Below, piece after piece: positions 1 to 64,000 of a stretch of 64,000 nucleotides of DNA; positions within the stretch are counted from its first letter, which is position 1; the number at the start of each line of letters is the position of its first letter. The stretch comes from Hydrogenophaga sp. GTDB lineage: Bacteria > Pseudomonadota > Gammaproteobacteria > Burkholderiales > Burkholderiaceae_C. The position numbers and the translations under genes are program-made. The notes below the pieces were generated by a model, which had not been told where the DNA came from, did not search any database, and worked only from the letters and a program-made list of their open reading frames with translations. The stretch covers positions 78,322 through 142,321 of the forward strand of contig JAEUOT010000030.1 in the NCBI GenBank assembly GCA_016790705.1, read 5' to 3'.

Positions 1-395
1 TCGAGCACCGCCGCAGAGGGGAAATCGGTGAGCGACTGCAGGGACTCGACCTTCAGCCGGGTGACCAGTCCCACCCTCGGCGTGCCTTGTGCGCCGTGCT
101 GTCCGGGTCCGTTTTCTGCACCCGGCACCGCAACGGTCCCGTATTGCAGCCCGCTCCGTGCCACGGCGGCGCGCAACGCCAGTTCGTCCCAGACCTCCTG
201 CACCGCCAGCACATCCGCATTGAGCACCCGGATGCGCTCGCCCAGCCAGTCGACCTTCCGTTCGAACTCGTTCTGGCTGTAGGGCTCCTGTCCTTCATAG
301 AAGAGGCGCCCCGCCTGTGCCAGGTTGAGCAGGTTGCAGGTGGCGACGGTCAGGGTTGCCCAGCGGGCGGAAGGGGCCGGGGTGTGGTCGGTCAT
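1..395 (-). CDS. Endonuclease/exonuclease/phosphatase family protein (N-terminal part, cut by window edge)
   Basis: The reading frame starts at the ATG ending at 395 and runs off the left edge, so only about 131 N-terminal residues are visible. They contain the opening strand VATCNLLNL, in which the Asn is a typical metal/phosphate-site residue, and the stretch ADVLAVQEVWD with the catalytic-type Glu. Both are hallmarks of the DNase I-like endonuclease/exonuclease/phosphatase fold. Substrate cannot be inferred from this fragment. The gene is on the same strand as the two-component system and peptide genes to its right, but a strong terminator at 422-448 separates them. Confidence 0.75.
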   Translation of the reverse strand, partial: MTDHTPAPSARWATLTVATCNLLNLAQAGRLFYEGQEPYSQNEFERKVDWLGERIRVLNADVLAVQEVWDELALRAAVARSGLQYGTVAVPGAENGPGQHGAQGTPRVGLVTRLKVESLQSLTDFPSAAVL

Positions 396-421
396 GTTGC
401 GACTGTACCGAGACGCGGGCG

Positions 422-448
422 AAAAAAAAGCGGGACAAAGTCCCGCTT
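422..448 (-). terminator. Rho-independent terminator after the first Ala/Lys-rich peptide gene
   Basis: A 9-bp perfect stem (AAGCGGGAC at 428-436 and GTCCCGCTT at 440-448) with a 3-nt loop is followed, reading the minus strand, by a run of eight T. It lies 23 bases after the stop of the peptide gene at 471-809 and should end that transcript. Confidence 0.9.
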
Positions 449-470
449 GTGCTCGAAAGAGAGCGTCCGA

Positions 471-809
471 TCAGGACTTCTTCTCTTCAGCCTTCTTTTC
501 TTCAGCCTTGGGGGCGGCGGCCTTCTTGGCCTTCTTCACCTTCTTGGCGGGCTTCTTTTCTTCAGCCTTGGGAGCGTCGGCCTTCTTTTCTTCGGCCTTG
601 GGGGCAGCGGCGTCAGCCTTCTTTTCTTCGGCCTTGGCGGGGGCAGCGGCGGCGGGAGCAGCAGCCTTCTTCTCTTCAGCCTTGGCAGGAGCAGCGGCAG
701 CAGCAGGAGCGGCAGCAGCGGCGGCGGGAGCAGCAGCGGGAGCGGGGGTGGCGGCCACAGCAGCGGCAGCGGACACGGAGGCGATCAGGGCAATCAGCAG
801 TTTGTTCAT
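471..809 (-). CDS. Exported Ala/Lys/Glu-rich low-complexity peptide, paralogue 1
   Basis: The 112-residue product starts at the ATG ending at 809 (MNKLLIALIA...). It has a short hydrophobic signal peptide with cleavage expected after AVAA, then an Ala/Pro-rich spacer and repeated units of the type KAEEKK (five copies), with a Lys-rich cluster near the end. The mature part has almost no hydrophobic or aromatic residues, so it is probably disordered and highly charged in the periplasm. A 78-residue paralogue with the same start and the same end (KKAAAPKAEEKK) lies at 3064-3300, on the other side of the two-component genes. Function unknown. Tandem CTTAA boxes at 886-901 suggest control by the adjacent response regulator. 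Confidence 0.8.
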   Translation of the reverse strand: MNKLLIALIASVSAAAAVAATPAPAAAPAAAAAAPAAAAAPAKAEEKKAAAPAAAAPAKAEEKKADAAAPKAEEKKADAPKAEEKKPAKKVKKAKKAAAPKAEEKKAEEKKS

Positions 810-858
810 GATGTCGGTATGAAGAATGTCAGCCTGGGAGGCTTCCCGAGGCGGGCAG

Positions 859-901
859 ATTATTGCCGCCGTCCTGGAGGACAGGCTTAAGGTTTTCTTA
901 T
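859..901 (-). promoter_or_regulatory. Candidate promoter with two QseB/PmrA-like half-sites (CTTAA repeats)
   Basis: Two half-sites, CTTAA at 886-890 and CTTAT at 897-901, start exactly 11 bp apart. This matches the direct-repeat geometry of PmrA/QseB-class operators. A possible -10 (AATAAT on the minus strand) lies at 859-864, which puts the first box over the -35 position, as for an OmpR-family activator. The second box overlaps the stop codon of the sensor kinase gene. The same arrangement, with four half-sites, occurs at 3374-3410 before the paralogous peptide gene. Confidence 0.6.
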
Positions 902-2325
902 GGCGTGTCGGGTGGTACTGCACCCACGTCCGCAGACGCGGCAGATGGCGCTCGCAGGGGCAGCAGGATGCGTACCGTGAGCCCGCCACCGGGGGTGTCG
1001 TCCAGCGCCATGCGGCCGCCATGCAGTTCGGCGGTTTCTCGTGCGATCGACAGCCCAAGGCCGCTGCCTTTGACCTCGGTCTGGTTCAGTCTGGTGAACC
1101 GTTGCATGGCCTTCTCGCGCTGCTCCAGCGCAATGCCGGGGCCGTTGTCGCTGACCTCGAGAACCGCCAGATCGTCCTGGTGGCGAACGCAGAGATCGAT
1201 GCGCGCGCCGGGAGGTGAGTAGCGCAGGGCGTTGTCGATCAGGTTGTCCAGCATGGCGCGCAGCGCGAATCGGTCGCCCGACACCACCAGGGGTTCCGTG
1301 CCGACCAGACCCAGATCGGTGTTCCGCGAGTCGGCCTGGGCCGAGAATGCCGCCACCGCTGTGCGCACCAGCGCATCGAGAGCCACCGGTTCACTGGTCG
1401 GTGCCCGCTGGTCCGGCTCCAGCCGCGCCAGTTGGAGAAGCTGGGCGGCCAGGTGGATCGCCCGTTCAATGCCCGCGTCGAGGTCGTCCAGCGCGGCCTT
1501 GCGCTCGGCGTCGTTGGCGCGCCGGGCGAGCTGAGCCTGCAGCTTGATGGCGGCCAGCGGGGTGTTGAGCTCGTGGGCCGCATCGGCAAGAAACTGGCGC
1601 TGTCCGGCCAGCAGGTGATCCAGCCGCCCCAGTAACTGGTTGAGGGTGCTGGCCAGCGGGGTCACTTCGGTGGGCATGTCGTCCATCGACAGCGCGTGCA
1701 GCTGGGCGACCTCCCGCTGTCCGAGTTCGTCTCGCAGCCTGTCCAGCGGTTCGAGGGCCCGTGATACCGCCTCGTGGATCAGCGCGGTCAGCAGCACCAC
1801 CAGCAGGCCGATCGGAAGCAGCAGCCAGGTGATCAGGGTCGACAGGGCCTTGTTGCGGTCGTGCCGCGTTACTGCCACCTGCGCGATGCGCGTCTCCCGG
1901 GGCAGTGTGAACACCCGCCAGGTGTGGTCCTGCCAGACCACGGAGTGCATGCCAGGCGACTGCAGCGGAGGGCCTTCGTCCAGGGCCGAGGAGTAGATCA
2001 GCTTGCCCTGCTTGCTCCAGATCTGGGTGACGAACTGCCCCTCGTCGGGCTCATCGTCCGCAGGTTCATCGATGGTGTCCGGGTCCCCGGGCGTGGCATC
2101 CGCTGCGGGTGCGCCGCCGGGCGCCGCCGTGTGCCGGCCGGGCGGAGCCGGCACCGGCGTCTCGTCGTGGCGCAAGACGGTGTGGGCGACCTGTTCGAGT
2201 CCGTAGTCCTGCACTTCGTTGAACCCGTCTGCGGCCAGCCGGTAGGTGAGCATGCTGACCACCAGGGCCGTCACCAGCAGGGCAGAAATCTGCCAGATCA
2301 GCAGGCGTGAACGGATCGAACTCAA
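898..2325 (-). CDS. qseC: Sensor histidine kinase, QseC/PmrB-like
   Basis: The 475-residue inner-membrane kinase has a first membrane helix at about 7-30, a periplasmic region to about 160, a second helix at about 162-184 and a HAMP-like linker. The dimerisation/phosphoacceptor domain has the H box AAHELNTPL with His251. The ATPase domain shows the N box DNLIDNALRYS, DNGPGIA and GSGLGLSIA. The periplasmic loop has an acidic stretch at about 81-96 rich in Asp/Glu, which may bind metal or cationic ligands as in PmrB/QseC-type sensors (inference). The ATG overlaps the stop of the response-regulator gene by 4 bp, so the two are translationally coupled. The symbol reflects family resemblance; the stimulus is unknown. 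Confidence 0.87.
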   Translation of the reverse strand: MSSIRSRLLIWQISALLVTALVVSMLTYRLAADGFNEVQDYGLEQVAHTVLRHDETPVPAPPGRHTAAPGGAPAADATPGDPDTIDEPADDEPDEGQFVTQIWSKQGKLIYSSALDEGPPLQSPGMHSVVWQDHTWRVFTLPRETRIAQVAVTRHDRNKALSTLITWLLLPIGLLVVLLTALIHEAVSRALEPLDRLRDELGQREVAQLHALSMDDMPTEVTPLASTLNQLLGRLDHLLAGQRQFLADAAHELNTPLAAIKLQAQLARRANDAERKAALDDLDAGIERAIHLAAQLLQLARLEPDQRAPTSEPVALDALVRTAVAAFSAQADSRNTDLGLVGTEPLVVSGDRFALRAMLDNLIDNALRYSPPGARIDLCVRHQDDLAVLEVSDNGPGIALEQREKAMQRFTRLNQTEVKGSGLGLSIARETAELHGGRMALDDTPGGGLTVRILLPLRAPSAASADVGAVPPDTP

Positions 2326-2984
2326 GCGACTTCCACCAGCTTGTAGCCCACGCCCCGCACGTTGCGGATCCAGGGCTCGCCCAGCTTGCGCCGCAGATGG
2401 TGGAGGTGGACCTCGATGGCGTTGCTGGCGACTTCTTCTCCCCAGCCGTAGAGCTTGTGCTCCAGTTGCTCGACGGAGAGCACGGCACCCGGCTTTTGCA
2501 TGAGTGCCAGCAGCAGGTCGAATTCACGCTGGGACAGCGTCAGTGTTTTTTCGCCCAGCCTGGCAACACGCTCGATGGGTCGCACCTCCAGCCGACCCAG
2601 TTGCATGACCGGATTGGCCTGACCGGGTTGGCGTCGGGCCAGCGCGTGGATGCGGGCCACCAGCTCATCGAGGTCAAATGGCTTGGTCAGGTAATCGTCG
2701 GCGCCCTGGTTGAGCCCGGTCACGCGGTCCCGCACCGTGTCACGCGCCGTGACCATCAGGACCGGCGTGGACTGTCGCTGCTGGCGCATGCGTTGGAGCA
2801 CCTGCAGGCCGTCGATCTCGGGCAGTCCGATGTCCAGCAGCACAACGTCGTAGACCTGCGATTGCAGGGTGGTGAGCGCGTGCTGCCCGTTGCGCACCCA
2901 GTCCACGGTGAATCCGGCCTGGACCAGGGCCTTTTCCATGCTTGTGCCCAGCATGGCATCGTCTTCGGCAAGCAGCAGCTTCAT
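2322..2984 (-). CDS. qseB: Response regulator of the OmpR family, QseB/PmrA-like
   Basis: The 220-residue protein has an N-terminal receiver domain with the acidic pocket AEDDA, phosphoacceptor Asp51 in VVLLDIGLP and the conserved Lys in TKPFD. A C-terminal winged-helix domain follows, ending in the recognition helix and wing (HHLRRKLG, IRNVRGVGYKL). It is the cognate partner of the kinase that overlaps its stop codon. Candidate binding sites, tandem CTTAA repeats with 10-11 bp periodicity, lie upstream of both flanking peptide genes. The gene begins 79 bp after the peptide gene at 3064-3300, with a terminator between, so it is either transcribed by read-through or from its own weak promoter. 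Confidence 0.9.
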   Translation of the reverse strand: MKLLLAEDDAMLGTSMEKALVQAGFTVDWVRNGQHALTTLQSQVYDVVLLDIGLPEIDGLQVLQRMRQQRQSTPVLMVTARDTVRDRVTGLNQGADDYLTKPFDLDELVARIHALARRQPGQANPVMQLGRLEVRPIERVARLGEKTLTLSQREFDLLLALMQKPGAVLSVEQLEHKLYGWGEEVASNAIEVHLHHLRRKLGEPWIRNVRGVGYKLVEVA

Positions 2985-3017
2985 CGCGGATCGGTGTGAA
3001 ACAACGGTGATTGAAAC

Positions 3018-3043
3018 AAAAAAGGCGGGACTGATCCCGCCTT
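3018..3043 (-). terminator. Rho-independent terminator between the second peptide gene and the response-regulator gene
   Basis: A 9-bp perfect stem (AAGGCGGGA at 3022-3030, TCCCGCCTT at 3035-3043) with a 4-nt loop is followed on the minus strand by six T. It lies between the peptide stop and the qseB-like start, so it would let the peptide be made in large excess over the regulator if both share the upstream promoter. Confidence 0.88.
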
Positions 3044-3063
3044 CTGTGAAAAGAAAGGTCCGA

Positions 3064-3300
3064 TCAGGACTTTTTCTCTTCGGCCTTGGGGGCTGCTGCC
3101 TTCTTGGCCTTCTTGACTTTCTTCACCTTCTTGGCGGGCGCTGCGGCCTTCTTGGGGGCTTCGGCGGGCTTGGCAGCGGCGTCCGCAGCAGGCGCGGCAG
3201 CGGCGGCGGGTGCCGGAGCGGCAGCGGCCGGGGCCGGCGTGGCTGCCTGGGCGGCGAAGGCGGTGGCGGAGACGATCAGTGCGGCGAGGAGCTTGTTCAT
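3064..3300 (-). CDS. Exported Ala/Lys-rich low-complexity peptide, paralogue 2
   Basis: The 78-residue product has a signal peptide (MNKLLAALIVSATAFAAQA) followed by an Ala/Pro-rich spacer and a C-terminal Lys-rich segment (AKKVKKVKKAKKAAAPK). The N-terminus and last 15 or so residues closely match the 112-residue paralogue at 471-809, while the acidic-basic repeat in the middle is shorter. A purine-rich stretch (GAAAGGACTCC) precedes the ATG ending at 3300. No recognised domain is visible. High charge, an export signal and location beside a QseBC/PmrAB-type system suggest an envelope-associated or metal/polyanion-binding role, but this is inference. Confidence 0.8.
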   Translation of the reverse strand: MNKLLAALIVSATAFAAQAATPAPAAAAPAPAAAAAPAADAAAKPAEAPKKAAAPAKKVKKVKKAKKAAAPKAEEKKS

Positions 3301-3373
3301 GATGGGAGTCCTTTCGGGGTTGGTCCAGGTGAAGCGGTTTCCCCTGCGACGCGCCCATTGTTTTGCACGCTCA

Positions 3374-3410
3374 CTTAGTCGCTGCTTAATGTCTCTTACC
3401 GCTTTCTTAA
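3374..3410 (-). promoter_or_regulatory. Four tandem CTTAA-type half-sites upstream of the second peptide gene
   Basis: Half-sites CTTAG (3374), CTTAA (3385), CTTAC (3395) and CTTAA (3406) start 11, 10 and 11 bp apart, so they fall on one face of the helix. This is the spacing expected for dimers of an OmpR-family regulator of the PmrA/QseB class. The array is about 75-110 bp upstream of the peptide start. A related two-site array precedes the paralogue at 471-809. Confidence 0.65.
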
Positions 3411-3432
3411 GAAGGTTCCGCCGCGTTCCCGG

Positions 3433-5208
3433 TCAGCGGATGCGGCCGTAGCTGGTGCGCAGGGGGTCGGCACCACCGCCGTTGCCACCCCGTTGTCCCC
3501 CACCGCCGCCGCCACCACCCCGGTTCTTGTTGCGGTTGCCGGTGCGCATCGAATCGATGCTGGTGCGCAACGGGTCCGGCTGACCACCGGGCGACGCGGT
3601 ACGGGCTCTCGGCTCGCGGATGCGCAGGCTGCCCAGGTGGGCGTTGGGTCCGGGCTGGCGCTCGGGGCGGTCCTCTGCCTCGTAGCGGTCTTCCCGCGGC
3701 GCGCGCGGCGGACGGTCATTCTGGCGAGGCTGGTTCTGGTTGTGGCCGTTGGCGTTGGCCTGGCGCGGCTGCCCGTTGCCACCACCGCCACCACGGCGGT
3801 TGCGGTTGCGGCGACGGCCTTCGCCCTGGCCCTCGGCGGGCGGCTGGCCTTCGCCGGCTTCGGCGCGCTGGCGCGGCTGGCCGCCGCCGTTGTTGTTGCT
3901 GCGCCCGCCATTGCCGCCCTCGGCCTTTTTCTCACGGATGCGCGTCATCATTTCCTGGCGCGCGGCCTTGGCGGCGGCGGCCATGACCTCGCGGCTGGGC
4001 GGCTTGCCGGCGCCGCCCCAGATGGTCTGGCGGCCCATGGCGATCGGCTCGGCCTTCTCGCCCGGCTCGGGCATGAACTCCTGGAACATCTCGACCGGAA
4101 TCTGCTGCTTGGTGAAGCGCTCGATGTCCATCATGAAGCCTTCTTCGTCCAGGCTCACGAGGTTCACCGCCTGACCTTCACGGCCGGCACGGCCGGTGCG
4201 GCCGATGCGGTGCACATAGTCTTCGCAGACGTTCGGGATCTCGTAGTTGACGACGTGCGGCAGCTCGTCGATGTCGATGCCGCGGGCGGCAATGTCGGTC
4301 GCCACCAGGGCGCGGATCTCGCCGCTCTTGAAGTCGGCCAGCGCCTGGGTGCGGGCGCCCTGGCTCTTGTTGCCGTGCAGCGCCATGGCCTTGATGCCGT
4401 TCTTGGTCAGGTAGTCGGCGACGTTGTTGGCGCCGAACTTGGTGCGGGTGAAGACCAGCACCTGGCTCCAGTTGTGCTGGTTGATGATGTGCACCAGCAG
4501 GGCCTTCTTCTTGCCGCGGCCGACTGGGTGGATCACCTGGGTGATGCGCTGCACCGTGGTGTTGCGCGGGGTCACCTGGATGCTCTGCGGGTCCTTGAGC
4601 AGGTTGTTGGCCAGGTCGCGGATCTCATCGCTGAAGGTGGCCGAGAAGAGCAGGCTCTGCTTGCTCTGCGGCAGCAGGGCCAGCACCTTCTTCACGTCGT
4701 GGATGAAGCCCATGTCCAGCATGCGGTCGGCTTCGTCGAGCACCAGGATCTGCACCTGCGAGAGGTCCAGGAAGCCTTGTTGCTGCAGGTCGAGCAGGCG
4801 GCCGGGAGTGGCCACAAGAATGTCCACGCCGCGCTTCATGGCGTTGATCTGCGGGTTCATGCCGACGCCGCCGAACACGACGGTGGAGGTCAGCGAGAGG
4901 TGTTTGCCATAGGTGCGCACCGATTCTTCGACCTGCGCGGCGAGTTCGCGCGTGGGGGTCAGCACCAGGGCGCGGATGGCGATGCCGCCGAAGCGGCTCT
5001 GGCCACGTTCGCCCTGTGAGAGGCGCTGCAACATGGGCAGGGTGAAGGCGGCGGTTTTGCCGGTGCCGGTCTGGGCGCCTCCGAGCAGGTCGCGGCCGGC
5101 CAGGACGGCGGGAATCGCCTCGACCTGGATGGGGGTGGGGGTTTCATAGCCGTGCTCGCGCACCGCTTGCACGATGGCCGGAACCAGGTTCAGATCTTCA
5201 AATTTCAT
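3433..5208 (-). CDS. rhlE: DEAD-box ATP-dependent RNA helicase, RhlE-like
   Basis: The 591-residue helicase unwinds RNA duplexes, typically in ribosome assembly or mRNA decay at low temperature. All core motifs are visible: Q motif (GYETPTPIQ, 20-28), Walker A AQTGTGKT (45-52), [17 protein letters not shown] (158-161), SAT (189-191) and HRIGRTGR (333-340). After about residue 425 comes a low-complexity Gly/Asn/Arg-rich tail with RNA-binding character. It contains repeated NRNKNRGG-type and DPLRTS elements and ends in [18 protein letters not shown]... at 5208 is taken as start because it matches family N-termini; an ATG five codons upstream (5223) is possible. The 292 bp to the next, divergent gene hold the 5' region, with no sure promoter. 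Confidence 0.92.
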
Positions 5209-5500
5209 GGATGAGGCGCCCATCCAGGGCGCTGGGGGCATCTGCCTGTGCGGTCGCCGGGGCGGCCGTTCAGTTGAAGGCAGACGGGGTCTACGGGGTG
5301 GACCGGCGGACTCGGGAATCGAGGTGACGGACCTCCAGCGGGCTGCTGGTGTTGCGAGCCACTGACACTGCGCAACGGGGCCTATTGTCGCACGTCTTGC
5401 CCAACGACCGTCCGGCGCCTGTCCGCACGCCGCCTGTCGGCCTGTCCTCCCATAATGCGCGGTGGGCCACCCGGCCCGCAGTCCTGAACGAGGGCACGCA

Positions 5501-7633
5501 ATGTCAACCCCGAAAATGATCCGTTCCGGCGTGGCCAATGACACGGGCCGGCTCAAGCCTACGCTGCAGCATTGCCTGGAGGCGGCGCTGTCGATCACCG
5601 ACACCATGGTCGACGAGATGCTGGATCGGCTGGCGCTGATCGTCGACCCCGAACGCGTCACACCGCTGCCGCTGGAGCTGGAGCAGATCGATCCGGACCT
5701 GATCCTGCAACTGATCGACGAGGCGGACACGGTCAAGGCCTCGTGGCAACGCCACCTGCGCCAGTTCTTCTTCCATGGTGAGGGGCACGACGCGGATCTG
5801 TCGTCCACGGTGCGCTTCGACGACCTGCGCCTGATGGACGACGAGCACATCGACGCGAGCATCGAGTACGCGATGGTCGAACAGGCGCTGGCCAAGCCAT
5901 CGATGGACCTGTTGCCACGCCTGAACGCGCTGGTCAGCGGCCTGATGGGCTGGATGACCGTGCAGCCGGAACTCAATCCACTCAAGCCGTCGGCCTATGC
6001 GAGGGCCTTGCGTGCGGTGATGGTGGAGCAGGTGCCCGATCCGGAGCAGCGCCGGATGCTGTTCGTGCCGGTCGCCGGCATCCTCGGTGACAGCCTGAGG
6101 CAGGTCTACCGGGAGCTGATTCAGTGGTTGCTGGCCCACGGGGTGGAGCCCGTCGAGAGCCCGACCCAGTTGGCGGGCAGCGAAGGTGCGACAAGCAACG
6201 CGGTTGGCCGGACGCTGTTGACGCTGGGGCGGCTGCGGCAACTGCTGGCGGGGGACCTGAACGAGTCGGCTGGCGGGGACGGTGTGTTCGTGCATACGGT
6301 GCCTTTGTCCCTGACCGGGCTGGAGGACATGGATCTGATCGAGCCTTTGCTCAAGCGGCTGCGCGAGCGACCGGCCGCGACCGAAGGGCGCAAGGCCGTC
6401 GCGGAGCTGCCGGTGGTTTCCGGTCGCCATCTGGGACGTCTGCTGGGCCAGGAGGTGGTCCGGCTGATGCTGGACAACCTGACCCAGGACGAACGCCTGC
6501 TGCCCGCGATCAGGCAGCAGATCGGACAGCTGGAGCCCGCGCTGATCCGCCTGTCGCAGAGCGACCCGCGTTTCTTCAGCGACCGCCAGCACCCGGCCCG
6601 CCAGTTGCTGGAGAGCGTGACCCAGCGCAGCCTGGCGTATGCCAGTCAGAACGAGGACGGTTTTGCCGACCTGTTGCGCTCGGTCCGGGGGGCGGTGCAG
6701 TCGTTGGCGGACGTCGATGCGTCGGAAGAGGTGTTTTCGCGTCTGCTCAAACGCCTGCGCCGCCGCTGGGAAGAAGACGATGCCGCCAAGAACCAGCGCC
6801 AGATCGAAGCGGCGCGAGCGCTGATGCACGCGGAGCAGCGACAGGTGCTGGCCGAGCGACTGGCGGGCGAGTTTCAGCAGCGTCTGCAGGACAAGGACGT
6901 GCCGGAGTTCGTGCAGCGCTTTCTGGTCGGACCCTGGGCCCAGGCGGTCGCCGAGTCCCGTCTCACGCCGGCCGTGGCGACGACCGAGGAGGGCGAGCCG
7001 ATCGAGGGCGTTGTCGACGAACTGATCTGGAGCGTGCAGCCGGCGCTGATCCGCCGGGATGTGGACAGGCTGGCGCGGCTGGTGCCGCGCCTGCTGGCGC
7101 AGATGCGCCACGGCCTGCAGGCGATCGACTATCCGCTCGAACCCACCGGGCTGTTTTTCGACGCGCTGGTGTCTTTGCACGAGAAAGCCTTCGACACGCC
7201 GACGCTGCAGACGCCGCCGGCCGGTCCGTCCGATGCCCCGTTGCCGCCCCAGCAGGAAGAGGAGACCTTCTGGATCGCGGGGCGGGAGGCGGCCGAGGCC
7301 GGGTTTGTCGATGCGGGCACCGGGCCGATGGGCCTGGAGGGTTTGTCGGTGGTCGAGCTGGACCTGTCCACCGGCGCCTGGGTCGACCTCAAGGTTCAGG
7401 GTGAATGGGTGCGGGCCCAGCTCACATGGACCAGTCCGCGCGGCGGCCTGTTCATGTTCATCTCGGCCAGCGGTCTGGCCCATTCGATGACCCGCCGGAC
7501 ACTGGACCGGCTGCTCGGCAGCGATTCGATTCGTATCGTCTCGCGGGGTGGTGTCGTCGAGGGCGCGCTCGATGCGGTGGCCCAGCAGGCCATGCTCAAT
7601 ACCCAGCGGCCGGACGCGCTGGACCGTCCCTGA
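5501..7633 (+). CDS. DUF1631 family protein, copy 1
   Basis: The 710-residue protein belongs to the proteobacterial DUF1631 family of unknown function. It is largely helical and soluble. Near the C-terminus is a compact beta-rich module of the pattern GAWVDLK...QLTWTS...MFISA...[11 protein letters not shown], reminiscent of a PilZ-like ligand domain but without proven c-di-GMP motifs. The ATG at 5501 has AGGG about 8 bases upstream and is preferred over an in-frame GTG at 5462. A second DUF1631 gene lies at 10574-12628; shared blocks include [16 protein letters not shown], the LIWS/LLWS segment and the C-terminal module. No signal peptide or membrane segment is seen. Confidence 0.85.
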
Positions 7634-7650
7634 ACTTACCGAACCCCCAC

Positions 7651-8208
7651 GTGACCACCACCACCTTCGGCTATCACGCGACACAGGACCGCATCTGGAT
7701 GCGGGTGCACGACCGGGACGTCACCGTCTGGTTCACGCGCCGCATGGTGCGCAGCATCGTCGGCCCCATGCTCAAGCTGTTCGAGGACTCGACGCCCGGC
7801 AGCCAGGGCGGCGCGGCGCCCCGTGCGCGGGCGTCGATCGAACACCAGTTGTCCCTGCACGAGGTCGCGCCGGGCCAGCGACCCGCCCAGATCCGTGCCG
7901 GGCATGAAACCCCCAGCGCGTCCAGCGATCCGCAGGAGAGTCTGTGCACCCGCATCACCACGCAGGCGACCGCCCAGGGCGTGAACCTGAACTTCGAGAC
8001 CGAGGCTGGTCCGCTGGTGCTCAACCTCAGCCGCAAAGGCATGCACCTGTGGTACCGGGGCCTGGCGATGGTGCTCAAACAGGCCAGTTGGGATCTGCCC
8101 GAGGGCTTGCCGGAGTGGCTGCGGGCCGACATGACGCCGCCTGCGGTACAGGCGTTGCTCAAGCGCCCCTTGCCGCCGGACCTGGACGATCCGCCCGACG
8201 GGCGATAA
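7651..8208 (+). CDS. Conserved-looking protein of unknown function (185 aa)
   Basis: The frame probably opens at a GTG (7651), 17 bp after the stop of the DUF1631 gene, giving MTTTTFGYHATQDRIWMRV. The N-terminal part (DRIWMRVHDRDVTVWFTRRMV) looks like a small beta-alpha fold. The middle is Ser/Gly/Ala-rich and probably disordered. The C-terminal third has FETEAGPLVLNLSRKGMHLW and then an amphipathic segment. It reads in line with DUF1631 upstream and ettA downstream. I do not recognise a family. The start is uncertain because no ATG is available before the conserved-looking TFGYH segment. Confidence 0.6.
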   Translation: MTTTTFGYHATQDRIWMRVHDRDVTVWFTRRMVRSIVGPMLKLFEDSTPGSQGGAAPRARASIEHQLSLHEVAPGQRPAQIRAGHETPSASSDPQESLCTRITTQATAQGVNLNFETEAGPLVLNLSRKGMHLWYRGLAMVLKQASWDLPEGLPEWLRADMTPPAVQALLKRPLPPDLDDPPDGR

Positions 8209-8250
8209 TCCGCGTTTCCCCTTTTCGACCTCGTTCGCGTCGTTCACGCC

Positions 8251-9915
8251 ATGGCCCAGTACGTCTTTTCCATGAACCGCGTCTCCAAGACCGTGCCGCC
8301 CAAGCGGCAGATCTTGAAAGACATTTCGCTGTCCTTCTTCCCCGGCGCCAAGATCGGCGTGCTCGGCCTCAACGGCTCGGGCAAGTCCACCCTGCTCAAG
8401 ATCATGGCCGGCGTGGACAAGGAAATCGAGGGCGAAGCCATCCCCATGCCGGGCATCCAGATCGGCTACCTGCCGCAGGAGCCGCAACTGGACCCTGAAC
8501 AGACCGTGCGCCAGGCGGTCGAAGAAGGCATCGGCGGCGCGCTCAAGGCCAAGGCCCGTCTGGAAGAGGTGTACGCGGCCTACGCCGAGCCCGACGCCGA
8601 TTTCGATGCGCTGGCCGCCGAGCAGGCCGAGCTGGAGGCCATCATTGCCGCCAGCGGTTCCGAGAACTCCGACCTGCAGCTCGAACTGGCCGCCGACGCG
8701 CTGAACCTGCCGCCCTGGGACGCCACCATCAAGAACCTCTCCGGTGGCGAGAAGCGCCGCGTGGCCCTGTGCCGCCTGCTGCTGTCCCGGCCCGACATGC
8801 TGCTGCTCGACGAACCGACCAACCACCTGGATGCGGAAAGCGTCAACTGGCTGGAGCAGTTCCTGCAGCGCTTCCCCGGCACCGTGGTGGCCATCACCCA
8901 TGACCGCTACTTCCTGGACAACGCCGCCGAGTGGATTCTCGAACTCGACCGCGGCCACGGTATCCCCTGGAAGGGCAACTACTCCGAGTGGCTGGACCAG
9001 AAGGGCAAGCGCCTGGACCAGGAACAGAAGGCCGAGGACGCCCACCGCAAGGCGATGAAGGAAGAGCTGGAGTGGGTGCGCAAGAACGCCAAGGGCCGCC
9101 AGGCCAAGAGCAAGGCGCGCCTGGCCCGCTTCGAGGAGCTGAGCGACGTCGAATACCAGAAGCGCAACGAGACCAACGAGATCTTCATCCCCGTGGCCGA
9201 GCGCCTGGGTGCGCAGGTCATCGAGTTCAACGGCGTGACCAAGTCCTTCGGCGACCGCGTGCTGATCGACAACCTCAGCTTCAAGCTGCCGGCCGGCGCC
9301 ATCGTGGGCATCATCGGTCCCAACGGCGCGGGCAAGTCCACGCTGTTCCGCATGATCCAGGGCGTCGAGAAGCCCGACGCGGGCGACATCACCATCGGCC
9401 AGACCGCCAAGCTGGCCTTCGTGGACCAGAGCCGCGAATCGCTGGAAGGCGACAAGACCGTGTGGGAAGACGTCTCCGGCGGGCTGGACAACATCACCGT
9501 GGGCAAGTTCATCATGCCCAGCCGTGCCTACCTGGGCCGCTTCAACTTCAAGGGCAATGACCAGCAGAAGCTGGTCAAGAACCTCTCGGGCGGTGAGCGC
9601 GGTCGCCTGCACCTGGCCAAGACCCTGGCGCAGGGCGGCAACGTGCTGATGCTCGACGAACCCTCGAACGACCTGGACGTCGAAACCCTGCGCGCGCTGG
9701 AAGAGGCGCTGCTGGAGTTCGCCGGCTCGGCCATGGTGATCTCGCACGACCGCTGGTTCCTCGACCGCATCTGCACCCACATCCTGGCCTACGAGGGCGA
9801 CAGCCAGTGGTACTTCTACGACGGCAACTTCACCGAGTACGAGGCCGACAAGAAGAAGCGCCTGGGCGAAGAGGGCGCGCGTCCCAAGCGTGCGCGCTTC
9901 AAGAGCCTGAAGTGA
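8251..9915 (+). CDS. ettA: Energy-dependent translational throttle protein EttA (ABC-F ATPase)
   Basis: The 554-residue protein is nearly identical in length to E. coli EttA. It binds the ribosomal E site and gates the first translation steps according to ATP/ADP ratio. Two ABC ATPase domains are present: Walker A GLNGSGKST at 39-47 and GPNGAGKST near 356, with signature LSGGEKRR near 163 and LSGGERGR near 445, and Walker B LLLDEPTNHLD and LMLDEPSNDLD. A charged P-site tRNA-interaction linker lies between them (about 245-310, rich in Lys/Glu/Arg). No membrane segments are present. The start MAQYVFSMNRVSK matches the family. Confidence 0.95.
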   Translation: MAQYVFSMNRVSKTVPPKRQILKDISLSFFPGAKIGVLGLNGSGKSTLLKIMAGVDKEIEGEAIPMPGIQIGYLPQEPQLDPEQTVRQAVEEGIGGALKAKARLEEVYAAYAEPDADFDALAAEQAELEAIIAASGSENSDLQLELAADALNLPPWDATIKNLSGGEKRRVALCRLLLSRPDMLLLDEPTNHLDAESVNWLEQFLQRFPGTVVAITHDRYFLDNAAEWILELDRGHGIPWKGNYSEWLDQKGKRLDQEQKAEDAHRKAMKEELEWVRKNAKGRQAKSKARLARFEELSDVEYQKRNETNEIFIPVAERLGAQVIEFNGVTKSFGDRVLIDNLSFKLPAGAIVGIIGPNGAGKSTLFRMIQGVEKPDAGDITIGQTAKLAFVDQSRESLEGDKTVWEDVSGGLDNITVGKFIMPSRAYLGRFNFKGNDQQKLVKNLSGGERGRLHLAKTLAQGGNVLMLDEPSNDLDVETLRALEEALLEFAGSAMVISHDRWFLDRICTHILAYEGDSQWYFYDGNFTEYEADKKKRLGEEGARPKRARFKSLK

Positions 9916-9923
9916 TCGCAGCC

Positions 9924-10475
9924 ATGGAGCTGACCGACGAACAGGTGCTGGCCGACACCCGCCGCTGGATCGAGAAGGCGGTGATCGGGCTGAACCTGTG
10001 TCCGTTCGCGCGTTCGGTGTACGTCAAGAACCAGGTGCGCATCGTGGTCAGCCGCGCACGGCACCTGGATGCTTTCCTCGACGAGCTGGACCGCGAGCTG
10101 GATCTGCTGCAGAACACGCCGGCCGAAGAGATCGACACCACGCTGCTGGTGCACCCGACGCTGTTCCCGGACTTCGAGGTTTTCAACGACTTCATGAACG
10201 TGGTGGACGACGTGGTGGCCGAGCACGAGCTCGAAGGCGTGATCCAGGTGGCGAACTTCCATCCGGACTTCCTGTTCGAAGGCGAGGCCCCGGACGATGC
10301 GAGCCACTTCACCAACCGCGCGCCCTATCCCACGCTGCACCTGCTGCGCGAGGACAGCGTGGAGCGCGCGGTGAGCAGCGAAGGCGGCGACGCCGACAAG
10401 ATCGTCGAGCGCAACATCGCCACCCTGCGCGAGCTGGGCGCCCAGGGCTGGCGGGACCTGCTGGCTAAGCCCTGA
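9924..10475 (+). CDS. DUF1415 domain-containing protein
   Basis: The 183-residue soluble protein is of the DUF1415 family, whose biochemical role is not established. Typical features are the N-terminal WIEKAVIGLNLCPFAR segment with a conserved Cys, the central TTLLVHPTLFPDF stretch and QVANFHPDFLFEG with NRAPYPTLHLLRE after it. The ATG at 9924 lies 8 bp after the ettA stop; a GTG at 9912 overlapping that stop is an alternative. Its position suggests co-transcription with ettA. Confidence 0.88.
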   Translation: MELTDEQVLADTRRWIEKAVIGLNLCPFARSVYVKNQVRIVVSRARHLDAFLDELDRELDLLQNTPAEEIDTTLLVHPTLFPDFEVFNDFMNVVDDVVAEHELEGVIQVANFHPDFLFEGEAPDDASHFTNRAPYPTLHLLREDSVERAVSSEGGDADKIVERNIATLRELGAQGWRDLLAKP

Positions 10476-10573
10476 ACTGGACGTTTTTCCAGGCCTGATC
10501 GGGCCTTTGGTGCTGGGCGGGGTGCCCACAATCGGTCGGAACTCTGTTCTGACCCCGTCACCTCACCACCGCC

Positions 10574-12628
10574 ATGAACGCCCGTGCCGAACTGCCGTTT
10601 GACACCTGCATCCAGGAGGCCCTAAGCCAGTCCCGGGGATGGATGGGGCAGTGGGTCCGGGAGCTGGCCGCGACGCTGACGCAGCGCGAAGCCTCGGAGC
10701 TTGCGCCACACACCAAACGCGCCGCGGGTCAGGCCCGCGCGGCCCTGGCCGCCTGCGCCGATCGCCTGGCCGACCGCTGGTCCGACGCCTTTGCCCAGGC
10801 CGTTCGTGCCGATATCGCCCGCAACGGCAATGCCCTTTCGCAGCCGTCAGCCCCCAAGGCGCTGAGCCTGGACGAGCTGGAGCTGATGGATCACCGGCAG
10901 GTGCAGGCCTCGGTCGAACTGGCCCGCCTGCAGCAGATCGTCAAGAGCGCGGTGGACGAAGAGCAGATCGCGCTCACCGCATTGCTGTGCGCTGCGCGCG
11001 GGCTGAGCAAGGTCCGCTCGGAGGCCAATCCGCTGCGACCGGAGGTGGTGGTCGACGCATTGACGACCGCGCTGGACGGACTGAACGTCGACGATGCCTC
11101 GCGCCAGCGCTGGCTGCAGGCCGGCGCGCAGTCGCTGGGCCAGATCCTGTTGCGAACCTATGCGCTGCTGGTGCAGCGTCTGCAGAGCCAGGGCATCGAG
11201 CCCGCCGGTTTCGTGGTGGTGCCCGTGGTCTCGGCTCGACCCTCGCCCGGCGGCGTGGCAACGCGCGGCGAGACGGCCGTGGCCACCGGCGGTCCCCATG
11301 GGGAACAGCCGCTGGTGCTGACCCTGGACCAGTTGCATCATTTGCTCGTGGGCAACCTGGCGCAGGGCGGGACGGCCGTGTCCGACCACGGCAGCTCCGG
11401 CTCCGGCAACGCCATGGTGCGCACGCTCGCCGCCGAAGTCGTGACCCTGATGCTGCGTGGCATCGCGGAAGACCAGCGGCTGCTGGCGCCGATCCGGGAG
11501 ATGGTCCAGCAGCTCAAGCCCGCGCTGCTGCATCTGGCTAAGACCGACCCGCGCTTCTTCGCCGATCGCCACAACCCCGCAAGGCGCCTGCTGGACGTGA
11601 TCATCGCGCGCAGCCTGGCCTTCGCCAGCGAGCAGGACGAGGGCTTCGCCGCCTTTGCGCTGCAGGTCCACTTGAGCGTGCAGTCGCTGCAGACGCTCTC
11701 GAACAGCCTTTCCGAGCGCATTGCCGAGCGCGTGCACCAGCTCGAATCGCTCGACACCGCAGACCAGGCGCCCGCGATGCAGACCCTGGTGCGCGCCGAA
11801 CAGCGCCACCTGCTGGCCGAGCGGATCGCCTGCGAGATCCGCGAGCGGGCGGACTTCGCGCGGGCGCCGACGCTGTTCAAGCGCTTCCTGCTGGGACCCT
11901 GGGCGCACGCGGTGGCCCACGCGCGGCTGCACGCGGACGAGCTGGGCGACACGCCAATGCTGGCCGACCAGTCCCTGCCCCCGGAGGCGCCCGCCCAGCG
12001 ATACATGGACATCCTGGGCGACCTGCTGTGGTCCTGCCAACTGGCACAGGCCAGCCAGAACCGCGCCCGGCTCATCCGCGTCATTCCCCAGGTGTTGCGC
12101 ACACTGCGTGAAGGCCTGGACGCGATCGACTTCCCGCGCGGGCAGGCCGAGTCCTTCTTTCAGGCGCTGATGGGGCTGCACGAAGCGGCCTACAAGACCC
12201 AGCGCAGCGACGATTTCCTCGCCGCCGTGCAGCGCGGCATCGTCGACGGACCTCTGGAGCCATGGCTGGCCGACGGTGAGGCGCGCGAGTCCGGTTTCAT
12301 CGACACGCAGCCGATGGAGCCCGCGTTCCTCGATACCCAACCGATGGAGCGCGAGCCCGAGCTTGGGGAGGCGCTGTCGGTCGGCGCCTGGGTCGAGCTG
12401 CAGCAGGAGGGCCGTGTGCAGCGGTGCCAGTTGCGCTGGCTCAGCCCGCATCGCACCATGTTCCTGTTCGCGACGGCCGAGGGGCAGCCGGTGTCGCTGA
12501 CCCGCCGCGGACTGGATCGCCTGATCGCCTCGGGCCGGCTGCGTGTCGTGGCCGAACACGGCGTCGTCGACGAGGCGCTGGCGCAGGTCGCGCGCCTGGC
12601 CTGGGTCAACTCGGGCAGGCTGGCCTGA
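10574..12628 (+). CDS. DUF1631 family protein, copy 2
   Basis: This 684-residue paralogue of the product of 5501-7633 shares recognisable blocks along its length, among them LMDHRQVQASVELARL, DPRFFADRHNPARRLL, AEQRHLLAERIACEI, FLLGPWAHAVA and the C-terminal GAWVELQ...SLTRRGLDRLI module. Just before that module it has a tandem duplication of ten residues (GFIDTQPMEP / AFLDTQPMER). Function unknown. The two DUF1631 genes flank the unknown gene, ettA and the DUF1415 gene on the same strand, but a 98-bp gap before this gene suggests its own promoter. Confidence 0.85.
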   Translation: MNARAELPFDTCIQEALSQSRGWMGQWVRELAATLTQREASELAPHTKRAAGQARAALAACADRLADRWSDAFAQAVRADIARNGNALSQPSAPKALSLDELELMDHRQVQASVELARLQQIVKSAVDEEQIALTALLCAARGLSKVRSEANPLRPEVVVDALTTALDGLNVDDASRQRWLQAGAQSLGQILLRTYALLVQRLQSQGIEPAGFVVVPVVSARPSPGGVATRGETAVATGGPHGEQPLVLTLDQLHHLLVGNLAQGGTAVSDHGSSGSGNAMVRTLAAEVVTLMLRGIAEDQRLLAPIREMVQQLKPALLHLAKTDPRFFADRHNPARRLLDVIIARSLAFASEQDEGFAAFALQVHLSVQSLQTLSNSLSERIAERVHQLESLDTADQAPAMQTLVRAEQRHLLAERIACEIRERADFARAPTLFKRFLLGPWAHAVAHARLHADELGDTPMLADQSLPPEAPAQRYMDILGDLLWSCQLAQASQNRARLIRVIPQVLRTLREGLDAIDFPRGQAESFFQALMGLHEAAYKTQRSDDFLAAVQRGIVDGPLEPWLADGEARESGFIDTQPMEPAFLDTQPMEREPELGEALSVGAWVELQQEGRVQRCQLRWLSPHRTMFLFATAEGQPVSLTRRGLDRLIASGRLRVVAEHGVVDEALAQVARLAWVNSGRLA
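12293..12352 (+). repeat. 30-bp in-frame tandem repeat in DUF1631 copy 2
   Basis: Two adjacent 30-bp units (12293-12322 and 12323-12352) encode GFIDTQPMEP and AFLDTQPMER. The first paralogue has only one comparable element at the same place ([12 protein letters not shown]), so the second copy looks like a local duplication in this gene. Confidence 0.7.
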
Positions 12629-12643
12629 TCCCTCGCCTGGGAC

Positions 12644-13981
12644 TCAGGTCCTGTTCTGCAGCTTGCGGCGCACCATGCCGATGTTGCCGCGCAGCGCGTA
12701 CAGCTCATCGGTATAGGCCAGCGGCACGACCACCTGTTCCACCCGCGCTTCCAACTGGTCGAGCTCTCCCAGCAGCGCCTCGACCGGGGCCGCCGGGCCA
12801 GCGTCGAAATAGCGCTGCTCGATGCTGCGCAGCTCGGCGTACCAGCGGAACACACGGGAGCGGATGCGGAAGGTGTAGAGCGGCGGCACCACGCGCGACA
12901 GCGGCAGCGCCAGCGCCAGGATCAGACCCATGGCCAGCCACATGCGCTCGACCAGATTGGCCAGCCAGAACGGCAGGTAGCGCTGCAGGAACGGCGGCCC
13001 GCTCCGGATCGCACGAACCGCCTCTGAAGAAACGGGCACTTCGCTGTGCTCCAGGCTCGGGTACTCGTGGGCCCGGTTGAACCAACTGCTGCTGCCGTGC
13101 AGGGAGACCGCCGTCTGTGCGAAGAGCTGGAGGATGGCGGGATGGGTCTTGGCGCCGGCCAGCAGGCTGGTGGTCGAGGCCACGAGATGCATGTCCCGCT
13201 CGGGGATGTTTTTCGAAAGGTCCACCACACCTTGCGGCATCACCACTGGCGTGAGGTAGCCGAAGCGGCGCGAGTAGGCCTCGCTCTGGGTGAAGTCCAG
13301 CAGACGCACGCCCGGGGACTGCAGCAGCATCTGCACCAGCAGCGATTCGGGCGCCGACGCGAACACGATGGCGTCGATCTGGCCGTCGAGGAAGGCCACC
13401 GTGGCCGGCGTCTGTTCCAGCTCGCTCAGTTGCAGCTGCTGGCGGTCGATCCGGTTGACGTCCAGCAGGGTCGAGAACAGCCGCGGAACGCCGCTGCCGG
13501 GCGTGCCGACGTTGACACGCCAACCGGTCAGATCACCCAGCGACCGGATCTCGGGCCGGCCCTTGAGGCGCTGCGCGGCGTCCTCACGGTAGAACAGCCA
13601 CAGCGGCTCCACGAACAGGCTGCCCAGCGAGGAGATGGCTTCCTCGTCGTCGTAGCCGATGTCGGCGCTGCCGCCCTGGACGAAGCCCAGGTCGGCCTTG
13701 CCAGCGCGCAGCAGCTCGAGATTGGCCGATGAGCCCTGCGAGGGCAGAAGTTCAACTGTGATGCCGTAGCGCGAGAGCGCCTGCGCATAGCGTTTGCCGA
13801 ATTCGTCGTAGGCGCTTTGCGCAGGCCCCGTGGCCAGCACCACCCGCTTGGGCGGATTGGGGTCCAGCCACCAGTAGGCCAGTGCCAGCAGCAGCAGCGT
13901 CAGCAGCGCGAACGGGCCGATGGACGCCAGCAGGTCGCGCAGCGACAGCAGGGTGTAGCGAAGGTTCTGGGGCATGTCCAC
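12644..13981 (-). CDS. Membrane-anchored TAXI-type TRAP solute-binding family protein
   Basis: The 445-residue protein has one N-terminal membrane helix (about 20-38) followed by a periplasmic TAXI-family (TRAP-associated extracytoplasmic immunogenic) binding domain. Its features are RVVLATGPAQSAYDEFGKRYA, LLRAGKADLGFVQGGS, the glycine-rich VNVGTPGSG and the FASAPESLLVQMLL block. A second hydrophobic segment near 345-370 (WLAMGLILALALPL) and a cytoplasmic helical tail follow. Classical TAXI proteins are secreted and partnered by a fused DctQM permease. Here both ends are anchored and no permease gene is adjacent, so it may be a sensor or scaffold rather than a transporter subunit (inference). 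It converges on DUF1631 copy 2. Confidence 0.8.
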   Translation of the reverse strand: MDMPQNLRYTLLSLRDLLASIGPFALLTLLLLALAYWWLDPNPPKRVVLATGPAQSAYDEFGKRYAQALSRYGITVELLPSQGSSANLELLRAGKADLGFVQGGSADIGYDDEEAISSLGSLFVEPLWLFYREDAAQRLKGRPEIRSLGDLTGWRVNVGTPGSGVPRLFSTLLDVNRIDRQQLQLSELEQTPATVAFLDGQIDAIVFASAPESLLVQMLLQSPGVRLLDFTQSEAYSRRFGYLTPVVMPQGVVDLSKNIPERDMHLVASTTSLLAGAKTHPAILQLFAQTAVSLHGSSSWFNRAHEYPSLEHSEVPVSSEAVRAIRSGPPFLQRYLPFWLANLVERMWLAMGLILALALPLSRVVPPLYTFRIRSRVFRWYAELRSIEQRYFDAGPAAPVEALLGELDQLEARVEQVVVPLAYTDELYALRGNIGMVRRKLQNRT

Positions 13982-14054
13982 AACCTTAGCACGGCAGGAT
14001 TTCCGCCCGGTAAAGCCGTCGCTGCGGCCGGCGTCCCCGGTCCGGCGCCCGCGT

Positions 14055-14399
14055 TCAAGGTGCCGGAACGATGTCGACCGCGGTGTAGACGCCCTTGATC
14101 ACGTCGGCGCGGAAGCGCACCTTGTCACCGGCCTTGAGGCCGGTGAGCTGGGCGGGCTGGCGCGCCACGAACACCATGGTCATGCCGGTCATGTCCAGGT
14201 TCGGGATGTCGCCGTGCTTGAGCGTGACCTTGCCGGTGGCGGGGTCGACGCGGCGCACTTCGGCGTCGACCAGCGGCAGGGCCGATGCGCTGGCGGCAGC
14301 GGCCGGGGTGGCGGCGGTGCCCTGGGCCAGCGCAGGCGGGGCGGTGTTCAGGCCCAGGGCCAACAGCGCGAGCGGGAGCAGTGAGGTGGTGTTTTTCAT
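14055..14399 (-). CDS. CusF-like periplasmic copper-binding protein
   Basis: The 114-residue protein has a signal peptide ending near AQG, an Ala-rich linker and a small beta-barrel domain of the CusF/CopC-helper type (GKVTLKHGDIPNLDMTGMTM...LKAGDKVRFRADV). The spacing of His62, Met73 and Met75 matches the Cu(I)/Ag(I) ligands His36, Met47 and Met49 of CusF. The position of the CusF cation-pi Trp44 is Met70 here. It is the last gene of the minus-strand copper cluster and probably hands Cu(I) to other periplasmic proteins of the set. Confidence 0.85.
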   Translation of the reverse strand: MKNTTSLLPLALLALGLNTAPPALAQGTAATPAAAASASALPLVDAEVRRVDPATGKVTLKHGDIPNLDMTGMTMVFVARQPAQLTGLKAGDKVRFRADVIKGVYTAVDIVPAP

Positions 14400-14414
14400 C
14401 GGGAACTCCGGGAT

Positions 14415-14888
14415 TCAGCTTCGAAAGTAGGAACGGTACACACGGCTGCTGCCATCGGCCATCACCAGCAGCACATCGAACGGGTCCTTGCGTCCGCCGT
14501 ATTCGGGGCCGTCCATGCCGGGGCTGCCCACCGGCATGCCGGGCACCGCCAGGCCCAGCGCCTTGGGTTGTTCTGCCAGCAGGCGGCGGATGTCGGCCGC
14601 GGGCACATGGCCTTCGATCACGTAGGCGCCGATGCGCGCGGTGTGGCAGGAGGCGTACTTCGCCGGCAGGCCCAGCCGCTGGCGGATCGCGGCGTTGCCG
14701 GTCTCGAACAGTTGCGTCTGGAAGCCCTCGCGTTGCAGGTGGCTGATCCAGTCCTTGCAGCAGCCGCAGCTCGGGTCTTTCCAGACCTGGGCCACGGGCA
14801 GGTTGGTGGCAGGGGTCGCGGCTCGCGCGACCAGCGTGGTGGCGCCCAGCAGGGTGGTTGCGCCGATGAGCAGGGAACGTCGTTGCAT
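14415..14888 (-). CDS. DUF411 domain protein, putative periplasmic metal-binding protein
   Basis: The 157-residue protein has a Tat/Sec-like leader (MQRRSLLIGATTLLG) with cleavage near ARA. The DUF411 domain carries Cys41, Cys43 and Cys44 in KDPSCGCCKDW and a further CHTA site. DUF411 proteins are common in copper and silver resistance loci and are thought to bind metal in the periplasm. The gene lies between the cupredoxin and CusF-like genes with 15-21 bp spacers, consistent with one operon. Confidence 0.87.
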   Translation of the reverse strand: MQRRSLLIGATTLLGATTLVARAATPATNLPVAQVWKDPSCGCCKDWISHLQREGFQTQLFETGNAAIRQRLGLPAKYASCHTARIGAYVIEGHVPAADIRRLLAEQPKALGLAVPGMPVGSPGMDGPEYGGRKDPFDVLLVMADGSSRVYRSYFRS

Positions 14889-14909
14889 GGTGTGCTCCTT
14901 GGAGAGAAA

Positions 14910-15434
14910 TCAGGTTGTGGGGAGGACGCGCAGGGTGCCGCGCATGCCGGCCTCGAAGTGGCCGGGGATCAGGCAGGCGAACTCGAAGTCGCCCGGGCGG
15001 TTGAAGGTCCAGGTGATCTCGCCACGCCGGCGCGAGGGCACATGGGCCATGTAGGGCTCGTCGTGCTGCATGTTCGGGTGCTTCTTCATCATCTCGGCGT
15101 GGGCCATCAGCGCCTCGCGGGTGCCCAGCACGAGTTCGTGCAGCACCTTGCCGCGGTTGGCGATCCGCAGGTGGACCGTTTCGCCTTCGCGCACCTCGAT
15201 GTGCGAGGGCGTGAAGCGCATGTCGTCGCCCATGCGGATGTCGATGCGCCGCGTGGCTTCGGCGGGTGCGGCGGCGATGCCCCAGGGCATCTGTTCGCGC
15301 ACGACCTCGGCGTCGGCGGGCCTGGGGTGTGCATCGCCGTGGGCGAGGGCGGACAGCGGCAGCAGCGCCGGGCCGGCGACGGCCAGCAGGTAGCGCAGCG
15401 CAACGCGGCGGTGGGTGGATGTCGTCAGGGTCAT
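14910..15434 (-). CDS. Cupredoxin-domain copper-binding protein
   Basis: The 174-residue product begins at the ATG ending at 15434, 11 bp after the oxidase stop, with a signal peptide to about ALA. The C-terminal half is a blue-copper (cupredoxin) fold: VREGETVHLRIANRGKVLHELVLG followed by FEFACLIPGHFEAGM. His (in LHELV), Cys, His and Met have the order of type 1 copper ligands. A Met/His-rich loop (MAHAEMMKKHPNMQHDEPYM) between them may add Cu(I) sites. It probably acts as electron or copper carrier for the neighbouring multicopper oxidase. Confidence 0.88.
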   Translation of the reverse strand: MTLTTSTHRRVALRYLLAVAGPALLPLSALAHGDAHPRPADAEVVREQMPWGIAAAPAEATRRIDIRMGDDMRFTPSHIEVREGETVHLRIANRGKVLHELVLGTREALMAHAEMMKKHPNMQHDEPYMAHVPSRRRGEITWTFNRPGDFEFACLIPGHFEAGMRGTLRVLPTT

Positions 15435-15445
15435 GGTCGGGGCGT

Positions 15446-16831
15446 TCAGTGGTGGTGTGTCTGGCCCGGCTTGCGCGCGCTGGCGTCGGCCGGTGGGGTG
15501 GCAGGTTGCGCGGAGGGTGCCCGCGCAGGCTGGGCGGGTGCGGGCACCTCGCGGGCCTGGGTGCCGGCGGGCATGGCGTACCAGCCCGGGTCGGTGTAGT
15601 CGCCGGGTCTCTGGTCGGCGCGCACCTTGACGGTGCTGAACATGCCGCCCATCTCGATCGGACCGAAGGGGCCGGTGCCGGTCATCATGGGGAAGGTGTT
15701 GTCCGGCAGCTCCATCTCCATGGCGCCCATGTCGGCCATGCCGCGTTCGCCCATCACCATATAGCCCGGCGCGTGGCGCTGGATCTTCCGGACCAGGCCG
15801 CGGTGGTCGACGCCGATCATGGTCGGCACGCTGTGGCCCATGGCGCCCATGGTGTGGTGGCTCTTGTGGCAGTGGATCGACCAGTCGCCGGGCTCGTCGG
15901 CGACGAACTCGATCTGGCGCATCTGGCCGACGCCCAGGTCGGTCGTGACCTCGGGCCAGCGCGCGGTTTTCGGGACCGGTCCGCCGTCGGTGCCGGTGAC
16001 CTCGAACTCCATGCCGTGCATGTGGATCGGGTGGTTGGTCATGGTCAGGTTGCCGATGCGCAGCCGCACCCGATCCCCCAGCCGCGCCACCATCGGGCTG
16101 ATGCCCGGGAACACGCGGCTGTTCCAGCTCCAGATGTTGAAGTCCAGCATGGTGTTGACCTGCGGCGTACGGCTGCCGGGCTCGACGTCGAAGGCGTTGA
16201 GCAGGAAGCAGTAGTCGCGCTGCACCTCGGCGATCAGCGGGTGCCTTGCCTTCGGGTGCGTGATCCACAGGCCCATCATGCCCATCGCCATCTGCGTCAT
16301 CTCGTCGGCGTGCGGGTGGTACATGAAGGTGCCGGGCCTGCGCGCGACGAACTCGTAGACATAGGTCTTGCCCGGCGGGATCTGGGGCTGGGTCAGGCCG
16401 CCGACGCCGTCCATGCCGGCCGGCAGACGCTGGCCGTGCCAGTGCACCGTGGTGTGTTCGGGCAGGCGATTGGTGACGAACAGGCGCACCCGGTCGCCCT
16501 CGACCACCTCGATGGTCGGACCCGGGCTCTGGCAGTTGTAGCCCCACATGTTGACCAGGAAGCCCGGCGCCATCTCGCGCACGACCGGCTCGGCGACCAG
16601 ATGGAACTCCTTGACGCCGTCGTTCATCCGCCAGGGCAAGGTCCAGCCGTTGAGCGTCACGACGGGGTTGTAGGGCCTGCCGGCGCCGGTGACGCCGGGG
16701 GGCGTCCATGGGGGCGCGGTGTCGGCCGAGGTCTGCTGCACGGCCTCGGGCAGGGCGGCCATCGCGACCCGGCTCACGCTGGCCGTGGCAACCCCGATCG
16801 CGGCGCCGGTGAAAAACTGTCGTCGCTGCAT
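15446..16831 (-). CDS. Periplasmic multicopper oxidase, CopA/CueO-like
   Basis: The 461-residue enzyme has a twin-arginine leader (MQRRQFFTGAA). The copper-ligand motifs are all present: HWHG at 130-133, HPHADEM from 172, HPIHMHG from 267 and the HCH...H...M block from 320 that joins type 1 and type 3 sites. Near the C-terminus is a Met-rich stretch (about 358-385) as found in cuprous oxidases. The expected role is Cu(I) oxidation in the periplasm using O2. The gene starts 1 bp before the stop of the upstream TolC-like gene and is followed by the cupredoxin gene, so all are coupled. Confidence 0.92.
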   Translation of the reverse strand: MQRRQFFTGAAIGVATASVSRVAMAALPEAVQQTSADTAPPWTPPGVTGAGRPYNPVVTLNGWTLPWRMNDGVKEFHLVAEPVVREMAPGFLVNMWGYNCQSPGPTIEVVEGDRVRLFVTNRLPEHTTVHWHGQRLPAGMDGVGGLTQPQIPPGKTYVYEFVARRPGTFMYHPHADEMTQMAMGMMGLWITHPKARHPLIAEVQRDYCFLLNAFDVEPGSRTPQVNTMLDFNIWSWNSRVFPGISPMVARLGDRVRLRIGNLTMTNHPIHMHGMEFEVTGTDGGPVPKTARWPEVTTDLGVGQMRQIEFVADEPGDWSIHCHKSHHTMGAMGHSVPTMIGVDHRGLVRKIQRHAPGYMVMGERGMADMGAMEMELPDNTFPMMTGTGPFGPIEMGGMFSTVKVRADQRPGDYTDPGWYAMPAGTQAREVPAPAQPARAPSAQPATPPADASARKPGQTHHH

Positions 16832-16832
16832 G

Positions 16833-18140
16833 TCAGTGTCCTCCTTCATTGCCGGCGGCCGGATTGCCGCCAGGCGTCTCCGACGCATCGCCGGCTCCGG
16901 CATATCGGCCGCCCGCCAGCAGGCTGCGCCAGTCCGCCTCCGCCAGCCAGTAGCGCAGCCGCGCCTGAGCCGCCTCGTCCAAAGCAGCCAGCCGCGCGCG
17001 TGCGCTGGCCAGCAGATCCCAGGTGCTCAGCAACATGCCGTTGTAGCGGCGCAGGGTGTCCTGTTCGGCGGCGCCCTGACGCGCCAGCAACTCGTCCTGC
17101 GCCAGCCGGGCCAGCGCGTACCGGGTCGTCAGCGCCGCTTGTGCCTCCCGGGTCTGGGAGCGGCGCGCGCCGATCGCCAGTTGCAGCGCCGCGCGCGCCT
17201 GGGCCGCGTGTTCGATGCGCTCGTTGCCGGCCAGGCGACGGTCGGCCACGAACGGCGGGTCTCCCGCAGCCGCTCCTGCGGCAGCCGCAGCACGCACCGC
17301 GTCGTCAACCGCCTGGTCCCAGGCGGCAAGGTCGGTCGCCGTGCCCGCGCGACGGGCCGATGCGCGCAGCGTGTCCAGCGATGGCCAACGGTCCAGGGCG
17401 AGGGCTTGCGCGCCAGGGTCTGTCGGCGCCTGGTCCGGCAACGGCGGCAGCCGGGCCGGCAGTCGCGCCGCCAGGGCGTCGACCTGGCTGTCCTCCACAT
17501 CGCCCATCAGCCTCACCAGGGATTCAAGGCGCACCCGCTGTTCCAGCCCAGACGACAACCAGGCCTGGTGGGCCCGCGTCTCCGTGAGCTGTTCGCGCAG
17601 CAGCCGGGCCTCGGACCAGTTGCCGGCCTGCACCATGCGCTGGGCCAGCTCGGCGCCGACCCGGGCGTTCTCCAGCACATCGGTGGCGTAGCGGTGCCGC
17701 TCGTTGGCCGCGACGGCTTCCAGCCATGCCGCCTGCACCTGGCGCACATGATCTGCCCATTGCGACCGCAGCCGGGCGCGCTCGACGCCGCCCATGTCGG
17801 GCCGGGACAGCAGCTCGGGTCGCCACCGCAGCGAGGCGCGCAGGACCTCGGCGGGCTGCAGCGGGTCGGTCGATGCGCCATGGCTGCCCTGTGGTCCGGG
17901 TTCGGGTACCTGACGCGCCTCCCAGCGCAGCAAGTCCATGTGTCCGCGGGGAAATTCGGCGACGAGGGCATTGGCCCTCTGCCAGGCTTTCAGCGCCAGC
18001 GCGTGTTCGCTCTCGGCTGCCGGCTGGGCCAGCGACGGTGCTGCGGCAAGCGACCCGAAGGCCAGCAGGCCGGCGAGCACCGCTGCCGTCCGCAGGCGCC
18101 CGTAGCGTCGCAGCGCAATGGACCGATGTCCATGTTTCAT
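16833..18140 (-). CDS. TolC-family-like outer membrane / periplasmic helical protein of the copper locus
   Basis: The 435-residue product begins at the ATG ending at 18140, which has AGGAG about 8 bases upstream, and has a signal peptide (cleavage near SLA). The mature protein is almost entirely alpha-helical and rich in Ala, Arg, Glu and Leu. Long heptad-like segments and an internal repeat-like layout resemble TolC-family efflux proteins, but the beta-strand signatures are weak and I see no clear motif. A copper-locus outer-membrane component is the most likely role. No RND pump or membrane-fusion gene is present in the window, so it may work alone or with distant partners. Confidence 0.6.
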   Translation of the reverse strand: MKHGHRSIALRRYGRLRTAAVLAGLLAFGSLAAAPSLAQPAAESEHALALKAWQRANALVAEFPRGHMDLLRWEARQVPEPGPQGSHGASTDPLQPAEVLRASLRWRPELLSRPDMGGVERARLRSQWADHVRQVQAAWLEAVAANERHRYATDVLENARVGAELAQRMVQAGNWSEARLLREQLTETRAHQAWLSSGLEQRVRLESLVRLMGDVEDSQVDALAARLPARLPPLPDQAPTDPGAQALALDRWPSLDTLRASARRAGTATDLAAWDQAVDDAVRAAAAAGAAAGDPPFVADRRLAGNERIEHAAQARAALQLAIGARRSQTREAQAALTTRYALARLAQDELLARQGAAEQDTLRRYNGMLLSTWDLLASARARLAALDEAAQARLRYWLAEADWRSLLAGGRYAGAGDASETPGGNPAAGNEGGH

Positions 18141-18218
18141 GAGGATCTCCTGAGTTTTCGCGATCAGCGTCGGCCAGCCGGCACAGGCAGGCGGCGGACG
18201 CACCAAGGCTGCGGAAGC

Positions 18219-18566
18219 TCAGGCGATGGGCGGGCGGTGGTCGAGTCCCAGCCAGACGTTGGCAAACCAGACCCGGGGCGCAGGCGCGGCGGCCATGAGG
18301 GGGGCGGGCACCGACAGCGCCGCGGGTGGCGCGGTGAGTGCGGGCCCGTGGCAGAGATCGCAGAGCTGATGACCGGCGTGGGAGCCGGTCGCGGGGTCGG
18401 CGGCGGGATCGGTGTGGGCGCTGACGGCGTCCGGGTGGCAGGGCGCCGCCTGAGCGATGGAGACCGGGGCCGGGTGTTCATCGCACAGGGCACCGAGCAT
18501 GACGCCGCCCGCCCATGCCCTCAAGGGCAACAGGAAGATCATCAGGATCAGGATCCAGCGGCGCAT
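18219..18566 (-). CDS. Small exported Cys/His-containing protein of a metal locus
   Basis: The 115-residue protein has an N-terminal hydrophobic signal (MRRWILILMIFLLPLRAWA) and a short mature part. The mature part has several His and Cys residues: LCDEHPAP, APCHPDAV, GSHAGHQLCDLCHG and a final LDHRPP. The CxxCH pair resembles a haem or metal site, but only one is present and the surroundings are Ala/Pro-rich. Such proteins are frequent beside CDF, Czc and copper genes and may be metal-binding accessories. No firm family is recognised; DUF2946 is a possibility. Confidence 0.65.
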   Translation of the reverse strand: MRRWILILMIFLLPLRAWAGGVMLGALCDEHPAPVSIAQAAPCHPDAVSAHTDPAADPATGSHAGHQLCDLCHGPALTAPPAALSVPAPLMAAAPAPRVWFANVWLGLDHRPPIA

Positions 18567-18602
18567 GTGCTCATGATACGTTGCCTTGGCAAAGGTTCCG
18601 GT

Positions 18603-19247
18603 TCAGTGGTGCTGCGGCTGGGGCGGTTGCAGTTCGCTCAGCGCATGCCGCACCACGGTCACCCCGGCAGAGAGCGCGAGCGCCGCCATGACGCCTGCCA
18701 CGACCAGGTCCGGCCAGGCGCTGCCGGTGCCGAATACGCCCAAGGCCGCCAGCATGACGGCGATGTTGGACAGGGCATCGTTGCGCGAACAGAGCCAGAC
18801 GCTGCGCATGTTGGCGTCGCCGCTGCGGTAGGCATACAGCAGGACGGCGACACCCGCGTTCACCGCCAGCGCCAGGGCACCGACCACGCCCATGGTCAGC
18901 GGCTCGGGCACGCTGCCCAGGTGAAGCACCCAGCCGGCCTTGGCGACCACGAACACGCCATACGCCGTCATGGACAGTCCCTTGACCAGGGCGGCGCGGC
19001 TGCGCCACACGCTGGCCATGCCCAGGACCGCCAGCGACAGGCCGTAGTTCGCAGCGTCGCCCGCGAAGTCCACGGCATCCGCCAGCAGCGAGACCGAACC
19101 GGCGTGCAAGCCGGCCGACAGCTCGACGACGAACATCAGTGCGTTGAGGACCAGCGCGATCCAGAGCGCACGGCGCCAGCCAGGGTGGCTCGCGCTTTCG
19201 CGGCCGTTCGATTCGATGGTGCAGTGGTCGTGGCAGTCACAGCTCAT
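18603..19247 (-). CDS. Cation diffusion facilitator (CDF) family metal exporter
   Basis: The 214-residue membrane protein begins with a Cys/His-rich cytoplasmic tail (MSCDCHDHC) and has five or six predicted membrane segments. Metal-site residues of CDF transporters are visible in SVSLLADAVDFAGDAANY and CSRNDALSNIAVML. It lacks the usual long C-terminal cytoplasmic domain and ends in PQPQHH, so it is a short CDF variant. It is divergently transcribed from the MerR-family gene. A MerR-type promoter (19284-19314) directs it, so expression should be metal-induced. An AGGAAG ribosome-binding site precedes the ATG. Confidence 0.87.
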   Translation of the reverse strand: MSCDCHDHCTIESNGRESASHPGWRRALWIALVLNALMFVVELSAGLHAGSVSLLADAVDFAGDAANYGLSLAVLGMASVWRSRAALVKGLSMTAYGVFVVAKAGWVLHLGSVPEPLTMGVVGALALAVNAGVAVLLYAYRSGDANMRSVWLCSRNDALSNIAVMLAALGVFGTGSAWPDLVVAGVMAALALSAGVTVVRHALSELQPPQPQHH

Positions 19248-19283
19248 GGGGACATTCTTCCTGAAGGATGGGTTTGTGCGAGG

Positions 19284-19314
19284 ATTGGAAACCCTAAAGC
19301 AACTTCAAGGTCAA
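19284..19314 (-). promoter_or_regulatory. MerR-type metal-responsive promoter/operator of the CDF gene
   Basis: On the minus strand, -35 TTGACC (19309-19314) and -10 TCCAAT (19284-19289) are separated by 19 bp, the overlong spacer typical of MerR-activated promoters. Between them lies the imperfect dyad ACCCTAAAG-CAA-CTTCAAGGT (19291-19311), which closely resembles CadR/PbrR/ZntR operators. It lies in the 86 bp between the divergent CDF and merR-family genes. Confidence 0.87.
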
Positions 19315-19333
19315 GCGCGTGCCATCGTCAGAC

Positions 19334-19786
19334 ATGAACGCCCCTCGATGGAAGATCGGTGAGGCCGCCCGGCTCAGCGGGGTGAGCGCCGCCAACATCC
19401 GTTACTACGAGCGCGAGGGATTGCTCGCGCCACAGATGCGTGCAGACAACGACTACCGGCTCTACGGCAGCGGCGATCTGCACCGGCTGCGTTTCATCCG
19501 GCTGTGCCGCGCGATGGACATGTCACTCGAAGAGGTCCGGGCCCTGCTGTCGCTGGATCTGGTCAGCAAGGCAGATTGCGCACGGGCTTGCGAAGTGCTG
19601 GACGACCACCTGGCGCATGTGCGCGAGCGGCTGGCGGAGTTGCGCGCGCTGGAGAAGGACCTGCGCAGTCTGCGCGACCGCTGTGACGGCGCCGGTGACC
19701 ACTGCCAGATCATCGAAGCCCTGCACGCGCGCGCCGATCAGGCGGTGCCTGCGCCCGGCGGCACCGGGCGGCGGCGCCACGTCTGA
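19334..19786 (+). CDS. MerR-family metal-responsive regulator, CadR/PbrR-like
   Basis: The 150-residue regulator has an N-terminal winged helix-turn-helix (WKIGEAARLSGVSAANIRYYE, NDYRLYG), a dimerisation coiled coil (about 80-118) and a C-terminal metal loop. Cysteines occur in SKADCARAC at the start of the dimerisation helix and in RCDGAGDHCQII. This is the arrangement of the Cd/Pb/Zn-sensing CadR/PbrR/ZntR group, with two Cys in the loop and one at the helix start. It is expected to activate the divergent CDF gene through the 19-bp-spacer promoter. Metal preference cannot be read from the sequence alone. Confidence 0.9.
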   Translation: MNAPRWKIGEAARLSGVSAANIRYYEREGLLAPQMRADNDYRLYGSGDLHRLRFIRLCRAMDMSLEEVRALLSLDLVSKADCARACEVLDDHLAHVRERLAELRALEKDLRSLRDRCDGAGDHCQIIEALHARADQAVPAPGGTGRRRHV

Positions 19787-19814
19787 CGCGCAGCCGTCCG
19801 ACCGGTGCGGGGAC

Positions 19815-20570
19815 TCAGTGCCCCAGGATCTTCGACAGGAAGTCCTTGCTGCGCTCGTTCTGCGGGTGGTTGAAGAACTCCTCGGGGGTGTTCTGCTCGA
19901 CCACCTGGCCCTGGTCCATGAAGATCACGCGATCGGCGACCGCCTTGGCAAAACCCATTTCGTGCGTCACGCACAACATGGTCATGCCCTGGTCGGCCAG
20001 GCCGATCATCACGTCCAGCACTTCCTTGATCATTTCCGGGTCGAGCGCCGAGGTCGGCTCGTCGAACAGCATGATCTTGGGCTTGAGGCACAGCGCACGG
20101 GCGATCGCCACGCGCTGCTGCTGACCGCCCGAGAGCTGCAGCGGGTACTTGTTGGCGTGTTCGGCGATGCGCACGCGTTCGAGCTGGGTCATGGCCTTCT
20201 CGATCGCCTCGTTGCGCGGCATCTTCGCGACCCAGGTTGGCGAGAGGATCAGGTTTTCCAGCACGGTCAGGTGCGGGAACAGGTTGAACTGCTGGAACAC
20301 CATGCCGACCTCGCGGCGCACCTTGTCGATGCCTTTGAGGTCATCACCGATCACGGTGCCGTCCACGGTCAGCTTGCCCTCCTGGTATTCCTCCAGCGCG
20401 TTGACGCAGCGGATCAGGGTCGACTTGCCGGAACCGGACGGACCGCAGATCACGACCTTTTCGCCCTTGGCGAAATCCAGGTTGATGTCACGCAGCACGT
20501 GATAGCCATTGCTGGCGTACCACTTGTTGACATTCTCGAAACGGATGATGGGAGCTTCTGCTTGGCTCAT
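19815..20570 (-). CDS. aapP: General amino-acid ABC transporter ATP-binding protein
   Basis: The 251-residue ATPase is of the polar amino-acid uptake group. Motifs are Walker [13 protein letters not shown], signature [15 protein letters not shown], Walker [15 protein letters not shown] and switch His in CVTHEMGFA. It is the last gene of the operon substrate-binding protein, permease 1, permease 2, ATPase, the order of the aapJQMP systems. It powers uptake of a broad range of L-amino acids. Confidence 0.93.
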
Positions 20571-20604
20571 GATGGGACTTTCGGAAAAGGTTTGCTGCGC
20601 TGCT

Positions 20605-21711
20605 TCAACGGGTCTTGCTGACGGCGGTGCGCTGCTCGACCCAGAGCGAGTAGCGCGACATCGTGAAACAGAAGACGAAATAGATCAGCGTGATGAAGAA
20701 GTAGGCCTCGAGCTTGAACGGCCGCCAGTCGGCGTCGGAGTTCAGCGCCAGTGCCAGCGCGCCGGTCAGTTCATACAGCGAGACGATGGTCACCAGCGAG
20801 GTGTCCTTGAACATGCCGATGAAGGTGTTCATCAGCGACGGCACCACCAGCGACAGCGCCTGCGGCAGCACGATCTTGCGTTGCGTCTGCCAGTAGGTCA
20901 GGCCCAGCGTCGCGGCCGCTTCAGTCTGCCCCTTGGGCAGGGCCTGCAGACCACCACGCACCACTTCGGCCATGTAGGCGGCGGAGAACAGCGTGATGCC
21001 GACCACGACGCGGATCAGCACGTCGATGCTCACGCCGTGCGGCATGAACAGCGGCAGCATGAACGAGGCCATGAACAGCACGGTGATCAGCGGCACGCCC
21101 CGGATCAGCTCGACGTAGAGGGTGCACAGCGTCCTGATCGCCGGCATCGTGGAGCGGCGCCCGAGCGCCACCAGAATCGACAGCGGGAACGCGAGCGTCA
21201 TCGAGATCACGGTCAGCATCACGGTCAGCGGCAGGCCGCCCCACTGGTCGGTCGGCACCTCGGTCAGGCCCAGCACACCGCCCTTCATGAGCGTGAAATA
21301 GACCACCAGCATCACCAGCCACATCACCGGCAGTGACCGGTTCCAGAAGCGTGGCATGCAGCTGGCTGCCACCACACCCAGCATCAGCGCCGTGGCAATC
21401 ACCGGGCGCCAGTGCTCGACCGCCGGGTAGCGGCCCATCACGATCTGGCGCCCTTTTTCGGCCACCACACCCCAGCAGGCGCCGACGCCGCGCGCGCTGT
21501 TGCAGGCCTCCAGATTGGCACCGAAGACCGCGTGCACCGCCGTCCAGCTCAGCGCGTGGTAGAGCGCCAGCGCGGCGACAGCGATCAGCGCCAGCGTCAT
21601 CAGGCTGTTGAGCGGGCCGGAGAACAGGTTGGTCTTGAGCCAGGCGGCGGTGCCGGTGCTGCGTCCGGGCATGGGCCGGGGCGAAATCGGCGTGAAAGTC
21701 GTTTGGTTCAT
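20605..21711 (-). CDS. aapM: Amino-acid ABC transporter permease (AapM type)
   Basis: The 368-residue inner-membrane protein begins at MNQTTF (ATG ending at 21711). It has an N-terminal tail, about eight hydrophobic segments and the permease motif [23 protein letters not shown] with LPQAL after it, which contacts the ATPase. The region [15 protein letters not shown] is also typical. It pairs with the AapQ-like permease just upstream, 19 bp away. Confidence 0.92.
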
Positions 21712-21730
21712 CTGTGTGACTCCTTGGCGT

Positions 21731-22930
21731 TCAGCGTTCGCGGATGGCCGCACTGGCGTTGAACCAGTTCATCAGCGCCGAGGTGATCAAGGACAGCGTC
21801 AGATACACCGCCATCACGATCGACAGCGCCTCGATGGCACGGCCGGTCTGGTTCAGCGTGGTGTTGGCGATCGACACCAGTTCGGGGTAGCCGATGGCCA
21901 CCGCCAGCGAGGAGTTCTTGGTCAGGTTCAGGTACTGGCTGGTCAGCGGCGGAATGATCACGCGCAGCGCCTGGGGCAGCACGACCAGCCGCATCGACTG
22001 GCGCTTGGTCAGGCCCAGCGAGGCAGAGGCCTCATGCTGACCCAGCGAGACCGAGGCAATGCCCGAGCGCACGATTTCGGCGATGAAGGACGCGGTGTAG
22101 AACACCAGGCCGATCAGCAGCGCCATGAATTCGGGCGTGACCGCTGCGCCGTTCTCGATCTGGAAATCGCCCCGCGCCGGCATGCTCCACTCGGAGGGCG
22201 CTCCGCCGAGCACCCAGCCGATCACCGAAAAACCGACGATCAGGCCCAGGTTGACCAGCAGCACCGGGCGCTGTTTGCCCGTCAGGTCGAAGTGGCGCCG
22301 AGCCATGCGGCTGTAGCCCCAGGCGGCGAACACGCCCGCCACCAGTCCGGCCAGCGCGAGCGTCTGGCCCCATTGCCACACGGGCCAAGGGAAGGAGAAA
22401 CCGTTCTTGCTCAGGAAGAAGTGCCCCGCCTGCCAGGCGTCTTCATAGGCGGGCAGCACCTCGGTGAACACGATGTACCAGATGAGCAGTTGCAGGTACA
22501 CCGGCACGTTGCGGAAGAACTCCACGTACCAGTAGCAGATCTTGCGCAGCAGGTAGTTGCCGGAAAAGCGTCCGACGCCGACGAGGGTGCCCAGCAGGGT
22601 CGCCAGCACGATCCCGATGATCGCCACCTTGAGCGTGTTGAGCAGGCCGATCGAAAACGCCGTCCAGTAGTTGCTCATCACGTCGTAGGGGATGAGCGAC
22701 TCGCTGACGTCGAAGCCGAAAGGCTCGTTGAGGAAGTCGTAGCCGCTCTGGATGCCACGCTCGCGCATGTTGGCGAGGGTGTTGCGCACCAGCAGGGCTA
22801 CGAACGCGACCACCGAAAGGATGGCCACGACTTGATAGAGGACGCCGCGACCCTCGCGGCTGTTCCAGGAGATTGATCGGCGCTTGCGACCGGGTTGCGG
22901 TCGGGCTTCAATCATCGGACGTGTGTTCAT
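21731..22930 (-). CDS. aapQ: Amino-acid ABC transporter permease (AapQ type)
   Basis: The 399-residue inner-membrane permease has a long periplasmic insertion between early helices, typical of AapQ, and the FFRNVPVYLQLLIWY and EIVRSGIASVSLGQHEASASLGL motifs. The latter is the EAA loop that docks on the ATPase. It is separated from the binding-protein gene by 105 bp that contain a strong terminator-like hairpin. Confidence 0.92.
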   Translation of the reverse strand: MNTRPMIEARPQPGRKRRSISWNSREGRGVLYQVVAILSVVAFVALLVRNTLANMRERGIQSGYDFLNEPFGFDVSESLIPYDVMSNYWTAFSIGLLNTLKVAIIGIVLATLLGTLVGVGRFSGNYLLRKICYWYVEFFRNVPVYLQLLIWYIVFTEVLPAYEDAWQAGHFFLSKNGFSFPWPVWQWGQTLALAGLVAGVFAAWGYSRMARRHFDLTGKQRPVLLVNLGLIVGFSVIGWVLGGAPSEWSMPARGDFQIENGAAVTPEFMALLIGLVFYTASFIAEIVRSGIASVSLGQHEASASLGLTKRQSMRLVVLPQALRVIIPPLTSQYLNLTKNSSLAVAIGYPELVSIANTTLNQTGRAIEALSIVMAVYLTLSLITSALMNWFNASAAIRER

Positions 22931-22955
22931 GACGTCGGTCCAGATTCACGGGCAT

Positions 22956-23007
22956 AAAAAAAACGGCACAAGCACCTGGGGAATTCCTTCCACAGGCCAC
23001 TTGTGCC
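22956..23007 (-). terminator. Intra-operon terminator/attenuator between aapJ-like and aapQ-like genes
   Basis: On the minus strand, GGCACAAG (23000-23007) pairs with CTTGTGCC (22965-22972). An inner CCTG/CAGG pairing extends the stem, and eight T follow (22956-22963). It begins 28 bp after the binding-protein stop and lies before the permease start. It should terminate most transcripts, giving the binding protein in excess over the membrane subunits. Confidence 0.85.
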
Positions 23008-23035
23008 AGTGTCGATCAACGCTGAGAGAAAACGA

Positions 23036-24064
23036 TCAGCGCAGCGGCGGGGCGTACAGGAAACCGCCCTGGCTCCACAGCGCGTTCTTGCCGCGCGGCA
23101 GGTTCAGCGGGGTCTTGGGACCGACGTTGCGTTCGAAGATCTCGCCGTAGTTGCCGACGGCCTTGATCGAGCGGGCCAGCCACTCCTTGTCCAGGCCCAG
23201 CAGCTTGCCCAGGTCCTCGGTGGAGCCCAGCATGCGGCCGATCTGCGGGTCGGTGCTCTTCTTCATCTCTTCCACGTTGGCGGCGGTGATGCCGTACTCT
23301 TCGGCCTCGATCAGGCCGTTGAGCACCCATTTGGTGATCGCGAACCACTCGTCGTCGCCACGGCGCACCATCGGGCCCAGCGGTTCCTTGGAGATCAGCT
23401 CGGGCAGGATCACGTGGGCCGACGGGTCCTTGGCTTCCTTGGCGCGGGTCGAGGCCAGACCGGAGGCATCGGTCGTGTAGGCCTGGCAGCGGCCGGAGAA
23501 GTAGGCGCCGGTGGAGGCTTCCAGCTTCTCGAACACCACGGGTTTGATGTTGAGCTTGTTGGCGCGCGAGTAGTCGGTCAGGTTCTTCTCGGTGGTCGTG
23601 CCGGACTGCACGCAGACCGTGGCGCCCTTGAGCTGCTTGGCGCTGGTGATCTTGCCCTTGGGCACCAGGAAGCCCTGGCCGTCGTAGTAGTTCACGCCCA
23701 CGAAGTTCAGGCCCAGCGAGGCGTCGCGGGTGAGTGTGTTGGTGGTGTTGCGCGAGAGCACGTCGACTTCACCGGACTGCAGGGCGGTGAAGCGCTGCTG
23801 CGCGTTCAGCGGGACCCACTTGACCTTGGTCGCATCGCCCAGCACCGCAGCGGCCACTGCCTTGCAGTAGTCGGCGTCCAGGCCGGTCCAGTTGCCGCTG
23901 GCGTCCGCTTGCGAGAAGCCGGCCAGGCCGGTGTTGACGCCGCAGATGACCTGACCACGGCTCTTGATGGCGTCCAAGGTCTTGCCGGCGTGCGCGGGCA
24001 GGCTGGTCAGGGCGGCCACGGCACCCAGGGACATCACGGCCAGTTTCAGGGAATTCAATTTCAT
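23036..24064 (-). CDS. aapJ: Amino-acid ABC transporter periplasmic substrate-binding protein
   Basis: The 342-residue protein has a signal peptide (MKLNSLKLAVMSLGAVAALTSL, cleavage after AHA) and the family-3 solute-binding fold: TLDAIKSRGQVICGVNTGLAGFS, WTGLDADYCKAVAAAVLGD, RFTALQSGEVDVLSRNTTNT. It captures polar or general L-amino acids for the AapQMP complex. It is the first gene of the operon. Confidence 0.93.
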   Translation of the reverse strand: MKLNSLKLAVMSLGAVAALTSLPAHAGKTLDAIKSRGQVICGVNTGLAGFSQADASGNWTGLDADYCKAVAAAVLGDATKVKWVPLNAQQRFTALQSGEVDVLSRNTTNTLTRDASLGLNFVGVNYYDGQGFLVPKGKITSAKQLKGATVCVQSGTTTEKNLTDYSRANKLNIKPVVFEKLEASTGAYFSGRCQAYTTDASGLASTRAKEAKDPSAHVILPELISKEPLGPMVRRGDDEWFAITKWVLNGLIEAEEYGITAANVEEMKKSTDPQIGRMLGSTEDLGKLLGLDKEWLARSIKAVGNYGEIFERNVGPKTPLNLPRGKNALWSQGGFLYAPPLR

Positions 24065-24374
24065 CGGTCACTCCGTTTGTGAGGAAGTTGTGAGCTGCCA
24101 GGGTCGGTACGCACCAGATCGGCGCAACCTGCACCCGCCGAACGAATGTATTACCGCCCGGCTGGCCGGGACATCGGGGTTTACGTGGGAAAACTATGCG
24201 AAGAATGTATGAGCGCATGGTTTGCCGTTGTGGCCCCGGTCCGTGCCCATGGTACCAGCAGGTTCCATGCCAGCCGAGCCCGCGCAGGCCGTCCCGGCAG
24301 CGACATCGGTGCTTTCCTTTTTGCAGCGCACAACCGTATGCTTCGGACGAAAAGACGTATCAGGAGACAAGTCC
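24065..24374. other. Intergenic region (310 bp) between aapJ-like gene and acyl-CoA ligase gene
   Basis: The two genes are divergent, so both promoters should lie here. AT-richer stretches occur around 24185-24210 and 24310-24360, but I see no convincing -35/-10 pair or known operator. The ribosome-binding site AGGAG of the ligase is at 24362-24366. No coding sequence is supported. Confidence 0.5.
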
Positions 24375-26084
24375 ATGCTGACCTCGACCGACACCGGTGC
24401 GGCTGTCGCTGCGCTGCGCCCGCATCACCGTTTCTGGCCGCGGCGTCTGCCGCATGCCATCACCCCGCCCGCCACCTCGCTCTGGTTCAATCTTGCGGTC
24501 AGTGCCCGGCGCTACCCGGACAAGCCGGCGCTGGTGTTTTTCGACCGGACAGTCTCCTACCGCGAGCTGCACGACCAGGCCGAGCGCCTGGCGGCTCACC
24601 TGCACGCCCGTGGCGTCCGGTCTGGTGACCGGGTGATCCTCTTCATGCAGAACTGCCCCCAGTGGGTGGTGGCCCACTATGCGATCCTGCGCGCCAACGC
24701 CGTCGTGGTGCCGGTCAATCCGATGAACCGGGCGGAGGAGCTCAAGCACTACATCACCGATCCCGATGCGGCGGTGGCCATCTGCGCGGCCGATCTTGCC
24801 GGCGAGTTGCTGCAGGCCAATGCCGCGCTGCCCGAAGCGCAGCGCCTGCGCCATCTCGTCGTCGCCCACTATCAGGACGCCATCGGCCCCGCCGCCGATA
24901 TCCCGCCCGCGTGGACCGACTGGTTGACGACCCGGCACCCGGTGCCGTCGCTGGACGCAGGCAGCGTGGCCGACTGGTCCGAGGCCCTGGCCTGTGCCGA
25001 CGCCGCGCCCCCTCATGATCGCCAGCCGCACGACCTGTGCGTGTTGCCCTACACCAGTGGCACCACCGGTCTGCCCAAGGGCTGCATGCACACCCACGCG
25101 ACGCTGATGCACAACGCAGTCGCCTGCCAGCTCTGGACCATGGGCACACACGAGAACGTGTCCCTGGTGGTGGTGCCGATGTTTCACATCACCGGCATGG
25201 TGGTGGGCATGCACTCGGGTCTCTACACCGGCGCGACGCTGGTGCTGATGCCGCGCTGGGACCGGGAGCTGGCCGGCCGTCTGATCTCGAAGTGGAAGGT
25301 CACGCACTGGAGCAACATCCCGACCATGGTGATCGACCTGCTGGCCAGCCCGCGCTTCGATCAATACGACCTCTCCAGCCTGGTCTTCATCGGCGGTGGT
25401 GGCGCCGCCATGCCCCAGGCCGTGGCGCAGCGCCTGTTCGAGCAGTTCGGCCTGCGGTATGCCGAGGGCTATGGCCTGACGGAGACCGCGGCACCCTCGC
25501 ACAACAACCCGCCCGATGCCCCCAAGCAGCAATGTCTGGGCATCCCCTTCGTCAGTACCGACGCGCGCGTGATCGATCCCGACACCTTGCAGGAAATGCC
25601 GCAGGGCGAGGCCGGCGAGATCATCATTCGCGGTCCGTCGGTCTTCACGGGCTACTGGAAGCGGCCGGATGCAACCGAGGCCGCGTTCATCGAGTTCGAG
25701 GGCCGGACCTATTTCCGCTCGGGGGATCTGGGCCGGGTCGACGAGGATGGCTATTTCTTCATCACCGACCGCCTCAAACGCATGATCAACGCCAGCGGCT
25801 TCAAGGTCTGGCCGGCCGAGGTCGAGGCGCTGATGTTCAGGCATCCGGCCATCGCCGAGGCCTGTGTCATCAGCACCAAGGACGCCTATCGCGGCGAGAG
25901 CGTGAAGGCTGTCGTGGTGCTGCGCGATGCAGCCCGTGGCCAGACGAGCGAACAGGACATCATCGACTGGTGCCGCGAGAACATGGCTGTCTACAAGGCA
26001 CCCCGTGTGGTGCAGTTCGTCGACGCGCTGCCCAAGAGCGGCAGCGGCAAGGTGATGTGGCGCCTCCTGCAGGAGAAGGAGTAG
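24375..26084 (+). CDS. Long-chain-fatty-acid--CoA ligase family protein (AMP-binding)
   Basis: The 569-residue enzyme of the adenylate-forming superfamily activates a carboxylic acid with ATP and couples it to CoA. Visible motifs are YTSGTTGLPKG (P-loop, from about 226), EGYGLTETAAPSHNNP (A5), YFRSGDLGRVDEDGYFFITDRLKRMINASGFKVWP (A7/A8, split by the hinge Asp) and a C-terminal PKSGSGKVMWR with the catalytic Lys (A10). The ATG at 24375 has AGGAG 8 bases upstream. Chain length of the substrate is not determinable; long or medium chain acyl is most likely. Confidence 0.88.
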   Translation: MLTSTDTGAAVAALRPHHRFWPRRLPHAITPPATSLWFNLAVSARRYPDKPALVFFDRTVSYRELHDQAERLAAHLHARGVRSGDRVILFMQNCPQWVVAHYAILRANAVVVPVNPMNRAEELKHYITDPDAAVAICAADLAGELLQANAALPEAQRLRHLVVAHYQDAIGPAADIPPAWTDWLTTRHPVPSLDAGSVADWSEALACADAAPPHDRQPHDLCVLPYTSGTTGLPKGCMHTHATLMHNAVACQLWTMGTHENVSLVVVPMFHITGMVVGMHSGLYTGATLVLMPRWDRELAGRLISKWKVTHWSNIPTMVIDLLASPRFDQYDLSSLVFIGGGGAAMPQAVAQRLFEQFGLRYAEGYGLTETAAPSHNNPPDAPKQQCLGIPFVSTDARVIDPDTLQEMPQGEAGEIIIRGPSVFTGYWKRPDATEAAFIEFEGRTYFRSGDLGRVDEDGYFFITDRLKRMINASGFKVWPAEVEALMFRHPAIAEACVISTKDAYRGESVKAVVVLRDAARGQTSEQDIIDWCRENMAVYKAPRVVQFVDALPKSGSGKVMWRLLQEKE

Positions 26085-26094
26085 CCGCGGTCGC

Positions 26095-26946
26095 TCAGTC
26101 CGCTGCGGGAACGATCTGGCGGTAGGCGTGCCAGGTCGCGTGGCCGATCACTGGTCCGGCGATGAACAGGCCGAGGAACAGCGGCAGCATCGCCAGCAGG
26201 ATGATGCCGGTGATCAGCGCACCCCAGAGAAGCATCACGCCCGGGTTCTGCAGGCAGGCGCGGATGCTGGTCAGTCCGGCGGACACGGCGTCCACCTTGC
26301 GGTCCATGATCATCGGAATCGAGATCACGCTGGTGGTGAAGATGATGCTGGCGAACACGGCGCCGACCACGGTGTAGGTGATCAGGAAGCCGATGTTTTC
26401 GGGGTCGATCAGCATCGCCAGCAGGTTGGCCTTCTCCGGCAGCGTGTTGAAGCTCACCGCAAACACCACCAGCGAGGCGCGGCCCCAGAGCATCTCCAGG
26501 ATCAGCAGCACGCCGGCGAATATCGCCATCGTGCTCTTCGTCGGCCGCCAGGCTTGCAGCGAGGCACGCAGCGACGGGCGATGGTCGTGGATCTCCAGCG
26601 CCTTGCTCGCGTCGTACAGACCCAGACAGAGGAAGGGGCCCATCAGCAGGAAGCCGGCGCTGAGCGCGAGCACATAGGCGGGCGCGTTCTGGAACACCGC
26701 CAGCAGCGCGTGTCCCATCAGGAAGAAGCACAGGCCATAGAACAGGCCGATGCGCGGGCAGGCGCGGAAATCCTCCCAACCGCGTCGCAGCCAGCGCAGC
26801 GGATCGGCGGTGGACAGCGTGGCCAGCTCAAGCGAGAAGACCGACGGCCCCCGCTCCTGCCCGCCCGCCGCCGGCTGCCCAGCGTCGTCCACCGAATGGT
26901 CGGCGGGACCGTTGGGCGTGGCGTGGGCGTGCAATACATCTGCCAT
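26095..26946 (-). CDS. DUF2189 family integral membrane protein
   Basis: The 283-residue protein has a roughly 40-residue soluble N-terminus and then five or six hydrophobic helices. DUF2189 signatures are WLRRGWEDFRACPRIGLFYGL, FLLMGPFLCLGLYD and the final GLFIAGPVIGHATWHAYR. The family is common in alpha- and betaproteobacteria, often near respiratory or anaerobic genes, and has no known function. A perfect FNR-type box lies 13 bp before the ATG (26959-26972). An AGGAG ribosome-binding site sits between the box and the start. Confidence 0.85.
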   Translation of the reverse strand: MADVLHAHATPNGPADHSVDDAGQPAAGGQERGPSVFSLELATLSTADPLRWLRRGWEDFRACPRIGLFYGLCFFLMGHALLAVFQNAPAYVLALSAGFLLMGPFLCLGLYDASKALEIHDHRPSLRASLQAWRPTKSTMAIFAGVLLILEMLWGRASLVVFAVSFNTLPEKANLLAMLIDPENIGFLITYTVVGAVFASIIFTTSVISIPMIMDRKVDAVSAGLTSIRACLQNPGVMLLWGALITGIILLAMLPLFLGLFIAGPVIGHATWHAYRQIVPAAD

Positions 26947-26958
26947 GGAGCGCTCCTA

Positions 26959-26972
26959 TTGATAAAAATCAA
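26959..26972 (-). promoter_or_regulatory. Perfect FNR/ANR-type box (TTGAT-N4-ATCAA)
   Basis: TTGAT (26959-26963), AAAA, ATCAA (26968-26972) is an exact match to the FNR/ANR consensus half-sites with 4-nt spacing. It is only 13 bp upstream of the DUF2189 start codon, downstream of a possible -10 (TATATT on the minus strand, just upstream of the box). That position would suit repression, or activation of a start further downstream than assumed. Confidence 0.8.
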
Positions 26973-27039
26973 TATAGCCATGGCTGGGGCATGGTCTCAC
27001 ATGGTTTTCCCGGAGACCGCGCCGGCGTCAGTGACAGCG

Positions 27040-27483
27040 TCAGGGTCTGGGCACGGCGTGTTCCCTGACCCGGTGCGTGCGCCGCGACGCTGCCGGTGCG
27101 GGCGCAGAGCGCATGTGCAAGGCCAACGCGGCATCCAGGGTCTGCGTGTGCTTGGCGAACCAGGCCGCCAGCTCACCGGCCATCTCGCGAACCGAGCGCA
27201 GATCGCCAGCGCGCGCCAGCGCCAGACCTTCGCGCAGCACATTGAGCACCACCTTGTGCTGCATGATGTGGTTGTCGGCTGCGGCAAAGCGCGTGCGCCG
27301 CATCCACTCATCTTCTCGCCCGAAATGGTGCACGGTGTGTTCGATCACCTCGGCCCAGGCTGTCGGCAACGCATCGTCCGGCGCCGCCTGCGCCATGGCC
27401 AGCAGGTCCACAAACGCGTGATGCACCTCGTCCATTGGTGGGTAGTCCAACTGCAGGGCTTCGGACCATTCAACTTTGTGCAT
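27040..27483 (-). CDS. Bacteriohemerythrin-family protein
   Basis: The 147-residue protein starts at the ATG ending at 27483, which has GGAGG about 5 bases upstream, rather than at an ATG seven codons earlier. Di-iron ligands are visible in order: the HHAF region (about 21-24), HHFGREDEW with HxxxE (from 52), NHIMQHKVVL (His72, His76) and, after AKHTQTLD, a final His/Asp pair. It should bind O2 or act in oxygen or redox sensing or storage. It lies immediately upstream of the DUF2189 gene with the FNR box between them. Confidence 0.85.
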   Translation of the reverse strand: MHKVEWSEALQLDYPPMDEVHHAFVDLLAMAQAAPDDALPTAWAEVIEHTVHHFGREDEWMRRTRFAAADNHIMQHKVVLNVLREGLALARAGDLRSVREMAGELAAWFAKHTQTLDAALALHMRSAPAPAASRRTHRVREHAVPRP

Positions 27484-27626
27484 AGGCACCTCCATCGCTG
27501 GCATTCAGCTTGACAGTGCCGATTCGGGTGATCTTTGATCCAGCGCAGAAACACGGTGCGCCGACCGCTCGCGACACCCGTTTCTGCAGGGAGTTTGAGC
27601 CAGCGCAGACCGCTACACTGCCCGCC

Positions 27627-28367
27627 ATGCCGCTCGCCTTTGAACCTCCGTATTCATCTCTCTCCCGGCGCGATGCCGACTTGGCCGCCCGTGGATTTGC
27701 GCTGCTGCGCGCCAGCGATGTCGGCGCCTGGCTGGAAGCCGATGCCCGGTCGCTGGACCGCCTGCATGGCGCCTGGAACGACTTGCCCGCTGACGGTTAC
27801 CTGAGGGACGGCGGGCACTACCGGCGCCGCCGCCACAGTTGTTGTGTGGTGGAGGCCGGCCAAGTCACCGAGGCCCCTCATCGGGCCCATTGGCAGCCGC
27901 TGGAATACAACGCACTGCACGGGGGCATGCAGCGCTGGTTCGAGCCTGTGCAAGAGGCCACCCGCAGCGACCCCCTGTGGCGCCGCATCCTGGTGCAGGT
28001 CGGCGAAGCGGTGTCGGCGCTGCATGGCCCCCGGCCGTGGTACGTCGAGGCGCACCCGTTCCGCATCGACACCACGGATGGCATCGGTCGGCCCACGCCC
28101 GAGGGCGCGCACCGCGACGGGGTGGACCTGGTGGCCGTGTTCATGCTCGAACGCCACGGCATCAAGGGGGGCGAGAGCCGGGTGTTCGAGGCCGAGGGCC
28201 CGAGCGGACAACGCTTCACGCTCACCGAGCCCTGGTCGCTGCTGCTGCTGGACGACGCGCGCGTGATCCATGAAACCACCCCGATCCAGCCGCTGGTGCC
28301 CGGCGAGCTGGGTTGGCGGGACACCCTGGTGCTGACCTACCGGCGCAGCGGCTTCCAGGGGGATTGA
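27627..28367 (+). CDS. 2-oxoglutarate/Fe(II)-dependent dioxygenase family protein
   Basis: The 246-residue soluble enzyme is of the 2OG-Fe_Oxy_2 type. Iron ligands are the HxD pair His162-Asp164 in GAHRDGVDLVAVFML and His215 in RVIHETTPI. An Arg in the final LTYRRSGF is suited to bind 2-oxoglutarate. Family members hydroxylate amino acids or small molecules; the substrate is unknown here. Its 3' end overlaps the convergent YkvA-like gene by 31 bp. Confidence 0.85.
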   Translation: MPLAFEPPYSSLSRRDADLAARGFALLRASDVGAWLEADARSLDRLHGAWNDLPADGYLRDGGHYRRRRHSCCVVEAGQVTEAPHRAHWQPLEYNALHGGMQRWFEPVQEATRSDPLWRRILVQVGEAVSALHGPRPWYVEAHPFRIDTTDGIGRPTPEGAHRDGVDLVAVFMLERHGIKGGESRVFEAEGPSGQRFTLTEPWSLLLLDDARVIHETTPIQPLVPGELGWRDTLVLTYRRSGFQGD

Positions 28368-28690
28368 GCCCCCGCGCTCCGCCGCTGCGCAGGTCGCTGG
28401 CCCCCAGGGGGATGCGTTCCGCCGGCTCTTGCCTCCGCATGCTCGCGAATGTGCGCCGGCAGCCGGGAGAGCAGCCAGCGCAGCGCCATCGGCACGATCA
28501 CCAGGTCATCGACAACCCCCAGCACGGGGATCATGTCCGGGATCAGGTCGACCGGGGAGAGCAGGTAGAGCACGACGGCCAACGCGCCGGCCTTGAGCCA
28601 TCCCGGGGCCTCCGGATGGCCCAGCGCGTACCAGAGCCGCTTCACGTCACCGCGCACGGCCAGCCAGAGCACCGACAGACGTTTCCACAT
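28337..28690 (-). CDS. YkvA/DUF1232 family small membrane protein
   Basis: The 117-residue protein starts at MWKRLSV; AGGAGGTGG about 8 bases before this ATG decides the start over an upstream ATG at 28711. The DUF1232 signature is WLKAGALAVVLYLLSPVDLIPDMIPVLGVVDDLVIVPMALRWL, with one or two membrane helices and the SPVDLIPD turn. The C-terminal tail is basic. Its function is unknown; family members are inner-membrane associated. It overlaps the end of the convergent dioxygenase gene. Confidence 0.88.
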   Translation of the reverse strand: MWKRLSVLWLAVRGDVKRLWYALGHPEAPGWLKAGALAVVLYLLSPVDLIPDMIPVLGVVDDLVIVPMALRWLLSRLPAHIREHAEARAGGTHPPGGQRPAQRRSAGAQSPWKPLRR

Positions 28691-28796
28691 ACGCACCACC
28701 TCCTGGAACACATGAACGCATCCGGCCCATCCGGACGGCGCTCAGTGTGGGGCGGTGGACCCCGATCTCAAGGGCGGGGTTCCCGTCGCACATGTG

Positions 28797-28832
28797 AAAA
28801 GGCCCTGCGTGCGCAAAACGCACGCAGGGCCC
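28797..28832 (-). terminator. Rho-independent terminator after bktB
   Basis: A 13-bp perfect stem (GGCCCTGCGTGCG at 28801-28813, CGCACGCAGGGCC at 28819-28831) with a 5-nt loop is followed on the minus strand by four T. It begins about 30 bp past the thiolase stop. Confidence 0.85.
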
Positions 28833-28860
28833 GGCGGGGCGTTGCGCCCACGCGTCAGGA

Positions 28861-30045
28861 TCAGATCCGCTCGAAGATGGCGGCGATGCCCTGGCCGCCG
28901 CCGATGCACATGGTCACCAGCGCATAGCGGCCGTTGACGCGCTGCAGTTCGTACAGCGCCTTCACGGTGATCAGCGCACCGGTGGCGCCGATCGGATGGC
29001 CCAGCGAGATGCCCGAGCCGTTGGGGTTGACCTTGGCCGGGTCCAGGCCGAGCTCCTTGGTGACGGCGCAGGCCTGGGCAGCGAAGGCTTCGTTGGCCTC
29101 GATCACGTCCAGATCGTTGACCGACAGGCCGGTCTTCTTGAGCACCGCCTGCGTGGCGGAGATCGGGCCGACGCCCATGATCTTGGGGTCCAGACCGGTG
29201 TGGGCGTAGCCGACCAGGCGGGCCAGCGGCTTGGCGCCACGCGCCTTTGCAGCGCCGGCGTCCATCAGCACCACGGCGGCGGCGGCGTCGTTGATGCCCG
29301 AGGCGTTGCCGGCGGTCACGGTGCCGTTCTCCTTGATGAACACCGGCTTGAGCTTTGTCATGTCTTCCAGCTTGCAGCCCGGGCGGAAGTGTTCGTCGGT
29401 GGCATAGGCCACGTCGCCCTTCTTGCTCTTGAGCATGACGGGGACGATCTGGTCCTTGAAGCGACCCTCGGCGGTGGCGCGCTCGGCGCGGTTGTGGCTT
29501 TCAACGGCCAGCGCGTCCTGCATCTCGCGGGTGATGCCGTACTTGGCAGCCACGTTCTCTGCGGTCACGCCCATGTGGATGTTGTGGAAGGGGTCGTGCA
29601 GGGCGCCGATCATCATGTCCACCATCTTGGTGTCGCCCATGCGGGCGCCCCAGCGCATGTTCAGGCTCGCGAACGGGGCGCGGCTCATGCACTCGGCGCC
29701 GCCGCCGATGGCGATGTCGGTGTCGCCCAGCAGGATGGACTGCGAGGCGCTCACGATGGCCTGCAGGCCGGAACCGCAGAGGCGGTTGACGTTGAAGGCG
29801 GGCGTGCCTTCGGCGCAGCCACCGTTGATGGCCGCCACGCGCGAGAGGTACATGTCCTTGGGTTCGGTGTTGACCACGTGGCCGAACACGACGTGGCCGA
29901 CGTCCTTGCCCTCGGTGTTCGCGCGGGCCAGGGCCTCGCGCACGACCAGCGCGCCGAGTTCGGTGGGAGGGCTGTCCTTGAGACTGCCTCCGAAGGTACC
30001 GATGGCGGTACGGACAGCGCTGACGACGACAACTTCACGGCTCAT
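28861..30045 (-). CDS. bktB: Beta-ketothiolase / acetyl-CoA acetyltransferase, BktB-like
   Basis: The 394-residue thiolase has the same length as BktB of Ralstonia eutropha. Catalytic residues are Cys90 in NVNRLCGSGLQAIVSA, His350 in SLGHPIGATGA and Cys380 in TMCIGGGQG. The C-terminal third (from DVIEANEAFAAQACAV on) is close to BktB. It condenses acetyl-CoA with acyl-CoA (polyhydroxyalkanoate precursor supply) or thiolyses beta-ketoacyl-CoA. MSREVVVV at 30045 is chosen because AGGAG lies 6 bases upstream; the ATG at 30051 is too close to it. A terminator follows at 28797. Confidence 0.92.
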   Translation of the reverse strand: MSREVVVVSAVRTAIGTFGGSLKDSPPTELGALVVREALARANTEGKDVGHVVFGHVVNTEPKDMYLSRVAAINGGCAEGTPAFNVNRLCGSGLQAIVSASQSILLGDTDIAIGGGAECMSRAPFASLNMRWGARMGDTKMVDMMIGALHDPFHNIHMGVTAENVAAKYGITREMQDALAVESHNRAERATAEGRFKDQIVPVMLKSKKGDVAYATDEHFRPGCKLEDMTKLKPVFIKENGTVTAGNASGINDAAAAVVLMDAGAAKARGAKPLARLVGYAHTGLDPKIMGVGPISATQAVLKKTGLSVNDLDVIEANEAFAAQACAVTKELGLDPAKVNPNGSGISLGHPIGATGALITVKALYELQRVNGRYALVTMCIGGGQGIAAIFERI

Positions 30046-30132
30046 GTTCATCTCCTGTTGGACGGGTGGATAGGGACTGTGCAATCGGACATGGTAGGGG
30101 TACTTGGCTTACGCGGGCCTTGTGACCAAGGC

Positions 30133-30900
30133 TCAGCCTCGTACATCGGCGACCGGTTCCATGCCGAAACGGGGGTGTCTGAGGAAGGCCAGCACCTGCG
30201 AGGCCGCCTGTTCGGGGCTGCTGAGCTGGCCCTGCGCCTTGAGTTGCTGGAAACGTCCCAGATCGGGAAAGTCGGCGGGATCGCCGGCGCGCAACTGCAC
30301 CTGCATGTCGGTGTCGATCACGCCCGGGGCCAGCGAGACGACGCTGGCGCCATGGGGCCGTTTGGCTTCTTCCAGCGCAACGCAACGCGAGAAATGGTCC
30401 ATCCCCGCTTTGGCGGCGCAGTAGGACGCCTGCGCTGCCATGGGCCGGCGGCCGAGCCCGGAGGATATGTTGAGCACCTTGCGCGGCCCCCGCCAGCCCG
30501 CGTCCACCCAGGCGCCGCTGGCGTTCAGGAACGCGGCGGTCAACAGCATCGGGGCTTCGAGTCCGACCCGCAGCGCCTGGGCAATGCCTTCCGGGGGACA
30601 GTGTTCAAGCGACCTGATCTCCGGAATCACGCCGGCGTTGTTGATCAGGGTGGCGCCCGCCAGGCTGGGCGCGTCAAGCTGGGACAGCCACAGGTGCAGG
30701 CGTTTGGCGACCGGCGCCGGATCGGCGAGGTCGACGCTCCACTGGAGGACGGTGGCGCCGCGTGCCTTGGCGAGTTCGTTGAGTTCGGGGCGTGTCTGTC
30801 GCGAGAGGCACAGCAGCGGGCGGCCCGGCGCGATCAGTTCGCGCGCCATCGCCAGTCCCAGACCGCGCGACGCGCCGGTGAGGATGACCAAGTCTTGCAT
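30133..30900 (-). CDS. Short-chain dehydrogenase/reductase family protein
   Basis: The 255-residue Rossmann-fold oxidoreductase has the cofactor motif TGASRGLG near the start, an NNAG motif (INNAGVIPE) and the catalytic Ser-Tyr-Lys in NISSGLGRRP...ASYCAAKAGMD. SDRs reduce or oxidise small carbonyl or hydroxyl substrates with NAD(P)H. Substrate is not inferable. The ATG at 30900 is used; an in-frame GTG two codons upstream is possible. Confidence 0.87.
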   Translation of the reverse strand: MQDLVILTGASRGLGLAMARELIAPGRPLLCLSRQTRPELNELAKARGATVLQWSVDLADPAPVAKRLHLWLSQLDAPSLAGATLINNAGVIPEIRSLEHCPPEGIAQALRVGLEAPMLLTAAFLNASGAWVDAGWRGPRKVLNISSGLGRRPMAAQASYCAAKAGMDHFSRCVALEEAKRPHGASVVSLAPGVIDTDMQVQLRAGDPADFPDLGRFQQLKAQGQLSSPEQAASQVLAFLRHPRFGMEPVADVRG

Positions 30901-30949
30901 GGTCACAGTTTCGCACCGTTCGCGCCGGCCCCCTGTGGGCGGGCCGTGT

Positions 30950-31603
30950 TCAGAACGGGCAGGGCGTCTCGAAGCGCATCGGCTGGTCGGTGACCGGGTG
31001 CGGGATCTCGATCGTTCGGGCGTGCAGCAGCAGCCGGGGGGCCATCGCTTCCTGGGCCTCGCTGGCGTAGAGGGGATCGCCGACGATGGGGTGACCGATG
31101 GCCATCAGGTGCACCCGCAACTGGTGCGAGCGCCCGGTCACCGGTTCAAGGTCCAGTCGCGTGGTGCCCGGCAGGCCCGCCGGTTCGCTCGCGACGCGCC
31201 AGCGTGTGAGGCTGGGCTTGCCGATGTCGTGGTCCACCTTGCTGCGGGGCCGGGCCAGCCAGTCGACGATCAGCGGCAGGTCGATGCAGTTCCACGGCGC
31301 GTCCGGCGCTGCGCCGGGCAGTTCGCCGGCGACCACCGCGACATAGCGTTTGTGGACCCGGCGCTTTTCGAAGCTCATGCTCAGGCGGCGCTGGGCCTCG
31401 ATGCCGCGTGCCATCACGATCAGGCCGGAGGTGGCCATGTCCAGCCGGTGCACGATCAGTGCATCGGGAAACCGGGCCTGGGCGCGGGCACTGAGGCAGT
31501 CCTGATTGTCCGGACCGCGCCCGGGCACGGCCAGCAGTCCGGCCGGTTTGTCGAACACCAGCAGGTGGTCGTCGGCATGGACCAGGGACAGGTCCGGATT
31601 CAT
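30950..31603 (-). CDS. rluA: RluA-family pseudouridine synthase
   Basis: The 217-residue enzyme is of RluA type, which modifies 23S rRNA (position 746) and tRNA position 32 in E. coli. Family motif HRLDMATSGLIVMA contains the catalytic Asp55; LEPVTGRSHQLRVHL and IVGDPLY are also present. Its ATG overlaps the stop of the PNPOx-family gene by 4 bp. The symbol is by resemblance; substrate position not proven. Confidence 0.85.
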   Translation of the reverse strand: MNPDLSLVHADDHLLVFDKPAGLLAVPGRGPDNQDCLSARAQARFPDALIVHRLDMATSGLIVMARGIEAQRRLSMSFEKRRVHKRYVAVVAGELPGAAPDAPWNCIDLPLIVDWLARPRSKVDHDIGKPSLTRWRVASEPAGLPGTTRLDLEPVTGRSHQLRVHLMAIGHPIVGDPLYASEAQEAMAPRLLLHARTIEIPHPVTDQPMRFETPCPF

Positions 31604-32085
31604 GGCGCCAGGGTCAGCGCCCGCCGCACTTCCTCGGCCGGCAGGCTGCGTGCAGCCCCGAACCCCGCCACCTGGCGTGCCCCCAGCAACGCCAGTCGCA
31701 CGAAGCGGAAGTCACCCAGCGTCGTCATCATCTCGGCCTCGGGGAAGCGCTGCAGGTAGACCTCCCGCGCGCGCTCCGCGTCGGGACTGCCCGGCTCGGC
31801 GAACCGGGCGTGCGCCTCCAGCGTGACACGGGGCAGCGCGTGCACCGGCTCGCCTTCGGTCTCGCCGGCGCAGACCAGCAGGGAGACTCCTGGCTCGCGG
31901 CGCATGTTGCCGCTGTGGGCGGCGAGCCCGCTGACATGCAGCACCAGTTCATGCGCCCGGTCGTCGATCGCGTACGGGACCATGGAGACGAACACACCGC
32001 CCTGTTCGTCGCGCGTGCCCAGTGCCGCGGTGCGGCGGGCCAGCAGCAATTCACGCAATGCCCTGGTCAGGCTGTGCTCTCCCAT
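31600..32085 (-). CDS. Pyridoxamine 5'-phosphate oxidase-fold protein (HugZ-like)
   Basis: The 161-residue protein has a split-barrel flavin/haem-binding fold, with ARRTAALGTRDEQGGVFVSMVPYA and the RVTLEAHARFAEP segment of the HugZ/PNPOx-like subgroup. The motif SMVPYA and VSGLAAHSGNMRREPGVSLLV are typical. It might bind FMN or act in haem utilisation; the exact role is open. It is coupled to the rluA-like gene. Confidence 0.78.
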   Translation of the reverse strand: MGEHSLTRALRELLLARRTAALGTRDEQGGVFVSMVPYAIDDRAHELVLHVSGLAAHSGNMRREPGVSLLVCAGETEGEPVHALPRVTLEAHARFAEPGSPDAERAREVYLQRFPEAEMMTTLGDFRFVRLALLGARQVAGFGAARSLPAEEVRRALTLAP

Positions 32086-32094
32086 GGCGTGCCT

Positions 32095-32691
32095 TCAGCG
32101 GACGAAGATTTCGGCGCGGCGGTTGCGTGGCTCGGGCACATCGTCCTCGGTGGGGACCACCGGTTCACGCTCTCCACGGCCAACCGGGTCGATCAGCTCG
32201 GGCTTGAATCCCTTGGAGGTCAGGATGTCCCGGATCGCGTTGGCGCGACGCAGCGACAAGGCGTCGTTGGCGTCGGCGGCACCCTGACGATCGGTATGAC
32301 CGACCACCACGATTTCTCCACCGCTGCGGGCACGGGCGGCTGCGATGACCGTATCCAGCTCGGCCTGCGACGACGGGGTCAGGGTCGAGGTGCCGGGCTG
32401 GAACTCGAGCGTGAATTTCTGCGGCGGCGGGGGTTGCAGACCCACCAGCTCGGGGTAACGCGAACGGACCTCAGCGTCGGACAAGCGCACGGGCCGGATG
32501 TCGCCCTTGGCGCCCAGATCGGCGGCGGCATACGGGGAATCGAGCGTGACGGAGCCGGCTGGCGTGGTCACCGTCACCGCCGAGGGGCGGTCCGGCTGGG
32601 GCAGAAGGACGACACGACCGCTGGGCGCACAGGCGGCGCACAACGAGAGGACAAGCGAGGTGGCGGACCACCGGAACAGCGAGGAAACCAT
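32095..32691 (-). CDS. OmpA-family lipoprotein-like protein
   Basis: The 198-residue protein has an N-terminal hydrophobic leader ending in LCAACAPSG, suggesting a lipobox. The C-terminal OmpA domain has VVGHTDRQG and LSLRRANAIRDIL, which bind peptidoglycan (the Asp and Arg of TD...R). It probably tethers the outer membrane or an associated complex to peptidoglycan. The FecR-domain gene lies directly upstream on the same strand. Confidence 0.88.
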   Translation of the reverse strand: MVSSLFRWSATSLVLSLCAACAPSGRVVLLPQPDRPSAVTVTTPAGSVTLDSPYAAADLGAKGDIRPVRLSDAEVRSRYPELVGLQPPPPQKFTLEFQPGTSTLTPSSQAELDTVIAAARARSGGEIVVVGHTDRQGAADANDALSLRRANAIRDILTSKGFKPELIDPVGRGEREPVVPTEDDVPEPRNRRAEIFVR

Positions 32692-32747
32692 GGACCATCA
32701 ATTGCAGCAAGTTGTGCTGCAGTGCACGGAGATGTTGCTCTTGGGCG

Positions 32748-33287
32748 TCATCGCCGCAGTCTACTATGGTCCCTCCAGTCGTGGGTGATGAAGAAGCGCA
32801 GTGGCGGCGTGGGTTCCGCTTCGACGATGAAGTCGGTGCCCCGCACCCCCACCACCGCCGTGGGTGTCTTGACCTTGAAGCGCTCCGGGTTTACCTTGGA
32901 CAGCAGCCCGGTGACGACCCGCACCGAGCCTTGCAGCAGGTCCAGCAGGAGGTTGCCGTCCTGGGTGGTCGAGTCGAACTGAAACTGGCTCAGGTCGGCG
33001 GTGGTGTCGGGGCCGAGCGTGAGCACGGTTCCATCCTTGAGCACCAGGCTGGCCGCGCTGTTCTTGCCCGTGACGATGCGCTCGCCAGCGCGCAGTCCGT
33101 CGCCGGGTTGAGGCGCTGCACGGCGGCTGTCCTTGCCCAGGAAAACCTCGCCCTGCACCTGCTTGAAGGTGCCGGCGCGGCCATCCATCGGCGCCGCCGG
33201 GGTCTGCGCGTTGGCCAGGGCGGCCGACAGCGTCAGCGCGGCGATGGGCAGGGCACGGACAAGACGGCAGACGGTGGGAGAAGGCAT
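32748..33287 (-). CDS. FecR-domain periplasmic protein
   Basis: The 179-residue protein has a signal peptide (cleavage after ANA) and a single FecR-type beta domain (FKQVQGEVFLG, GDGLRAGERIVTGKNSAASLVLKDGTVLTLGPDT, VKTPTAVVGVRGTDF). It lacks the N-terminal membrane-anchored anti-sigma part of FecR and no sigma-factor gene is nearby, so it is a stand-alone FecR-like protein. The downstream OmpA-like gene is 56 bp away on the same strand. Confidence 0.88.
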   Translation of the reverse strand: MPSPTVCRLVRALPIAALTLSAALANAQTPAAPMDGRAGTFKQVQGEVFLGKDSRRAAPQPGDGLRAGERIVTGKNSAASLVLKDGTVLTLGPDTTADLSQFQFDSTTQDGNLLLDLLQGSVRVVTGLLSKVNPERFKVKTPTAVVGVRGTDFIVEAEPTPPLRFFITHDWRDHSRLRR

Positions 33288-33362
33288 GAAGAAGGCTCCG
33301 GATCAAAGCTGAGCCTGTCATGGTAGCGGCTGCATCCGGCACTGGACAGCCCGCCTCCTACA

Positions 33363-34373
33363 ATGCCCGCGCCGATCAAGACACCCATGAAATCGCCCCT
33401 GTTGCTGCTCGCGCCGATGGAAGGCCTGCTGGACGCCACGCTGCGTGATGTGCTCACGCGCACCGGCGGGCTGGACCGCTGCGTCAGCGAATTCATCCGC
33501 ATCACCGACACCCTGCTGCCCGAGCGGGCGTTCGTGCGCGTGGTGCCCGAGCTGCTTCGGGGCGGCCTTACGCGCGGCGGGGTGCCGGTGCGTCCGCAAC
33601 TGCTGGGCTCTGACCCGGGCTGCCTGGCCGAGAACGCCGCCCGACTGGCCGGATTGAGTCCGTTTGGTGTGGATCTCAATTTCGGATGCCCCGCCAGGAC
33701 GGTGAACCGCAGCCGTGGCGGGGCCGTGCTGCTGGACGAGCCCGAGCTGATCGGGCGGATCGTCGCAGCGGTGCGGCGCGCGGTGCCCGACCACCTGCCG
33801 GTGTCGGCCAAGATGCGACTGGGCTACGACGATGACCGGGTGGCGGAAGACTGCGCGCTCGCCATCGCAGAGGCGGGTGCACAGGAGCTGGTGATCCATG
33901 CCCGGACCAAGGCACACGGTTACCGGCCGCCGGCCTACTGGGACCGCATCGCGCAGGTGCGTGGCGTGCTCCCGCCGGCGTTGCGGGTGGTGGCCAACGG
34001 CGAGATATGGAGCGTCGACGATGCCCGCCGGTGCATCGAGGTGAGCGGCTGCGATGCGCTCATGATCGGGCGCGGGATGGTGACCGATCCGGGTCTGGCG
34101 CTGGCCATCAGGGGGCAGGGCGGGGTGCCCTGGTCGCAGATCTCGCCGTTGCTGTCGGCTTTCTGGACGCAGGTCTGCGGCCGGGTCGAACGGCGCCATC
34201 GCGCGGGGCGTCTCAAGCAGTGGCTCAACTATTTGCGCAGGCGCTATCCCGAAGCCCAGGTGGCCTTCGATGCGCTGCGCGAGTCGAATGATCCGGACGC
34301 CATCAGCGCCTGGCTGGGTCTGCCACACCTGCCCATCCCCGTGCTTGAGGCAGAGATTGCGGCGGCGTGCTAA
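33363..34373 (+). CDS. dusC: tRNA-dihydrouridine synthase, DusC type
   Basis: The 336-residue FMN enzyme reduces uridine in tRNA (position 16 in E. coli DusC). Catalytic Cys109 is in NFGCPARTVNRSRGG, and family motifs LLLLAPMEGLLD, VSAKMRLGY, VIHARTKAHGY and the ANGEIWS phosphate site are present. The CVSEFIRI sequence fits the DusC subgroup. It is transcribed away from the FecR-type gene. Confidence 0.9.
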   Translation: MPAPIKTPMKSPLLLLAPMEGLLDATLRDVLTRTGGLDRCVSEFIRITDTLLPERAFVRVVPELLRGGLTRGGVPVRPQLLGSDPGCLAENAARLAGLSPFGVDLNFGCPARTVNRSRGGAVLLDEPELIGRIVAAVRRAVPDHLPVSAKMRLGYDDDRVAEDCALAIAEAGAQELVIHARTKAHGYRPPAYWDRIAQVRGVLPPALRVVANGEIWSVDDARRCIEVSGCDALMIGRGMVTDPGLALAIRGQGGVPWSQISPLLSAFWTQVCGRVERRHRAGRLKQWLNYLRRRYPEAQVAFDALRESNDPDAISAWLGLPHLPIPVLEAEIAAAC

Positions 34374-34403
34374 GGTCCGCCGCAATCACGACTCGAGATC
34401 ACC

Positions 34404-35966
34404 ATGAAGACCCTGCAACAGCGGCTGGAGAGCCTGGGGGCGCAGCGCCTGGGCGGCATGCGGCGCGGCCTGGAAAAAGAGAGCCTGCGCTCGCAGCCCG
34501 ACGGCCGACTGGCCCTGACCCCTCACCCTGCGGCCCTGGGCAGTGCGCTCACCCATCCCCACATCACCACCGACTACTCCGAATCGCAACTGGAGCTGAT
34601 CACGGGGGTGCACGCCAGTGTCGACAGTTGCCTGGCCGAGCTGGCCGAGATTCACCAGTTCACCCTGCGAAGCCTGCGCGATCAGGGGGGTGCGGCGGGC
34701 GAGGAGATGCTCTGGGCGTCCAGCATGCCGTGCGGTCTGCCGACCGATGAAACGATTCCCCTGGGTGTGTACGGCAACAGCAATGTGGGCCGGGCCAAGA
34801 GTGTCTACCGCATGGGGCTGGGCCACCGGTACGGCCGACGCATGCAGACGATCAGCGGCATCCACTACAACTGGTCACTTCCTGGTGTGGACAACGCGGG
34901 CTATTTCGCGCTGATCCGAAATTTCCGGCGACACGCCTTTCTGCTGCTCACGCTGTTCGGCGCGTCGCCCGCACTGTGCTCGACCTTCGTGGCGGGCCGC
35001 GATCACGGGCTGCTGCCGCTCGGTGACAGCGGCACGCTGCACATGCCCTTCGGCACCAGCCTGCGCATGGGGCGGCTGGGCTACCAGAGCGACGCCCAGG
35101 CCTCGCTGGCCGTGAGTTACAACAGCCTGGAGGGTTACGCGGCCTCGTTGCACGACGCGCTGACCCGCCCGTGGCCGGCCTACGAAGCGGTCGGCATCCG
35201 CAACCCCGGCGGAGACTACAACCAGCTCGCGACCACCCTGCTGCAGATCGAAAACGAGTTCTACGGCACCATCCGGCCCAAACGCGTCATCCACCAGGGC
35301 GAACGCCCGCTGCACGCCCTGCGCGAGCGGGGCGTCGAGTACATCGAAGTCCGCCTGATGGACCTCAATCCCTTCGAGGCCATCGGCATCGACGCCGCGA
35401 CGCTGAGGTTTCTGGACCTGTTCCTCCTGCATTGCCTGCTCAGCGACAGTCCGCCGGACACCCCCGAGGAAATCCGGGAGCTGGCGCAGAACCAGCATCT
35501 GACGGCTGCGCGCGGGCGGGAGCCAGGGCTACGGCTGTTGCGGGGCGGCGAGAGTGTGTCGCTGGTGGAATGGGGGCTGGAGATTCTGGATCAGTTGCCG
35601 CCGGTGGCTGCGGCGCTGGATGCCCTGGATGGCGGCGCGGCGCATCGTGAGGCGCTGGCACGCGCCCGCGCCTCGCTGCTGGCGCCCGACACGCTGCCCT
35701 CTGCGCGCGTGCTCGCTGCCACGCGCGACGAGCATCACGCTTCCTTCATCGACTTCGCGCGCACCCGTTCTCAGGCGAGTCGCCAGGCCTTGCTTGGCCT
35801 GCCGTGGAGCGATGAGCAGCAGCAGCGCTACGAGACCATGGCCGCGCGGTCCTTGGCCGACCAGAAGGCGATCGAGGCGGGCGACACCCTTCCGTTCGAG
35901 ATTTATCGGCAGGAGTACGTCTCGCCGGCCCGGCTGTCGCCGCGTGCGCTGGCTCGCAGCGCCTGA
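34404..35966 (+). CDS. gshA: Glutamate--cysteine ligase (type 1)
   Basis: The 520-residue ATP-dependent ligase makes gamma-glutamylcysteine, the first step of glutathione synthesis. Length and start (MKTLQQRLESLGAQ) match the E. coli-type family. Recognisable stretches are RRGLEKESLR with the substrate-binding glutamates, ITTDYSESQLELIT, SGIHYNWSLP and IEVRLMDLNPFEAIGI. It is separated from dusC by 30 bp on the same strand. Confidence 0.94.
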   Translation: MKTLQQRLESLGAQRLGGMRRGLEKESLRSQPDGRLALTPHPAALGSALTHPHITTDYSESQLELITGVHASVDSCLAELAEIHQFTLRSLRDQGGAAGEEMLWASSMPCGLPTDETIPLGVYGNSNVGRAKSVYRMGLGHRYGRRMQTISGIHYNWSLPGVDNAGYFALIRNFRRHAFLLLTLFGASPALCSTFVAGRDHGLLPLGDSGTLHMPFGTSLRMGRLGYQSDAQASLAVSYNSLEGYAASLHDALTRPWPAYEAVGIRNPGGDYNQLATTLLQIENEFYGTIRPKRVIHQGERPLHALRERGVEYIEVRLMDLNPFEAIGIDAATLRFLDLFLLHCLLSDSPPDTPEEIRELAQNQHLTAARGREPGLRLLRGGESVSLVEWGLEILDQLPPVAAALDALDGGAAHREALARARASLLAPDTLPSARVLAATRDEHHASFIDFARTRSQASRQALLGLPWSDEQQQRYETMAARSLADQKAIEAGDTLPFEIYRQEYVSPARLSPRALARSA

Positions 35967-36079
35967 GCCGTCTCTGCCTGGCAAGACCGGGATGCCGGGT
36001 GCTGCCTGTTGTTTGGGCAGGCTGATGAACTGCCTTGTGCGACAAGGACTTGGGTGCGTCGTACAGGACTTCTCCAAGC

Positions 36080-36088
36080 TTATCCACA
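36080..36088 (+). other. Isolated perfect DnaA-box sequence downstream of gshA
   Basis: TTATCCACA matches the strict DnaA box. It is embedded in an AAGCTT-flanked symmetrical context (AAGCTTATCCACAAGCTT at 36076-36093). Only one exact copy was noticed here, and there is no AT-rich unwinding region, so it is not an origin. Confidence 0.5.
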
Positions 36089-36112
36089 AGCTTGTCCCGA
36101 AAATCTTGGGAA

Positions 36113-36132
36113 AAGTTGAGAGGCGTCAACTT
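36113..36132. other. 7-bp inverted repeat downstream of gshA
   Basis: AAGTTGA (36113-36119) and TCAACTT (36126-36132) form a perfect dyad with a 6-nt centre. It is not followed by a T tract, so it could be a weak terminator for gshA or an operator for the next gene at 36188. Confidence 0.4.
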
Positions 36133-36187
36133 GCGGTCAGCCCGATGCGGGTAAATTCAGGGTTTTCCCTAGATTCGTATTCTGAGC

Positions 36188-36376
36188 ATGTACAGCCTGA
36201 CCGGCGCCGACCGGACCTATCGCCTTTTTTCGGGCAGCGTCATTCTTCTCGTCGCCCTGTCGTCGTTGAACGGCCTGCTGCAGGTACTGGCCTTCGCTTC
36301 GGCGGGCCTGATCCTGACCACCGCGATCATCAATTCCTGTCCGCTGGTGGAGCGGCAGGTCCGCACGAACCCGTAG
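36188..36376 (+). CDS. Small DUF2892-like membrane protein
   Basis: The 62-residue protein has two hydrophobic segments (about 13-32 and 34-50) and ends in CPLVERQVRTNP. This resembles the DUF2892 (YgaP transmembrane) family, a two-helix hairpin often with a Cys. It lacks a rhodanese domain. It is convergent with the SRPBCC gene, whose stop abuts its own. The ORF is short but its position and hydrophobic pattern support it. Confidence 0.65.
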   Translation: MYSLTGADRTYRLFSGSVILLVALSSLNGLLQVLAFASAGLILTTAIINSCPLVERQVRTNP

Positions 36377-36859
36377 TCACGCCTCGCCGCCGAAGCGTTT
36401 GATCAGGTTGGCGATGTATTTCTCGACCAGCTTCTCGAACTCGCCCTCGACCACCGGCACCACGACCATCTTCATCAGTCCGGGCAACGGCACCTCGATC
36501 TCGCCCTGGATCGCCAGCACGATGCCGGTCGACTTTTTCTGATCGGTGATGGCCCAGTTGCCGGATACCTGGGCATTGCCGACACCCTTGACCGGGGTCC
36601 ACTTCACCGAACCCTGGCCCTTGGCTGCGTCAAACTTGCTGACGTATTTGCAGGCGTAGACGGTCTGGATGTTGACCTGGGCCGTGCCGACTTTTTCCAT
36701 CTCCCAGCGGTAGGTGTTGCCGCCCATGTCGACCAACTGGTCGACTTTGGGAAAATGGCTGACCGAGGTCGGGACATCCGAGAGCACCTCGAACACCTCG
36801 GCGGCTTTGGCCTTGACGGCGAACTCGTAGCCCAGATCAATCTTGACGGTGATGGCCAT
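36377..36859 (-). CDS. SRPBCC (START-like) superfamily protein
   Basis: The 160-residue soluble protein has the helix-grip fold of the polyketide cyclase/SRPBCC superfamily, with a hydrophobic ligand pocket. The start at MAITVKIDLGYEF is set by AGGAG 6 bases upstream. Typical features are an N-terminal strand, AEVFEVLSDVPTSVSHFPKV and a long C-terminal helix (EGEFEKLVEKYIANLIKRF). Ligand unknown. Confidence 0.85.
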   Translation of the reverse strand: MAITVKIDLGYEFAVKAKAAEVFEVLSDVPTSVSHFPKVDQLVDMGGNTYRWEMEKVGTAQVNIQTVYACKYVSKFDAAKGQGSVKWTPVKGVGNAQVSGNWAITDQKKSTGIVLAIQGEIEVPLPGLMKMVVVPVVEGEFEKLVEKYIANLIKRFGGEA

Positions 36860-36927
36860 GGGGTCTCCTCTTGGTTGGGTGCCGGACAATTGCGGTTCAT
36901 TGTGGCACGCAGAAAGTACAACGATTC

Positions 36928-37911
36928 ATGAGCATCCAGTGGTTTCCCGGTCACATGCACCTCACGCGCCAGGCCATCGCCGACCGCGTCAAGGAGATCG
37001 ACGTCGTGATCGAGATGCTAGACGCGCGCCTGCCCGGCAGCAGCGCCAACCCGCTGATGCAGCAGCTCACCAGCGGCCGACCGACGCTCAAGGTGCTCAA
37101 CAAGCAGGACATGGCCGACCCGGTGCGCACCGCGCTCTGGCTGGCGCACTACAACGCGCAACCCCACACCCAGGCGATACCGCTGGACGCCAGCGTCACC
37201 GCGCCCGCGCGGGCACTGATCGATGCCTGCTACCGGCTCGCCCCTCAGCGCGGAGGCATGTTCAAGCCGATGCGGGTGCTCATCTGCGGCATTCCCAACG
37301 TCGGCAAGTCCACCCTGATCAATACGCTCAAGGGCAAGCGCGCGGCCAAGACCGGCGACGAGGCCGGCGTCACGCGTACCGAAGCACGCATCGTGCTGGC
37401 CGACGACTTCTACCTCTATGACACGCCTGGCATGCTGTGGCCGCGCATCATCGTGCCCGAAAGCGGACACAACCTCGCCGCCAGCGGTGCGGTCGGCAAG
37501 AACGCCTACGACGAGGAAGAGGTGGCCTACGAGCTGATCGCCAAGCTCAAGACCGACTACCCGCAGCTCATGGAGGCCCGCTACGCGCTGGGCCTGTCGC
37601 CCGAGGCCTGGGCACAGACCCACGACGATGAACTGGTCGAGGCCATCGGCCGCCGGCGCGGCGCGCTGGCCGGCGGCGGCAAGGTGAACATGCAGAAGGC
37701 CGCGGAACTGGTCATCGCCGACTTCCGCGCCGTGCACATCGGGCGCATCACGCTGGAGACACCCGAACAGTTCGCGCGCTGGCTCAAGGCGGGCAAGCAG
37801 GCCGACGCCGAGCGCGCCGCGCGCAAGAAGGCGCTGCGCGAAGCCGGTCACATCAGCCCGGCGCGCAAGCCCCGGCCGCCCGCCAAATCCTCCAAACGCT
37901 CGCCCCGTTGA
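36928..37911 (+). CDS. ylqF: YlqF/YawG-family circularly permuted GTPase
   Basis: The 327-residue GTPase has permuted motifs: NKQD (58-61, G4), then GIPNVGKS (121-128, G1) and DTPG (G3). In Gram-positives YlqF (RbgA) acts in assembly of the 50S subunit; the Gram-negative role is less clear. The MSIQWFPGHMHLTR start is the family N-terminus. A basic Lys/Arg/Pro tail ends the protein. The gene is divergent from the SRPBCC gene. Confidence 0.9.
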   Translation: MSIQWFPGHMHLTRQAIADRVKEIDVVIEMLDARLPGSSANPLMQQLTSGRPTLKVLNKQDMADPVRTALWLAHYNAQPHTQAIPLDASVTAPARALIDACYRLAPQRGGMFKPMRVLICGIPNVGKSTLINTLKGKRAAKTGDEAGVTRTEARIVLADDFYLYDTPGMLWPRIIVPESGHNLAASGAVGKNAYDEEEVAYELIAKLKTDYPQLMEARYALGLSPEAWAQTHDDELVEAIGRRRGALAGGGKVNMQKAAELVIADFRAVHIGRITLETPEQFARWLKAGKQADAERAARKKALREAGHISPARKPRPPAKSSKRSPR

Positions 37912-37921
37912 GCCGCCCGCC

Positions 37922-38323
37922 ATGAGCACCGTCGCCCCGTCAGCAAACCCCGAATCCGATCCCCGCGTCAAGGCCGTCTTCGACGACATCCGCGCCACCC
38001 GGAAGACCGATTTCATCAACAACATGTGGCGCTACCTGGCCTTCGACCCGGCGCTGCTGGAGCAGACCTGGGCCGAGGTCAAGCGGGTGATGGCCACGCC
38101 GTCGACGCTGGACCCGCTGACCAAGGAACTGGTCTACATCACCGCCTCGATCATCAACGGCTGCAGCTACTGCGTGCATTCGCACACCGCGGCCGCGACG
38201 GCCAAGGGCATGACGCGCGAGCAGCACGCCGAGCTGCTGTCCATCATTGCGCTGGCCGCCAAGACCAACCAGTTGGCCACGGCCCTGCAGGTGCCGGTCG
38301 ACCCGGTGTTCGACCGGGGTTGA
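37922..38323 (+). CDS. Carboxymuconolactone decarboxylase/AhpD-like protein
   Basis: The 133-residue protein has an AhpD-like core with CxxC and His: INGCSYCVHSH gives Cys81, Cys84 and His88. This redox motif suits peroxidase-reductase or alkylhydroperoxidase activity. It begins 10 bp after the GTPase stop and 63 bp before an oxidoreductase gene, which suggests one redox-related transcript. Confidence 0.87.
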   Translation: MSTVAPSANPESDPRVKAVFDDIRATRKTDFINNMWRYLAFDPALLEQTWAEVKRVMATPSTLDPLTKELVYITASIINGCSYCVHSHTAAATAKGMTREQHAELLSIIALAAKTNQLATALQVPVDPVFDRG

Positions 38324-38386
38324 TGCCGGTCAACGACGGCCCATCCAGGCCGTCGCAGCATGGCGGTGTCTTCAAGGAGCATCGCC

Positions 38387-38983
38387 ATGACCGCCTCGCC
38401 CAGCCGCATCCTGATCGTTGACGGACATCCGGATGTTTCTTCGCGCCATCTGGTGCACACGCTGGTCGACGCCTATGCCGAAGGCGCCCTGGCTGCGGGC
38501 CATGAAGTCCGGCGCGTGGACGTCGGTGCGCTCGACTTTCCGCTGCTGCGCAGCGCGGCGGACTGGGAGCACGGGGTCCTGCCCGATACCCTGAAGGCGG
38601 CACAGGACGACATCGCCTGGAGCCAGCACATCGTGCTGTGTTTCCCGCTCTGGATGGGTGACATGCCGGCGCTGCTCAAGGGCTTTCTGGAGCAGGTGGC
38701 CCGACCGGGTTTCGCGTTCCACCGCGACGAGCAGAACCCGTTCGGCAAGAAGGCGCTGGGAGGCCGCTCGGCGCGCATCGTCGTGACCATGGGCATGCCC
38801 GCGCTGCTTTACCGCTGGTATTTCCGCGCCCACAGCATCAAGTCGCTGGAGCGCAACATCCTCGGCTTCGTCGGGATCGCGCCGGTGCACGAAACCCTGA
38901 TCGGTCTGGTCGACGGATTGGGCGAGAAGGGGGTGGCGCAGTGGTGCGCCAAGCTCGGCAAACTGGGTCGGCAGGCGGCCTGA
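38387..38983 (+). CDS. NAD(P)H oxidoreductase, flavodoxin-fold (quinone reductase-like)
   Basis: The 198-residue protein has a flavodoxin-like fold with FMN/FAD-binding turn DGHPDVSS, the LCFPLWMGDMPALLKGFLEQV core and GRSARIVVTMGMP. It resembles the MdaB/YcaK-type NAD(P)H dehydrogenases (quinone). AAGGAG lies about 8 bases before the ATG at 38387. It follows the AhpD-like gene. Confidence 0.87.
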   Translation: MTASPSRILIVDGHPDVSSRHLVHTLVDAYAEGALAAGHEVRRVDVGALDFPLLRSAADWEHGVLPDTLKAAQDDIAWSQHIVLCFPLWMGDMPALLKGFLEQVARPGFAFHRDEQNPFGKKALGGRSARIVVTMGMPALLYRWYFRAHSIKSLERNILGFVGIAPVHETLIGLVDGLGEKGVAQWCAKLGKLGRQAA

Positions 38984-38993
38984 GGGGCCGCAT

Positions 38994-39275
38994 TCAGGCC
39001 TCGACCTTCACGCCCCTCCAGAACGCCACGCGCCCGCGGATGTTATCCGCTTCAGGCTTGGGGTCGGGATAGAACCAGGCCGCGTCGGCGTTGAGTTCGC
39101 CGTTGACCAGCAGCGAGAGGTACTTCGCTTCGCCTTTCCAGGGGCAGGTGGTGCGGTGGTTGCTGAAGGTGACGAAAGCGCGGTTGAGCGCGCTTTCGGG
39201 AAAGTAGTGGTTGCCTTCGACCAGCACCGTGTCGTCGCTCTCGGCGACCACGGCGCCGTTCCAGGTGGCTTTCAT
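38994..39275 (-). CDS. DUF427 family protein
   Basis: The 93-residue soluble protein has the DUF427 fold: MKATWNGAVVAESDDTVLVEG, NHYFPESALNRAFVT and CPWKGEAKYLSL...NADAAWFYPDPKPEA. Its function is unknown. It is convergent with the flavodoxin-fold gene, 10 bp away. Confidence 0.88.
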   Translation of the reverse strand: MKATWNGAVVAESDDTVLVEGNHYFPESALNRAFVTFSNHRTTCPWKGEAKYLSLLVNGELNADAAWFYPDPKPEADNIRGRVAFWRGVKVEA

Positions 39276-39291
39276 GCGACGCAGTCCCGGC

Positions 39292-39438
39292 TCACTTGTA
39301 CTTGTCCTTGTCCTTGCCGCGCGGGATCACCGAGGTGACCGGGGCGACGGGGCGATCCGACGACACCGGGCCCTTGGGCAGCGAGGTGTCTTTCTTCGGC
39401 TTCTTGCTCATCTTTTCGTTGCGCTGTTCCTTGCCCAT
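39292..39438 (-). CDS. Small basic hypothetical protein (48 aa)
   Basis: The 48-residue product starts MGKEQRNEKMSKKPKKDT and ends KDKDKYK, with a TGGAG ribosome-binding site. It is Lys/Pro/Ser-rich, lacks hydrophobic segments and lies between the DUF427 and transglutaminase genes, upstream of DUF427 on the same strand. I recall similar short basic proteins (MGKEQRN...) in Burkholderiales, but no function is known. Confidence 0.7.
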   Translation of the reverse strand: MGKEQRNEKMSKKPKKDTSLPKGPVSSDRPVAPVTSVIPRGKDKDKYK

Positions 39439-39504
39439 GGTGTGCTCCAGATAGGGCCGCGGGTGCGGCGGATGCCCCGATGTTAATGGCCGCGGCGAAG
39501 GCGT

Positions 39505-40461
39505 TCATGGTGCCGCTTGCAGCGCCCGCAACTCCTGCGGCGGTGCCACCGTGACGGCGACCTCCAGCGTGTGGTTGGCCCCGCCCTGGATCACGCCGCG
39601 CATCGGCGAGACGTCGGAGAAATCGCGGCCGGTGGCCAGTTGCACATAGTCTTCCCCCGGACTGTCTTCGCCGGCGCGGTTGTTGGTCGGGTCGAAGTGG
39701 AACCAGGCGCCCTGGCCCGGCACGCTCGGTGCCGGCTCCGGAACATAGACCGCGACCCAGGCGTGCGAGGCGTCGGCACCGATCAGGCGCGGCTTTCCCG
39801 GAGGGGGCTGGGTGAGCAGGTAGCCGCTGACGTAGCGCGCCGGCAAGCCCAGGCTGCGCAGGCATCCGATCATGATGTGGGCGAAGTCCTGGCAGACCCC
39901 CTTCCCCTGGGCCAGCGCGGTGAGGGCGGGCGTGTTGACCCCCGTGCTCGCGGTTTCGTAACTCAGCTCGGTGTGGATGCGCTCCATCAGTGCGCGCGTG
40001 GCTTCGAGCATCGGCCGGCCCGCCACGAAGGCCGGGCGGGCGAAGGCCGAAAACGCGTCGTCGCGCGGGACGTGGGGCGAGGCAAACAGGAACTCGCTGG
40101 CCGGGTTGAAGGGGGCCTTGGCGCGGTACCGGAAATGTTCGCGCACCGCCTCCCAGCCCAGCGCCTGCCAGGCCTGGGCCTGCGGACCTGAGGGCAGCGG
40201 ACGTGGCTCGCGGGTCTCGATCTCGCTGTCGGCCTCGACGGTCAGCGTTTCATGGGGCGATTGCAGGGAGAAGAAACACCGGCGGTTGCCGAAGGCATCG
40301 AGGATCTCGCTGTGGCCGACCGGCTCGGGGCGGATGCGCAGCGCATGCGCCAGCACTTTCTGTGTCGCGGTGTCGATCGGCGAGAGATGGACCATGTGCT
40401 GGGCCAGATCGACATTGCCTTGGTAGTGATACGTGGTGGTGTGCAGTACGCGCAGCTTCAT
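39505..40461 (-). CDS. Transglutaminase-like cysteine peptidase family protein (318 aa)
   Basis: The cytosolic-looking 318-residue protein has an N-terminal beta domain (MKLRVLHTTTYHYQGNV) and a transglutaminase core. The catalytic triad is Cys190 in GKGVCQDFAHIMI, His233 in DASHAWVAV and Asp257 in FHFDPTNN. No signal peptide is visible. It follows the ATP-grasp/alpha-E fusion by 14 bp in the same direction, so it is part of module A of the ATP-grasp/transglutaminase locus. The substrate is unknown; peptide or protein modification is inferred. Confidence 0.9.
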   Translation of the reverse strand: MKLRVLHTTTYHYQGNVDLAQHMVHLSPIDTATQKVLAHALRIRPEPVGHSEILDAFGNRRCFFSLQSPHETLTVEADSEIETREPRPLPSGPQAQAWQALGWEAVREHFRYRAKAPFNPASEFLFASPHVPRDDAFSAFARPAFVAGRPMLEATRALMERIHTELSYETASTGVNTPALTALAQGKGVCQDFAHIMIGCLRSLGLPARYVSGYLLTQPPPGKPRLIGADASHAWVAVYVPEPAPSVPGQGAWFHFDPTNNRAGEDSPGEDYVQLATGRDFSDVSPMRGVIQGGANHTLEVAVTVAPPQELRALQAAP

Positions 40462-40475
40462 GGTCGGGGCGGGTG

Positions 40476-43064
40476 TCAGGCACCCAGGCTCTGGCGGCGC
40501 TGGTCGGCGTGGCTGAAGTGCAGTCGCGTGATTTCGTCGGACAGCTCGGCCGCCGAGGCCTCGCACTCGTCGAGCAGGGCCCCGAGCATCGCGTGCACCC
40601 TTCGGCCGTCCTCGTGGCGTTCCCAGCCGCTGAGTTCGGTCAGCACCCAGGTGTCCGGGTCCGGCAGCCCCTGGGCCAGCACCGCGTCCCGTGGCGTCGC
40701 GCTCTGTGACAGCTTGGCCAGCCGGGACCGGAGGGTCTGCACCACCCAGGCCAGGGAGCGCGGGTTGTCGCGGTCCATCACCAGCAGATCAACCAGCGCG
40801 ACCATGTCGCGCCGCTGCTGGTACATGGCGTGGAAAGTGATGGTACTGTCGAACTGCGCGACCACCGCTTCGAAACCGCTCGGGTCGTCGAGGCTGTGGT
40901 GGTCCAGCGCGAGCATCAGGGCCCGCGACAGCGTGATCAGCCGCTCGATGTGGCGGCCCACCGAGAGCAGGCGCCAGCCGCTGTCCCGCACCATGCGGTC
41001 GGTCTGCGCGCCGGTGATCGCGGCCAGCAGCTCGCTGGTGTTGTTCAGCGCCGCCATGGCCTCGGCGATGGCGTACTCGGCGTCGGCCGCCATGGCGGTG
41101 CAATCGCGAGCGAACTCGCTGTCCGCGCGTTCGATCAGGTTCCAGTGTTCGGGCGAGAGGCGGTCGCGCACCTGGGCGGCGGCGTGTCGCAGGGCCCGCA
41201 GGTTGAAGCCGACGCTGTAGCTGCGGCCGTGCATCGGGGTGCCGGGCTGCGGAGAGAGTCCGGCCATCAGGGCCCGGGCGAACACCCGTGCCGACTGCTC
41301 GGCCGAGGGCACATCCGGCAACACCAGCGCATTTTCCCGGCAGGCCTCGGACAACCAGGCCAGCAGGGCGCGCGAGCTGGGCTCTTCTCCGCCGAGGTGG
41401 TCCAGCGCGATGCGGGCCAGGCGCACGCCGTTCTCCGCCCGTTCGGTGTAGCGGCCCAGCCAGAACAGGTTCTCGGCAGCGCGGCTGGTGACGGGGCGCT
41501 TGTGGTGGGCCAGTGCCAGCGTGCTCGGTGCCGACTGGAGCAGGCTGGTGGTGTCGACGGCCGCACCCGTGTCGACCCAGCAATCCGCGCTGGAGCCCCC
41601 GCGCTGCATGGACGCCATGAGCTGGCCGCGCGGTGCCAGCCGCACCAGGCCACCCGGCAGCACGCGCCAGCTTCGCGCGCCATCGGCCAGCGCGAACACC
41701 CGCAACAGGGTCGAACGTGGCAGCAAATGTTCGCCAGTCCAGGTCGGTGTCTGCGACAGCGGAAGCCAGGTCTGCACCGTGTAGTCCTCGGGATGGCGCA
41801 CCATGCGGCCGGCCCATTCGTCCATCTCGCGCGGTCCCAGGCTCTGGCCGATCGCCGTGTCCAGGCCGGACTGCGGGTAGGTGGGTTTGATCACCCCGTC
41901 CTTGAGCAGCGGCAGCACTTCGCGCAGCGCCGCATCTTCGCCGCACCACCAGGTGGGCAGCGAGGGCAGGCTCAGCTCCTCGCCCAGCATGTGGCGGCTG
42001 ATGGCCGGCAGGAAGCCCAGCAGCGCGCTCGACTCCAGCGGCGCAGAGCCGGGCGCGTTGGCCAGCAGCAGGTTGCCCGCGCGCAGCACCTGCAGCAGCC
42101 CGGGCACGCCCAGGCTGGAGTCCGAGCGCAGCTCCAGCGGGTCCAGCCACTCGTCGTCCACCCGCTTGATCAGCGCATGCACGGGCTCCAGGCCCTTGAG
42201 CGTCTTGAGGTAAAGCCGCTGGTCGCGAACGGTCAGGTCATTGCCCTCGACCAGGGTGAGGCCCAGGTAGCGCGCGAGATAGGCGTGCTCGAAATAGGTT
42301 TCGTTGTAAGGCCCGGGGGTCAGCAGTGCGATGCGGGCGTCTTCCCCCTCGGGCGCGAGCGCCTTGATGCCCTCCATCAGCGCGCGGTAGCTCGCCGCCA
42401 GCCGCTGAACCCGCATGCCGGCGAAGGCCTTGGGGAACTGCCTGGCCACCGCGATGCGGTTCTCCAGCAGGTAGCCCAGGCCCGAGGGCGCCTGGGTCCG
42501 CTGCCCCACCACCCACCAGCGGCCGTCCGGTCCCTGCGCGAGGTCGAACGCGACGATGTGCAGCCAGGTGTCGCCGGCAGGGCGCACACCCTGCATGGCG
42601 CGCAGGTAACCCGGGTGGCCCTGGACCAGCGCCGCCGGCAGCAGCGCACGCTGCACCAGCTCGCGCGGACCGTAGAGGTCGGCCATCATCGCGTTGAGCA
42701 GGCGCGCGCGCTGTGTCACGCCCGCCTCGATCTGCGCCCAGTCCTGCGGCCCGATCAGCATCGGGAACAGGTCCAGGGCCCAGGGGCGCTGCTGGCCTGC
42801 CGTGTCGGCGTAGACGTTGTAGGTCACGCCGTTGTCGCGGATCTGGCGCTGCAGGTTGTCGTTGCGCCGGTTCAGCTCGGCCAGGCCCTCGGTGCCGACG
42901 TGCTCGAAAAAAGTGGCCCAGAGCGGATCGAGCGCCTGGCCGGAGGCATCGCGCAAGGCATCCCGGTGGCCCGCATCGGCCCGCACCGACATGGACAAGG
43001 CCCATTCGGCGGGCGAGTCGGGGCTGAGGTCGTCGAAGAGGGACTCGGGGGCGTCGTGGTTCAC
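40476..43064 (-). CDS. Circularly permuted ATP-grasp / alpha-E domain fusion protein
   Basis: The 862-residue protein joins an N-terminal circularly permuted ATP-grasp domain (about 60-480) to a C-terminal alpha-E helical domain (about 525-860). ATP-grasp features are LLTPGPYNETYFEHAYLA, GLTLVEGNDL, IKRVDDEWLDPLEL and KPTYPQSGLD. The alpha-E part starts with LFWLGRYTERAEN. The same two domains occur as separate genes at 49189 and 50630. Proteins of this type are thought to form amide or peptide-like bonds with ATP, with alpha-E as partner domain. It lies between the two transglutaminase genes of module A. No signal peptide is visible. Confidence 0.9.
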   Translation of the reverse strand: MNHDAPESLFDDLSPDSPAEWALSMSVRADAGHRDALRDASGQALDPLWATFFEHVGTEGLAELNRRNDNLQRQIRDNGVTYNVYADTAGQQRPWALDLFPMLIGPQDWAQIEAGVTQRARLLNAMMADLYGPRELVQRALLPAALVQGHPGYLRAMQGVRPAGDTWLHIVAFDLAQGPDGRWWVVGQRTQAPSGLGYLLENRIAVARQFPKAFAGMRVQRLAASYRALMEGIKALAPEGEDARIALLTPGPYNETYFEHAYLARYLGLTLVEGNDLTVRDQRLYLKTLKGLEPVHALIKRVDDEWLDPLELRSDSSLGVPGLLQVLRAGNLLLANAPGSAPLESSALLGFLPAISRHMLGEELSLPSLPTWWCGEDAALREVLPLLKDGVIKPTYPQSGLDTAIGQSLGPREMDEWAGRMVRHPEDYTVQTWLPLSQTPTWTGEHLLPRSTLLRVFALADGARSWRVLPGGLVRLAPRGQLMASMQRGGSSADCWVDTGAAVDTTSLLQSAPSTLALAHHKRPVTSRAAENLFWLGRYTERAENGVRLARIALDHLGGEEPSSRALLAWLSEACRENALVLPDVPSAEQSARVFARALMAGLSPQPGTPMHGRSYSVGFNLRALRHAAAQVRDRLSPEHWNLIERADSEFARDCTAMAADAEYAIAEAMAALNNTSELLAAITGAQTDRMVRDSGWRLLSVGRHIERLITLSRALMLALDHHSLDDPSGFEAVVAQFDSTITFHAMYQQRRDMVALVDLLVMDRDNPRSLAWVVQTLRSRLAKLSQSATPRDAVLAQGLPDPDTWVLTELSGWERHEDGRRVHAMLGALLDECEASAAELSDEITRLHFSHADQRRQSLGA

Positions 43065-43095
43065 GGAACCAAGTATGCCTGCGCGTGCCCGTCCC

Positions 43096-46000
43096 TCACG
43101 CCCTCAGGTCCAGCGTGAACGGAAACTCCCTGCTGGGTGTGGCAGCGGTCACACTCAGGCGACCCGGCGTGTGGCCCATCTGGAAGAAGCGCGAGAGGCG
43201 GCGGCTCTCGGCCTCATAGGCGTTGATGGGGAAGGTGTCGTAGTTGCGGCCGCCCGGGTGCGCCACGTGGTACTGGCAGCCGCCCAGCGACTTGTTCATC
43301 CAGGTGTCCACGATGTCGAAGGTCATGGGCGCATGCACGCCGATGGTCGGGTGCAGCGAGGAGGGCGGATTCCACGCCTTGTAGCGCACGCCGGCGACGT
43401 GTTCACCCACCGTGCCGGTGGGCTGCAGCGGCAGGGCGCGACCGTTGCAGGTGATGGCGTAGCGGCTGTTGTTGTAGCCGCTGACGCGCACCTCCAGCCG
43501 TTCGAGCGAGGAGTCGACATAGCGCACCGTGCCACCGGTCGCGCCTTCTTCGCCCATCACATGCCAGGGTTCCAGCGCGTTGCGCAGCGTCAGCTCGATG
43601 CCGCGCGCGGCCACCTGACCGATCAGCGGGAAGCGGAACTCGAAGTGCGGCTCGAACCAGGCCATGTCGAAGCGATAGCCCACCTCGTTCAGTTCCGTCA
43701 GCACGTCCTCGAAGTCCATGCGGATGAACGTCGGCAGCAGGAAGCGGTCGTGCAGCTCGGTGCCCCAGCGGGTCAGCGGGGCGCGGTAGGGCTGTTGCCA
43801 GAAGCGGGCGATGAGTGCGCGCAGCAGCAACTGCTGGGCGATGCTCATGCGGGCGTGCGGTGGCATTTCGAATGCGCGCAGCTCCAGCAGGCCCAGGCGC
43901 CCGGTCGAGGAGTCGGGCGAGTAGAGCTTGTCGATGCAGAACTCGCTGCGGTGGGTGTTGCCGGTGACGTCGATCAGGATGTTGCGCAGCGTGCGGTCGA
44001 CCAGCCAGGGCGGCATGTCGCTGCCGTGGATGCTGCGGTTGCTCTCGATCTGTTGAAGCGCAATCTCCAGTTCGTAGAGCTGGTCATTGCGGGCCTCGTC
44101 GACCCGCGGCGCCTGGCTGGTCGGGCCGATGAACAGGCCGCTGAACAGGTAGGACAGCGAAGGGTGGTTGTGCCAGAACGCGACCAGGCTGCCCAGCAGC
44201 TCGGGCTTGCGCAGGAAGGGCGAGTCGGCGGGCGTGGCGCCGCCCAGCACGAAGTGGTTGCCGCCGCCGGTGCCGGTGTGGCGGCCGTCGGTCATGAACT
44301 TCTCGGCGCACAGGCGGGTCTGGTGCGCGGCCTCGTACAGGAACTCGGTGCGCTCGACCAGTTCGGCGAAGCTGCTGCTGGGGTGAATGTTCACCTCGAT
44401 CACGCCGGGGTCGGGCGTGACCTGCAGCATCTTCAGGCGCGGGTCGCGGGGCGGCGGGTAGCCTTCGAGCACGATGGTCACGCCGAGCTTCTCGGCGGTG
44501 GACTCGATGGCCGAGAGCAGGTCGAGGTAGTCCTCCAGCCGCTGCAGCGGCGGCATGAAGATGTAGAGGTGCTGGCTCTTGCCGCCGCTGTCCTTTTCGG
44601 CCTTGGGGCCATTGGCGCGTTGCGGATCGCGCGCTTCGACGCACAGCGCCGTGCGGGTGAGCCAGGCGGCGGACTCGCCGCGTTGGGGGAAGCGCGAGGA
44701 GAGGTGTTGCGCCGGCGCAGAGGCTGGATGGGGCTGGCCCGGGCGCAACCCCAGGGCATCGGCCTCGCCGTCCTCGAACCAGTCGGTGCCCTGCATCGAC
44801 ACGGTGCCACCCTCGGCGAACCCGCCTCCGACGGTGTGGGGGTGCACCTGGTGGCGCAGTGCGGCGCCCTTGGGCAGCGGGTCCCTTGCGCTGTGGGGGT
44901 CCTGTTCGATGTGGTACGGATAGTCGCCCTGGGACACCCAGGGCAGCGAGTCCAGCGGCAGGCGGTAGCCCATCGGCGAGTCGCCGGGGATCAGGTACAT
45001 GCGCTCGTCGCGGAAGAACCAGGGGCCGGTGGACCAGACGGTGCCGCTGACGCGGTGGTAGCTGCTCTTGCCGTTGTTCGACAGCGGTCCGTGGCCGGCG
45101 GCCTGCAGCGGCAGGACATACCCCACCGTCGCATCCAGGCCCTGGCCGAACACGCGGCGCAGCCGCGCGCGCTCCAGTTCGTCGTCCAGCTTTGAATCGA
45201 AGGGGTCGACGTTGACCGGCAGGCGGCGCTCGCGCCAGAGGAAGTACCAGGTGTCTTCGAATCCGGGCGTGATGTACTGGGTCGAGAGGCCGAGCTTGCG
45301 CGCCAGGGTCTGGGTGAAGCGCTGCGCGTCCTCGTGGGTGTAGTGGGCCTCGTCGCGTTCGTCGGCCAGCAGCCCGGGGTTGTTCCAGCAGGGTTCCCCG
45401 TCGGCGCGCCAGAAGATCGACAGCGCCCAGCGCGGCAGTTGCTCGCCCGGGTACCACTTGCCCTGACCCATGTGCACGAAGCCGCCGTCGCCGTAACGCT
45501 CGCGCAGCCGGCCGACCAGCTCGGTCGCGTAGCCGCGCTTGGTCGGACCGAGCGCGTCGGTGTTCCATTCGGCGGCGTCGCGGTCGCTGGTCGCGACATA
45601 GGTCGGCTCACCGCCCTGCGTCAGCCGCACGTCGTGCTGCACCAGATCGGCATCGACCTGTTCTCCGAGCTTGAGCACCTCCGCCCATTGGTCGTCGGTG
45701 TAGGGCTTGGTCACGCGCGGCGATTCGTAGATGCGGGTGACCTTCATCTCGTGGCCGAACTCGACCTCGCACTTGTCGACCCCGCCTTCGACGGGCGCGG
45801 CGCTGGAGGGCTGGGGCGTGCAGGCCAGGGGGATGTGCCCTTCACCGGCCAGCAGGCCCGAGGTCGGGTCCAGCCCGATCCAGCCGGCACCGGGCAGGAA
45901 CACCTCGCACCAGGCGTGCAGGTCGGTGAAGTCGGCCTCGGGCCCGCTGGGCCCGTCGATCGCCTTGACGTCCGGCGTGAGCTGGATCAGGTAGCCGGAG

Positions 46001-46602
46001 ACGAAGCGCGCGGCCAGGCCCAGGTGGCGCAGCAACTGGACCAGCAGCCAGCCCGAGTCGCGGCAGGAGCCGCTCTTGAGCGTGAGGGTTTCTTCCGGCG
46101 TCTGCACGCCCGGCTCCATGCGGATGGTGTAGCCGATGTCTTTCCAGAGCTTCTGGTTGATGCCGACCAGGAAATCGATGGTGCGCTGTTCGCTGCGGTC
46201 GACCTGGTCCAGGTAGCTCTTGATCAGCGGCGTCAGCGGTGCGGCGGCGAGGTAAGGGGCCAGTTCCTGCTTCTGCGCCTCCTCGTAGGTGAACGGGAAG
46301 GTCTCGGCGCGTGGTTCGAGGAAGAAGTCGAAGGGGTTGTGCACCGCCATTTCGACCACCAGGTCGATCGTGACCTTGAACTCGCGGGTCGGCTCGGGGA
46401 ACACCAGGCGGGCCTGGTAGTTCGCGAACGGGTCCTGCTGCCAGTTGATGAAGTGCACGCCCGGTTCGATCTTCTGCGAATAGGACAGCACCTTGGTGCG
46501 GCTGTGCGGTGCGGGGCGCAGGCGGACGACCTGGGGGCCCATCTTGACGAGGCGGTCGTACCGATAATGGGTGATGTGGCTCAGGGCGACATGGATGGCC
46601 AT
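43096..46602 (-). CDS. Giant transglutaminase/DUF2126 protein
   Basis: The 1168-residue protein starts at MAIHVALSHITHY (46602). The first 270 residues are a transglutaminase domain with Cys180 in SGSCRDSGWLLV, His229 in DLHAWCEVF and Asp245 in GLDPTSG. The remaining 900 residues are the DUF2126 region (TQGGEPTYVATSDRDAAEW, SIFWRADGEP, GGGNHFVLGG, HPSLSYLFSG). The DUF2126 segment shows some glutamine-synthetase/ATP-grasp-like acidic motifs, but its chemistry is unknown. It is the first gene of module A. The family regularly accompanies alpha-E and circularly permuted ATP-grasp proteins. Confidence 0.9.
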   Translation of the reverse strand: MAIHVALSHITHYRYDRLVKMGPQVVRLRPAPHSRTKVLSYSQKIEPGVHFINWQQDPFANYQARLVFPEPTREFKVTIDLVVEMAVHNPFDFFLEPRAETFPFTYEEAQKQELAPYLAAAPLTPLIKSYLDQVDRSEQRTIDFLVGINQKLWKDIGYTIRMEPGVQTPEETLTLKSGSCRDSGWLLVQLLRHLGLAARFVSGYLIQLTPDVKAIDGPSGPEADFTDLHAWCEVFLPGAGWIGLDPTSGLLAGEGHIPLACTPQPSSAAPVEGGVDKCEVEFGHEMKVTRIYESPRVTKPYTDDQWAEVLKLGEQVDADLVQHDVRLTQGGEPTYVATSDRDAAEWNTDALGPTKRGYATELVGRLRERYGDGGFVHMGQGKWYPGEQLPRWALSIFWRADGEPCWNNPGLLADERDEAHYTHEDAQRFTQTLARKLGLSTQYITPGFEDTWYFLWRERRLPVNVDPFDSKLDDELERARLRRVFGQGLDATVGYVLPLQAAGHGPLSNNGKSSYHRVSGTVWSTGPWFFRDERMYLIPGDSPMGYRLPLDSLPWVSQGDYPYHIEQDPHSARDPLPKGAALRHQVHPHTVGGGFAEGGTVSMQGTDWFEDGEADALGLRPGQPHPASAPAQHLSSRFPQRGESAAWLTRTALCVEARDPQRANGPKAEKDSGGKSQHLYIFMPPLQRLEDYLDLLSAIESTAEKLGVTIVLEGYPPPRDPRLKMLQVTPDPGVIEVNIHPSSSFAELVERTEFLYEAAHQTRLCAEKFMTDGRHTGTGGGNHFVLGGATPADSPFLRKPELLGSLVAFWHNHPSLSYLFSGLFIGPTSQAPRVDEARNDQLYELEIALQQIESNRSIHGSDMPPWLVDRTLRNILIDVTGNTHRSEFCIDKLYSPDSSTGRLGLLELRAFEMPPHARMSIAQQLLLRALIARFWQQPYRAPLTRWGTELHDRFLLPTFIRMDFEDVLTELNEVGYRFDMAWFEPHFEFRFPLIGQVAARGIELTLRNALEPWHVMGEEGATGGTVRYVDSSLERLEVRVSGYNNSRYAITCNGRALPLQPTGTVGEHVAGVRYKAWNPPSSLHPTIGVHAPMTFDIVDTWMNKSLGGCQYHVAHPGGRNYDTFPINAYEAESRRLSRFFQMGHTPGRLSVTAATPSREFPFTLDLRA

Positions 46603-46718
46603 GCTGGGGTCACTTTCAACAGGGAGACACAAACAATGAAGACGCAAGCAGAGCGGGAATCCGCCCGCGTCCCCCCGGATCTAGCAAGTCTCGCGCCACG
46701 AATCATTCGAGCGCGATT

Positions 46719-49145
46719 GTGAAGGCCATGCACCCGGTGTGGGCGGCACTGCCCGGTGTGGTGCTGGGCGTCGGCCTCCAGCTCCAGCAGGCGGCCCTGT
46801 GGCCGGTGTCCGTCTACCTCGCTCTGTCCGGCGCCGCGCTGCTGCTGATGTGGCTGGCGGGGCGTTGCCGCCGTGGCGGCGCGCCGGCCCTTTTGGCCGG
46901 GTTGCTTGCGGGGGCGCTGATGTCGGCAGGGATCACCGGCCTGCGCGCCGCCCACCAGCTCGCGCAGGTCCTGCCGCCCGGGCTGGAGGGGGTCGATCTG
47001 GTGGTGGTCGGCGAGATCGCTGCGATGCCGCAACACGGTGCGGACAGCGACCGCTTCGAGGTCCAAGTCGACAGCGCCGTGCGGGACGGACAGGTGGTCC
47101 GTGTGCCGCCGCGTCTGCTGTTGAGCGATTTCCGGACCGAAGGCGCAAGGCGCGACTGGCGGGCGGGCGACGCCTGGCGGCTGACCGTGCGGCTGCGCCG
47201 TCCGCACGGCGCCTCCAACCCGCACGGCTTTGACCGGGAGCGCTGGCTCTGGGAGCAGGGCTTCGGTGCGACAGGGTACGTGCGGGCCACGGCGCGCGAC
47301 CCGGCCCCGGTCTTCCTCGGCGCGCGGGGATGGCACCCCGTCGAGCGGGCGCGACAGGCGGTGAGCGAGCGGATCGTGGCCCGGGTGGGCGATGTCCGCA
47401 GCGCGGGTGTGCTGCAGGCGCTGGTGGTGGGCGACCAGGGGGCGATCGAGCGTGGTGACTGGGCCTTGTTCCGGACCACGGGCATTGCGCATCTGCTCAG
47501 CGTATCGGGGCTTCATGTCACCATGTTTGCGTGGCTGGCGACAGCATTGATCGGCTGGGGCTGGCGGCGGCTGGCGCGGGTCTGGCCGGGCGCCCTGATG
47601 GCGCTGCCGGCGCCGGTCGCCGCAGGCTGGGGCGGGGTGCTGATGGCCGGCGGGTACGCGCTGTTTTCCGGCTGGGGCGTGCCCTCGCAGCGCACGGTGC
47701 TGATGCTCGCAACCGTCGTGGGCTTGCGGCTGGGCGCTCGCCAGTGGCCTTGGCCGATGGTGTGGTTGCTGGCGATGGTGCTTGTGCTGGGGCTCGATCC
47801 CTGGGCCCTCTTGCAGCCGGGTTTCTGGCTCAGCTTCGTCGCGGTGGGCATCCTGTTTGCCTCCGGTACCCAGGCCACGGACCGGGACCGGGAGGCGTCG
47901 CGGCAGCAGCCGGGCTGGCGGCGGCTGGCGGGAGCCGGCCTGTCAATGGTGCGCGAGCAGGCGGTGGTCACCCTGGCGCTGGCGCCGCTGGGGCTGCTGC
48001 TGTTCGGGCAGGCGTCGGTGGTGGGGCTGCTGGCGAATCTGGTCGCGATCCCCTGGGTGACGCTGGCTGTCACGCCCCTGGCCCTGCTGGGCGTGCTGCT
48101 GCCGCCCTTGTGGGACCTGGCCGCGCTGGCGGTGCAGGGACTGACGGTCTGGCTGGATTGGCTCGGCGGGTTCTCCTGGGCGGCGCTGTACCGGCCGGTG
48201 CCGCCGCTGCCGCTGGCGGTGCTGGGGATTGCGGGTGGTGTGCTGCTGGTGCTGCGCCTGCCCTGGCTGCTGCGCAGTGCCGGGCTGCTGCTGATGGCGC
48301 CCTTGCTGCTGTGGTCCCCGCCACGGCCAGCGCCGGGCGCATTTGACGTGATGGCGATCGACGTGGGTCAGGGCAGCGCGCTGCTGCTGCGCACCGCCGG
48401 CCACAGCCTGCTCTACGACACCGGTCCGCGCTACGGTCCCGGCAGCGACGCGGGCGACCGCATCGTGGTGCCGCTGCTGCGGGCGCTGGGGGAGCGGCCC
48501 GACACGGTGGTGGTGAGCCACCGCGACAGTGATCATTCGGGCGGCGCGGCGGCGGTGCGGGCGGCCTGGCCGGAGGCGCGCTGGCTGGCGTCCTTCGGCG
48601 AGGGGGAGCGCTGCCTGGCCGGCCAGCACTGGACCTGGGACGGGGTGCATTTCGAGGTTCTTCACCCCTCGCCGGAGCACTACGGGCCGGATGGCGAGGG
48701 GCGGCTCTCGACCAACGCGATGTCCTGCGTACTGCGGGTCGACAACGGGCAGCGTTCGGCCTGGCTCAGCGGGGATCTGGATGCGGAGCGCGAGACCCGG
48801 CTGTCGATGGCCCACCCCGATCTCCGGGCCGACCTGCTGGTCGCTCCGCACCACGGCAGTGCATCGTCCAGCGCGCCTGTGCTGCTCAACAGCCTGCAGC
48901 CCCGCACGGTCCTGATCCAGTCGGGCTACCGCAACCGCTTTGGCCACCCGGCACCGCTGGTGCTGGACCGGTACCGGGCGCGCGGCATGCTCTGGACAAA
49001 CACGCCTCAATGTGGTGCATCGCTGTGGCGCAGCGATACCCCTGACCGGGTGTCGTGTCACCGTGATGAGGCACGCCGCTACTGGCACCATCCGGGTGCG
49101 CCAGACAGCGTGCCCGACGAGGGGGACGACACCGGTCTTCCTTGA
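46719..49145 (+). CDS. comEC: ComEC/Rec2-type DNA internalisation protein
   Basis: The 808-residue inner-membrane channel carries single-stranded DNA into the cytoplasm in natural transformation. Layout: several N-terminal helices and a DUF4131-like domain, the competence transmembrane region (GIAHLLSVSGLHVTMFAW from about 255), and a C-terminal metallo-beta-lactamase domain (AIDVGQGSALLLRTAG, VVSHRDSDHSGGAA, APHHGSASSS). The first start is a GTG at 46719 with GAG upstream; the ATG at 46728 is an alternative. It lies between the two halves of the ATP-grasp/transglutaminase locus and may share no function with them. Confidence 0.92.
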   Translation: MKAMHPVWAALPGVVLGVGLQLQQAALWPVSVYLALSGAALLLMWLAGRCRRGGAPALLAGLLAGALMSAGITGLRAAHQLAQVLPPGLEGVDLVVVGEIAAMPQHGADSDRFEVQVDSAVRDGQVVRVPPRLLLSDFRTEGARRDWRAGDAWRLTVRLRRPHGASNPHGFDRERWLWEQGFGATGYVRATARDPAPVFLGARGWHPVERARQAVSERIVARVGDVRSAGVLQALVVGDQGAIERGDWALFRTTGIAHLLSVSGLHVTMFAWLATALIGWGWRRLARVWPGALMALPAPVAAGWGGVLMAGGYALFSGWGVPSQRTVLMLATVVGLRLGARQWPWPMVWLLAMVLVLGLDPWALLQPGFWLSFVAVGILFASGTQATDRDREASRQQPGWRRLAGAGLSMVREQAVVTLALAPLGLLLFGQASVVGLLANLVAIPWVTLAVTPLALLGVLLPPLWDLAALAVQGLTVWLDWLGGFSWAALYRPVPPLPLAVLGIAGGVLLVLRLPWLLRSAGLLLMAPLLLWSPPRPAPGAFDVMAIDVGQGSALLLRTAGHSLLYDTGPRYGPGSDAGDRIVVPLLRALGERPDTVVVSHRDSDHSGGAAAVRAAWPEARWLASFGEGERCLAGQHWTWDGVHFEVLHPSPEHYGPDGEGRLSTNAMSCVLRVDNGQRSAWLSGDLDAERETRLSMAHPDLRADLLVAPHHGSASSSAPVLLNSLQPRTVLIQSGYRNRFGHPAPLVLDRYRARGMLWTNTPQCGASLWRSDTPDRVSCHRDEARRYWHHPGAPDSVPDEGDDTGLP

Positions 49146-49188
49146 ACGTGGCCCGCTCCTTGCTATGCTGGTGGCAGGAGAAAAGTCC

Positions 49189-50628
49189 ATGAGCCGACCG
49201 ATGTTTGACGAAATGAATGCCTCGCCCAGCGAGGTGCGGACCCACTACCTGAACTACGCACGGTGGCTGGCACAACAACCCGAGGAGGTCATGGCATCCC
49301 GGCGGCAGGAGGCGGAAATGATCTTCCGCCGCGTCGGCATCACCTTTGCCGTGTACGGCGCCAAGGACGAGGACGGCGCCGGGACCGAGCGCCTCATCCC
49401 CTTCGACCTGATTCCGCGCATCATCCCCGCGCACGAGTGGAAGAGCATGCAGGCAGGGCTGGTGCAGCGCGTGACCGCGCTCAACCGCTTCATCCATGAC
49501 ATCTACCACGGCCAGGAAATCATCAAGGCGGGTCTGATCCCCTCCGAGCAGATTTTCCAGAACGCCCAGTTCCGTCCCGAGATGATGGGCGTGGACGTGC
49601 CCAACCAGATCTATTCGCACATCTCGGGGATCGACATCGTGCGCGCGCCCAATGCCCAGGGCGAGGGCGAGTACTACGTGCTCGAAGACAACCTGCGCGT
49701 GCCCAGCGGGGTGAGCTACATGCTCGAAGACCGCAAGATGATGATGCGGCTGTTCCCGGACCTGTTCACGCAGAACCGCGTCGCCCCGGTGGCGCATTAC
49801 CCCGACCTGCTGCTGGAGACCCTGCGCGCCGTCAGCCCCGCGACCACGGCCGAGCCCACGGTGGTGGTGCTCACGCCTGGCATGTACAACAGCGCCTACT
49901 TCGAACACGCCTTCCTCGCGCAGCAGATGGGTGTGGAGCTGGTCGAGGGCCAGGACCTGTTCGTCAAGGACAACTTCGTCTACATGCGCACCACCAAGGG
50001 CCCCAAGCGTGTGGACGTGATCTACCGCCGGGTGGACGATGACTTCCTCGACCCGCTGGCGTTCCGCCCCACCTCCACCCTGGGTTGCGCCGGCCTGCTG
50101 GGCGTGTACCGCAGCGGCAACGTGACCATCTGCAATGCAGTGGGCACCGGCATCGCCGACGACAAGTCGATCTATCCCTACGTGCCCAAGATGATCGAGT
50201 TCTACCTGGGCGAAAAACCGATCCTCAAGAACGTGCCGACCTACATGGGCCGCAACCCCGACGACCTCAAGTACATGCTCGACAACATGGCCGAGCTGGT
50301 GGTCAAGGAAGTGCACGGCGCTGGCGGCTACGGCATGCTGGTCGGCCCGGCAGCCACCAAGGCCGAGGTGGACGAGTTCCGCGCCGTGGTCAAGGCCAAG
50401 CCCGACGGCTACATCGCCCAGCCCACGCTCAGCCTCTCGACCTGTCCGACCTATGTCGAGAAGGGCATTGCGCCGCGCCACATCGATCTGCGGCCCTTTG
50501 TGCTTTCGGGCAAGGAGGTGCAGATGGTGCCGGGCGGCCTTACCCGGGTGGCGCTCAAGGAGGGCTCACTCGTTGTCAATTCCTCCCAGGGTGGCGGAAC
50601 AAAAGACACCTGGATTCTGGAGAACTGA
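49189..50628 (+). CDS. Circularly permuted type 2 ATP-grasp protein
   Basis: The 479-residue protein is homologous to the N-terminal half of the 862-residue fusion, with VVLTPGMYNSAYFEHAFLA, GVELVEGQDLF, IYRRVDDDFLDPLAF and KEVHGAGGYGMLVGP, the last being a glycine-rich nucleotide-binding loop. The start MSRPMFDEMNA has GCAGGAG about 8 bases upstream. It is the first gene of module B; the alpha-E gene begins 2 bp after its stop. Confidence 0.92.
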   Translation: MSRPMFDEMNASPSEVRTHYLNYARWLAQQPEEVMASRRQEAEMIFRRVGITFAVYGAKDEDGAGTERLIPFDLIPRIIPAHEWKSMQAGLVQRVTALNRFIHDIYHGQEIIKAGLIPSEQIFQNAQFRPEMMGVDVPNQIYSHISGIDIVRAPNAQGEGEYYVLEDNLRVPSGVSYMLEDRKMMMRLFPDLFTQNRVAPVAHYPDLLLETLRAVSPATTAEPTVVVLTPGMYNSAYFEHAFLAQQMGVELVEGQDLFVKDNFVYMRTTKGPKRVDVIYRRVDDDFLDPLAFRPTSTLGCAGLLGVYRSGNVTICNAVGTGIADDKSIYPYVPKMIEFYLGEKPILKNVPTYMGRNPDDLKYMLDNMAELVVKEVHGAGGYGMLVGPAATKAEVDEFRAVVKAKPDGYIAQPTLSLSTCPTYVEKGIAPRHIDLRPFVLSGKEVQMVPGGLTRVALKEGSLVVNSSQGGGTKDTWILEN

Positions 50629-50629
50629 C

Positions 50630-51589
50630 ATGCTTTCGCGTACCGCCGACCACCTCTTCTGGATGTCCCGCTACACCGAGCGGGCCGAAAACACCGCGCG
50701 CATGCTCGATGTGAACTACCAGACCTCGCTGCTGCCGCAGTCCGCCGCCGTCGCGCAGGTGGGCTGGCAGGGCCTGCTGTCGATCAGCGAGCTGCTGCCC
50801 AGCTATGCCGCCAAGTACGGCCAGGACATCACGCCGCGCAACGTCATGGACTTCATGGTGCGCGACGAATCGAATCCGTCGAGCATCGTTTCCTGCCTGC
50901 GGGCGGCGCGCGAGAACGCGCGTGCCGTGCGCGGTGCGCTGACGACCGAGCTGTGGGAGACCCAGAACGCGACCTGGCTCAAACTGGCCGGCTACCTCAA
51001 GTCCAAGGACTTCGAGCGCGACCCGGGCGCTTTCTTCGAATGGGTCAAGCACCGCTCGCACCTTTCCCGCGGCGTGGCCGTCGGGACGATGCTGCAGGAC
51101 GAGGCTTTCCACTTCTACCGCATGGGGTCGTTCCTGGAGCGTGCCGACAACACGGCGCGCCTGCTGGACGTGAAGTTCCACGCGGTGCAGAGCGACTTCT
51201 TCGGTGCCGCGAGCGCCGAGGACCAAGAATACGACTTCTACCACTGGAGCGCGATCCTGCGCTCGGTCTCCGGCTTCGAGGTCTACCGCAAGGTCTACCG
51301 CGACGTCATCACGCCCGAGCGGGTGGCCGAGCTGCTGATCCTGCGCCCCGACATGCCGCGCAGCCTGGCGGCCTGCATGAACGAGGTGGTGGCCAACCTC
51401 AGCGTGGTGGCCAACGAGGTGTCCGGCGAGACGCAGCGCCGGGCCGGCAAGCTCAAGGCCGATCTGCAGTACGCCCGCATCGACGAGATCCTGCTGACCG
51501 GCCTGCACGCCTTCCTCACCCAGTTCCTGGACCGTGTGAACGAACTGGGCGGCCGGATCAGCCAGGACTTCCTGGTGCCGGTTCACTAG
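50630..51589 (+). CDS. Alpha-E domain protein
   Basis: The 319-residue, nearly all-helical protein is of the alpha-E family (DUF403). It contains ADHLFWMSRYTERAENTARM near the start, repeated later as MGSFLERADNTARLLD, and RPDMPRSLAACM. It matches the C-terminal half of the 862-residue fusion. It follows the ATP-grasp gene by 1 bp and precedes the transglutaminase gene, forming module B. No enzymatic motif is recognised; it is likely a partner or scaffold of the ATP-grasp enzyme. Confidence 0.9.
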   Translation: MLSRTADHLFWMSRYTERAENTARMLDVNYQTSLLPQSAAVAQVGWQGLLSISELLPSYAAKYGQDITPRNVMDFMVRDESNPSSIVSCLRAARENARAVRGALTTELWETQNATWLKLAGYLKSKDFERDPGAFFEWVKHRSHLSRGVAVGTMLQDEAFHFYRMGSFLERADNTARLLDVKFHAVQSDFFGAASAEDQEYDFYHWSAILRSVSGFEVYRKVYRDVITPERVAELLILRPDMPRSLAACMNEVVANLSVVANEVSGETQRRAGKLKADLQYARIDEILLTGLHAFLTQFLDRVNELGGRISQDFLVPVH

Positions 51590-51692
51590 CCCGGACGGCG
51601 GACCGGCAACCGCGGGCGAGACGGGTGGTGGGGGCGGGGCACAATGCGGCTTTCGGGTTCACTGCCGGGCGCTCCCGCAGTGCCCGCGTCGC

Positions 51693-52526
51693 ATGAAGCT
51701 TCACATCCGCCACGTCACCCGCTACCACTACAGCCAACCGCTGCTCTATTCGGTGCAGAGCCTGCATCTCTGGCCGTCGGGCAACGCCTGCCAGACCGTG
51801 ATCGACTGGGACCTGCGGGCGCCCGCGCCGCTGTTTCTCCAGCCCGACGGGCAGGGCAACCGGAACCACAGTTTCAGCCTGCTCGCGCGCCCCGAGCGCA
51901 ATCTGCGCGAGATCGCGATCACCGCCACGGGCACGGTGCTCACCCACGGCGTGGCGGACTTCGTCGACGCCGGCCACCTTCCGCCACCGGGCTTCTACCT
52001 GCGTTCCGCCGCGCTGGCCGAACCCCATCCGCGCATGGCGCTGTGGGCGCTCCAGGTGGTGCCCGCGCTGGTGGCTGCCCGTTCGCGCGGTGACCAGCCA
52101 TCGATTGCCGATCTGCTCGCGCTGACCGAGGCGGTGGCCGACAAGGTGCGTTACCGCAAGGGCAGCACCGGCGTCGAGACGACCGCCCTCGAGGCCTTCG
52201 ACTGGGAGCTGGGGGTGTGCCAGGACCAGGCCCACGTGATGGTCGCGGTGTGCCGGAGCATCGGGTTGCCGGCGCGGTATGTCAGCGGGTATTTCCATGC
52301 CGCAGACGAGCCCGAGCTGGCCAGTCACGCCTGGACCGAGGTCTGCATCGACCCGGAGGCCGGCCGCTGGCTGAGCCTCGATGTGACGCACCGGGGGCTG
52401 ACCGATGAGCGCCATGTGCGGCTCGCCGCCGCCACCGACTACACCGCCTGCCCGCCGGTCAAAGGCCTGCGCCGGGGTGGCGGCGAGGAGCGCATGTCGG
52501 TCGACGTGCGCATCACGCCGGTCTGA
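51693..52526 (+). CDS. Transglutaminase-like protein of module B (277 aa)
   Basis: The protein has an N-terminal beta domain (MKLHIRHVTRYHYSQPLLYSV) and a transglutaminase core with Cys176 in LGVCQDQAHVMV, His212 in ASHAWTEVC and Asp230 in SLDVTHRG. It is the third gene of module B, 103 bp after the alpha-E gene. No signal peptide is seen, so it acts in the cytoplasm. It resembles the 318-residue protein of module A, but with shorter loops. Confidence 0.9.
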   Translation: MKLHIRHVTRYHYSQPLLYSVQSLHLWPSGNACQTVIDWDLRAPAPLFLQPDGQGNRNHSFSLLARPERNLREIAITATGTVLTHGVADFVDAGHLPPPGFYLRSAALAEPHPRMALWALQVVPALVAARSRGDQPSIADLLALTEAVADKVRYRKGSTGVETTALEAFDWELGVCQDQAHVMVAVCRSIGLPARYVSGYFHAADEPELASHAWTEVCIDPEAGRWLSLDVTHRGLTDERHVRLAAATDYTACPPVKGLRRGGGEERMSVDVRITPV

Positions 52527-52530
52527 GGGC

Positions 52531-53604
52531 TCAGGGTTTCTTCACCAGCGCCTCGATGGTCCGACCCAGTTCGAGCACGGCCATCGCGTAGTAGCTGCTC
52601 CAGTTGTAGCGCGTGACCACGTAAAAATTGTCGGTGCCCGCGACATAGGTGGGCGCCGCGCCGCCCTGGGCCGGGTCGCCGTTCTGGAGCTCGATCAGCG
52701 CCAGTTTGCCGATGTGTTTCTGCCCCTCGGCATCGAGCAGTGCGCCCTTGGCCATGAAGCTCTCGACGCCGAAGCTCGGCAGAATGTCGGGCGCCAGCAG
52801 GCCGTCCTTGTCGAGCGTCTGCAGGTCGAAGCTCACGGGGTAGTGGGTGGGCTGGCCGGTCTGCCAGCCGTAGGACTTGAAGTAGTTCGCGACTGAGCCG
52901 ATCACGTCGTCCGCGCTGCTGAACAGGTCAACCTTGCTGTCGCCGTCGAAGTCGATGGCGTAGCGCGACCAGCTGCTGGGCATGAACTGGGGCCAGCCCA
53001 TGGCACCCGCGTAGCTGCCGCGCACGGTCAGCGGGTCCATCCCGTTGCGGCTGGTCAGGCTGAGGAACTGTTCGAGTTCGCTGCGAAAGAACTCGGCCCG
53101 CGACTCGGCGCGCGGATGGCTGGCCGGAAAGTCGAACGCCAGGGTGGTCAGCGCGTCGATGACACGGAAGTTGCCCGTGTGCTGACCGTAGAGGGTCTCG
53201 ACACCGATGACGCCGACGATCAGGCTGGCCGGAACGCCGTACTCTCGCTCGGCCCGCTCCAGCGCCTCGCGATGGGCTTCCCAGAAGCGCTGGCCCGCGC
53301 GGATGCGGATCGGCTCGACGAAACGTGCGCGATAGGCCGCCCAGTTCTTGTAGGCCGCCTTCGGGGCCGGCAGGGACAGCCGGATCACCGCCGGCAGGCG
53401 CCGCGCGGAGCCGATCTGCTGGCGCACCCACTGCGGGTCCAGCCCGCGGCGCTGGGCCAGGTCGTCGGCGAATGCCATGGCGACCGGCGACAGCGCATAG
53501 GTGGTGGCGTCGGTCGTGGGGGTCTCGGCGGGTGGCTGCGCGGACACGGAGCCCGCAGCCAGTGCGGCGACCAGCAGCGCCGGTCGCAGGAAGTGGAATG
53601 ACAT
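52531..53604 (-). CDS. mltB: Membrane-bound lytic murein transglycosylase B family
   Basis: The 357-residue protein begins at MSFHFLRPALLVAALAAGSVSA (signal peptide; 53604) and has a lysozyme-like core with catalytic Glu136 in VGVIGVETLYGQHTG. Further typical elements are GSYAGAMGWPQFMPSSW and the IGSVANYFKSYGW segment. It lacks the Cys of a lipobox, so it is not obviously a lipoprotein. It is transcribed behind the TgpA-type gene with only 5 bp between, and may trim peptidoglycan. An ATG at 53625, overlapping the upstream gene, is an alternative start. Confidence 0.9.
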   Translation of the reverse strand: MSFHFLRPALLVAALAAGSVSAQPPAETPTTDATTYALSPVAMAFADDLAQRRGLDPQWVRQQIGSARRLPAVIRLSLPAPKAAYKNWAAYRARFVEPIRIRAGQRFWEAHREALERAEREYGVPASLIVGVIGVETLYGQHTGNFRVIDALTTLAFDFPASHPRAESRAEFFRSELEQFLSLTSRNGMDPLTVRGSYAGAMGWPQFMPSSWSRYAIDFDGDSKVDLFSSADDVIGSVANYFKSYGWQTGQPTHYPVSFDLQTLDKDGLLAPDILPSFGVESFMAKGALLDAEGQKHIGKLALIELQNGDPAQGGAAPTYVAGTDNFYVVTRYNWSSYYAMAVLELGRTIEALVKKP

Positions 53605-53609
53605 ATGAC

Positions 53610-55637
53610 TCAGGCAGGAGGCCATGGGGCGGGCCAGGGCAGTTGTTGCAGCAGATTCTGCACGGCCGCCAGCGTATCCGGACTCTGCGGCGCATAGCGC
53701 AGGGCCTCAAGACGCAGCAGCGCCTCGCGCAGCCGGTCTGTGAATTCGTTGTCACCGAACTGCGCCGAAGCGACGCGCGCCAGTTCGCGCGGAGTCGCGT
53801 GGGCACCGGCCTGGATGCCCACCTTGCGCAGCCGGTGGCGCACGCGTTCCAGCGCCCGCAGCCAGGGGTCGTGCTGCTGACGTTCCCACAGCGTCCAGGC
53901 GGCGCCCGCCAGACTCACGCCGACCACCACACCGATCAGCACATAGACCAGGTCCGTCCAGCTGGGGGACTCGAAGCCCAGTTGCTTGAGCAGGTCCAGT
54001 TGACGGCCCTGGGTGTAGTTGAGCACCCACTGGTTCCAGCCGTTGTTGACCGCGTCCCAGGCGTCCCTGAGACGTTGCGCGAGTGTCGGGTCGAAGGTTC
54101 GCAGTGCGTTCGCGAACACCCCCTGCGGGGGTTGCAGGCGCTCCAGGGAGCCGGTGCGCGAGGGCGCCACCGCCCCCGTCGGATCGACCCGGACCCAGCC
54201 CTGCCCGGCCAGCCAGACCTCGGCCCAGGCGTGCGCGTCGCGCTGACGCACCATCCAGTAGCCGTCGACCACGTTGAGCTCCCCGCCCTGGTACCCGGTC
54301 ACCACGCGGGCCGGGATGTCCATGGCCCGCATCAGGATCACGAACGAGGACGCGATGTGCTCGCAGAAGCCTTCCTTGCGGTCGAACCAGAACTCGTCGG
54401 CGGTGTGCTGGCCATAGACGCCCGGATCGAGGGTGTAGGTGTAGCCGCCGGTGCGCAACCGATCCAGCACCACATCGACTAGCGCCCGCGCCGACCCGGG
54501 GCCGCTGCCATGTTCGCGGCGCAGCGACTGCGCCAGTGCCAGCGTGCGCGGGTTGTAGCTGGCCGGTAGCGCGCTCAGGTCTTCCAGCGCCAGCACCTGC
54601 TGCTGGGGTCCGTGGCGAAAGCGCGTGTACGCCTCGGCCTTGAAGCGCACCAGCTCGGTGATCGGCTGGCGGGTGACCCACAGCAGCTCCGGCGTCATGA
54701 AGGCGCGGTTGCCCGGCAGCGACGGGGCATTCACCGCAGCCTCCAGCAGCGGCAGCCAGGGGCGCTGGGACGGCTCCAGCGTGACCTCGTAGGTCACCGG
54801 CGCACCGTCGACCGACAGGTTGGCCGGCAACTCCATGGGGGCCGGAAAACCCGAGCGCGCGGGCTTCCACTCGACACCGTCGAAATCCCCGAGCACGGGG
54901 CCACGGAAATACAGATCCCGCTGGGCGGGCACCGGGCCTTCGAAGCGGATGCGCATCGCGATCCGCTCGTCCAGCACCAGTTCGGCGATCTGCCCGACGC
55001 GCATCCGGTCGGACAGGCCGGTGCGCGCCTGGTTGTCGGCGCCGGGCATGCCCCACAGCGGCGCCAGCCGCGGAAACAGCATGAACGCGACCACCATGAT
55101 GGGCGCGCCGAAGACCGCCATCCGCAGCGCGATGCCGGCGGCCCGCGGCAGCGGGGGGCGACCCACCGGCATGTGGGCGTTGACCAGTGCGGTCAGCAGC
55201 CCGAGCAGCGCGATCAGGATGCCCGCTGCGGTGAGCAGGGATTGCGAAAAGAAGAAGTGCGTGAGCAGGGTGAAGAAACCCAGGAAGAACACCACGAAGG
55301 CATCGCGTCGGGCTCTCAGTTCGAGGGTCTTGAGCGCCAGCAGCACCACGATCAGCGTCACGCCGGCATCCCGCCCGATCAGCGTCCTGTGGCTGAACCA
55401 AGTCGCCGCCACCGTCAGCGCCAGCAACCCGATGCGCCAGCCCCAATGGGGCAGCGGGCGCCCCCGCAGCGACAGCACGGCACGCCATGCGAGCACACCC
55501 GCCGTCAGCGCGGTGCACCACCAGGGAATGTGCGCCACCTGCATCAGCCCGATCCAGCCGATCACCACCAGCAGGAACAGGGTGTCGCGGGTTTCGCGGG
55601 GCAGGGCGCCCAGGCGCTGGCGCAGGGTGTTCAGCAC
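53610..55637 (-). CDS. tgpA: TgpA-type membrane transglutaminase (DUF3488)
   Basis: The 675-residue inner-membrane protein starts with GTG at 55637, overlapping the stop of the DUF58 gene by 7 bp. Its N-terminal five to six helices (DUF3488) are followed by a periplasmic transglutaminase domain with Cys425 in KEGFCEHIASSF, His469 in DAHAWAEV and Asp485 in RVDPTGA, then a C-terminal helix (about 575) and a cytoplasmic tail (DUF4129-like). In Pseudomonas TgpA is an essential periplasmic transglutaminase. The substrate is unknown. It forms an operon with the MoxR and DUF58 genes. Confidence 0.92.
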   Translation of the reverse strand: MLNTLRQRLGALPRETRDTLFLLVVIGWIGLMQVAHIPWWCTALTAGVLAWRAVLSLRGRPLPHWGWRIGLLALTVAATWFSHRTLIGRDAGVTLIVVLLALKTLELRARRDAFVVFFLGFFTLLTHFFFSQSLLTAAGILIALLGLLTALVNAHMPVGRPPLPRAAGIALRMAVFGAPIMVVAFMLFPRLAPLWGMPGADNQARTGLSDRMRVGQIAELVLDERIAMRIRFEGPVPAQRDLYFRGPVLGDFDGVEWKPARSGFPAPMELPANLSVDGAPVTYEVTLEPSQRPWLPLLEAAVNAPSLPGNRAFMTPELLWVTRQPITELVRFKAEAYTRFRHGPQQQVLALEDLSALPASYNPRTLALAQSLRREHGSGPGSARALVDVVLDRLRTGGYTYTLDPGVYGQHTADEFWFDRKEGFCEHIASSFVILMRAMDIPARVVTGYQGGELNVVDGYWMVRQRDAHAWAEVWLAGQGWVRVDPTGAVAPSRTGSLERLQPPQGVFANALRTFDPTLAQRLRDAWDAVNNGWNQWVLNYTQGRQLDLLKQLGFESPSWTDLVYVLIGVVVGVSLAGAAWTLWERQQHDPWLRALERVRHRLRKVGIQAGAHATPRELARVASAQFGDNEFTDRLREALLRLEALRYAPQSPDTLAAVQNLLQQLPWPAPWPPA

Positions 55638-56614
55638 AGTGCCATCGCCTCCAGGCAGCGGGCGCGGTGGGCCGAACCCTGGTCGGGCGGGATCTCCTGC
55701 CCGGGCAGGCGCAGACCGTAGTCCAGCCCCATGCGCTCGGCCATCAGCACCCAGGCCGTCAGCCGCGAGAGCCGCGCCTCGTGATCGGACACGCCGCAGC
55801 GGGCGTGGTCCAGCCAGAGTTGCTGGCGCTGCGACGACAGCGCATCCCGGCTCACCAGGTCGTTGCGGCCGGCCGCAAAGCTCTGGGCCGCCTTCTTCCA
55901 CACGATGGTCTTCTGCGGGTCGCCCCGGCGGTAGGCGCGCACGCCGTCGAACTCGCCGGTGCTCTGCACACTGGCGCTGCCAGCGAAACCGGGCTGCGGT
56001 TCGCCCGGCGGCAGGGGCGGCGGATGGGCTTCGGGGGCCGGATACACCAACAGTTGGGCGGCCGGCCGCCACACCGTCCAGACCCGGAAGGTGCCCAGCG
56101 GGAACAGCGTGAGCGCGGTCAGTGCAGGCAGCGCATGCTGGCCGCGCCGTGCGGCGGTCCAGGCCACCTGGAGCTGGGTGCTGCCCTGCGCCGGCACATC
56201 GGTCCAGGCCAGATGGGCATCGCCCGTCGTCGCGTCATCGTCCACGCCCAGGCCGATCCCGTAGCGGGGTGTCTTGCGCTCGCTGGCCAGGCGGATGCCC
56301 AGCAGGGCCGGCTGGCCCGCATGGACCGCTGAAGGCGGCGTCAGGTGCAGGCTCAGCCCGCGCAGGTTGGCGTGGCAGACATGCATGCCGACCACCGCGC
56401 TGCCGGCCAGCAGGAAGGTCAGCAGATAGCCCAGGTTGAGCTGGTAGTTGATGCTGCCGACCAGCAGCAGGAGCAGGGTGAAGGCCAGCATCCAGCCCGC
56501 GCGTGTGGGCAGTATGTAGACGTTGTGCTGGTGCAGCAGCAGGGTGTCGCTGCGCGGCAGCCGCTCGTGGAACCAGCGGCGCAGACGCTGGCGCAGCGGT
56601 GCAAGAGGGCTCAC
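55631..56614 (-). CDS. DUF58 domain-containing membrane protein
   Basis: The 327-residue protein starts at a GTG overlapping the MoxR gene stop (GTGA) and has two membrane helices (about 33-75) followed by a soluble DUF58 domain: TGEFDGVRAYRRGDPQKTIVWKKAA, then the vWA-like LWLDHARCGVSDHEARLSRL. DUF58 proteins are regular partners of MoxR AAA+ ATPases and TgpA. The overlapping starts indicate translational coupling. Confidence 0.88.
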   Translation of the reverse strand: MSPLAPLRQRLRRWFHERLPRSDTLLLHQHNVYILPTRAGWMLAFTLLLLLVGSINYQLNLGYLLTFLLAGSAVVGMHVCHANLRGLSLHLTPPSAVHAGQPALLGIRLASERKTPRYGIGLGVDDDATTGDAHLAWTDVPAQGSTQLQVAWTAARRGQHALPALTALTLFPLGTFRVWTVWRPAAQLLVYPAPEAHPPPLPPGEPQPGFAGSASVQSTGEFDGVRAYRRGDPQKTIVWKKAAQSFAAGRNDLVSRDALSSQRQQLWLDHARCGVSDHEARLSRLTAWVLMAERMGLDYGLRLPGQEIPPDQGSAHRARCLEAMALC

Positions 56615-57531
56615 GGGAGCGGTGTGGCGTCGATCATGGCCCGCACCTGTTCGGCCGCTCCGCGGCCCGCGTCGCTGACCGGGATCAGCCGGTGCGCCAC
56701 GGTCTGGGGCAGGATGGCGGCGATGTCGTCGGGGGCGACGTAGTTGCGACCTTGCAGGAAGGCCTGGGCCTTCGCGGCCCGCACCACCGCCAGCGCCGCG
56801 CGGGGCGAGAGACCCTGCGCAAACCAGCGGCCGGAGCGGGTCGCGGCGACCAGGTCCTGCAGGTACTCCAGCACCGGATCGGCCGTGTGCACCGCCATCA
56901 CCTCGGCCTGCAGTCGCATCAGGTCTGCCGGCGAGAGCACCGCAGGCAACCGCTCGATGAGGTCGCGCCGGTCGGCGCCACGCAGCAGCTCGCGCTCGGC
57001 CGCGCGGTCCGGGTAGCCCAGCGAGATGCGCATGTGGAAACGGTCGAGCTGCGATTCGGGCAAGGCGTAGGTGCCCAACTGGTCGAACGGATTCTGTGTC
57101 GCGATCACGAAAAAGGGCTGGGGCAGGGCGCGGGTCTCGCCCTCGACGGTCACCTGCTTTTCTTCCATCGCCTCCAGCAGGGCGCTCTGGGTCTTGGGGC
57201 TGGCCCGGTTGATCTCGTCGGCCAGCAGCACCTGGGCGAACACCGGCCCCGGATGGAACACGAAGGCCTCGCGTCCGCGCTCGTAGATGGAGACGCCGAC
57301 CAGGTCGCTGGGCATCAGGTCGGCCGTGAATTGCACCCGCGCAAACTGCAGGCCGAAGGCGCGAGAGAGCGCGTGTGCGAGTGTGGTTTTGCCGACGCCG
57401 GGCACGTCCTCGATCAGCAGGTGGCCACCCGCCAGCAGGCACCCAACGCAGTCGGCCACCTGGGAGTTTTTGCCCACGATGACCGTGTTAAGCTGATCCA
57501 GAAGCTGTCGGATTTTTGTGTCGGCGTGCAT
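56611..57531 (-). CDS. moxR: MoxR-family AAA+ ATPase
   Basis: The 306-residue protein begins at MHADTKIRQ (57531). It has Walker A EDVPGVGKTTLAHAL, Walker B LLADEINRASPKTQSALLEAMEE, sensor 1 FFVIATQNP and the LPESQLDRF segment. MoxR proteins act as chaperone-like ATPases with vWA/DUF58 partners. It is the first gene of the moxR-DUF58-tgpA-mltB set. Its start is only 26 bp from the divergent deacetylase-like gene. Confidence 0.93.
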   Translation of the reverse strand: MHADTKIRQLLDQLNTVIVGKNSQVADCVGCLLAGGHLLIEDVPGVGKTTLAHALSRAFGLQFARVQFTADLMPSDLVGVSIYERGREAFVFHPGPVFAQVLLADEINRASPKTQSALLEAMEEKQVTVEGETRALPQPFFVIATQNPFDQLGTYALPESQLDRFHMRISLGYPDRAAERELLRGADRRDLIERLPAVLSPADLMRLQAEVMAVHTADPVLEYLQDLVAATRSGRWFAQGLSPRAALAVVRAAKAQAFLQGRNYVAPDDIAAILPQTVAHRLIPVSDAGRGAAEQVRAMIDATPLP

Positions 57532-57557
57532 GCCGGCAACCTTACCGTAAAAAAGTG

Positions 57558-58511
57558 ATGACCCAGGCAACCGGTTATTTCACCCACAAGGACTGCTGGA
57601 GACACGAAATGGGGCCCGGACACCCCGAGTGCCCGCAGCGACTCGACGCGATCGAGGAACGGCTGATGGCCGGCGGACTGGGGGGCGCGCTGCAGCGGCG
57701 CGAGGCCACCCCGGCGTCGGTGGCCGAGCTGGAGCTGGCCCACGGACGCATGCATCTGGCGGCGCTGCGTGGCCTGTCCGACCAGTTGCGGGACGACATC
57801 TCCGCCGGTGGCCCGACCCACGCGCAGATCGATCCCGACACCTCGATCAATGTGCATTCCTGGGACGCCATCCTGGCGGCGGCCGGTGCAGCGATCGATG
57901 CCACCGACGCGGTGATGGCGGGCGAGCTGTCCAATGCCTTCTGCGCCGTGCGGCCGCCGGGGCACCACGCCACGCGCAACCAGGCGATGGGATTCTGTTT
58001 CGTCAACAACGTCGCGGTGGCGGCGAAGTACGCGCTGGAGCGGCACGGGCTGTCGCGCGTGGCCATCATCGACTTCGACGTGCACCACGGCAACGGCACC
58101 GAAGACATCGTGGCCGGTGACGAGCGCATCCTGATGTGCAGCTTCTATCAGCACCCGTTCTACCCGCCGTGGGAGCATTCCACGGCAGCCAATCTGGTGA
58201 ACCTGCCGGTGCCCGCCTACACCAAGGGCATGGACATCCGCGAGCTGGTCGACATGATGTGGCTGCCGCGCCTGGAGGCGCACAAGCCGCAGATGCTGTT
58301 CATCAGCGCGGGATTCGACGCCCACCGCGACGATGGCATGGGGCAACTGGGCATGACCGAAAACGACTTTGCGTGGATCACCGAAAGGGTCATGGAAGTG
58401 GCCCGGCGTCACGCCAGGGGCCGCATCGTGAGCTGCCTCGAAGGCGGCTATGACCTCGGTGCCCTGGCCCGCAGCGTGGAAGCCCATCTGCGGGTGCTGG
58501 CCGACCTCTGA
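57558..58511 (+). CDS. Histone-deacetylase-like amidohydrolase (class II type)
   Basis: The 317-residue zinc amidohydrolase has PPGHHATR with active His136/His137, zinc ligands Asp174 and His176 in IIDFDVHHGNG and Asp254 in SAGFDAHRDD. In bacteria such enzymes deacetylate polyamines, acetoin-linked or other acetyl-amide substrates. It overlaps no gene but leaves only 26 bp to the divergent moxR start. An enoyl-CoA hydratase gene follows after 13 bp. Confidence 0.92.
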   Translation: MTQATGYFTHKDCWRHEMGPGHPECPQRLDAIEERLMAGGLGGALQRREATPASVAELELAHGRMHLAALRGLSDQLRDDISAGGPTHAQIDPDTSINVHSWDAILAAAGAAIDATDAVMAGELSNAFCAVRPPGHHATRNQAMGFCFVNNVAVAAKYALERHGLSRVAIIDFDVHHGNGTEDIVAGDERILMCSFYQHPFYPPWEHSTAANLVNLPVPAYTKGMDIRELVDMMWLPRLEAHKPQMLFISAGFDAHRDDGMGQLGMTENDFAWITERVMEVARRHARGRIVSCLEGGYDLGALARSVEAHLRVLADL

Positions 58512-58524
58512 CCGGACAAGACCC

Positions 58525-59304
58525 ATGAGCGACAACATCCTGCTGCACGATCGCGATGCCCGCGGTGTGCACACCATCACCCTCAACAACCCCAAGGCCT
58601 TCAACGTGCTGTCGGAGGCCATGCTGACGGCGTTCCAGACGGCGGTCGACGGCGTGGCCGCCGATGACGGCGCGCGCGTGCTGGTGATCGCCGCCGAGGG
58701 CCGGGCCTTCTGTGCCGGGCACGACCTCAAGGAGATGCGTGCCCGACCGGAGCTCGCCTACTACCAGTCGCTGTTCGCCACCTGCTCGAAGCTGATGATG
58801 GGCTTGCGCAAGCTGGAGGTGCCCGTGATAGCCAGGGTGCATGCCCTGGCCACGGCCGCCGGCTGCCAGTTGGTGGCCCAGTGCGACCTGGCCGTGGCGG
58901 CCGAGGGCGCGAGCTTCGGTGTCAACGGCATCGATGTCGGCCTGTTCTGCGCCACACCCGGCGTGGCCTTGTCGCGCAACATGCTGCCCAAGCAGGCCAT
59001 GGAGATGCTGCTGACTGGCGATTTCATCTCGGCGACCGAAGCCCGGGCGAGGGGCCTGGTGAACCGCGTGGTGGCGCCGCAGGCGCTGGACGCGGAGGTC
59101 GGGACACTGGTGACGCGCATCCTGGGCAAGCCGCGGGAAGCGGTGGCGATGGGCAAGACGCTGTTCTACCGGCAGTTGGAGACCGGCATGGAGTCGGCCT
59201 ATCAACTGGCGGGTCAGACCATGGCCTGCAACATGGTCCACGAGGTGGCGCAGGAAGGCGTACAGGCCTTCATCGACAAGCGCGCGCCGTCCTGGCGGCC
59301 CTGA
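58525..59304 (+). CDS. Enoyl-CoA hydratase/isomerase family protein
   Basis: The 259-residue crotonase-fold protein has FCAGHDLKEMRA (oxyanion loop), VHALATAAGCQLVAQCDLAVAAE and GVNGIDVGLFCATPGVALSR. The sequence resembles the ECHDC3-like subgroup. The second catalytic Glu of classical hydratases is not evident: NGIDVGLFC replaces the usual ELNLGLIPG. It may therefore act on a different acyl-CoA reaction or have lost hydratase activity (inference). Confidence 0.85.
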   Translation: MSDNILLHDRDARGVHTITLNNPKAFNVLSEAMLTAFQTAVDGVAADDGARVLVIAAEGRAFCAGHDLKEMRARPELAYYQSLFATCSKLMMGLRKLEVPVIARVHALATAAGCQLVAQCDLAVAAEGASFGVNGIDVGLFCATPGVALSRNMLPKQAMEMLLTGDFISATEARARGLVNRVVAPQALDAEVGTLVTRILGKPREAVAMGKTLFYRQLETGMESAYQLAGQTMACNMVHEVAQEGVQAFIDKRAPSWRP

Positions 59305-59338
59305 GCGGCCGGATGTTCCCACCAGCTTGCGCGGATCG

Positions 59339-60619
59339 ATGGCACCCATGATGTCCCCTCCACCTCCGATCGACGATTTCCAGGGCTGGCTGCTGGGCTT
59401 CACCCAGCCCACGGTCTGGGTCGAATTCGCGGCGCTGGCCGCCTGCGTGGTCATTGCCTGGGCCCTGGCCACCGGCCTTCGGCGGGCGCTGGGCATGCGG
59501 GACAACACCGCTTCCGTGCTGTTCGGCCGTCGGGTGTTTGACGGCGCGCTGTTCCCGTTGCTGCTGCTGACCCTGGGACATGTGGCGCGTGTGCTGTTGC
59601 TCAAGTTCGTGCCGCTGGCGGTCTTCAAGGTGGCGATTCCGGTGCTGGTGTCGCTGGTGGTGATCCGTCTGGGTGTCAAGGTGTTGCAGGTGGCCTTCAC
59701 CTCGGCGCCCTGGGTTCGTGTGCTGGAGCGAACGATTTCGTGGCTCGCCTGGGGTGTGATGGTGCTCTGGGTCAGCGGCCTGCTGCCGGTGGTGCTCAAC
59801 GAGCTGGACGACATTCACTGGAAGGTGGGGGCCTCCACGCTGAGTCTGCGCACCTTGCTGGAGGGGGCGCTGACCGCCGGTGCGGTGATGATCGTGATGC
59901 TCTGGATCTCGTCCGCGATCGAAGCGCGCCTGCTGCGCTCGGCGGTCGGGGGGCAGCTCTCGCTGCGCAAGGCGATCGCCAATGCCACCCGCGCGGTGCT
60001 GCTGTTCTTCGGCCTGATCTTTGCGCTCTCGGCGGTGGGCATCGACCTGACCGCGCTGTCGGTGCTGGGGGGCGCGGTCGGGGTGGGGATCGGCCTGGGC
60101 TTGCAGAAGCTGGCGGCCAACTATGTCAGCGGCTTCGTGATCCTGGCCGAGCGGAGCATGCGCATCGGCGACAACGTGCGGGTCGACGGGTTCGAGGGGC
60201 GCATCAGCGACATCACGGCACGCTACACCGTGATCCGGTCCGCCGCCGGTCGGGAGTCCATCGTGCCCAATGAGATGCTGATCACCAACCGGGTCGAGAA
60301 CCTGTCGCTGGCCGACCCCAAGGTCTGGCAATCGTCGGTGGTGTCGGTCGGCTATGACAGCGACGTGGAACTGGTTCGCCGGCTCTTGTCCGAAGCGGCG
60401 CTGGCGCAGCCGCGGGTACTCAAGGATCCCGAGCCGAGCGCGGCACTGTCGGCGTTTGGTGCCGACGGGCTGGAGTTCACCCTGGGCTACTGGATCGCCG
60501 ATCCCGAGAACGGCCAGCTCAACCTGCGCTCGGACATCAACCTGAGCATCCTGCGCGCGCTGCGGGAAAACGGCATCGACATTCCGTACCCGCAGCGCGT
60601 GGTGCACATGAGGCCCTAG
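59339..60619 (+). CDS. MscS-family mechanosensitive ion channel
   Basis: The roughly 426-residue inner-membrane protein has four or five helices, the pore-lining TM3 region VLGGAVGVGIGLGLQKLAANYVSGFVILAERSM and a cytoplasmic beta domain (IGDNVRVDGFEGRISDITARYTVIRSAAGRE, IVPNEMLITNRVENLS). It provides an emergency release valve in osmotic downshock. The ATG at 59339 is used; 59348 is possible. Its stop lies within a CTAG shared with the convergent TRAP gene. Confidence 0.9.
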   Translation: MAPMMSPPPPIDDFQGWLLGFTQPTVWVEFAALAACVVIAWALATGLRRALGMRDNTASVLFGRRVFDGALFPLLLLTLGHVARVLLLKFVPLAVFKVAIPVLVSLVVIRLGVKVLQVAFTSAPWVRVLERTISWLAWGVMVLWVSGLLPVVLNELDDIHWKVGASTLSLRTLLEGALTAGAVMIVMLWISSAIEARLLRSAVGGQLSLRKAIANATRAVLLFFGLIFALSAVGIDLTALSVLGGAVGVGIGLGLQKLAANYVSGFVILAERSMRIGDNVRVDGFEGRISDITARYTVIRSAAGRESIVPNEMLITNRVENLSLADPKVWQSSVVSVGYDSDVELVRRLLSEAALAQPRVLKDPEPSAALSAFGADGLEFTLGYWIADPENGQLNLRSDINLSILRALRENGIDIPYPQRVVHMRP

Positions 60620-61908
60620 CCCATGAGACGGGGCAGGACCAGGGAGATCGACGGGATGGCGATCAGGATGCACAGGCGGACGATGTCGGCCATCACGAAC
60701 GGCCATACGCCCTTGTAGATCGTTCCCAGCCGCACTCCCGGCAGCAGCGAGTTCAGCACGAACAGGTTCAGCCCCACCGGGGGCGAAATCATGCCGATCT
60801 CGACGATGGTCACGATCAGGATGCCGAACCAGATCGGGTCAAAACCCAGGCCCGTGATCACCGGGAAGAACACCGGAATGGTCAGCAGGACAATCGCCAG
60901 TTCCTCCATCACCATGCCCAGCGCCAGGTAGATCACCATCATCACGACCACCACCATGAACGGGTGCGGGCTGAACTGCAGGACGAAATCGCGCAGGTCG
61001 CCCGGCATGCTGGTGAAGTTGATGAAGCTGGTGAACACCATCGCACCGATCAGGATGGTGAACAGCATCGCCGTGGTCCGTGTGCTTTCCAGCAGGATGT
61101 CCAGCAGAACCCTGGGTGTCAGCGAGCGGCGCGCCAGCGCGAACAGGAAGGCTCCGCCAGCACCGACGCCCGCGCCCTCGGTGGCGGTGAACACACCGCC
61201 ATAGATCCCGCCGATCACCATGCCGAACAGCAGCGCCACGCCCCATATGCCACGGACGGCGGCAAGCCGCTGCGGCCAGGTGAAGCGCTCGGCCGGCGGG
61301 CCTGCGGAGGGATCGCGCCAGGTGACGAAAACAACGGCCATGCACAGGCAGGTGATGGCAACGATGCCGGGCAGGATGCCCGCGATGAACAGCTTGCCGA
61401 TGTCGGTTTCCGTGATGATTCCGTAGATCACCAGGATGGTCGACGGTGGAATCAGGATGCCCAGCGTGCCGCCTGCGGCGATCGAGCCGGTGGCCAGCGT
61501 GTCGCGGTAGCCGTGCGCCTTCATCTCCGGATAGGCCACGCGCGACATGGTGGCAGCGGTGGCGATGGACGAGCCGCAGATCGAGCCAAAGCCGCCGGAG
61601 GCAATGATGCTGGCCATCGCCAGTCCACCACGGCGGTGACCGACAAAGGCATTGGCGGCGGTGAACAGCTCCTTGGCCATGCCGGCCCGCGCCACGAGGT
61701 TGCCCATCAGCACGAACAGCGGGATCACCGAGAGGACGTAATGGAAGCCGGTCTCGAAAATGACCTGGCTGGTGCTGGCGAAGGCGGGCTGCCAACCCCG
61801 CAGCAGGCCCAGTCCCACCAGCCCGGAGATCGACATGGCGACCGCCAGCGGCACGCGCAGGAAGGCCAGCAGGAAGACCGCGATGAATCCGATGAACGCG
61901 GCGGTCAT
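60616..61908 (-). CDS. dctM: TRAP transporter large permease subunit (DctM)
   Basis: The 430-residue inner-membrane protein has about 11-12 helices and typical DctM motifs: ASGGFGSICGSSIATAATMSRVAYPEM, IPPSTILVIYGIITETDIGKLFIAGI and GMISPPVGLNLFVLNSL. Its ATG overlaps the DctQ stop by 4 bp (ATGA). It moves an organic acid with Na+ coupling together with the DctP and DctQ proteins. Confidence 0.93.
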   Translation of the reverse strand: MTAAFIGFIAVFLLAFLRVPLAVAMSISGLVGLGLLRGWQPAFASTSQVIFETGFHYVLSVIPLFVLMGNLVARAGMAKELFTAANAFVGHRRGGLAMASIIASGGFGSICGSSIATAATMSRVAYPEMKAHGYRDTLATGSIAAGGTLGILIPPSTILVIYGIITETDIGKLFIAGILPGIVAITCLCMAVVFVTWRDPSAGPPAERFTWPQRLAAVRGIWGVALLFGMVIGGIYGGVFTATEGAGVGAGGAFLFALARRSLTPRVLLDILLESTRTTAMLFTILIGAMVFTSFINFTSMPGDLRDFVLQFSPHPFMVVVVMMVIYLALGMVMEELAIVLLTIPVFFPVITGLGFDPIWFGILIVTIVEIGMISPPVGLNLFVLNSLLPGVRLGTIYKGVWPFVMADIVRLCILIAIPSISLVLPRLMG

Positions 61909-62411
61909 GGGTTCGCTCCCTGATCCTGCACCAGGTGCGATACGGTTCGCGGGGGATGGACCACCAGCACCAGATGGGCGATCGCCGTGACCAGCAGCAG
62001 CCCCGACATCAACCAGGCGATCGGGGACATCGAGAGTTGCAGATGCACCGTGGTGTCGCCGTACTCGGCAAAACGCTGTGCGCGGGTGGTCATGAGATAG
62101 GCCAGGAATGCGAAGGTGCCGGCGCAGGTCAGGTGTACCAGCCGGGCCTGCACGTCCCTGAGCCACTCGGGTATGTAGGGGTCCAGGGAGTCGAACACCA
62201 CGTGTTCGTTGCGCCAGGAGACCAGGGGCAACGCGCCGAAGATCACGACCACCATCAGGATCTCGGTCAGCTCAAGGCCGCCGGGCACGGAGTGGTTGAA
62301 GAACTTGCGGCCGCTGACGTCCACCATGGTGAGCCACATCAGGGAGAACAGGGCCATGGCGGCCATCAGGCCGGAGGACCACTGCAGCACTTTTCCGAAG
62401 GTTTTTTGCAT
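61905..62411 (-). CDS. dctQ: TRAP transporter small permease subunit (DctQ)
   Basis: The 168-residue protein, starting at MQKTFGKV, has four membrane helices with the DctQ pattern WLTMVDVSGRKFFNHSVPGGLELTEILMV and SWRNEHVVFDSLDPY. It lies between the DctP and DctM genes of the TRAP operon. A hairpin at 62437-62468 separates it from dctP. Confidence 0.92.
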   Translation of the reverse strand: MQKTFGKVLQWSSGLMAAMALFSLMWLTMVDVSGRKFFNHSVPGGLELTEILMVVVIFGALPLVSWRNEHVVFDSLDPYIPEWLRDVQARLVHLTCAGTFAFLAYLMTTRAQRFAEYGDTTVHLQLSMSPIAWLMSGLLLVTAIAHLVLVVHPPRTVSHLVQDQGANP

Positions 62412-62436
62412 GGGGTGCGGAGTCCAGGAAATGAAA

Positions 62437-62468
62437 CCGGCGGGCCGTTGCAGCAACGGGCCCGCCGG
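62437..62468 (-). terminator. Strong stem-loop between dctP and dctQ
   Basis: On the minus strand, CCGGCGGG (62461-62468) pairs with CCCGCCGG (62437-62444), and CCGTTGC (62453-62459) with GCAACGG (62445-62451), leaving a one-base bulge. The T tract after it is weak (TTTCATTT). It is therefore more likely an mRNA-stabilising or attenuating structure for the binding-protein message than a full terminator. Confidence 0.6.
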
Positions 62469-62498
62469 CAATTCGACGGTGTGAGACTGGCGCCTGCC

Positions 62499-63509
62499 TT
62501 ACTTGACCTTGGCAATCTCGGCGCGGAACTCTGCCAGCACGCCCTTGGGGTTCTTCAGACCCTTGGCCTCGACGGCAGCCGCCCACTTGTCTTCCAGCGG
62601 CGCCTGCTTGGCCTTGACCTCGTTGATGAAGGCTTCGCTGGCTTGGATGCGGGCCACGCCCTGCGCCTTCTGTGCGCCGTTGACCGAGGCGTCGTCGGCA
62701 CGCTCCCAGTTCACGCCGTAGGTGCGGGCCACGAATTCGCCGGAGAGCTTGTCCACCACGGCCTTGTCCTGGGCGGACAGCGCGTCGTACTTGCCGGGGT
62801 TCATCATGAACACGAAGCTCGTGTTGTAGAGACCGCCGGGGAAGGTGGTGGCGTGCTTGATCATCGAGAGCTTGAAGGCGCTGACCGATTCGTCGGGGAA
62901 CAGCGTGCCGTCCATCACACCGGTCGAGAGCAGTTCGAAGGCTTCGGTGGCGGGCTTGAGCGTGGTGTTCCAGCCCAGCAGCTTGGTCAACTCGTTGATG
63001 TTGCCGCCGCCGATGCGCCACTTCAGCGAGGCCGCGTCCGCAGCGTGCGTGACGGGTTTCTTGCTGTTGAAGATGATGCCCGGGCCGTGGGTGAACACGC
63101 CAAGCACCTTTACACCCTTGTGCTCGCCCATCGGGGCAAAGTACTTGGAGTAAATCTTCTGGTAGGCGACGGAGGTGGCGATGGCGTTGTCGCCGAGGAA
63201 GGGGAACTCCGCGACCTGGGTGGTCAGGAAGCGGCCGGGGGTGTAGCCGTCCACGGTAAAGGAGATGTCGGCCAGACCGTCGCGCACGGCGTCAAAGGTA
63301 CCGGGCGGCGCGCTGACGGCCTTGGGCAGGATGTTGCACTTCATCCGGCCGGCGCTTTCCTTTTCCAGGGCATCGCACCACTGCTTCTGGGAAACGCTCA
63401 GCGGATGGGTCGGCGGCACCCAGCTCGATGCGGTGAAGACGGTCTGGGCTTGGGCCGCGCTGCCCAGCAGGGCCAGGCCGAAAGCGGCGGCAATCGGACG
63501 GAATTTCAT
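62499..63509 (-). CDS. dctP: TRAP transporter solute-binding protein (DctP family)
   Basis: The 336-residue periplasmic protein has a signal peptide (MKFRPIAAAFGLALLGSAAQA) and the DctP fold: FTASSWVPPTHPLSVSQKQW, FDAVRDGLADISFTV and the LKWRIGGGNINELTKLLG region, which in place of the usual RVP...R contains Arg in WRIGGG. It binds an organic acid anion, probably a carboxylate; identity unknown. AACAGGAG precedes the ATG. Confidence 0.92.
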   Translation of the reverse strand: MKFRPIAAAFGLALLGSAAQAQTVFTASSWVPPTHPLSVSQKQWCDALEKESAGRMKCNILPKAVSAPPGTFDAVRDGLADISFTVDGYTPGRFLTTQVAEFPFLGDNAIATSVAYQKIYSKYFAPMGEHKGVKVLGVFTHGPGIIFNSKKPVTHAADAASLKWRIGGGNINELTKLLGWNTTLKPATEAFELLSTGVMDGTLFPDESVSAFKLSMIKHATTFPGGLYNTSFVFMMNPGKYDALSAQDKAVVDKLSGEFVARTYGVNWERADDASVNGAQKAQGVARIQASEAFINEVKAKQAPLEDKWAAAVEAKGLKNPKGVLAEFRAEIAKVK

Positions 63510-63539
63510 GCAGTTGTCTCCTGTTGTCATAGCAGATAC

Positions 63540-63556
63540 CCAAGTCGGACACTTGG
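63540..63556. promoter_or_regulatory. Short dyad in the dctP leader
   Basis: CCAAGT (63540-63545) and ACTTGG (63551-63556) form a perfect 6-bp dyad with a 5-nt centre, about 31 bp upstream of the dctP start. It is a candidate operator for the TRAP operon. Confidence 0.4.
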
Positions 63557-63612
63557 CCCGGATCACTATAGGTCAATCACCCCTGCGCCCCCCTACAGAC
63601 TTACCCGAGTTA

Positions 63613-63630
63613 ACCGACCGATTGGTTGGT
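63613..63630. promoter_or_regulatory. TetR-family-type operator palindrome upstream of etfB
   Basis: ACCGACCGATTGGTTGGT is an 18-bp imperfect dyad that matches its complement at 14 positions, the rest being transitions (ACCRACCR-type arms). This shape recurs in operators of TetR-family regulators of acyl-CoA and phenylacetate catabolism in betaproteobacteria. Confidence 0.6.
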
Positions 63631-63793
63631 AATAGGGAATTCCCTTGCTTTGTCGTCCCGACGGCAGACGCGCTGGGCGGCAATCGCCATGATCCAGACT
63701 TCACCTATAATCTGAAAAAAGCACGACCGTTCTATTTTTCTTCCCTGACGCACGGCAAATGTCGTGCAAGGTGTCAGGGGCCTACAATCCGAA

Positions 63794-63809
63794 TTGACGT
63801 GCACGTCAA
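63794..63809. promoter_or_regulatory. Perfect 16-bp palindrome upstream of etfB
   Basis: TTGACGTGCACGTCAA is an exact palindrome 52 bp before the etfB start. It has the ACGT-N0-2-ACGT architecture reported for LiuR-like (MerR-family) regulators of branched-chain amino-acid catabolism, whose pathways feed electrons to ETF. Assignment is inference. Confidence 0.6.
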
Positions 63810-63860
63810 CTCGGGTACCCGTTTCAACCGCCTTTTTCCAATCATCAGGAGCAAACCAGC

Positions 63861-64000
63861 ATGAAGGTCATCGTCCCCGTCAAACGCGTGGTGGACTACA
63901 ACGTCAAGGTGCGAGTCAAGAGCGACGGCACGGGCGTGGACATCGCCAACGTCAAGATGAGCATGAACCCGTTTGACGAGATCGCGGTGGAAGAGGCGGT
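63861..64000 (+). CDS. etfB: Electron transfer flavoprotein beta subunit (5' part, cut by window edge)
   Basis: The visible 46 residues ([20 protein letters not shown]...[17 protein letters not shown]) are the typical ETF-beta N-terminus: a Rossmann-like start with PVKRVVD and the [14 protein letters not shown]-site segment. ETF passes electrons from acyl-CoA dehydrogenases to the quinone pool. AGGAG lies upstream of the ATG. The gene continues beyond the window, where etfA is expected. Confidence 0.93.

Follow-up and report, generated by a model that had tools for sequence, protein, structure and literature searches.

The six genes for ATP-grasp, Alpha-E and transglutaminase-like proteins within a 64,000-nucleotide stretch of Hydrogenophaga sp. 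DNA (the window) are, on balance, best regarded as one gene set divided into two divergent halves; the set would encode a single cytosolic amide-bond system induced by nitrogen starvation via NtrC/sigma-54, with the fused ATP-grasp/Alpha-E protein as a non-ligase partner. As judged from aligned homologues, the fused ATP-grasp, a conserved paralogue, has lost the glycine loop as well as two presumed Mg ligands, and the fused subunit is likely a non-ligase or repurposed partner in such a nitrogen-starvation system. The assignment to one system is drawn from the gene order in other genomes, the sigma-54 type sites before both halves, the occurrence of DUF2126 with either half, and the one-way dependence of the fused type on the split type.

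Layout of the locus

The minus-strand half carries the fused protein and the plus-strand half the separate (split) pair, and the features are as follows.

39505-40461, minus strand: TgA, a small transglutaminase-like protein of 318 aa (Pfam Bact_transglu_N plus core), triad C190/H233/D257
40476-43064, minus strand: A-type fused CP_ATPgrasp_2 and Alpha-E protein of 862 aa (Pfam), with the circularly permuted ATP-grasp at residues 101-477 and Alpha-E at residues 526-850
42498-42506, minus strand: codons G187-Q188-R189 of the fused protein, where E-x-N would be (motif alignment)
43096-46647, minus strand: transglutaminase plus DUF2126, a putative amidoligase (Pfam)
46683-46698, minus strand: sigma-54 type -24/-12 site upstream of the DUF2126 gene (consensus match, one mismatch)
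46719-49145, plus strand: comEC, a full gene between both halves (Pfam)
49085-49099, plus strand: weak NtrC-like palindrome, lying 64 bp before the -24 element; the window as a whole has 11 matches of this kind
49149-49164, plus strand: sigma-54 type -24/-12 site upstream of the split ATP-grasp gene (consensus match, one mismatch)
49189-50628, plus strand: B-type separate circularly permuted ATP-grasp (Pfam CP_ATPgrasp) of 479 aa, with full E-x-N/Lys/Gly-loop motifs
50630-51589, plus strand: B-type separate Alpha-E of 319 aa (Pfam)
51693-52526, plus strand: TgB, a small transglutaminase-like protein of 277 aa (Pfam), triad C176/H212/D230

All six genes proposed by the first-pass annotation are in place and were confirmed by Pfam, by which CP-ATP-grasp, Alpha-E and transglutaminase are encoded together in the window; the DUF2126 match covers 826 of 826 profile positions with 1343.6 bits, and the start of that protein is probably M16, at 46602. 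The two modules had been described as lying side by side, but the full comEC gene, which went unmentioned, is located between them; it is not considered part of the system. Since the same-strand intergenic gaps measure 1-103 bases, there is scant room for a precursor-peptide gene, and the earlier remark that none is obvious between the genes holds as far as the gaps alone can tell. The Hydrogenophaga assembly (84.75% complete) contains two Alpha-E and two CP-ATP-grasp domains, all inside the window. Anbu, a proteasome-like protein, is a known partner of such systems that is often encoded in the same operon; its gene in this genome (L142) is situated on another contig, outside the cluster.

Complete Cys-His-Asp triads, as previously claimed, were recovered in both small transglutaminases and in the DUF2126 protein. 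They are invariant in 23/23 aligned rows for TgA and 27/27 for TgB (rows under 100 bits excluded), and in 26 sequences for the DUF2126 protein (C195, H244, D260). The model of the split Alpha-E is all-helical (pLDDT 86.9); a Foldseek comparison with the PDB gave no match at E <= 0.001 (best E 0.47) and a query-normalised TM of at most 0.29 among the best 50 of 179 matches, and the sequence similarity of translin to Alpha-E was not significant (E 0.52-0.59). For the DUF2126 protein, a glutamine-synthetase-like enzyme was considered and left unconfirmed, the model being poor (pLDDT 57.3) and its sole Foldseek match below E 0.001 being the transglutaminase-like 3isr. The split ATP-grasp is homologous to PDB 3n6x (734 bits), the function of which is given by the depositors' label only.

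Gene order across genomes and probable nitrogen control

Alpha-E was found in 79 of the 274 sampled genomes of the class and in 156 of 299 sampled from the phylum. The fused type is present in 22 of the 274 gammaproteobacterial genomes, all 22 of which also harbor the split type, while the split type occurs alone in 57 of the 79; these assignments come from retrieved stretches in 46 of the 79 Alpha-E genomes, including that of the window, and from match score plus open frame in the rest. Both types lie within 15 kb of each other in 14 of the 22 fused-type genomes, and in the remaining 8 the intact halves stand well apart or on separate contigs, one of these genomes (G081) having a broken split copy beside its fused half. 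DUF2126 is encoded in 50 of the 274 genomes, every one of them among the 79 with Alpha-E, and it adjoins the split pair in genomes that lack the fused type (e.g. L116, L117 and L118); the Pfam search for Anbu misses some Anbu genes, for example in L117.

The halves that diverge in Hydrogenophaga are joined elsewhere. In Burkholderia cenocepacia (L180), where the set genes were mapped, all six constitute one same-strand run as against two divergent runs in the window, and five set genes on an Enterobacter plasmid (L175) share one strand, neighbouring genes abutting or overlapping at three of the four junctions and standing 159 bases apart at the other. Caballeronia (L176) has a same-strand run with one opposite-strand gene inserted, and further same-strand runs were observed in Sphaerotilus (L064), a relative (L046) and three class genomes (L101, L109, L115). 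A Granulicella plasmid (L177), searched as the plasmid alone, carries the fused half, DUF2126 and a transglutaminase and no split pair.

Five sigma-54 type sites were detected on both strands of the 64 kb, one of them before each half, so that both halves possess, by consensus match only, an NtrC/sigma-54 type promoter, and these predicted promoters are separate. Among Comamonadaceae-type loci, which are the best 80 matches and thus yield non-independent counts, such sites precede the DUF2126 side in 35/42 upstream regions (shuffled mean 1.4, reverse strand 8/42) and the split side in 72/80 (shuffled mean 3.55). The class-wide counts of 17/49 (shuffled mean 1.25, reverse 3) and 9/31 (shuffled mean 0.95, reverse 4) are the fairer test. 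The NtrC palindrome close upstream of the split half is not counted as evidence because of the 11 matches in the window. No sigma-54 type site was found within 600 bp of the Anbu gene in its own genome, and the Anbu gene of a congener has one weak match 544 bp upstream.

The dependence of the split half on nitrogen and NtrC has been demonstrated by others in relatives. In B. cenocepacia, the NtrC/sigma-54 regulon includes the split half and the large transglutaminase gene; in the ntrC mutant of strain H111, the log2 changes are -8.2 for the ATP-grasp, -9.4 for Alpha-E, -9.4 for the transglutaminase and -6.0 for the large transglutaminase protein (PMC5491218). These genes, I35_5080-83, are ordered as in L180, which is another strain (PMC5491218). 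The two loci numbered after I35_5083 are unnamed in the main text and Table 1 of that paper; the fused gene would fall there if the gene order were as in L180. In Pseudomonas putida, PP_2685-2688 comprise an Anbu-type protein, a transglutaminase, PP_2687 (annotated as hypothetical) and a CP-ATP-grasp, and are reported to be induced by a lack or shortage of ammonium, whereas the available text mentions neither the fused type nor DUF2126 and the induction survives the loss of rpoN (PMC8050072, PMC7801951). PP_2686-2688 rise 11-15 fold under nitrogen limitation in the wild type and still 14-20 fold in the rpoN mutant, as do the urt genes, while the Anbu gene PP_2685 hardly moves (1.12 in the wild type, 1.45 in rpoN) (PMC7801951). 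These figures speak against strict sigma-54 control in P. putida.

The rpoN data, and the fact that the published NtrC table does not list the fused gene, weaken the case for one system and strengthen that for two independent neighbouring systems with different substrates, in which the fused protein, DUF2126 and TgA would perform their own non-standard chemistry and the split pair would work with TgB and Anbu. Such an arrangement, close to the two parallel versions for two substrates envisaged in the first-pass annotation, is conceivable and would accommodate the deep divergence of the two types, the Granulicella plasmid, the 57 genomes with the split type only, the separate promoters in the window and the NtrC table as published (PMC5491218), but we consider it doubtful. 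It is disfavoured by the same-strand runs in which several lineages and a plasmid unite the two types, by the sigma-54 type sites before both halves, by the split type accompanying every fused type, and by DUF2126 standing beside the split pair where the fused type is absent.

Divergence of the two ATP-grasp types

The split protein displays the features expected of a catalytic ATP-grasp, since the presumed Mg-binding Asp and E-x-N, the Lys and the Gly loop are kept in 124/124 homologues, many of which are close relatives and non-independent. We presume, from the likeness of the motifs, that E165-x-N167 corresponds to the Mg ligands of GshB. When profiles were aligned, the match with GshB was weak (13%), covered the Lys/Gly-loop stretch and stopped short of E165-x-N167, and permutation of the profile brought no extension. 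The Mg ligands described for GshB are Asp, Glu and an Asn two positions on (PMC10979984).

The fused protein, for which a complete ATP-grasp signature had been asserted as well, lacks the Glu-x-Asn and Gly-loop features of a catalytic ligase: among its aligned homologues Glu is found in 0/52 and Asn in 0/52, and Gly-Tyr-Gly is mostly gone. For these tallies, the truncated L062 and L076 were reassigned to the fused group by motif, both having already matched the fused protein (124/126 split and 0/50 fused otherwise); L089 was assigned to the split group by tree position, and domains below set lengths and scores were excluded, as they were from the trees. A wider fused-type set gave Glu in 1/31 and Asn in 0/31, with four further rows also devoid of Asn. 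The fused type possesses its own conserved motif around R-T-Q-x-P-S-G-x-G-Y and 27 columns that are conserved within it yet different in the split type. Asp148 (51/52), Arg280 (51), Arg434 (50) and Lys or Arg at 372 (48) are kept; given these residues, nucleotide or phosphate binding by the protein may persist. The gene is under purifying selection (dN/dS 0.17-0.21).

A fused ATP-grasp that remains a working ligase, binding Mg via Asp148 and new residues so that both enzymes act in sequence, would explain the retention of most Asp148, Arg280, Asp283 and Arg434 residues and the strongly conserved new motif. PEARLs, which are proposed to descend from ATP-grasp and resemble the fused protein in the loss of the Mg-binding Asn (compared on the Asn replacement alone), are still catalytic with Asn replaced by His (PMC10979984). 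The fused type has, however, lost its glycine loop along with the two presumed Mg ligands, which makes an active ligase unlikely. Among the papers listed, our literature search showed no inactive or paired ATP-grasp of such a kind; Iyer et al. 2009 may say more.

The phylogeny of the ATP-grasp and Alpha-E domains, which had been proposed as a check, separates an old fused-type group from an old split-type group in each tree, and the window copies fall in opposite clades parted by a branch of 1.93 changes per column. The fused type is also encountered in other classes of the phylum and on an Acidobacteriota plasmid, and on the trees the fused form is an ancient paralogue of the split form. The earlier suggestion of duplication with specialisation consequently survives as a deep, old split. 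A recent local duplication in Hydrogenophaga with later fusion, which the same domain set side by side might evoke, is scarcely credible and is ruled out by two old class-wide clades, the branch between the window copies and the distribution beyond the class. The fusion state is not the key difference, because the split-type pair is likewise fused in L089 (genome G258). The distances of fused and split ATP-grasp are correlated (Mantel r 0.588, 24 pairs, 0/2000 permutations as high), a signal inseparable from shared species history.

Proposed function and known relatives

Under the reading of one system, nitrogen starvation would switch on both halves through NtrC/sigma-54, the control of the fused half being, like the chemistry, the partner role and the benefit, what we infer. 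The split CP-ATP-grasp with Alpha-E would be the working ligase, in which ATP converts a carboxylate into an acyl-phosphate that is attacked by an amine. The papain-like transglutaminases would hydrolyse or transfer the resulting amide (peptide or isopeptide), and the transglutaminase-DUF2126 protein would contribute a second predicted step, of ligation or transfer. Most likely the fused ATP-grasp/Alpha-E protein assists the active pair as a subunit that acts as scaffold, holds substrate or regulates, and the benefit would be nitrogen salvage or turnover. In a rather improbable extension, the fused ATP-grasp would no longer burn ATP and would seat another activated ligand at its old site, such as an aminoacyl-tRNA end or the acyl-phosphate of its split partner, yielding a two-subunit machine for nitrogen-starvation tagging or peptide extension linked to the proteasome ancestor Anbu.

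Glutathionylspermidine synthetase/amidase likewise pairs an ATP-grasp with a papain-like amidase, whereas amidase and ligase are separate proteins in the window. An ATP-grasp/Alpha-E/transglutaminase/Anbu operon for peptide synthesis was predicted by Iyer et al. 2009, as cited in PMC5666114 and PMC3597751. The window resembles it in CP-ATP-grasp, Alpha-E and transglutaminase, in an Anbu gene within the genome and in the predicted peptide synthesis or modification, but differs in the unlinked Anbu, the extra degenerate fused ATP-grasp/Alpha-E and the divergent halves parted by comEC. The literature found, in the text available, names no product of such systems, though Alpha-E is widespread. Treating the halves as one unit says when to look, namely during ammonium starvation, and names the assay targets, the split ATP-grasp and Alpha-E as ligase and the fused protein as partner; with one ATP-grasp probably a non-ligase, the role of Anbu operons would become directly testable.

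The two halves and their neighbours

Every gene named in the first-pass annotation was confirmed by Pfam, and the Cys-His-Asp residues were found to be retained in all three transglutaminase domains of both halves.

Features of the two halves (genes by Pfam; sigma-54 type sites by consensus match, one mismatch each)
39505-40461, minus: transglutaminase (TgA)
40476-43064, minus: CP-ATP-grasp fused to Alpha-E
43096-46647, minus: transglutaminase with DUF2126
46698-46683, minus: sigma-54 type site, in the intergenic space upstream of the DUF2126 gene
46719-49145: comEC, between the halves
49149-49164: sigma-54 type site, in the intergenic space upstream of the split ATP-grasp gene
49189-50628, plus: separate CP-ATP-grasp (revised start)
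50630-51589, plus: separate Alpha-E
51693-52526, plus: transglutaminase (TgB)

The best relatives of the split Alpha-E were Hydrogenophaga loci, with identity up to 98%. No further Alpha-E or CP-ATP-grasp match was detected in the rest of the assembly (84.75% complete), and a gene for the proteasome-like peptidase Anbu is present on another contig (L142). Directly beyond the right half lie an SLT_2 lytic transglycosylase gene (52531-53625, minus) and a TgpA-type membrane transglutaminase gene (53610-56072, minus), both of which are close by in many relatives as well; the latter therefore provides a fourth transglutaminase domain protein in the same stretch. The left half has a glutamate-cysteine ligase gene (Glu_cys_ligase, 34404-35966, plus) within a few kb of it. 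The sequence and structure searches run returned no recognisable solved fold for Alpha-E, and the structure model of DUF2126 was poor.

Old paralogues in a probable single gene set

The fused and split types of ATP-grasp and Alpha-E, named after their forms in the window, were separated in both trees, one built from 93 Alpha-E domains and the other from 96 ATP-grasp domains. The domains were drawn from the window, from loci across the class and from 14 of the 80 Comamonadaceae-type loci. A fully supported branch of the ATP-grasp tree placed 34 of the 35 fused rows on one side, the sole exception being L089, a split-type pair that was secondarily fused; in the Alpha-E tree, a 100/99 branch united the split rows (62 plus the L089 exception), and the fused rows were long-branched and less well resolved in their order. 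Thus, the two types are neither products of a recent duplication, which both trees rule out for the window copies, nor members of two unrelated families, and the duplication proposed in the first-pass annotation stands only as an old one. Since both split-type domains are fused in the genome carrying L089 (G258), that genome possesses two fused proteins of different types.

In the class sample of 274 genomes, Alpha-E was found in 79 (46 typed on fetched DNA, the others by score and frame) and DUF2126 in 50, all within the 79. The fused type occurred in 22 genomes, every one of which also harbored the split type, while the split type alone was present in 57. The two types lay no more than 15 kb apart in 14 of the 22, and the intact halves were apart in eight; in one of these eight (G081, locus L096), the fused half has a second, broken split-type copy next to it, and an intact split set lies elsewhere in the genome. 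DUF2126 accompanied 20/22 fused-type genomes versus 30/57 others (Fisher p 0.0015), and it adjoins the split pair without a fused gene in several genomes (L116, L117, L118). Same-strand runs of the set were observed in three class genomes (L101, L109, L115), in Sphaerotilus (L064) and its relative (L046), and in Burkholderia cenocepacia (L180), where all six genes form one run. On a 90.7 kb Enterobacter roggenkampii plasmid, five genes follow consecutively (ATP-grasp, Alpha-E, the large transglutaminase with DUF2126, the fused protein and a transglutaminase), with three of the four junctions abutting or overlapping and insertion sequences in the surrounding region. The 22/22 co-occurrence, the same-strand runs and the position of DUF2126 beside either type disfavour the earlier reading of two parallel modules and point to both halves being one system, against which stands a Granulicella plasmid with the fused half alone.

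A TgB-type transglutaminase was not detected 3' of the split Alpha-E gene in three Variovorax loci (L066, L022, L080), which suggests that TgB is dispensable or replaced. On a Sphingomonas plasmid (L178), the split set lies near genes for a urea-carboxylase-associated protein and an arginyltransferase.

Active-site motifs of the two ATP-grasp types

With residues of the split ATP-grasp counted from codon 49192, D148, E165-D166-N167, K372, G379-Y380-G381 and N463 were all retained in 124/124 split-type rows. From sequence likeness, we take D148 and E165-x-N167 to correspond to the Mg ligands of glutathione synthetase; the profile alignment to that enzyme was weak (13%) and spanned the Lys/Gly-loop stretch only. 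Its Mg ions are described as bound by Asp273, Glu281 and Asn283 in PMC10979984. Among 52 fused-type rows, neither E165 nor N167 was kept in any (Arg replacing the latter in 48), N463 was kept in none (three rows gapped), and the Gly-Tyr-Gly loop was mostly lost, while D148 (51/52), R280 (51/52), R434 (50/52) and Lys or Arg at position 372 (48/52) persisted. The window protein itself reads G187-Q188-R189 at the E-x-N position. A broader sample of 31 fused-type rows, from the Enterobacter plasmid and 30 genomes picked for at least two listed Alpha-E matches (any match in 156/299 genomes), kept Asn in 0/31 and Glu in 1/31. The Asn was also absent from four further fused-type rows (Granulicella, Caballeronia and two Burkholderia), and six of six split-type rows examined alongside retain E-D-N.

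Judged on its sequence, the fused ATP-grasp has lost the active-site signature, and the earlier statement that each module carries a complete one fails for this protein. The loss does not appear to reflect decay, because 27 columns unlike those of the split type are conserved in at least 90% of fused-type rows and dN/dS of the fused gene was 0.17-0.21 (window vs two Hydrogenophaga relatives). In the corresponding comparisons with Hydrogenophaga relatives, the ratio was 0.065-0.072 in the split ATP-grasp and 0.107-0.181 in DUF2126; the split Alpha-E, compared with one relative, gave 0.033.

Nitrogen control and proposed role

Sigma-54 type sites like those before the split ATP-grasp and DUF2126 genes number five in the whole 64-kb window, both strands counted. 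Relatives were scanned up to 250 bp upstream with at most two mismatches, against shuffled and reverse-strand controls. In Comamonadaceae-type loci, sites preceded the split ATP-grasp in 72/80 (shuffled sequences averaged 3.55 and reached at most 7; reverse strand 1/80) and DUF2126 in 35/42 (shuffled mean 1.4; reverse strand 8/42); the more independent class set gave 17/49 (shuffled 1.25, reverse strand 3) and 9/31 (shuffled 0.95, reverse strand 4), respectively. Genes inside runs seldom had such sites (fused 0/50, split Alpha-E 3/127), and the neighbouring lytic transglycosylase gene had them in 6/38 versus a shuffled mean of 1.45.

Published expression data partly agree with these sites. In the ntrC mutant of B. 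cenocepacia H111, log2 changes were -8.2 for ATP-grasp, -9.4 for Alpha-E, -9.4 for the transglutaminase and -6.0 for the large transglutaminase, and the same four genes are named as joint NtrC/sigma-54 targets; the two loci numbered next, the fused-gene place if the order equals that of L180, are not named in its main text or Table 1 (PMC5491218). Pseudomonas putida on nitrate upregulated the ATP-grasp and Anbu genes (PMC8050072). Under nitrogen limitation, PP_2686-2688 rose 11-15 fold in the wild type and still 14-20 fold in the rpoN mutant, and Anbu hardly changed (PMC7801951). The urt genes were likewise still induced in that mutant (PMC7801951, Table 2), and induction of both sets there sits oddly with NtrC/sigma-54 control. 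Taken together, the ntrC-mutant, nitrate, nitrogen-limitation and rpoN-mutant data make nitrogen control well supported, and strict sigma-54 control is not uniform. On an Acidithiobacillus caldus plasmid (L179, 4461-8969), ntrB and ntrC share one stretch with two Anbu-like genes, the ATP-grasp and Alpha-E genes, an aliphatic amidase gene and a DUF2126 gene whose protein was read as two pieces.

From the chemistry onward we infer the following scheme as the most likely one. The split ATP-grasp with Alpha-E would be a ligase, because all motifs examined are kept and its closest solved relative is 3n6x, deposited as a "putative glutathionylspermidine synthase"; the fused protein would most likely be a non-ligase partner. 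Transglutaminases of this family are papain-like and able to break or transfer amides, which would be their part here. ATP-dependent amide making is paired with breaking in several amine-using pathways, such as gamma-glutamylation and glutathionylspermidine synthetase/amidase. The main alternative product would be proteins or peptides tagged for Anbu. A pair that makes and breaks amides would suit a nitrogen-starvation response.
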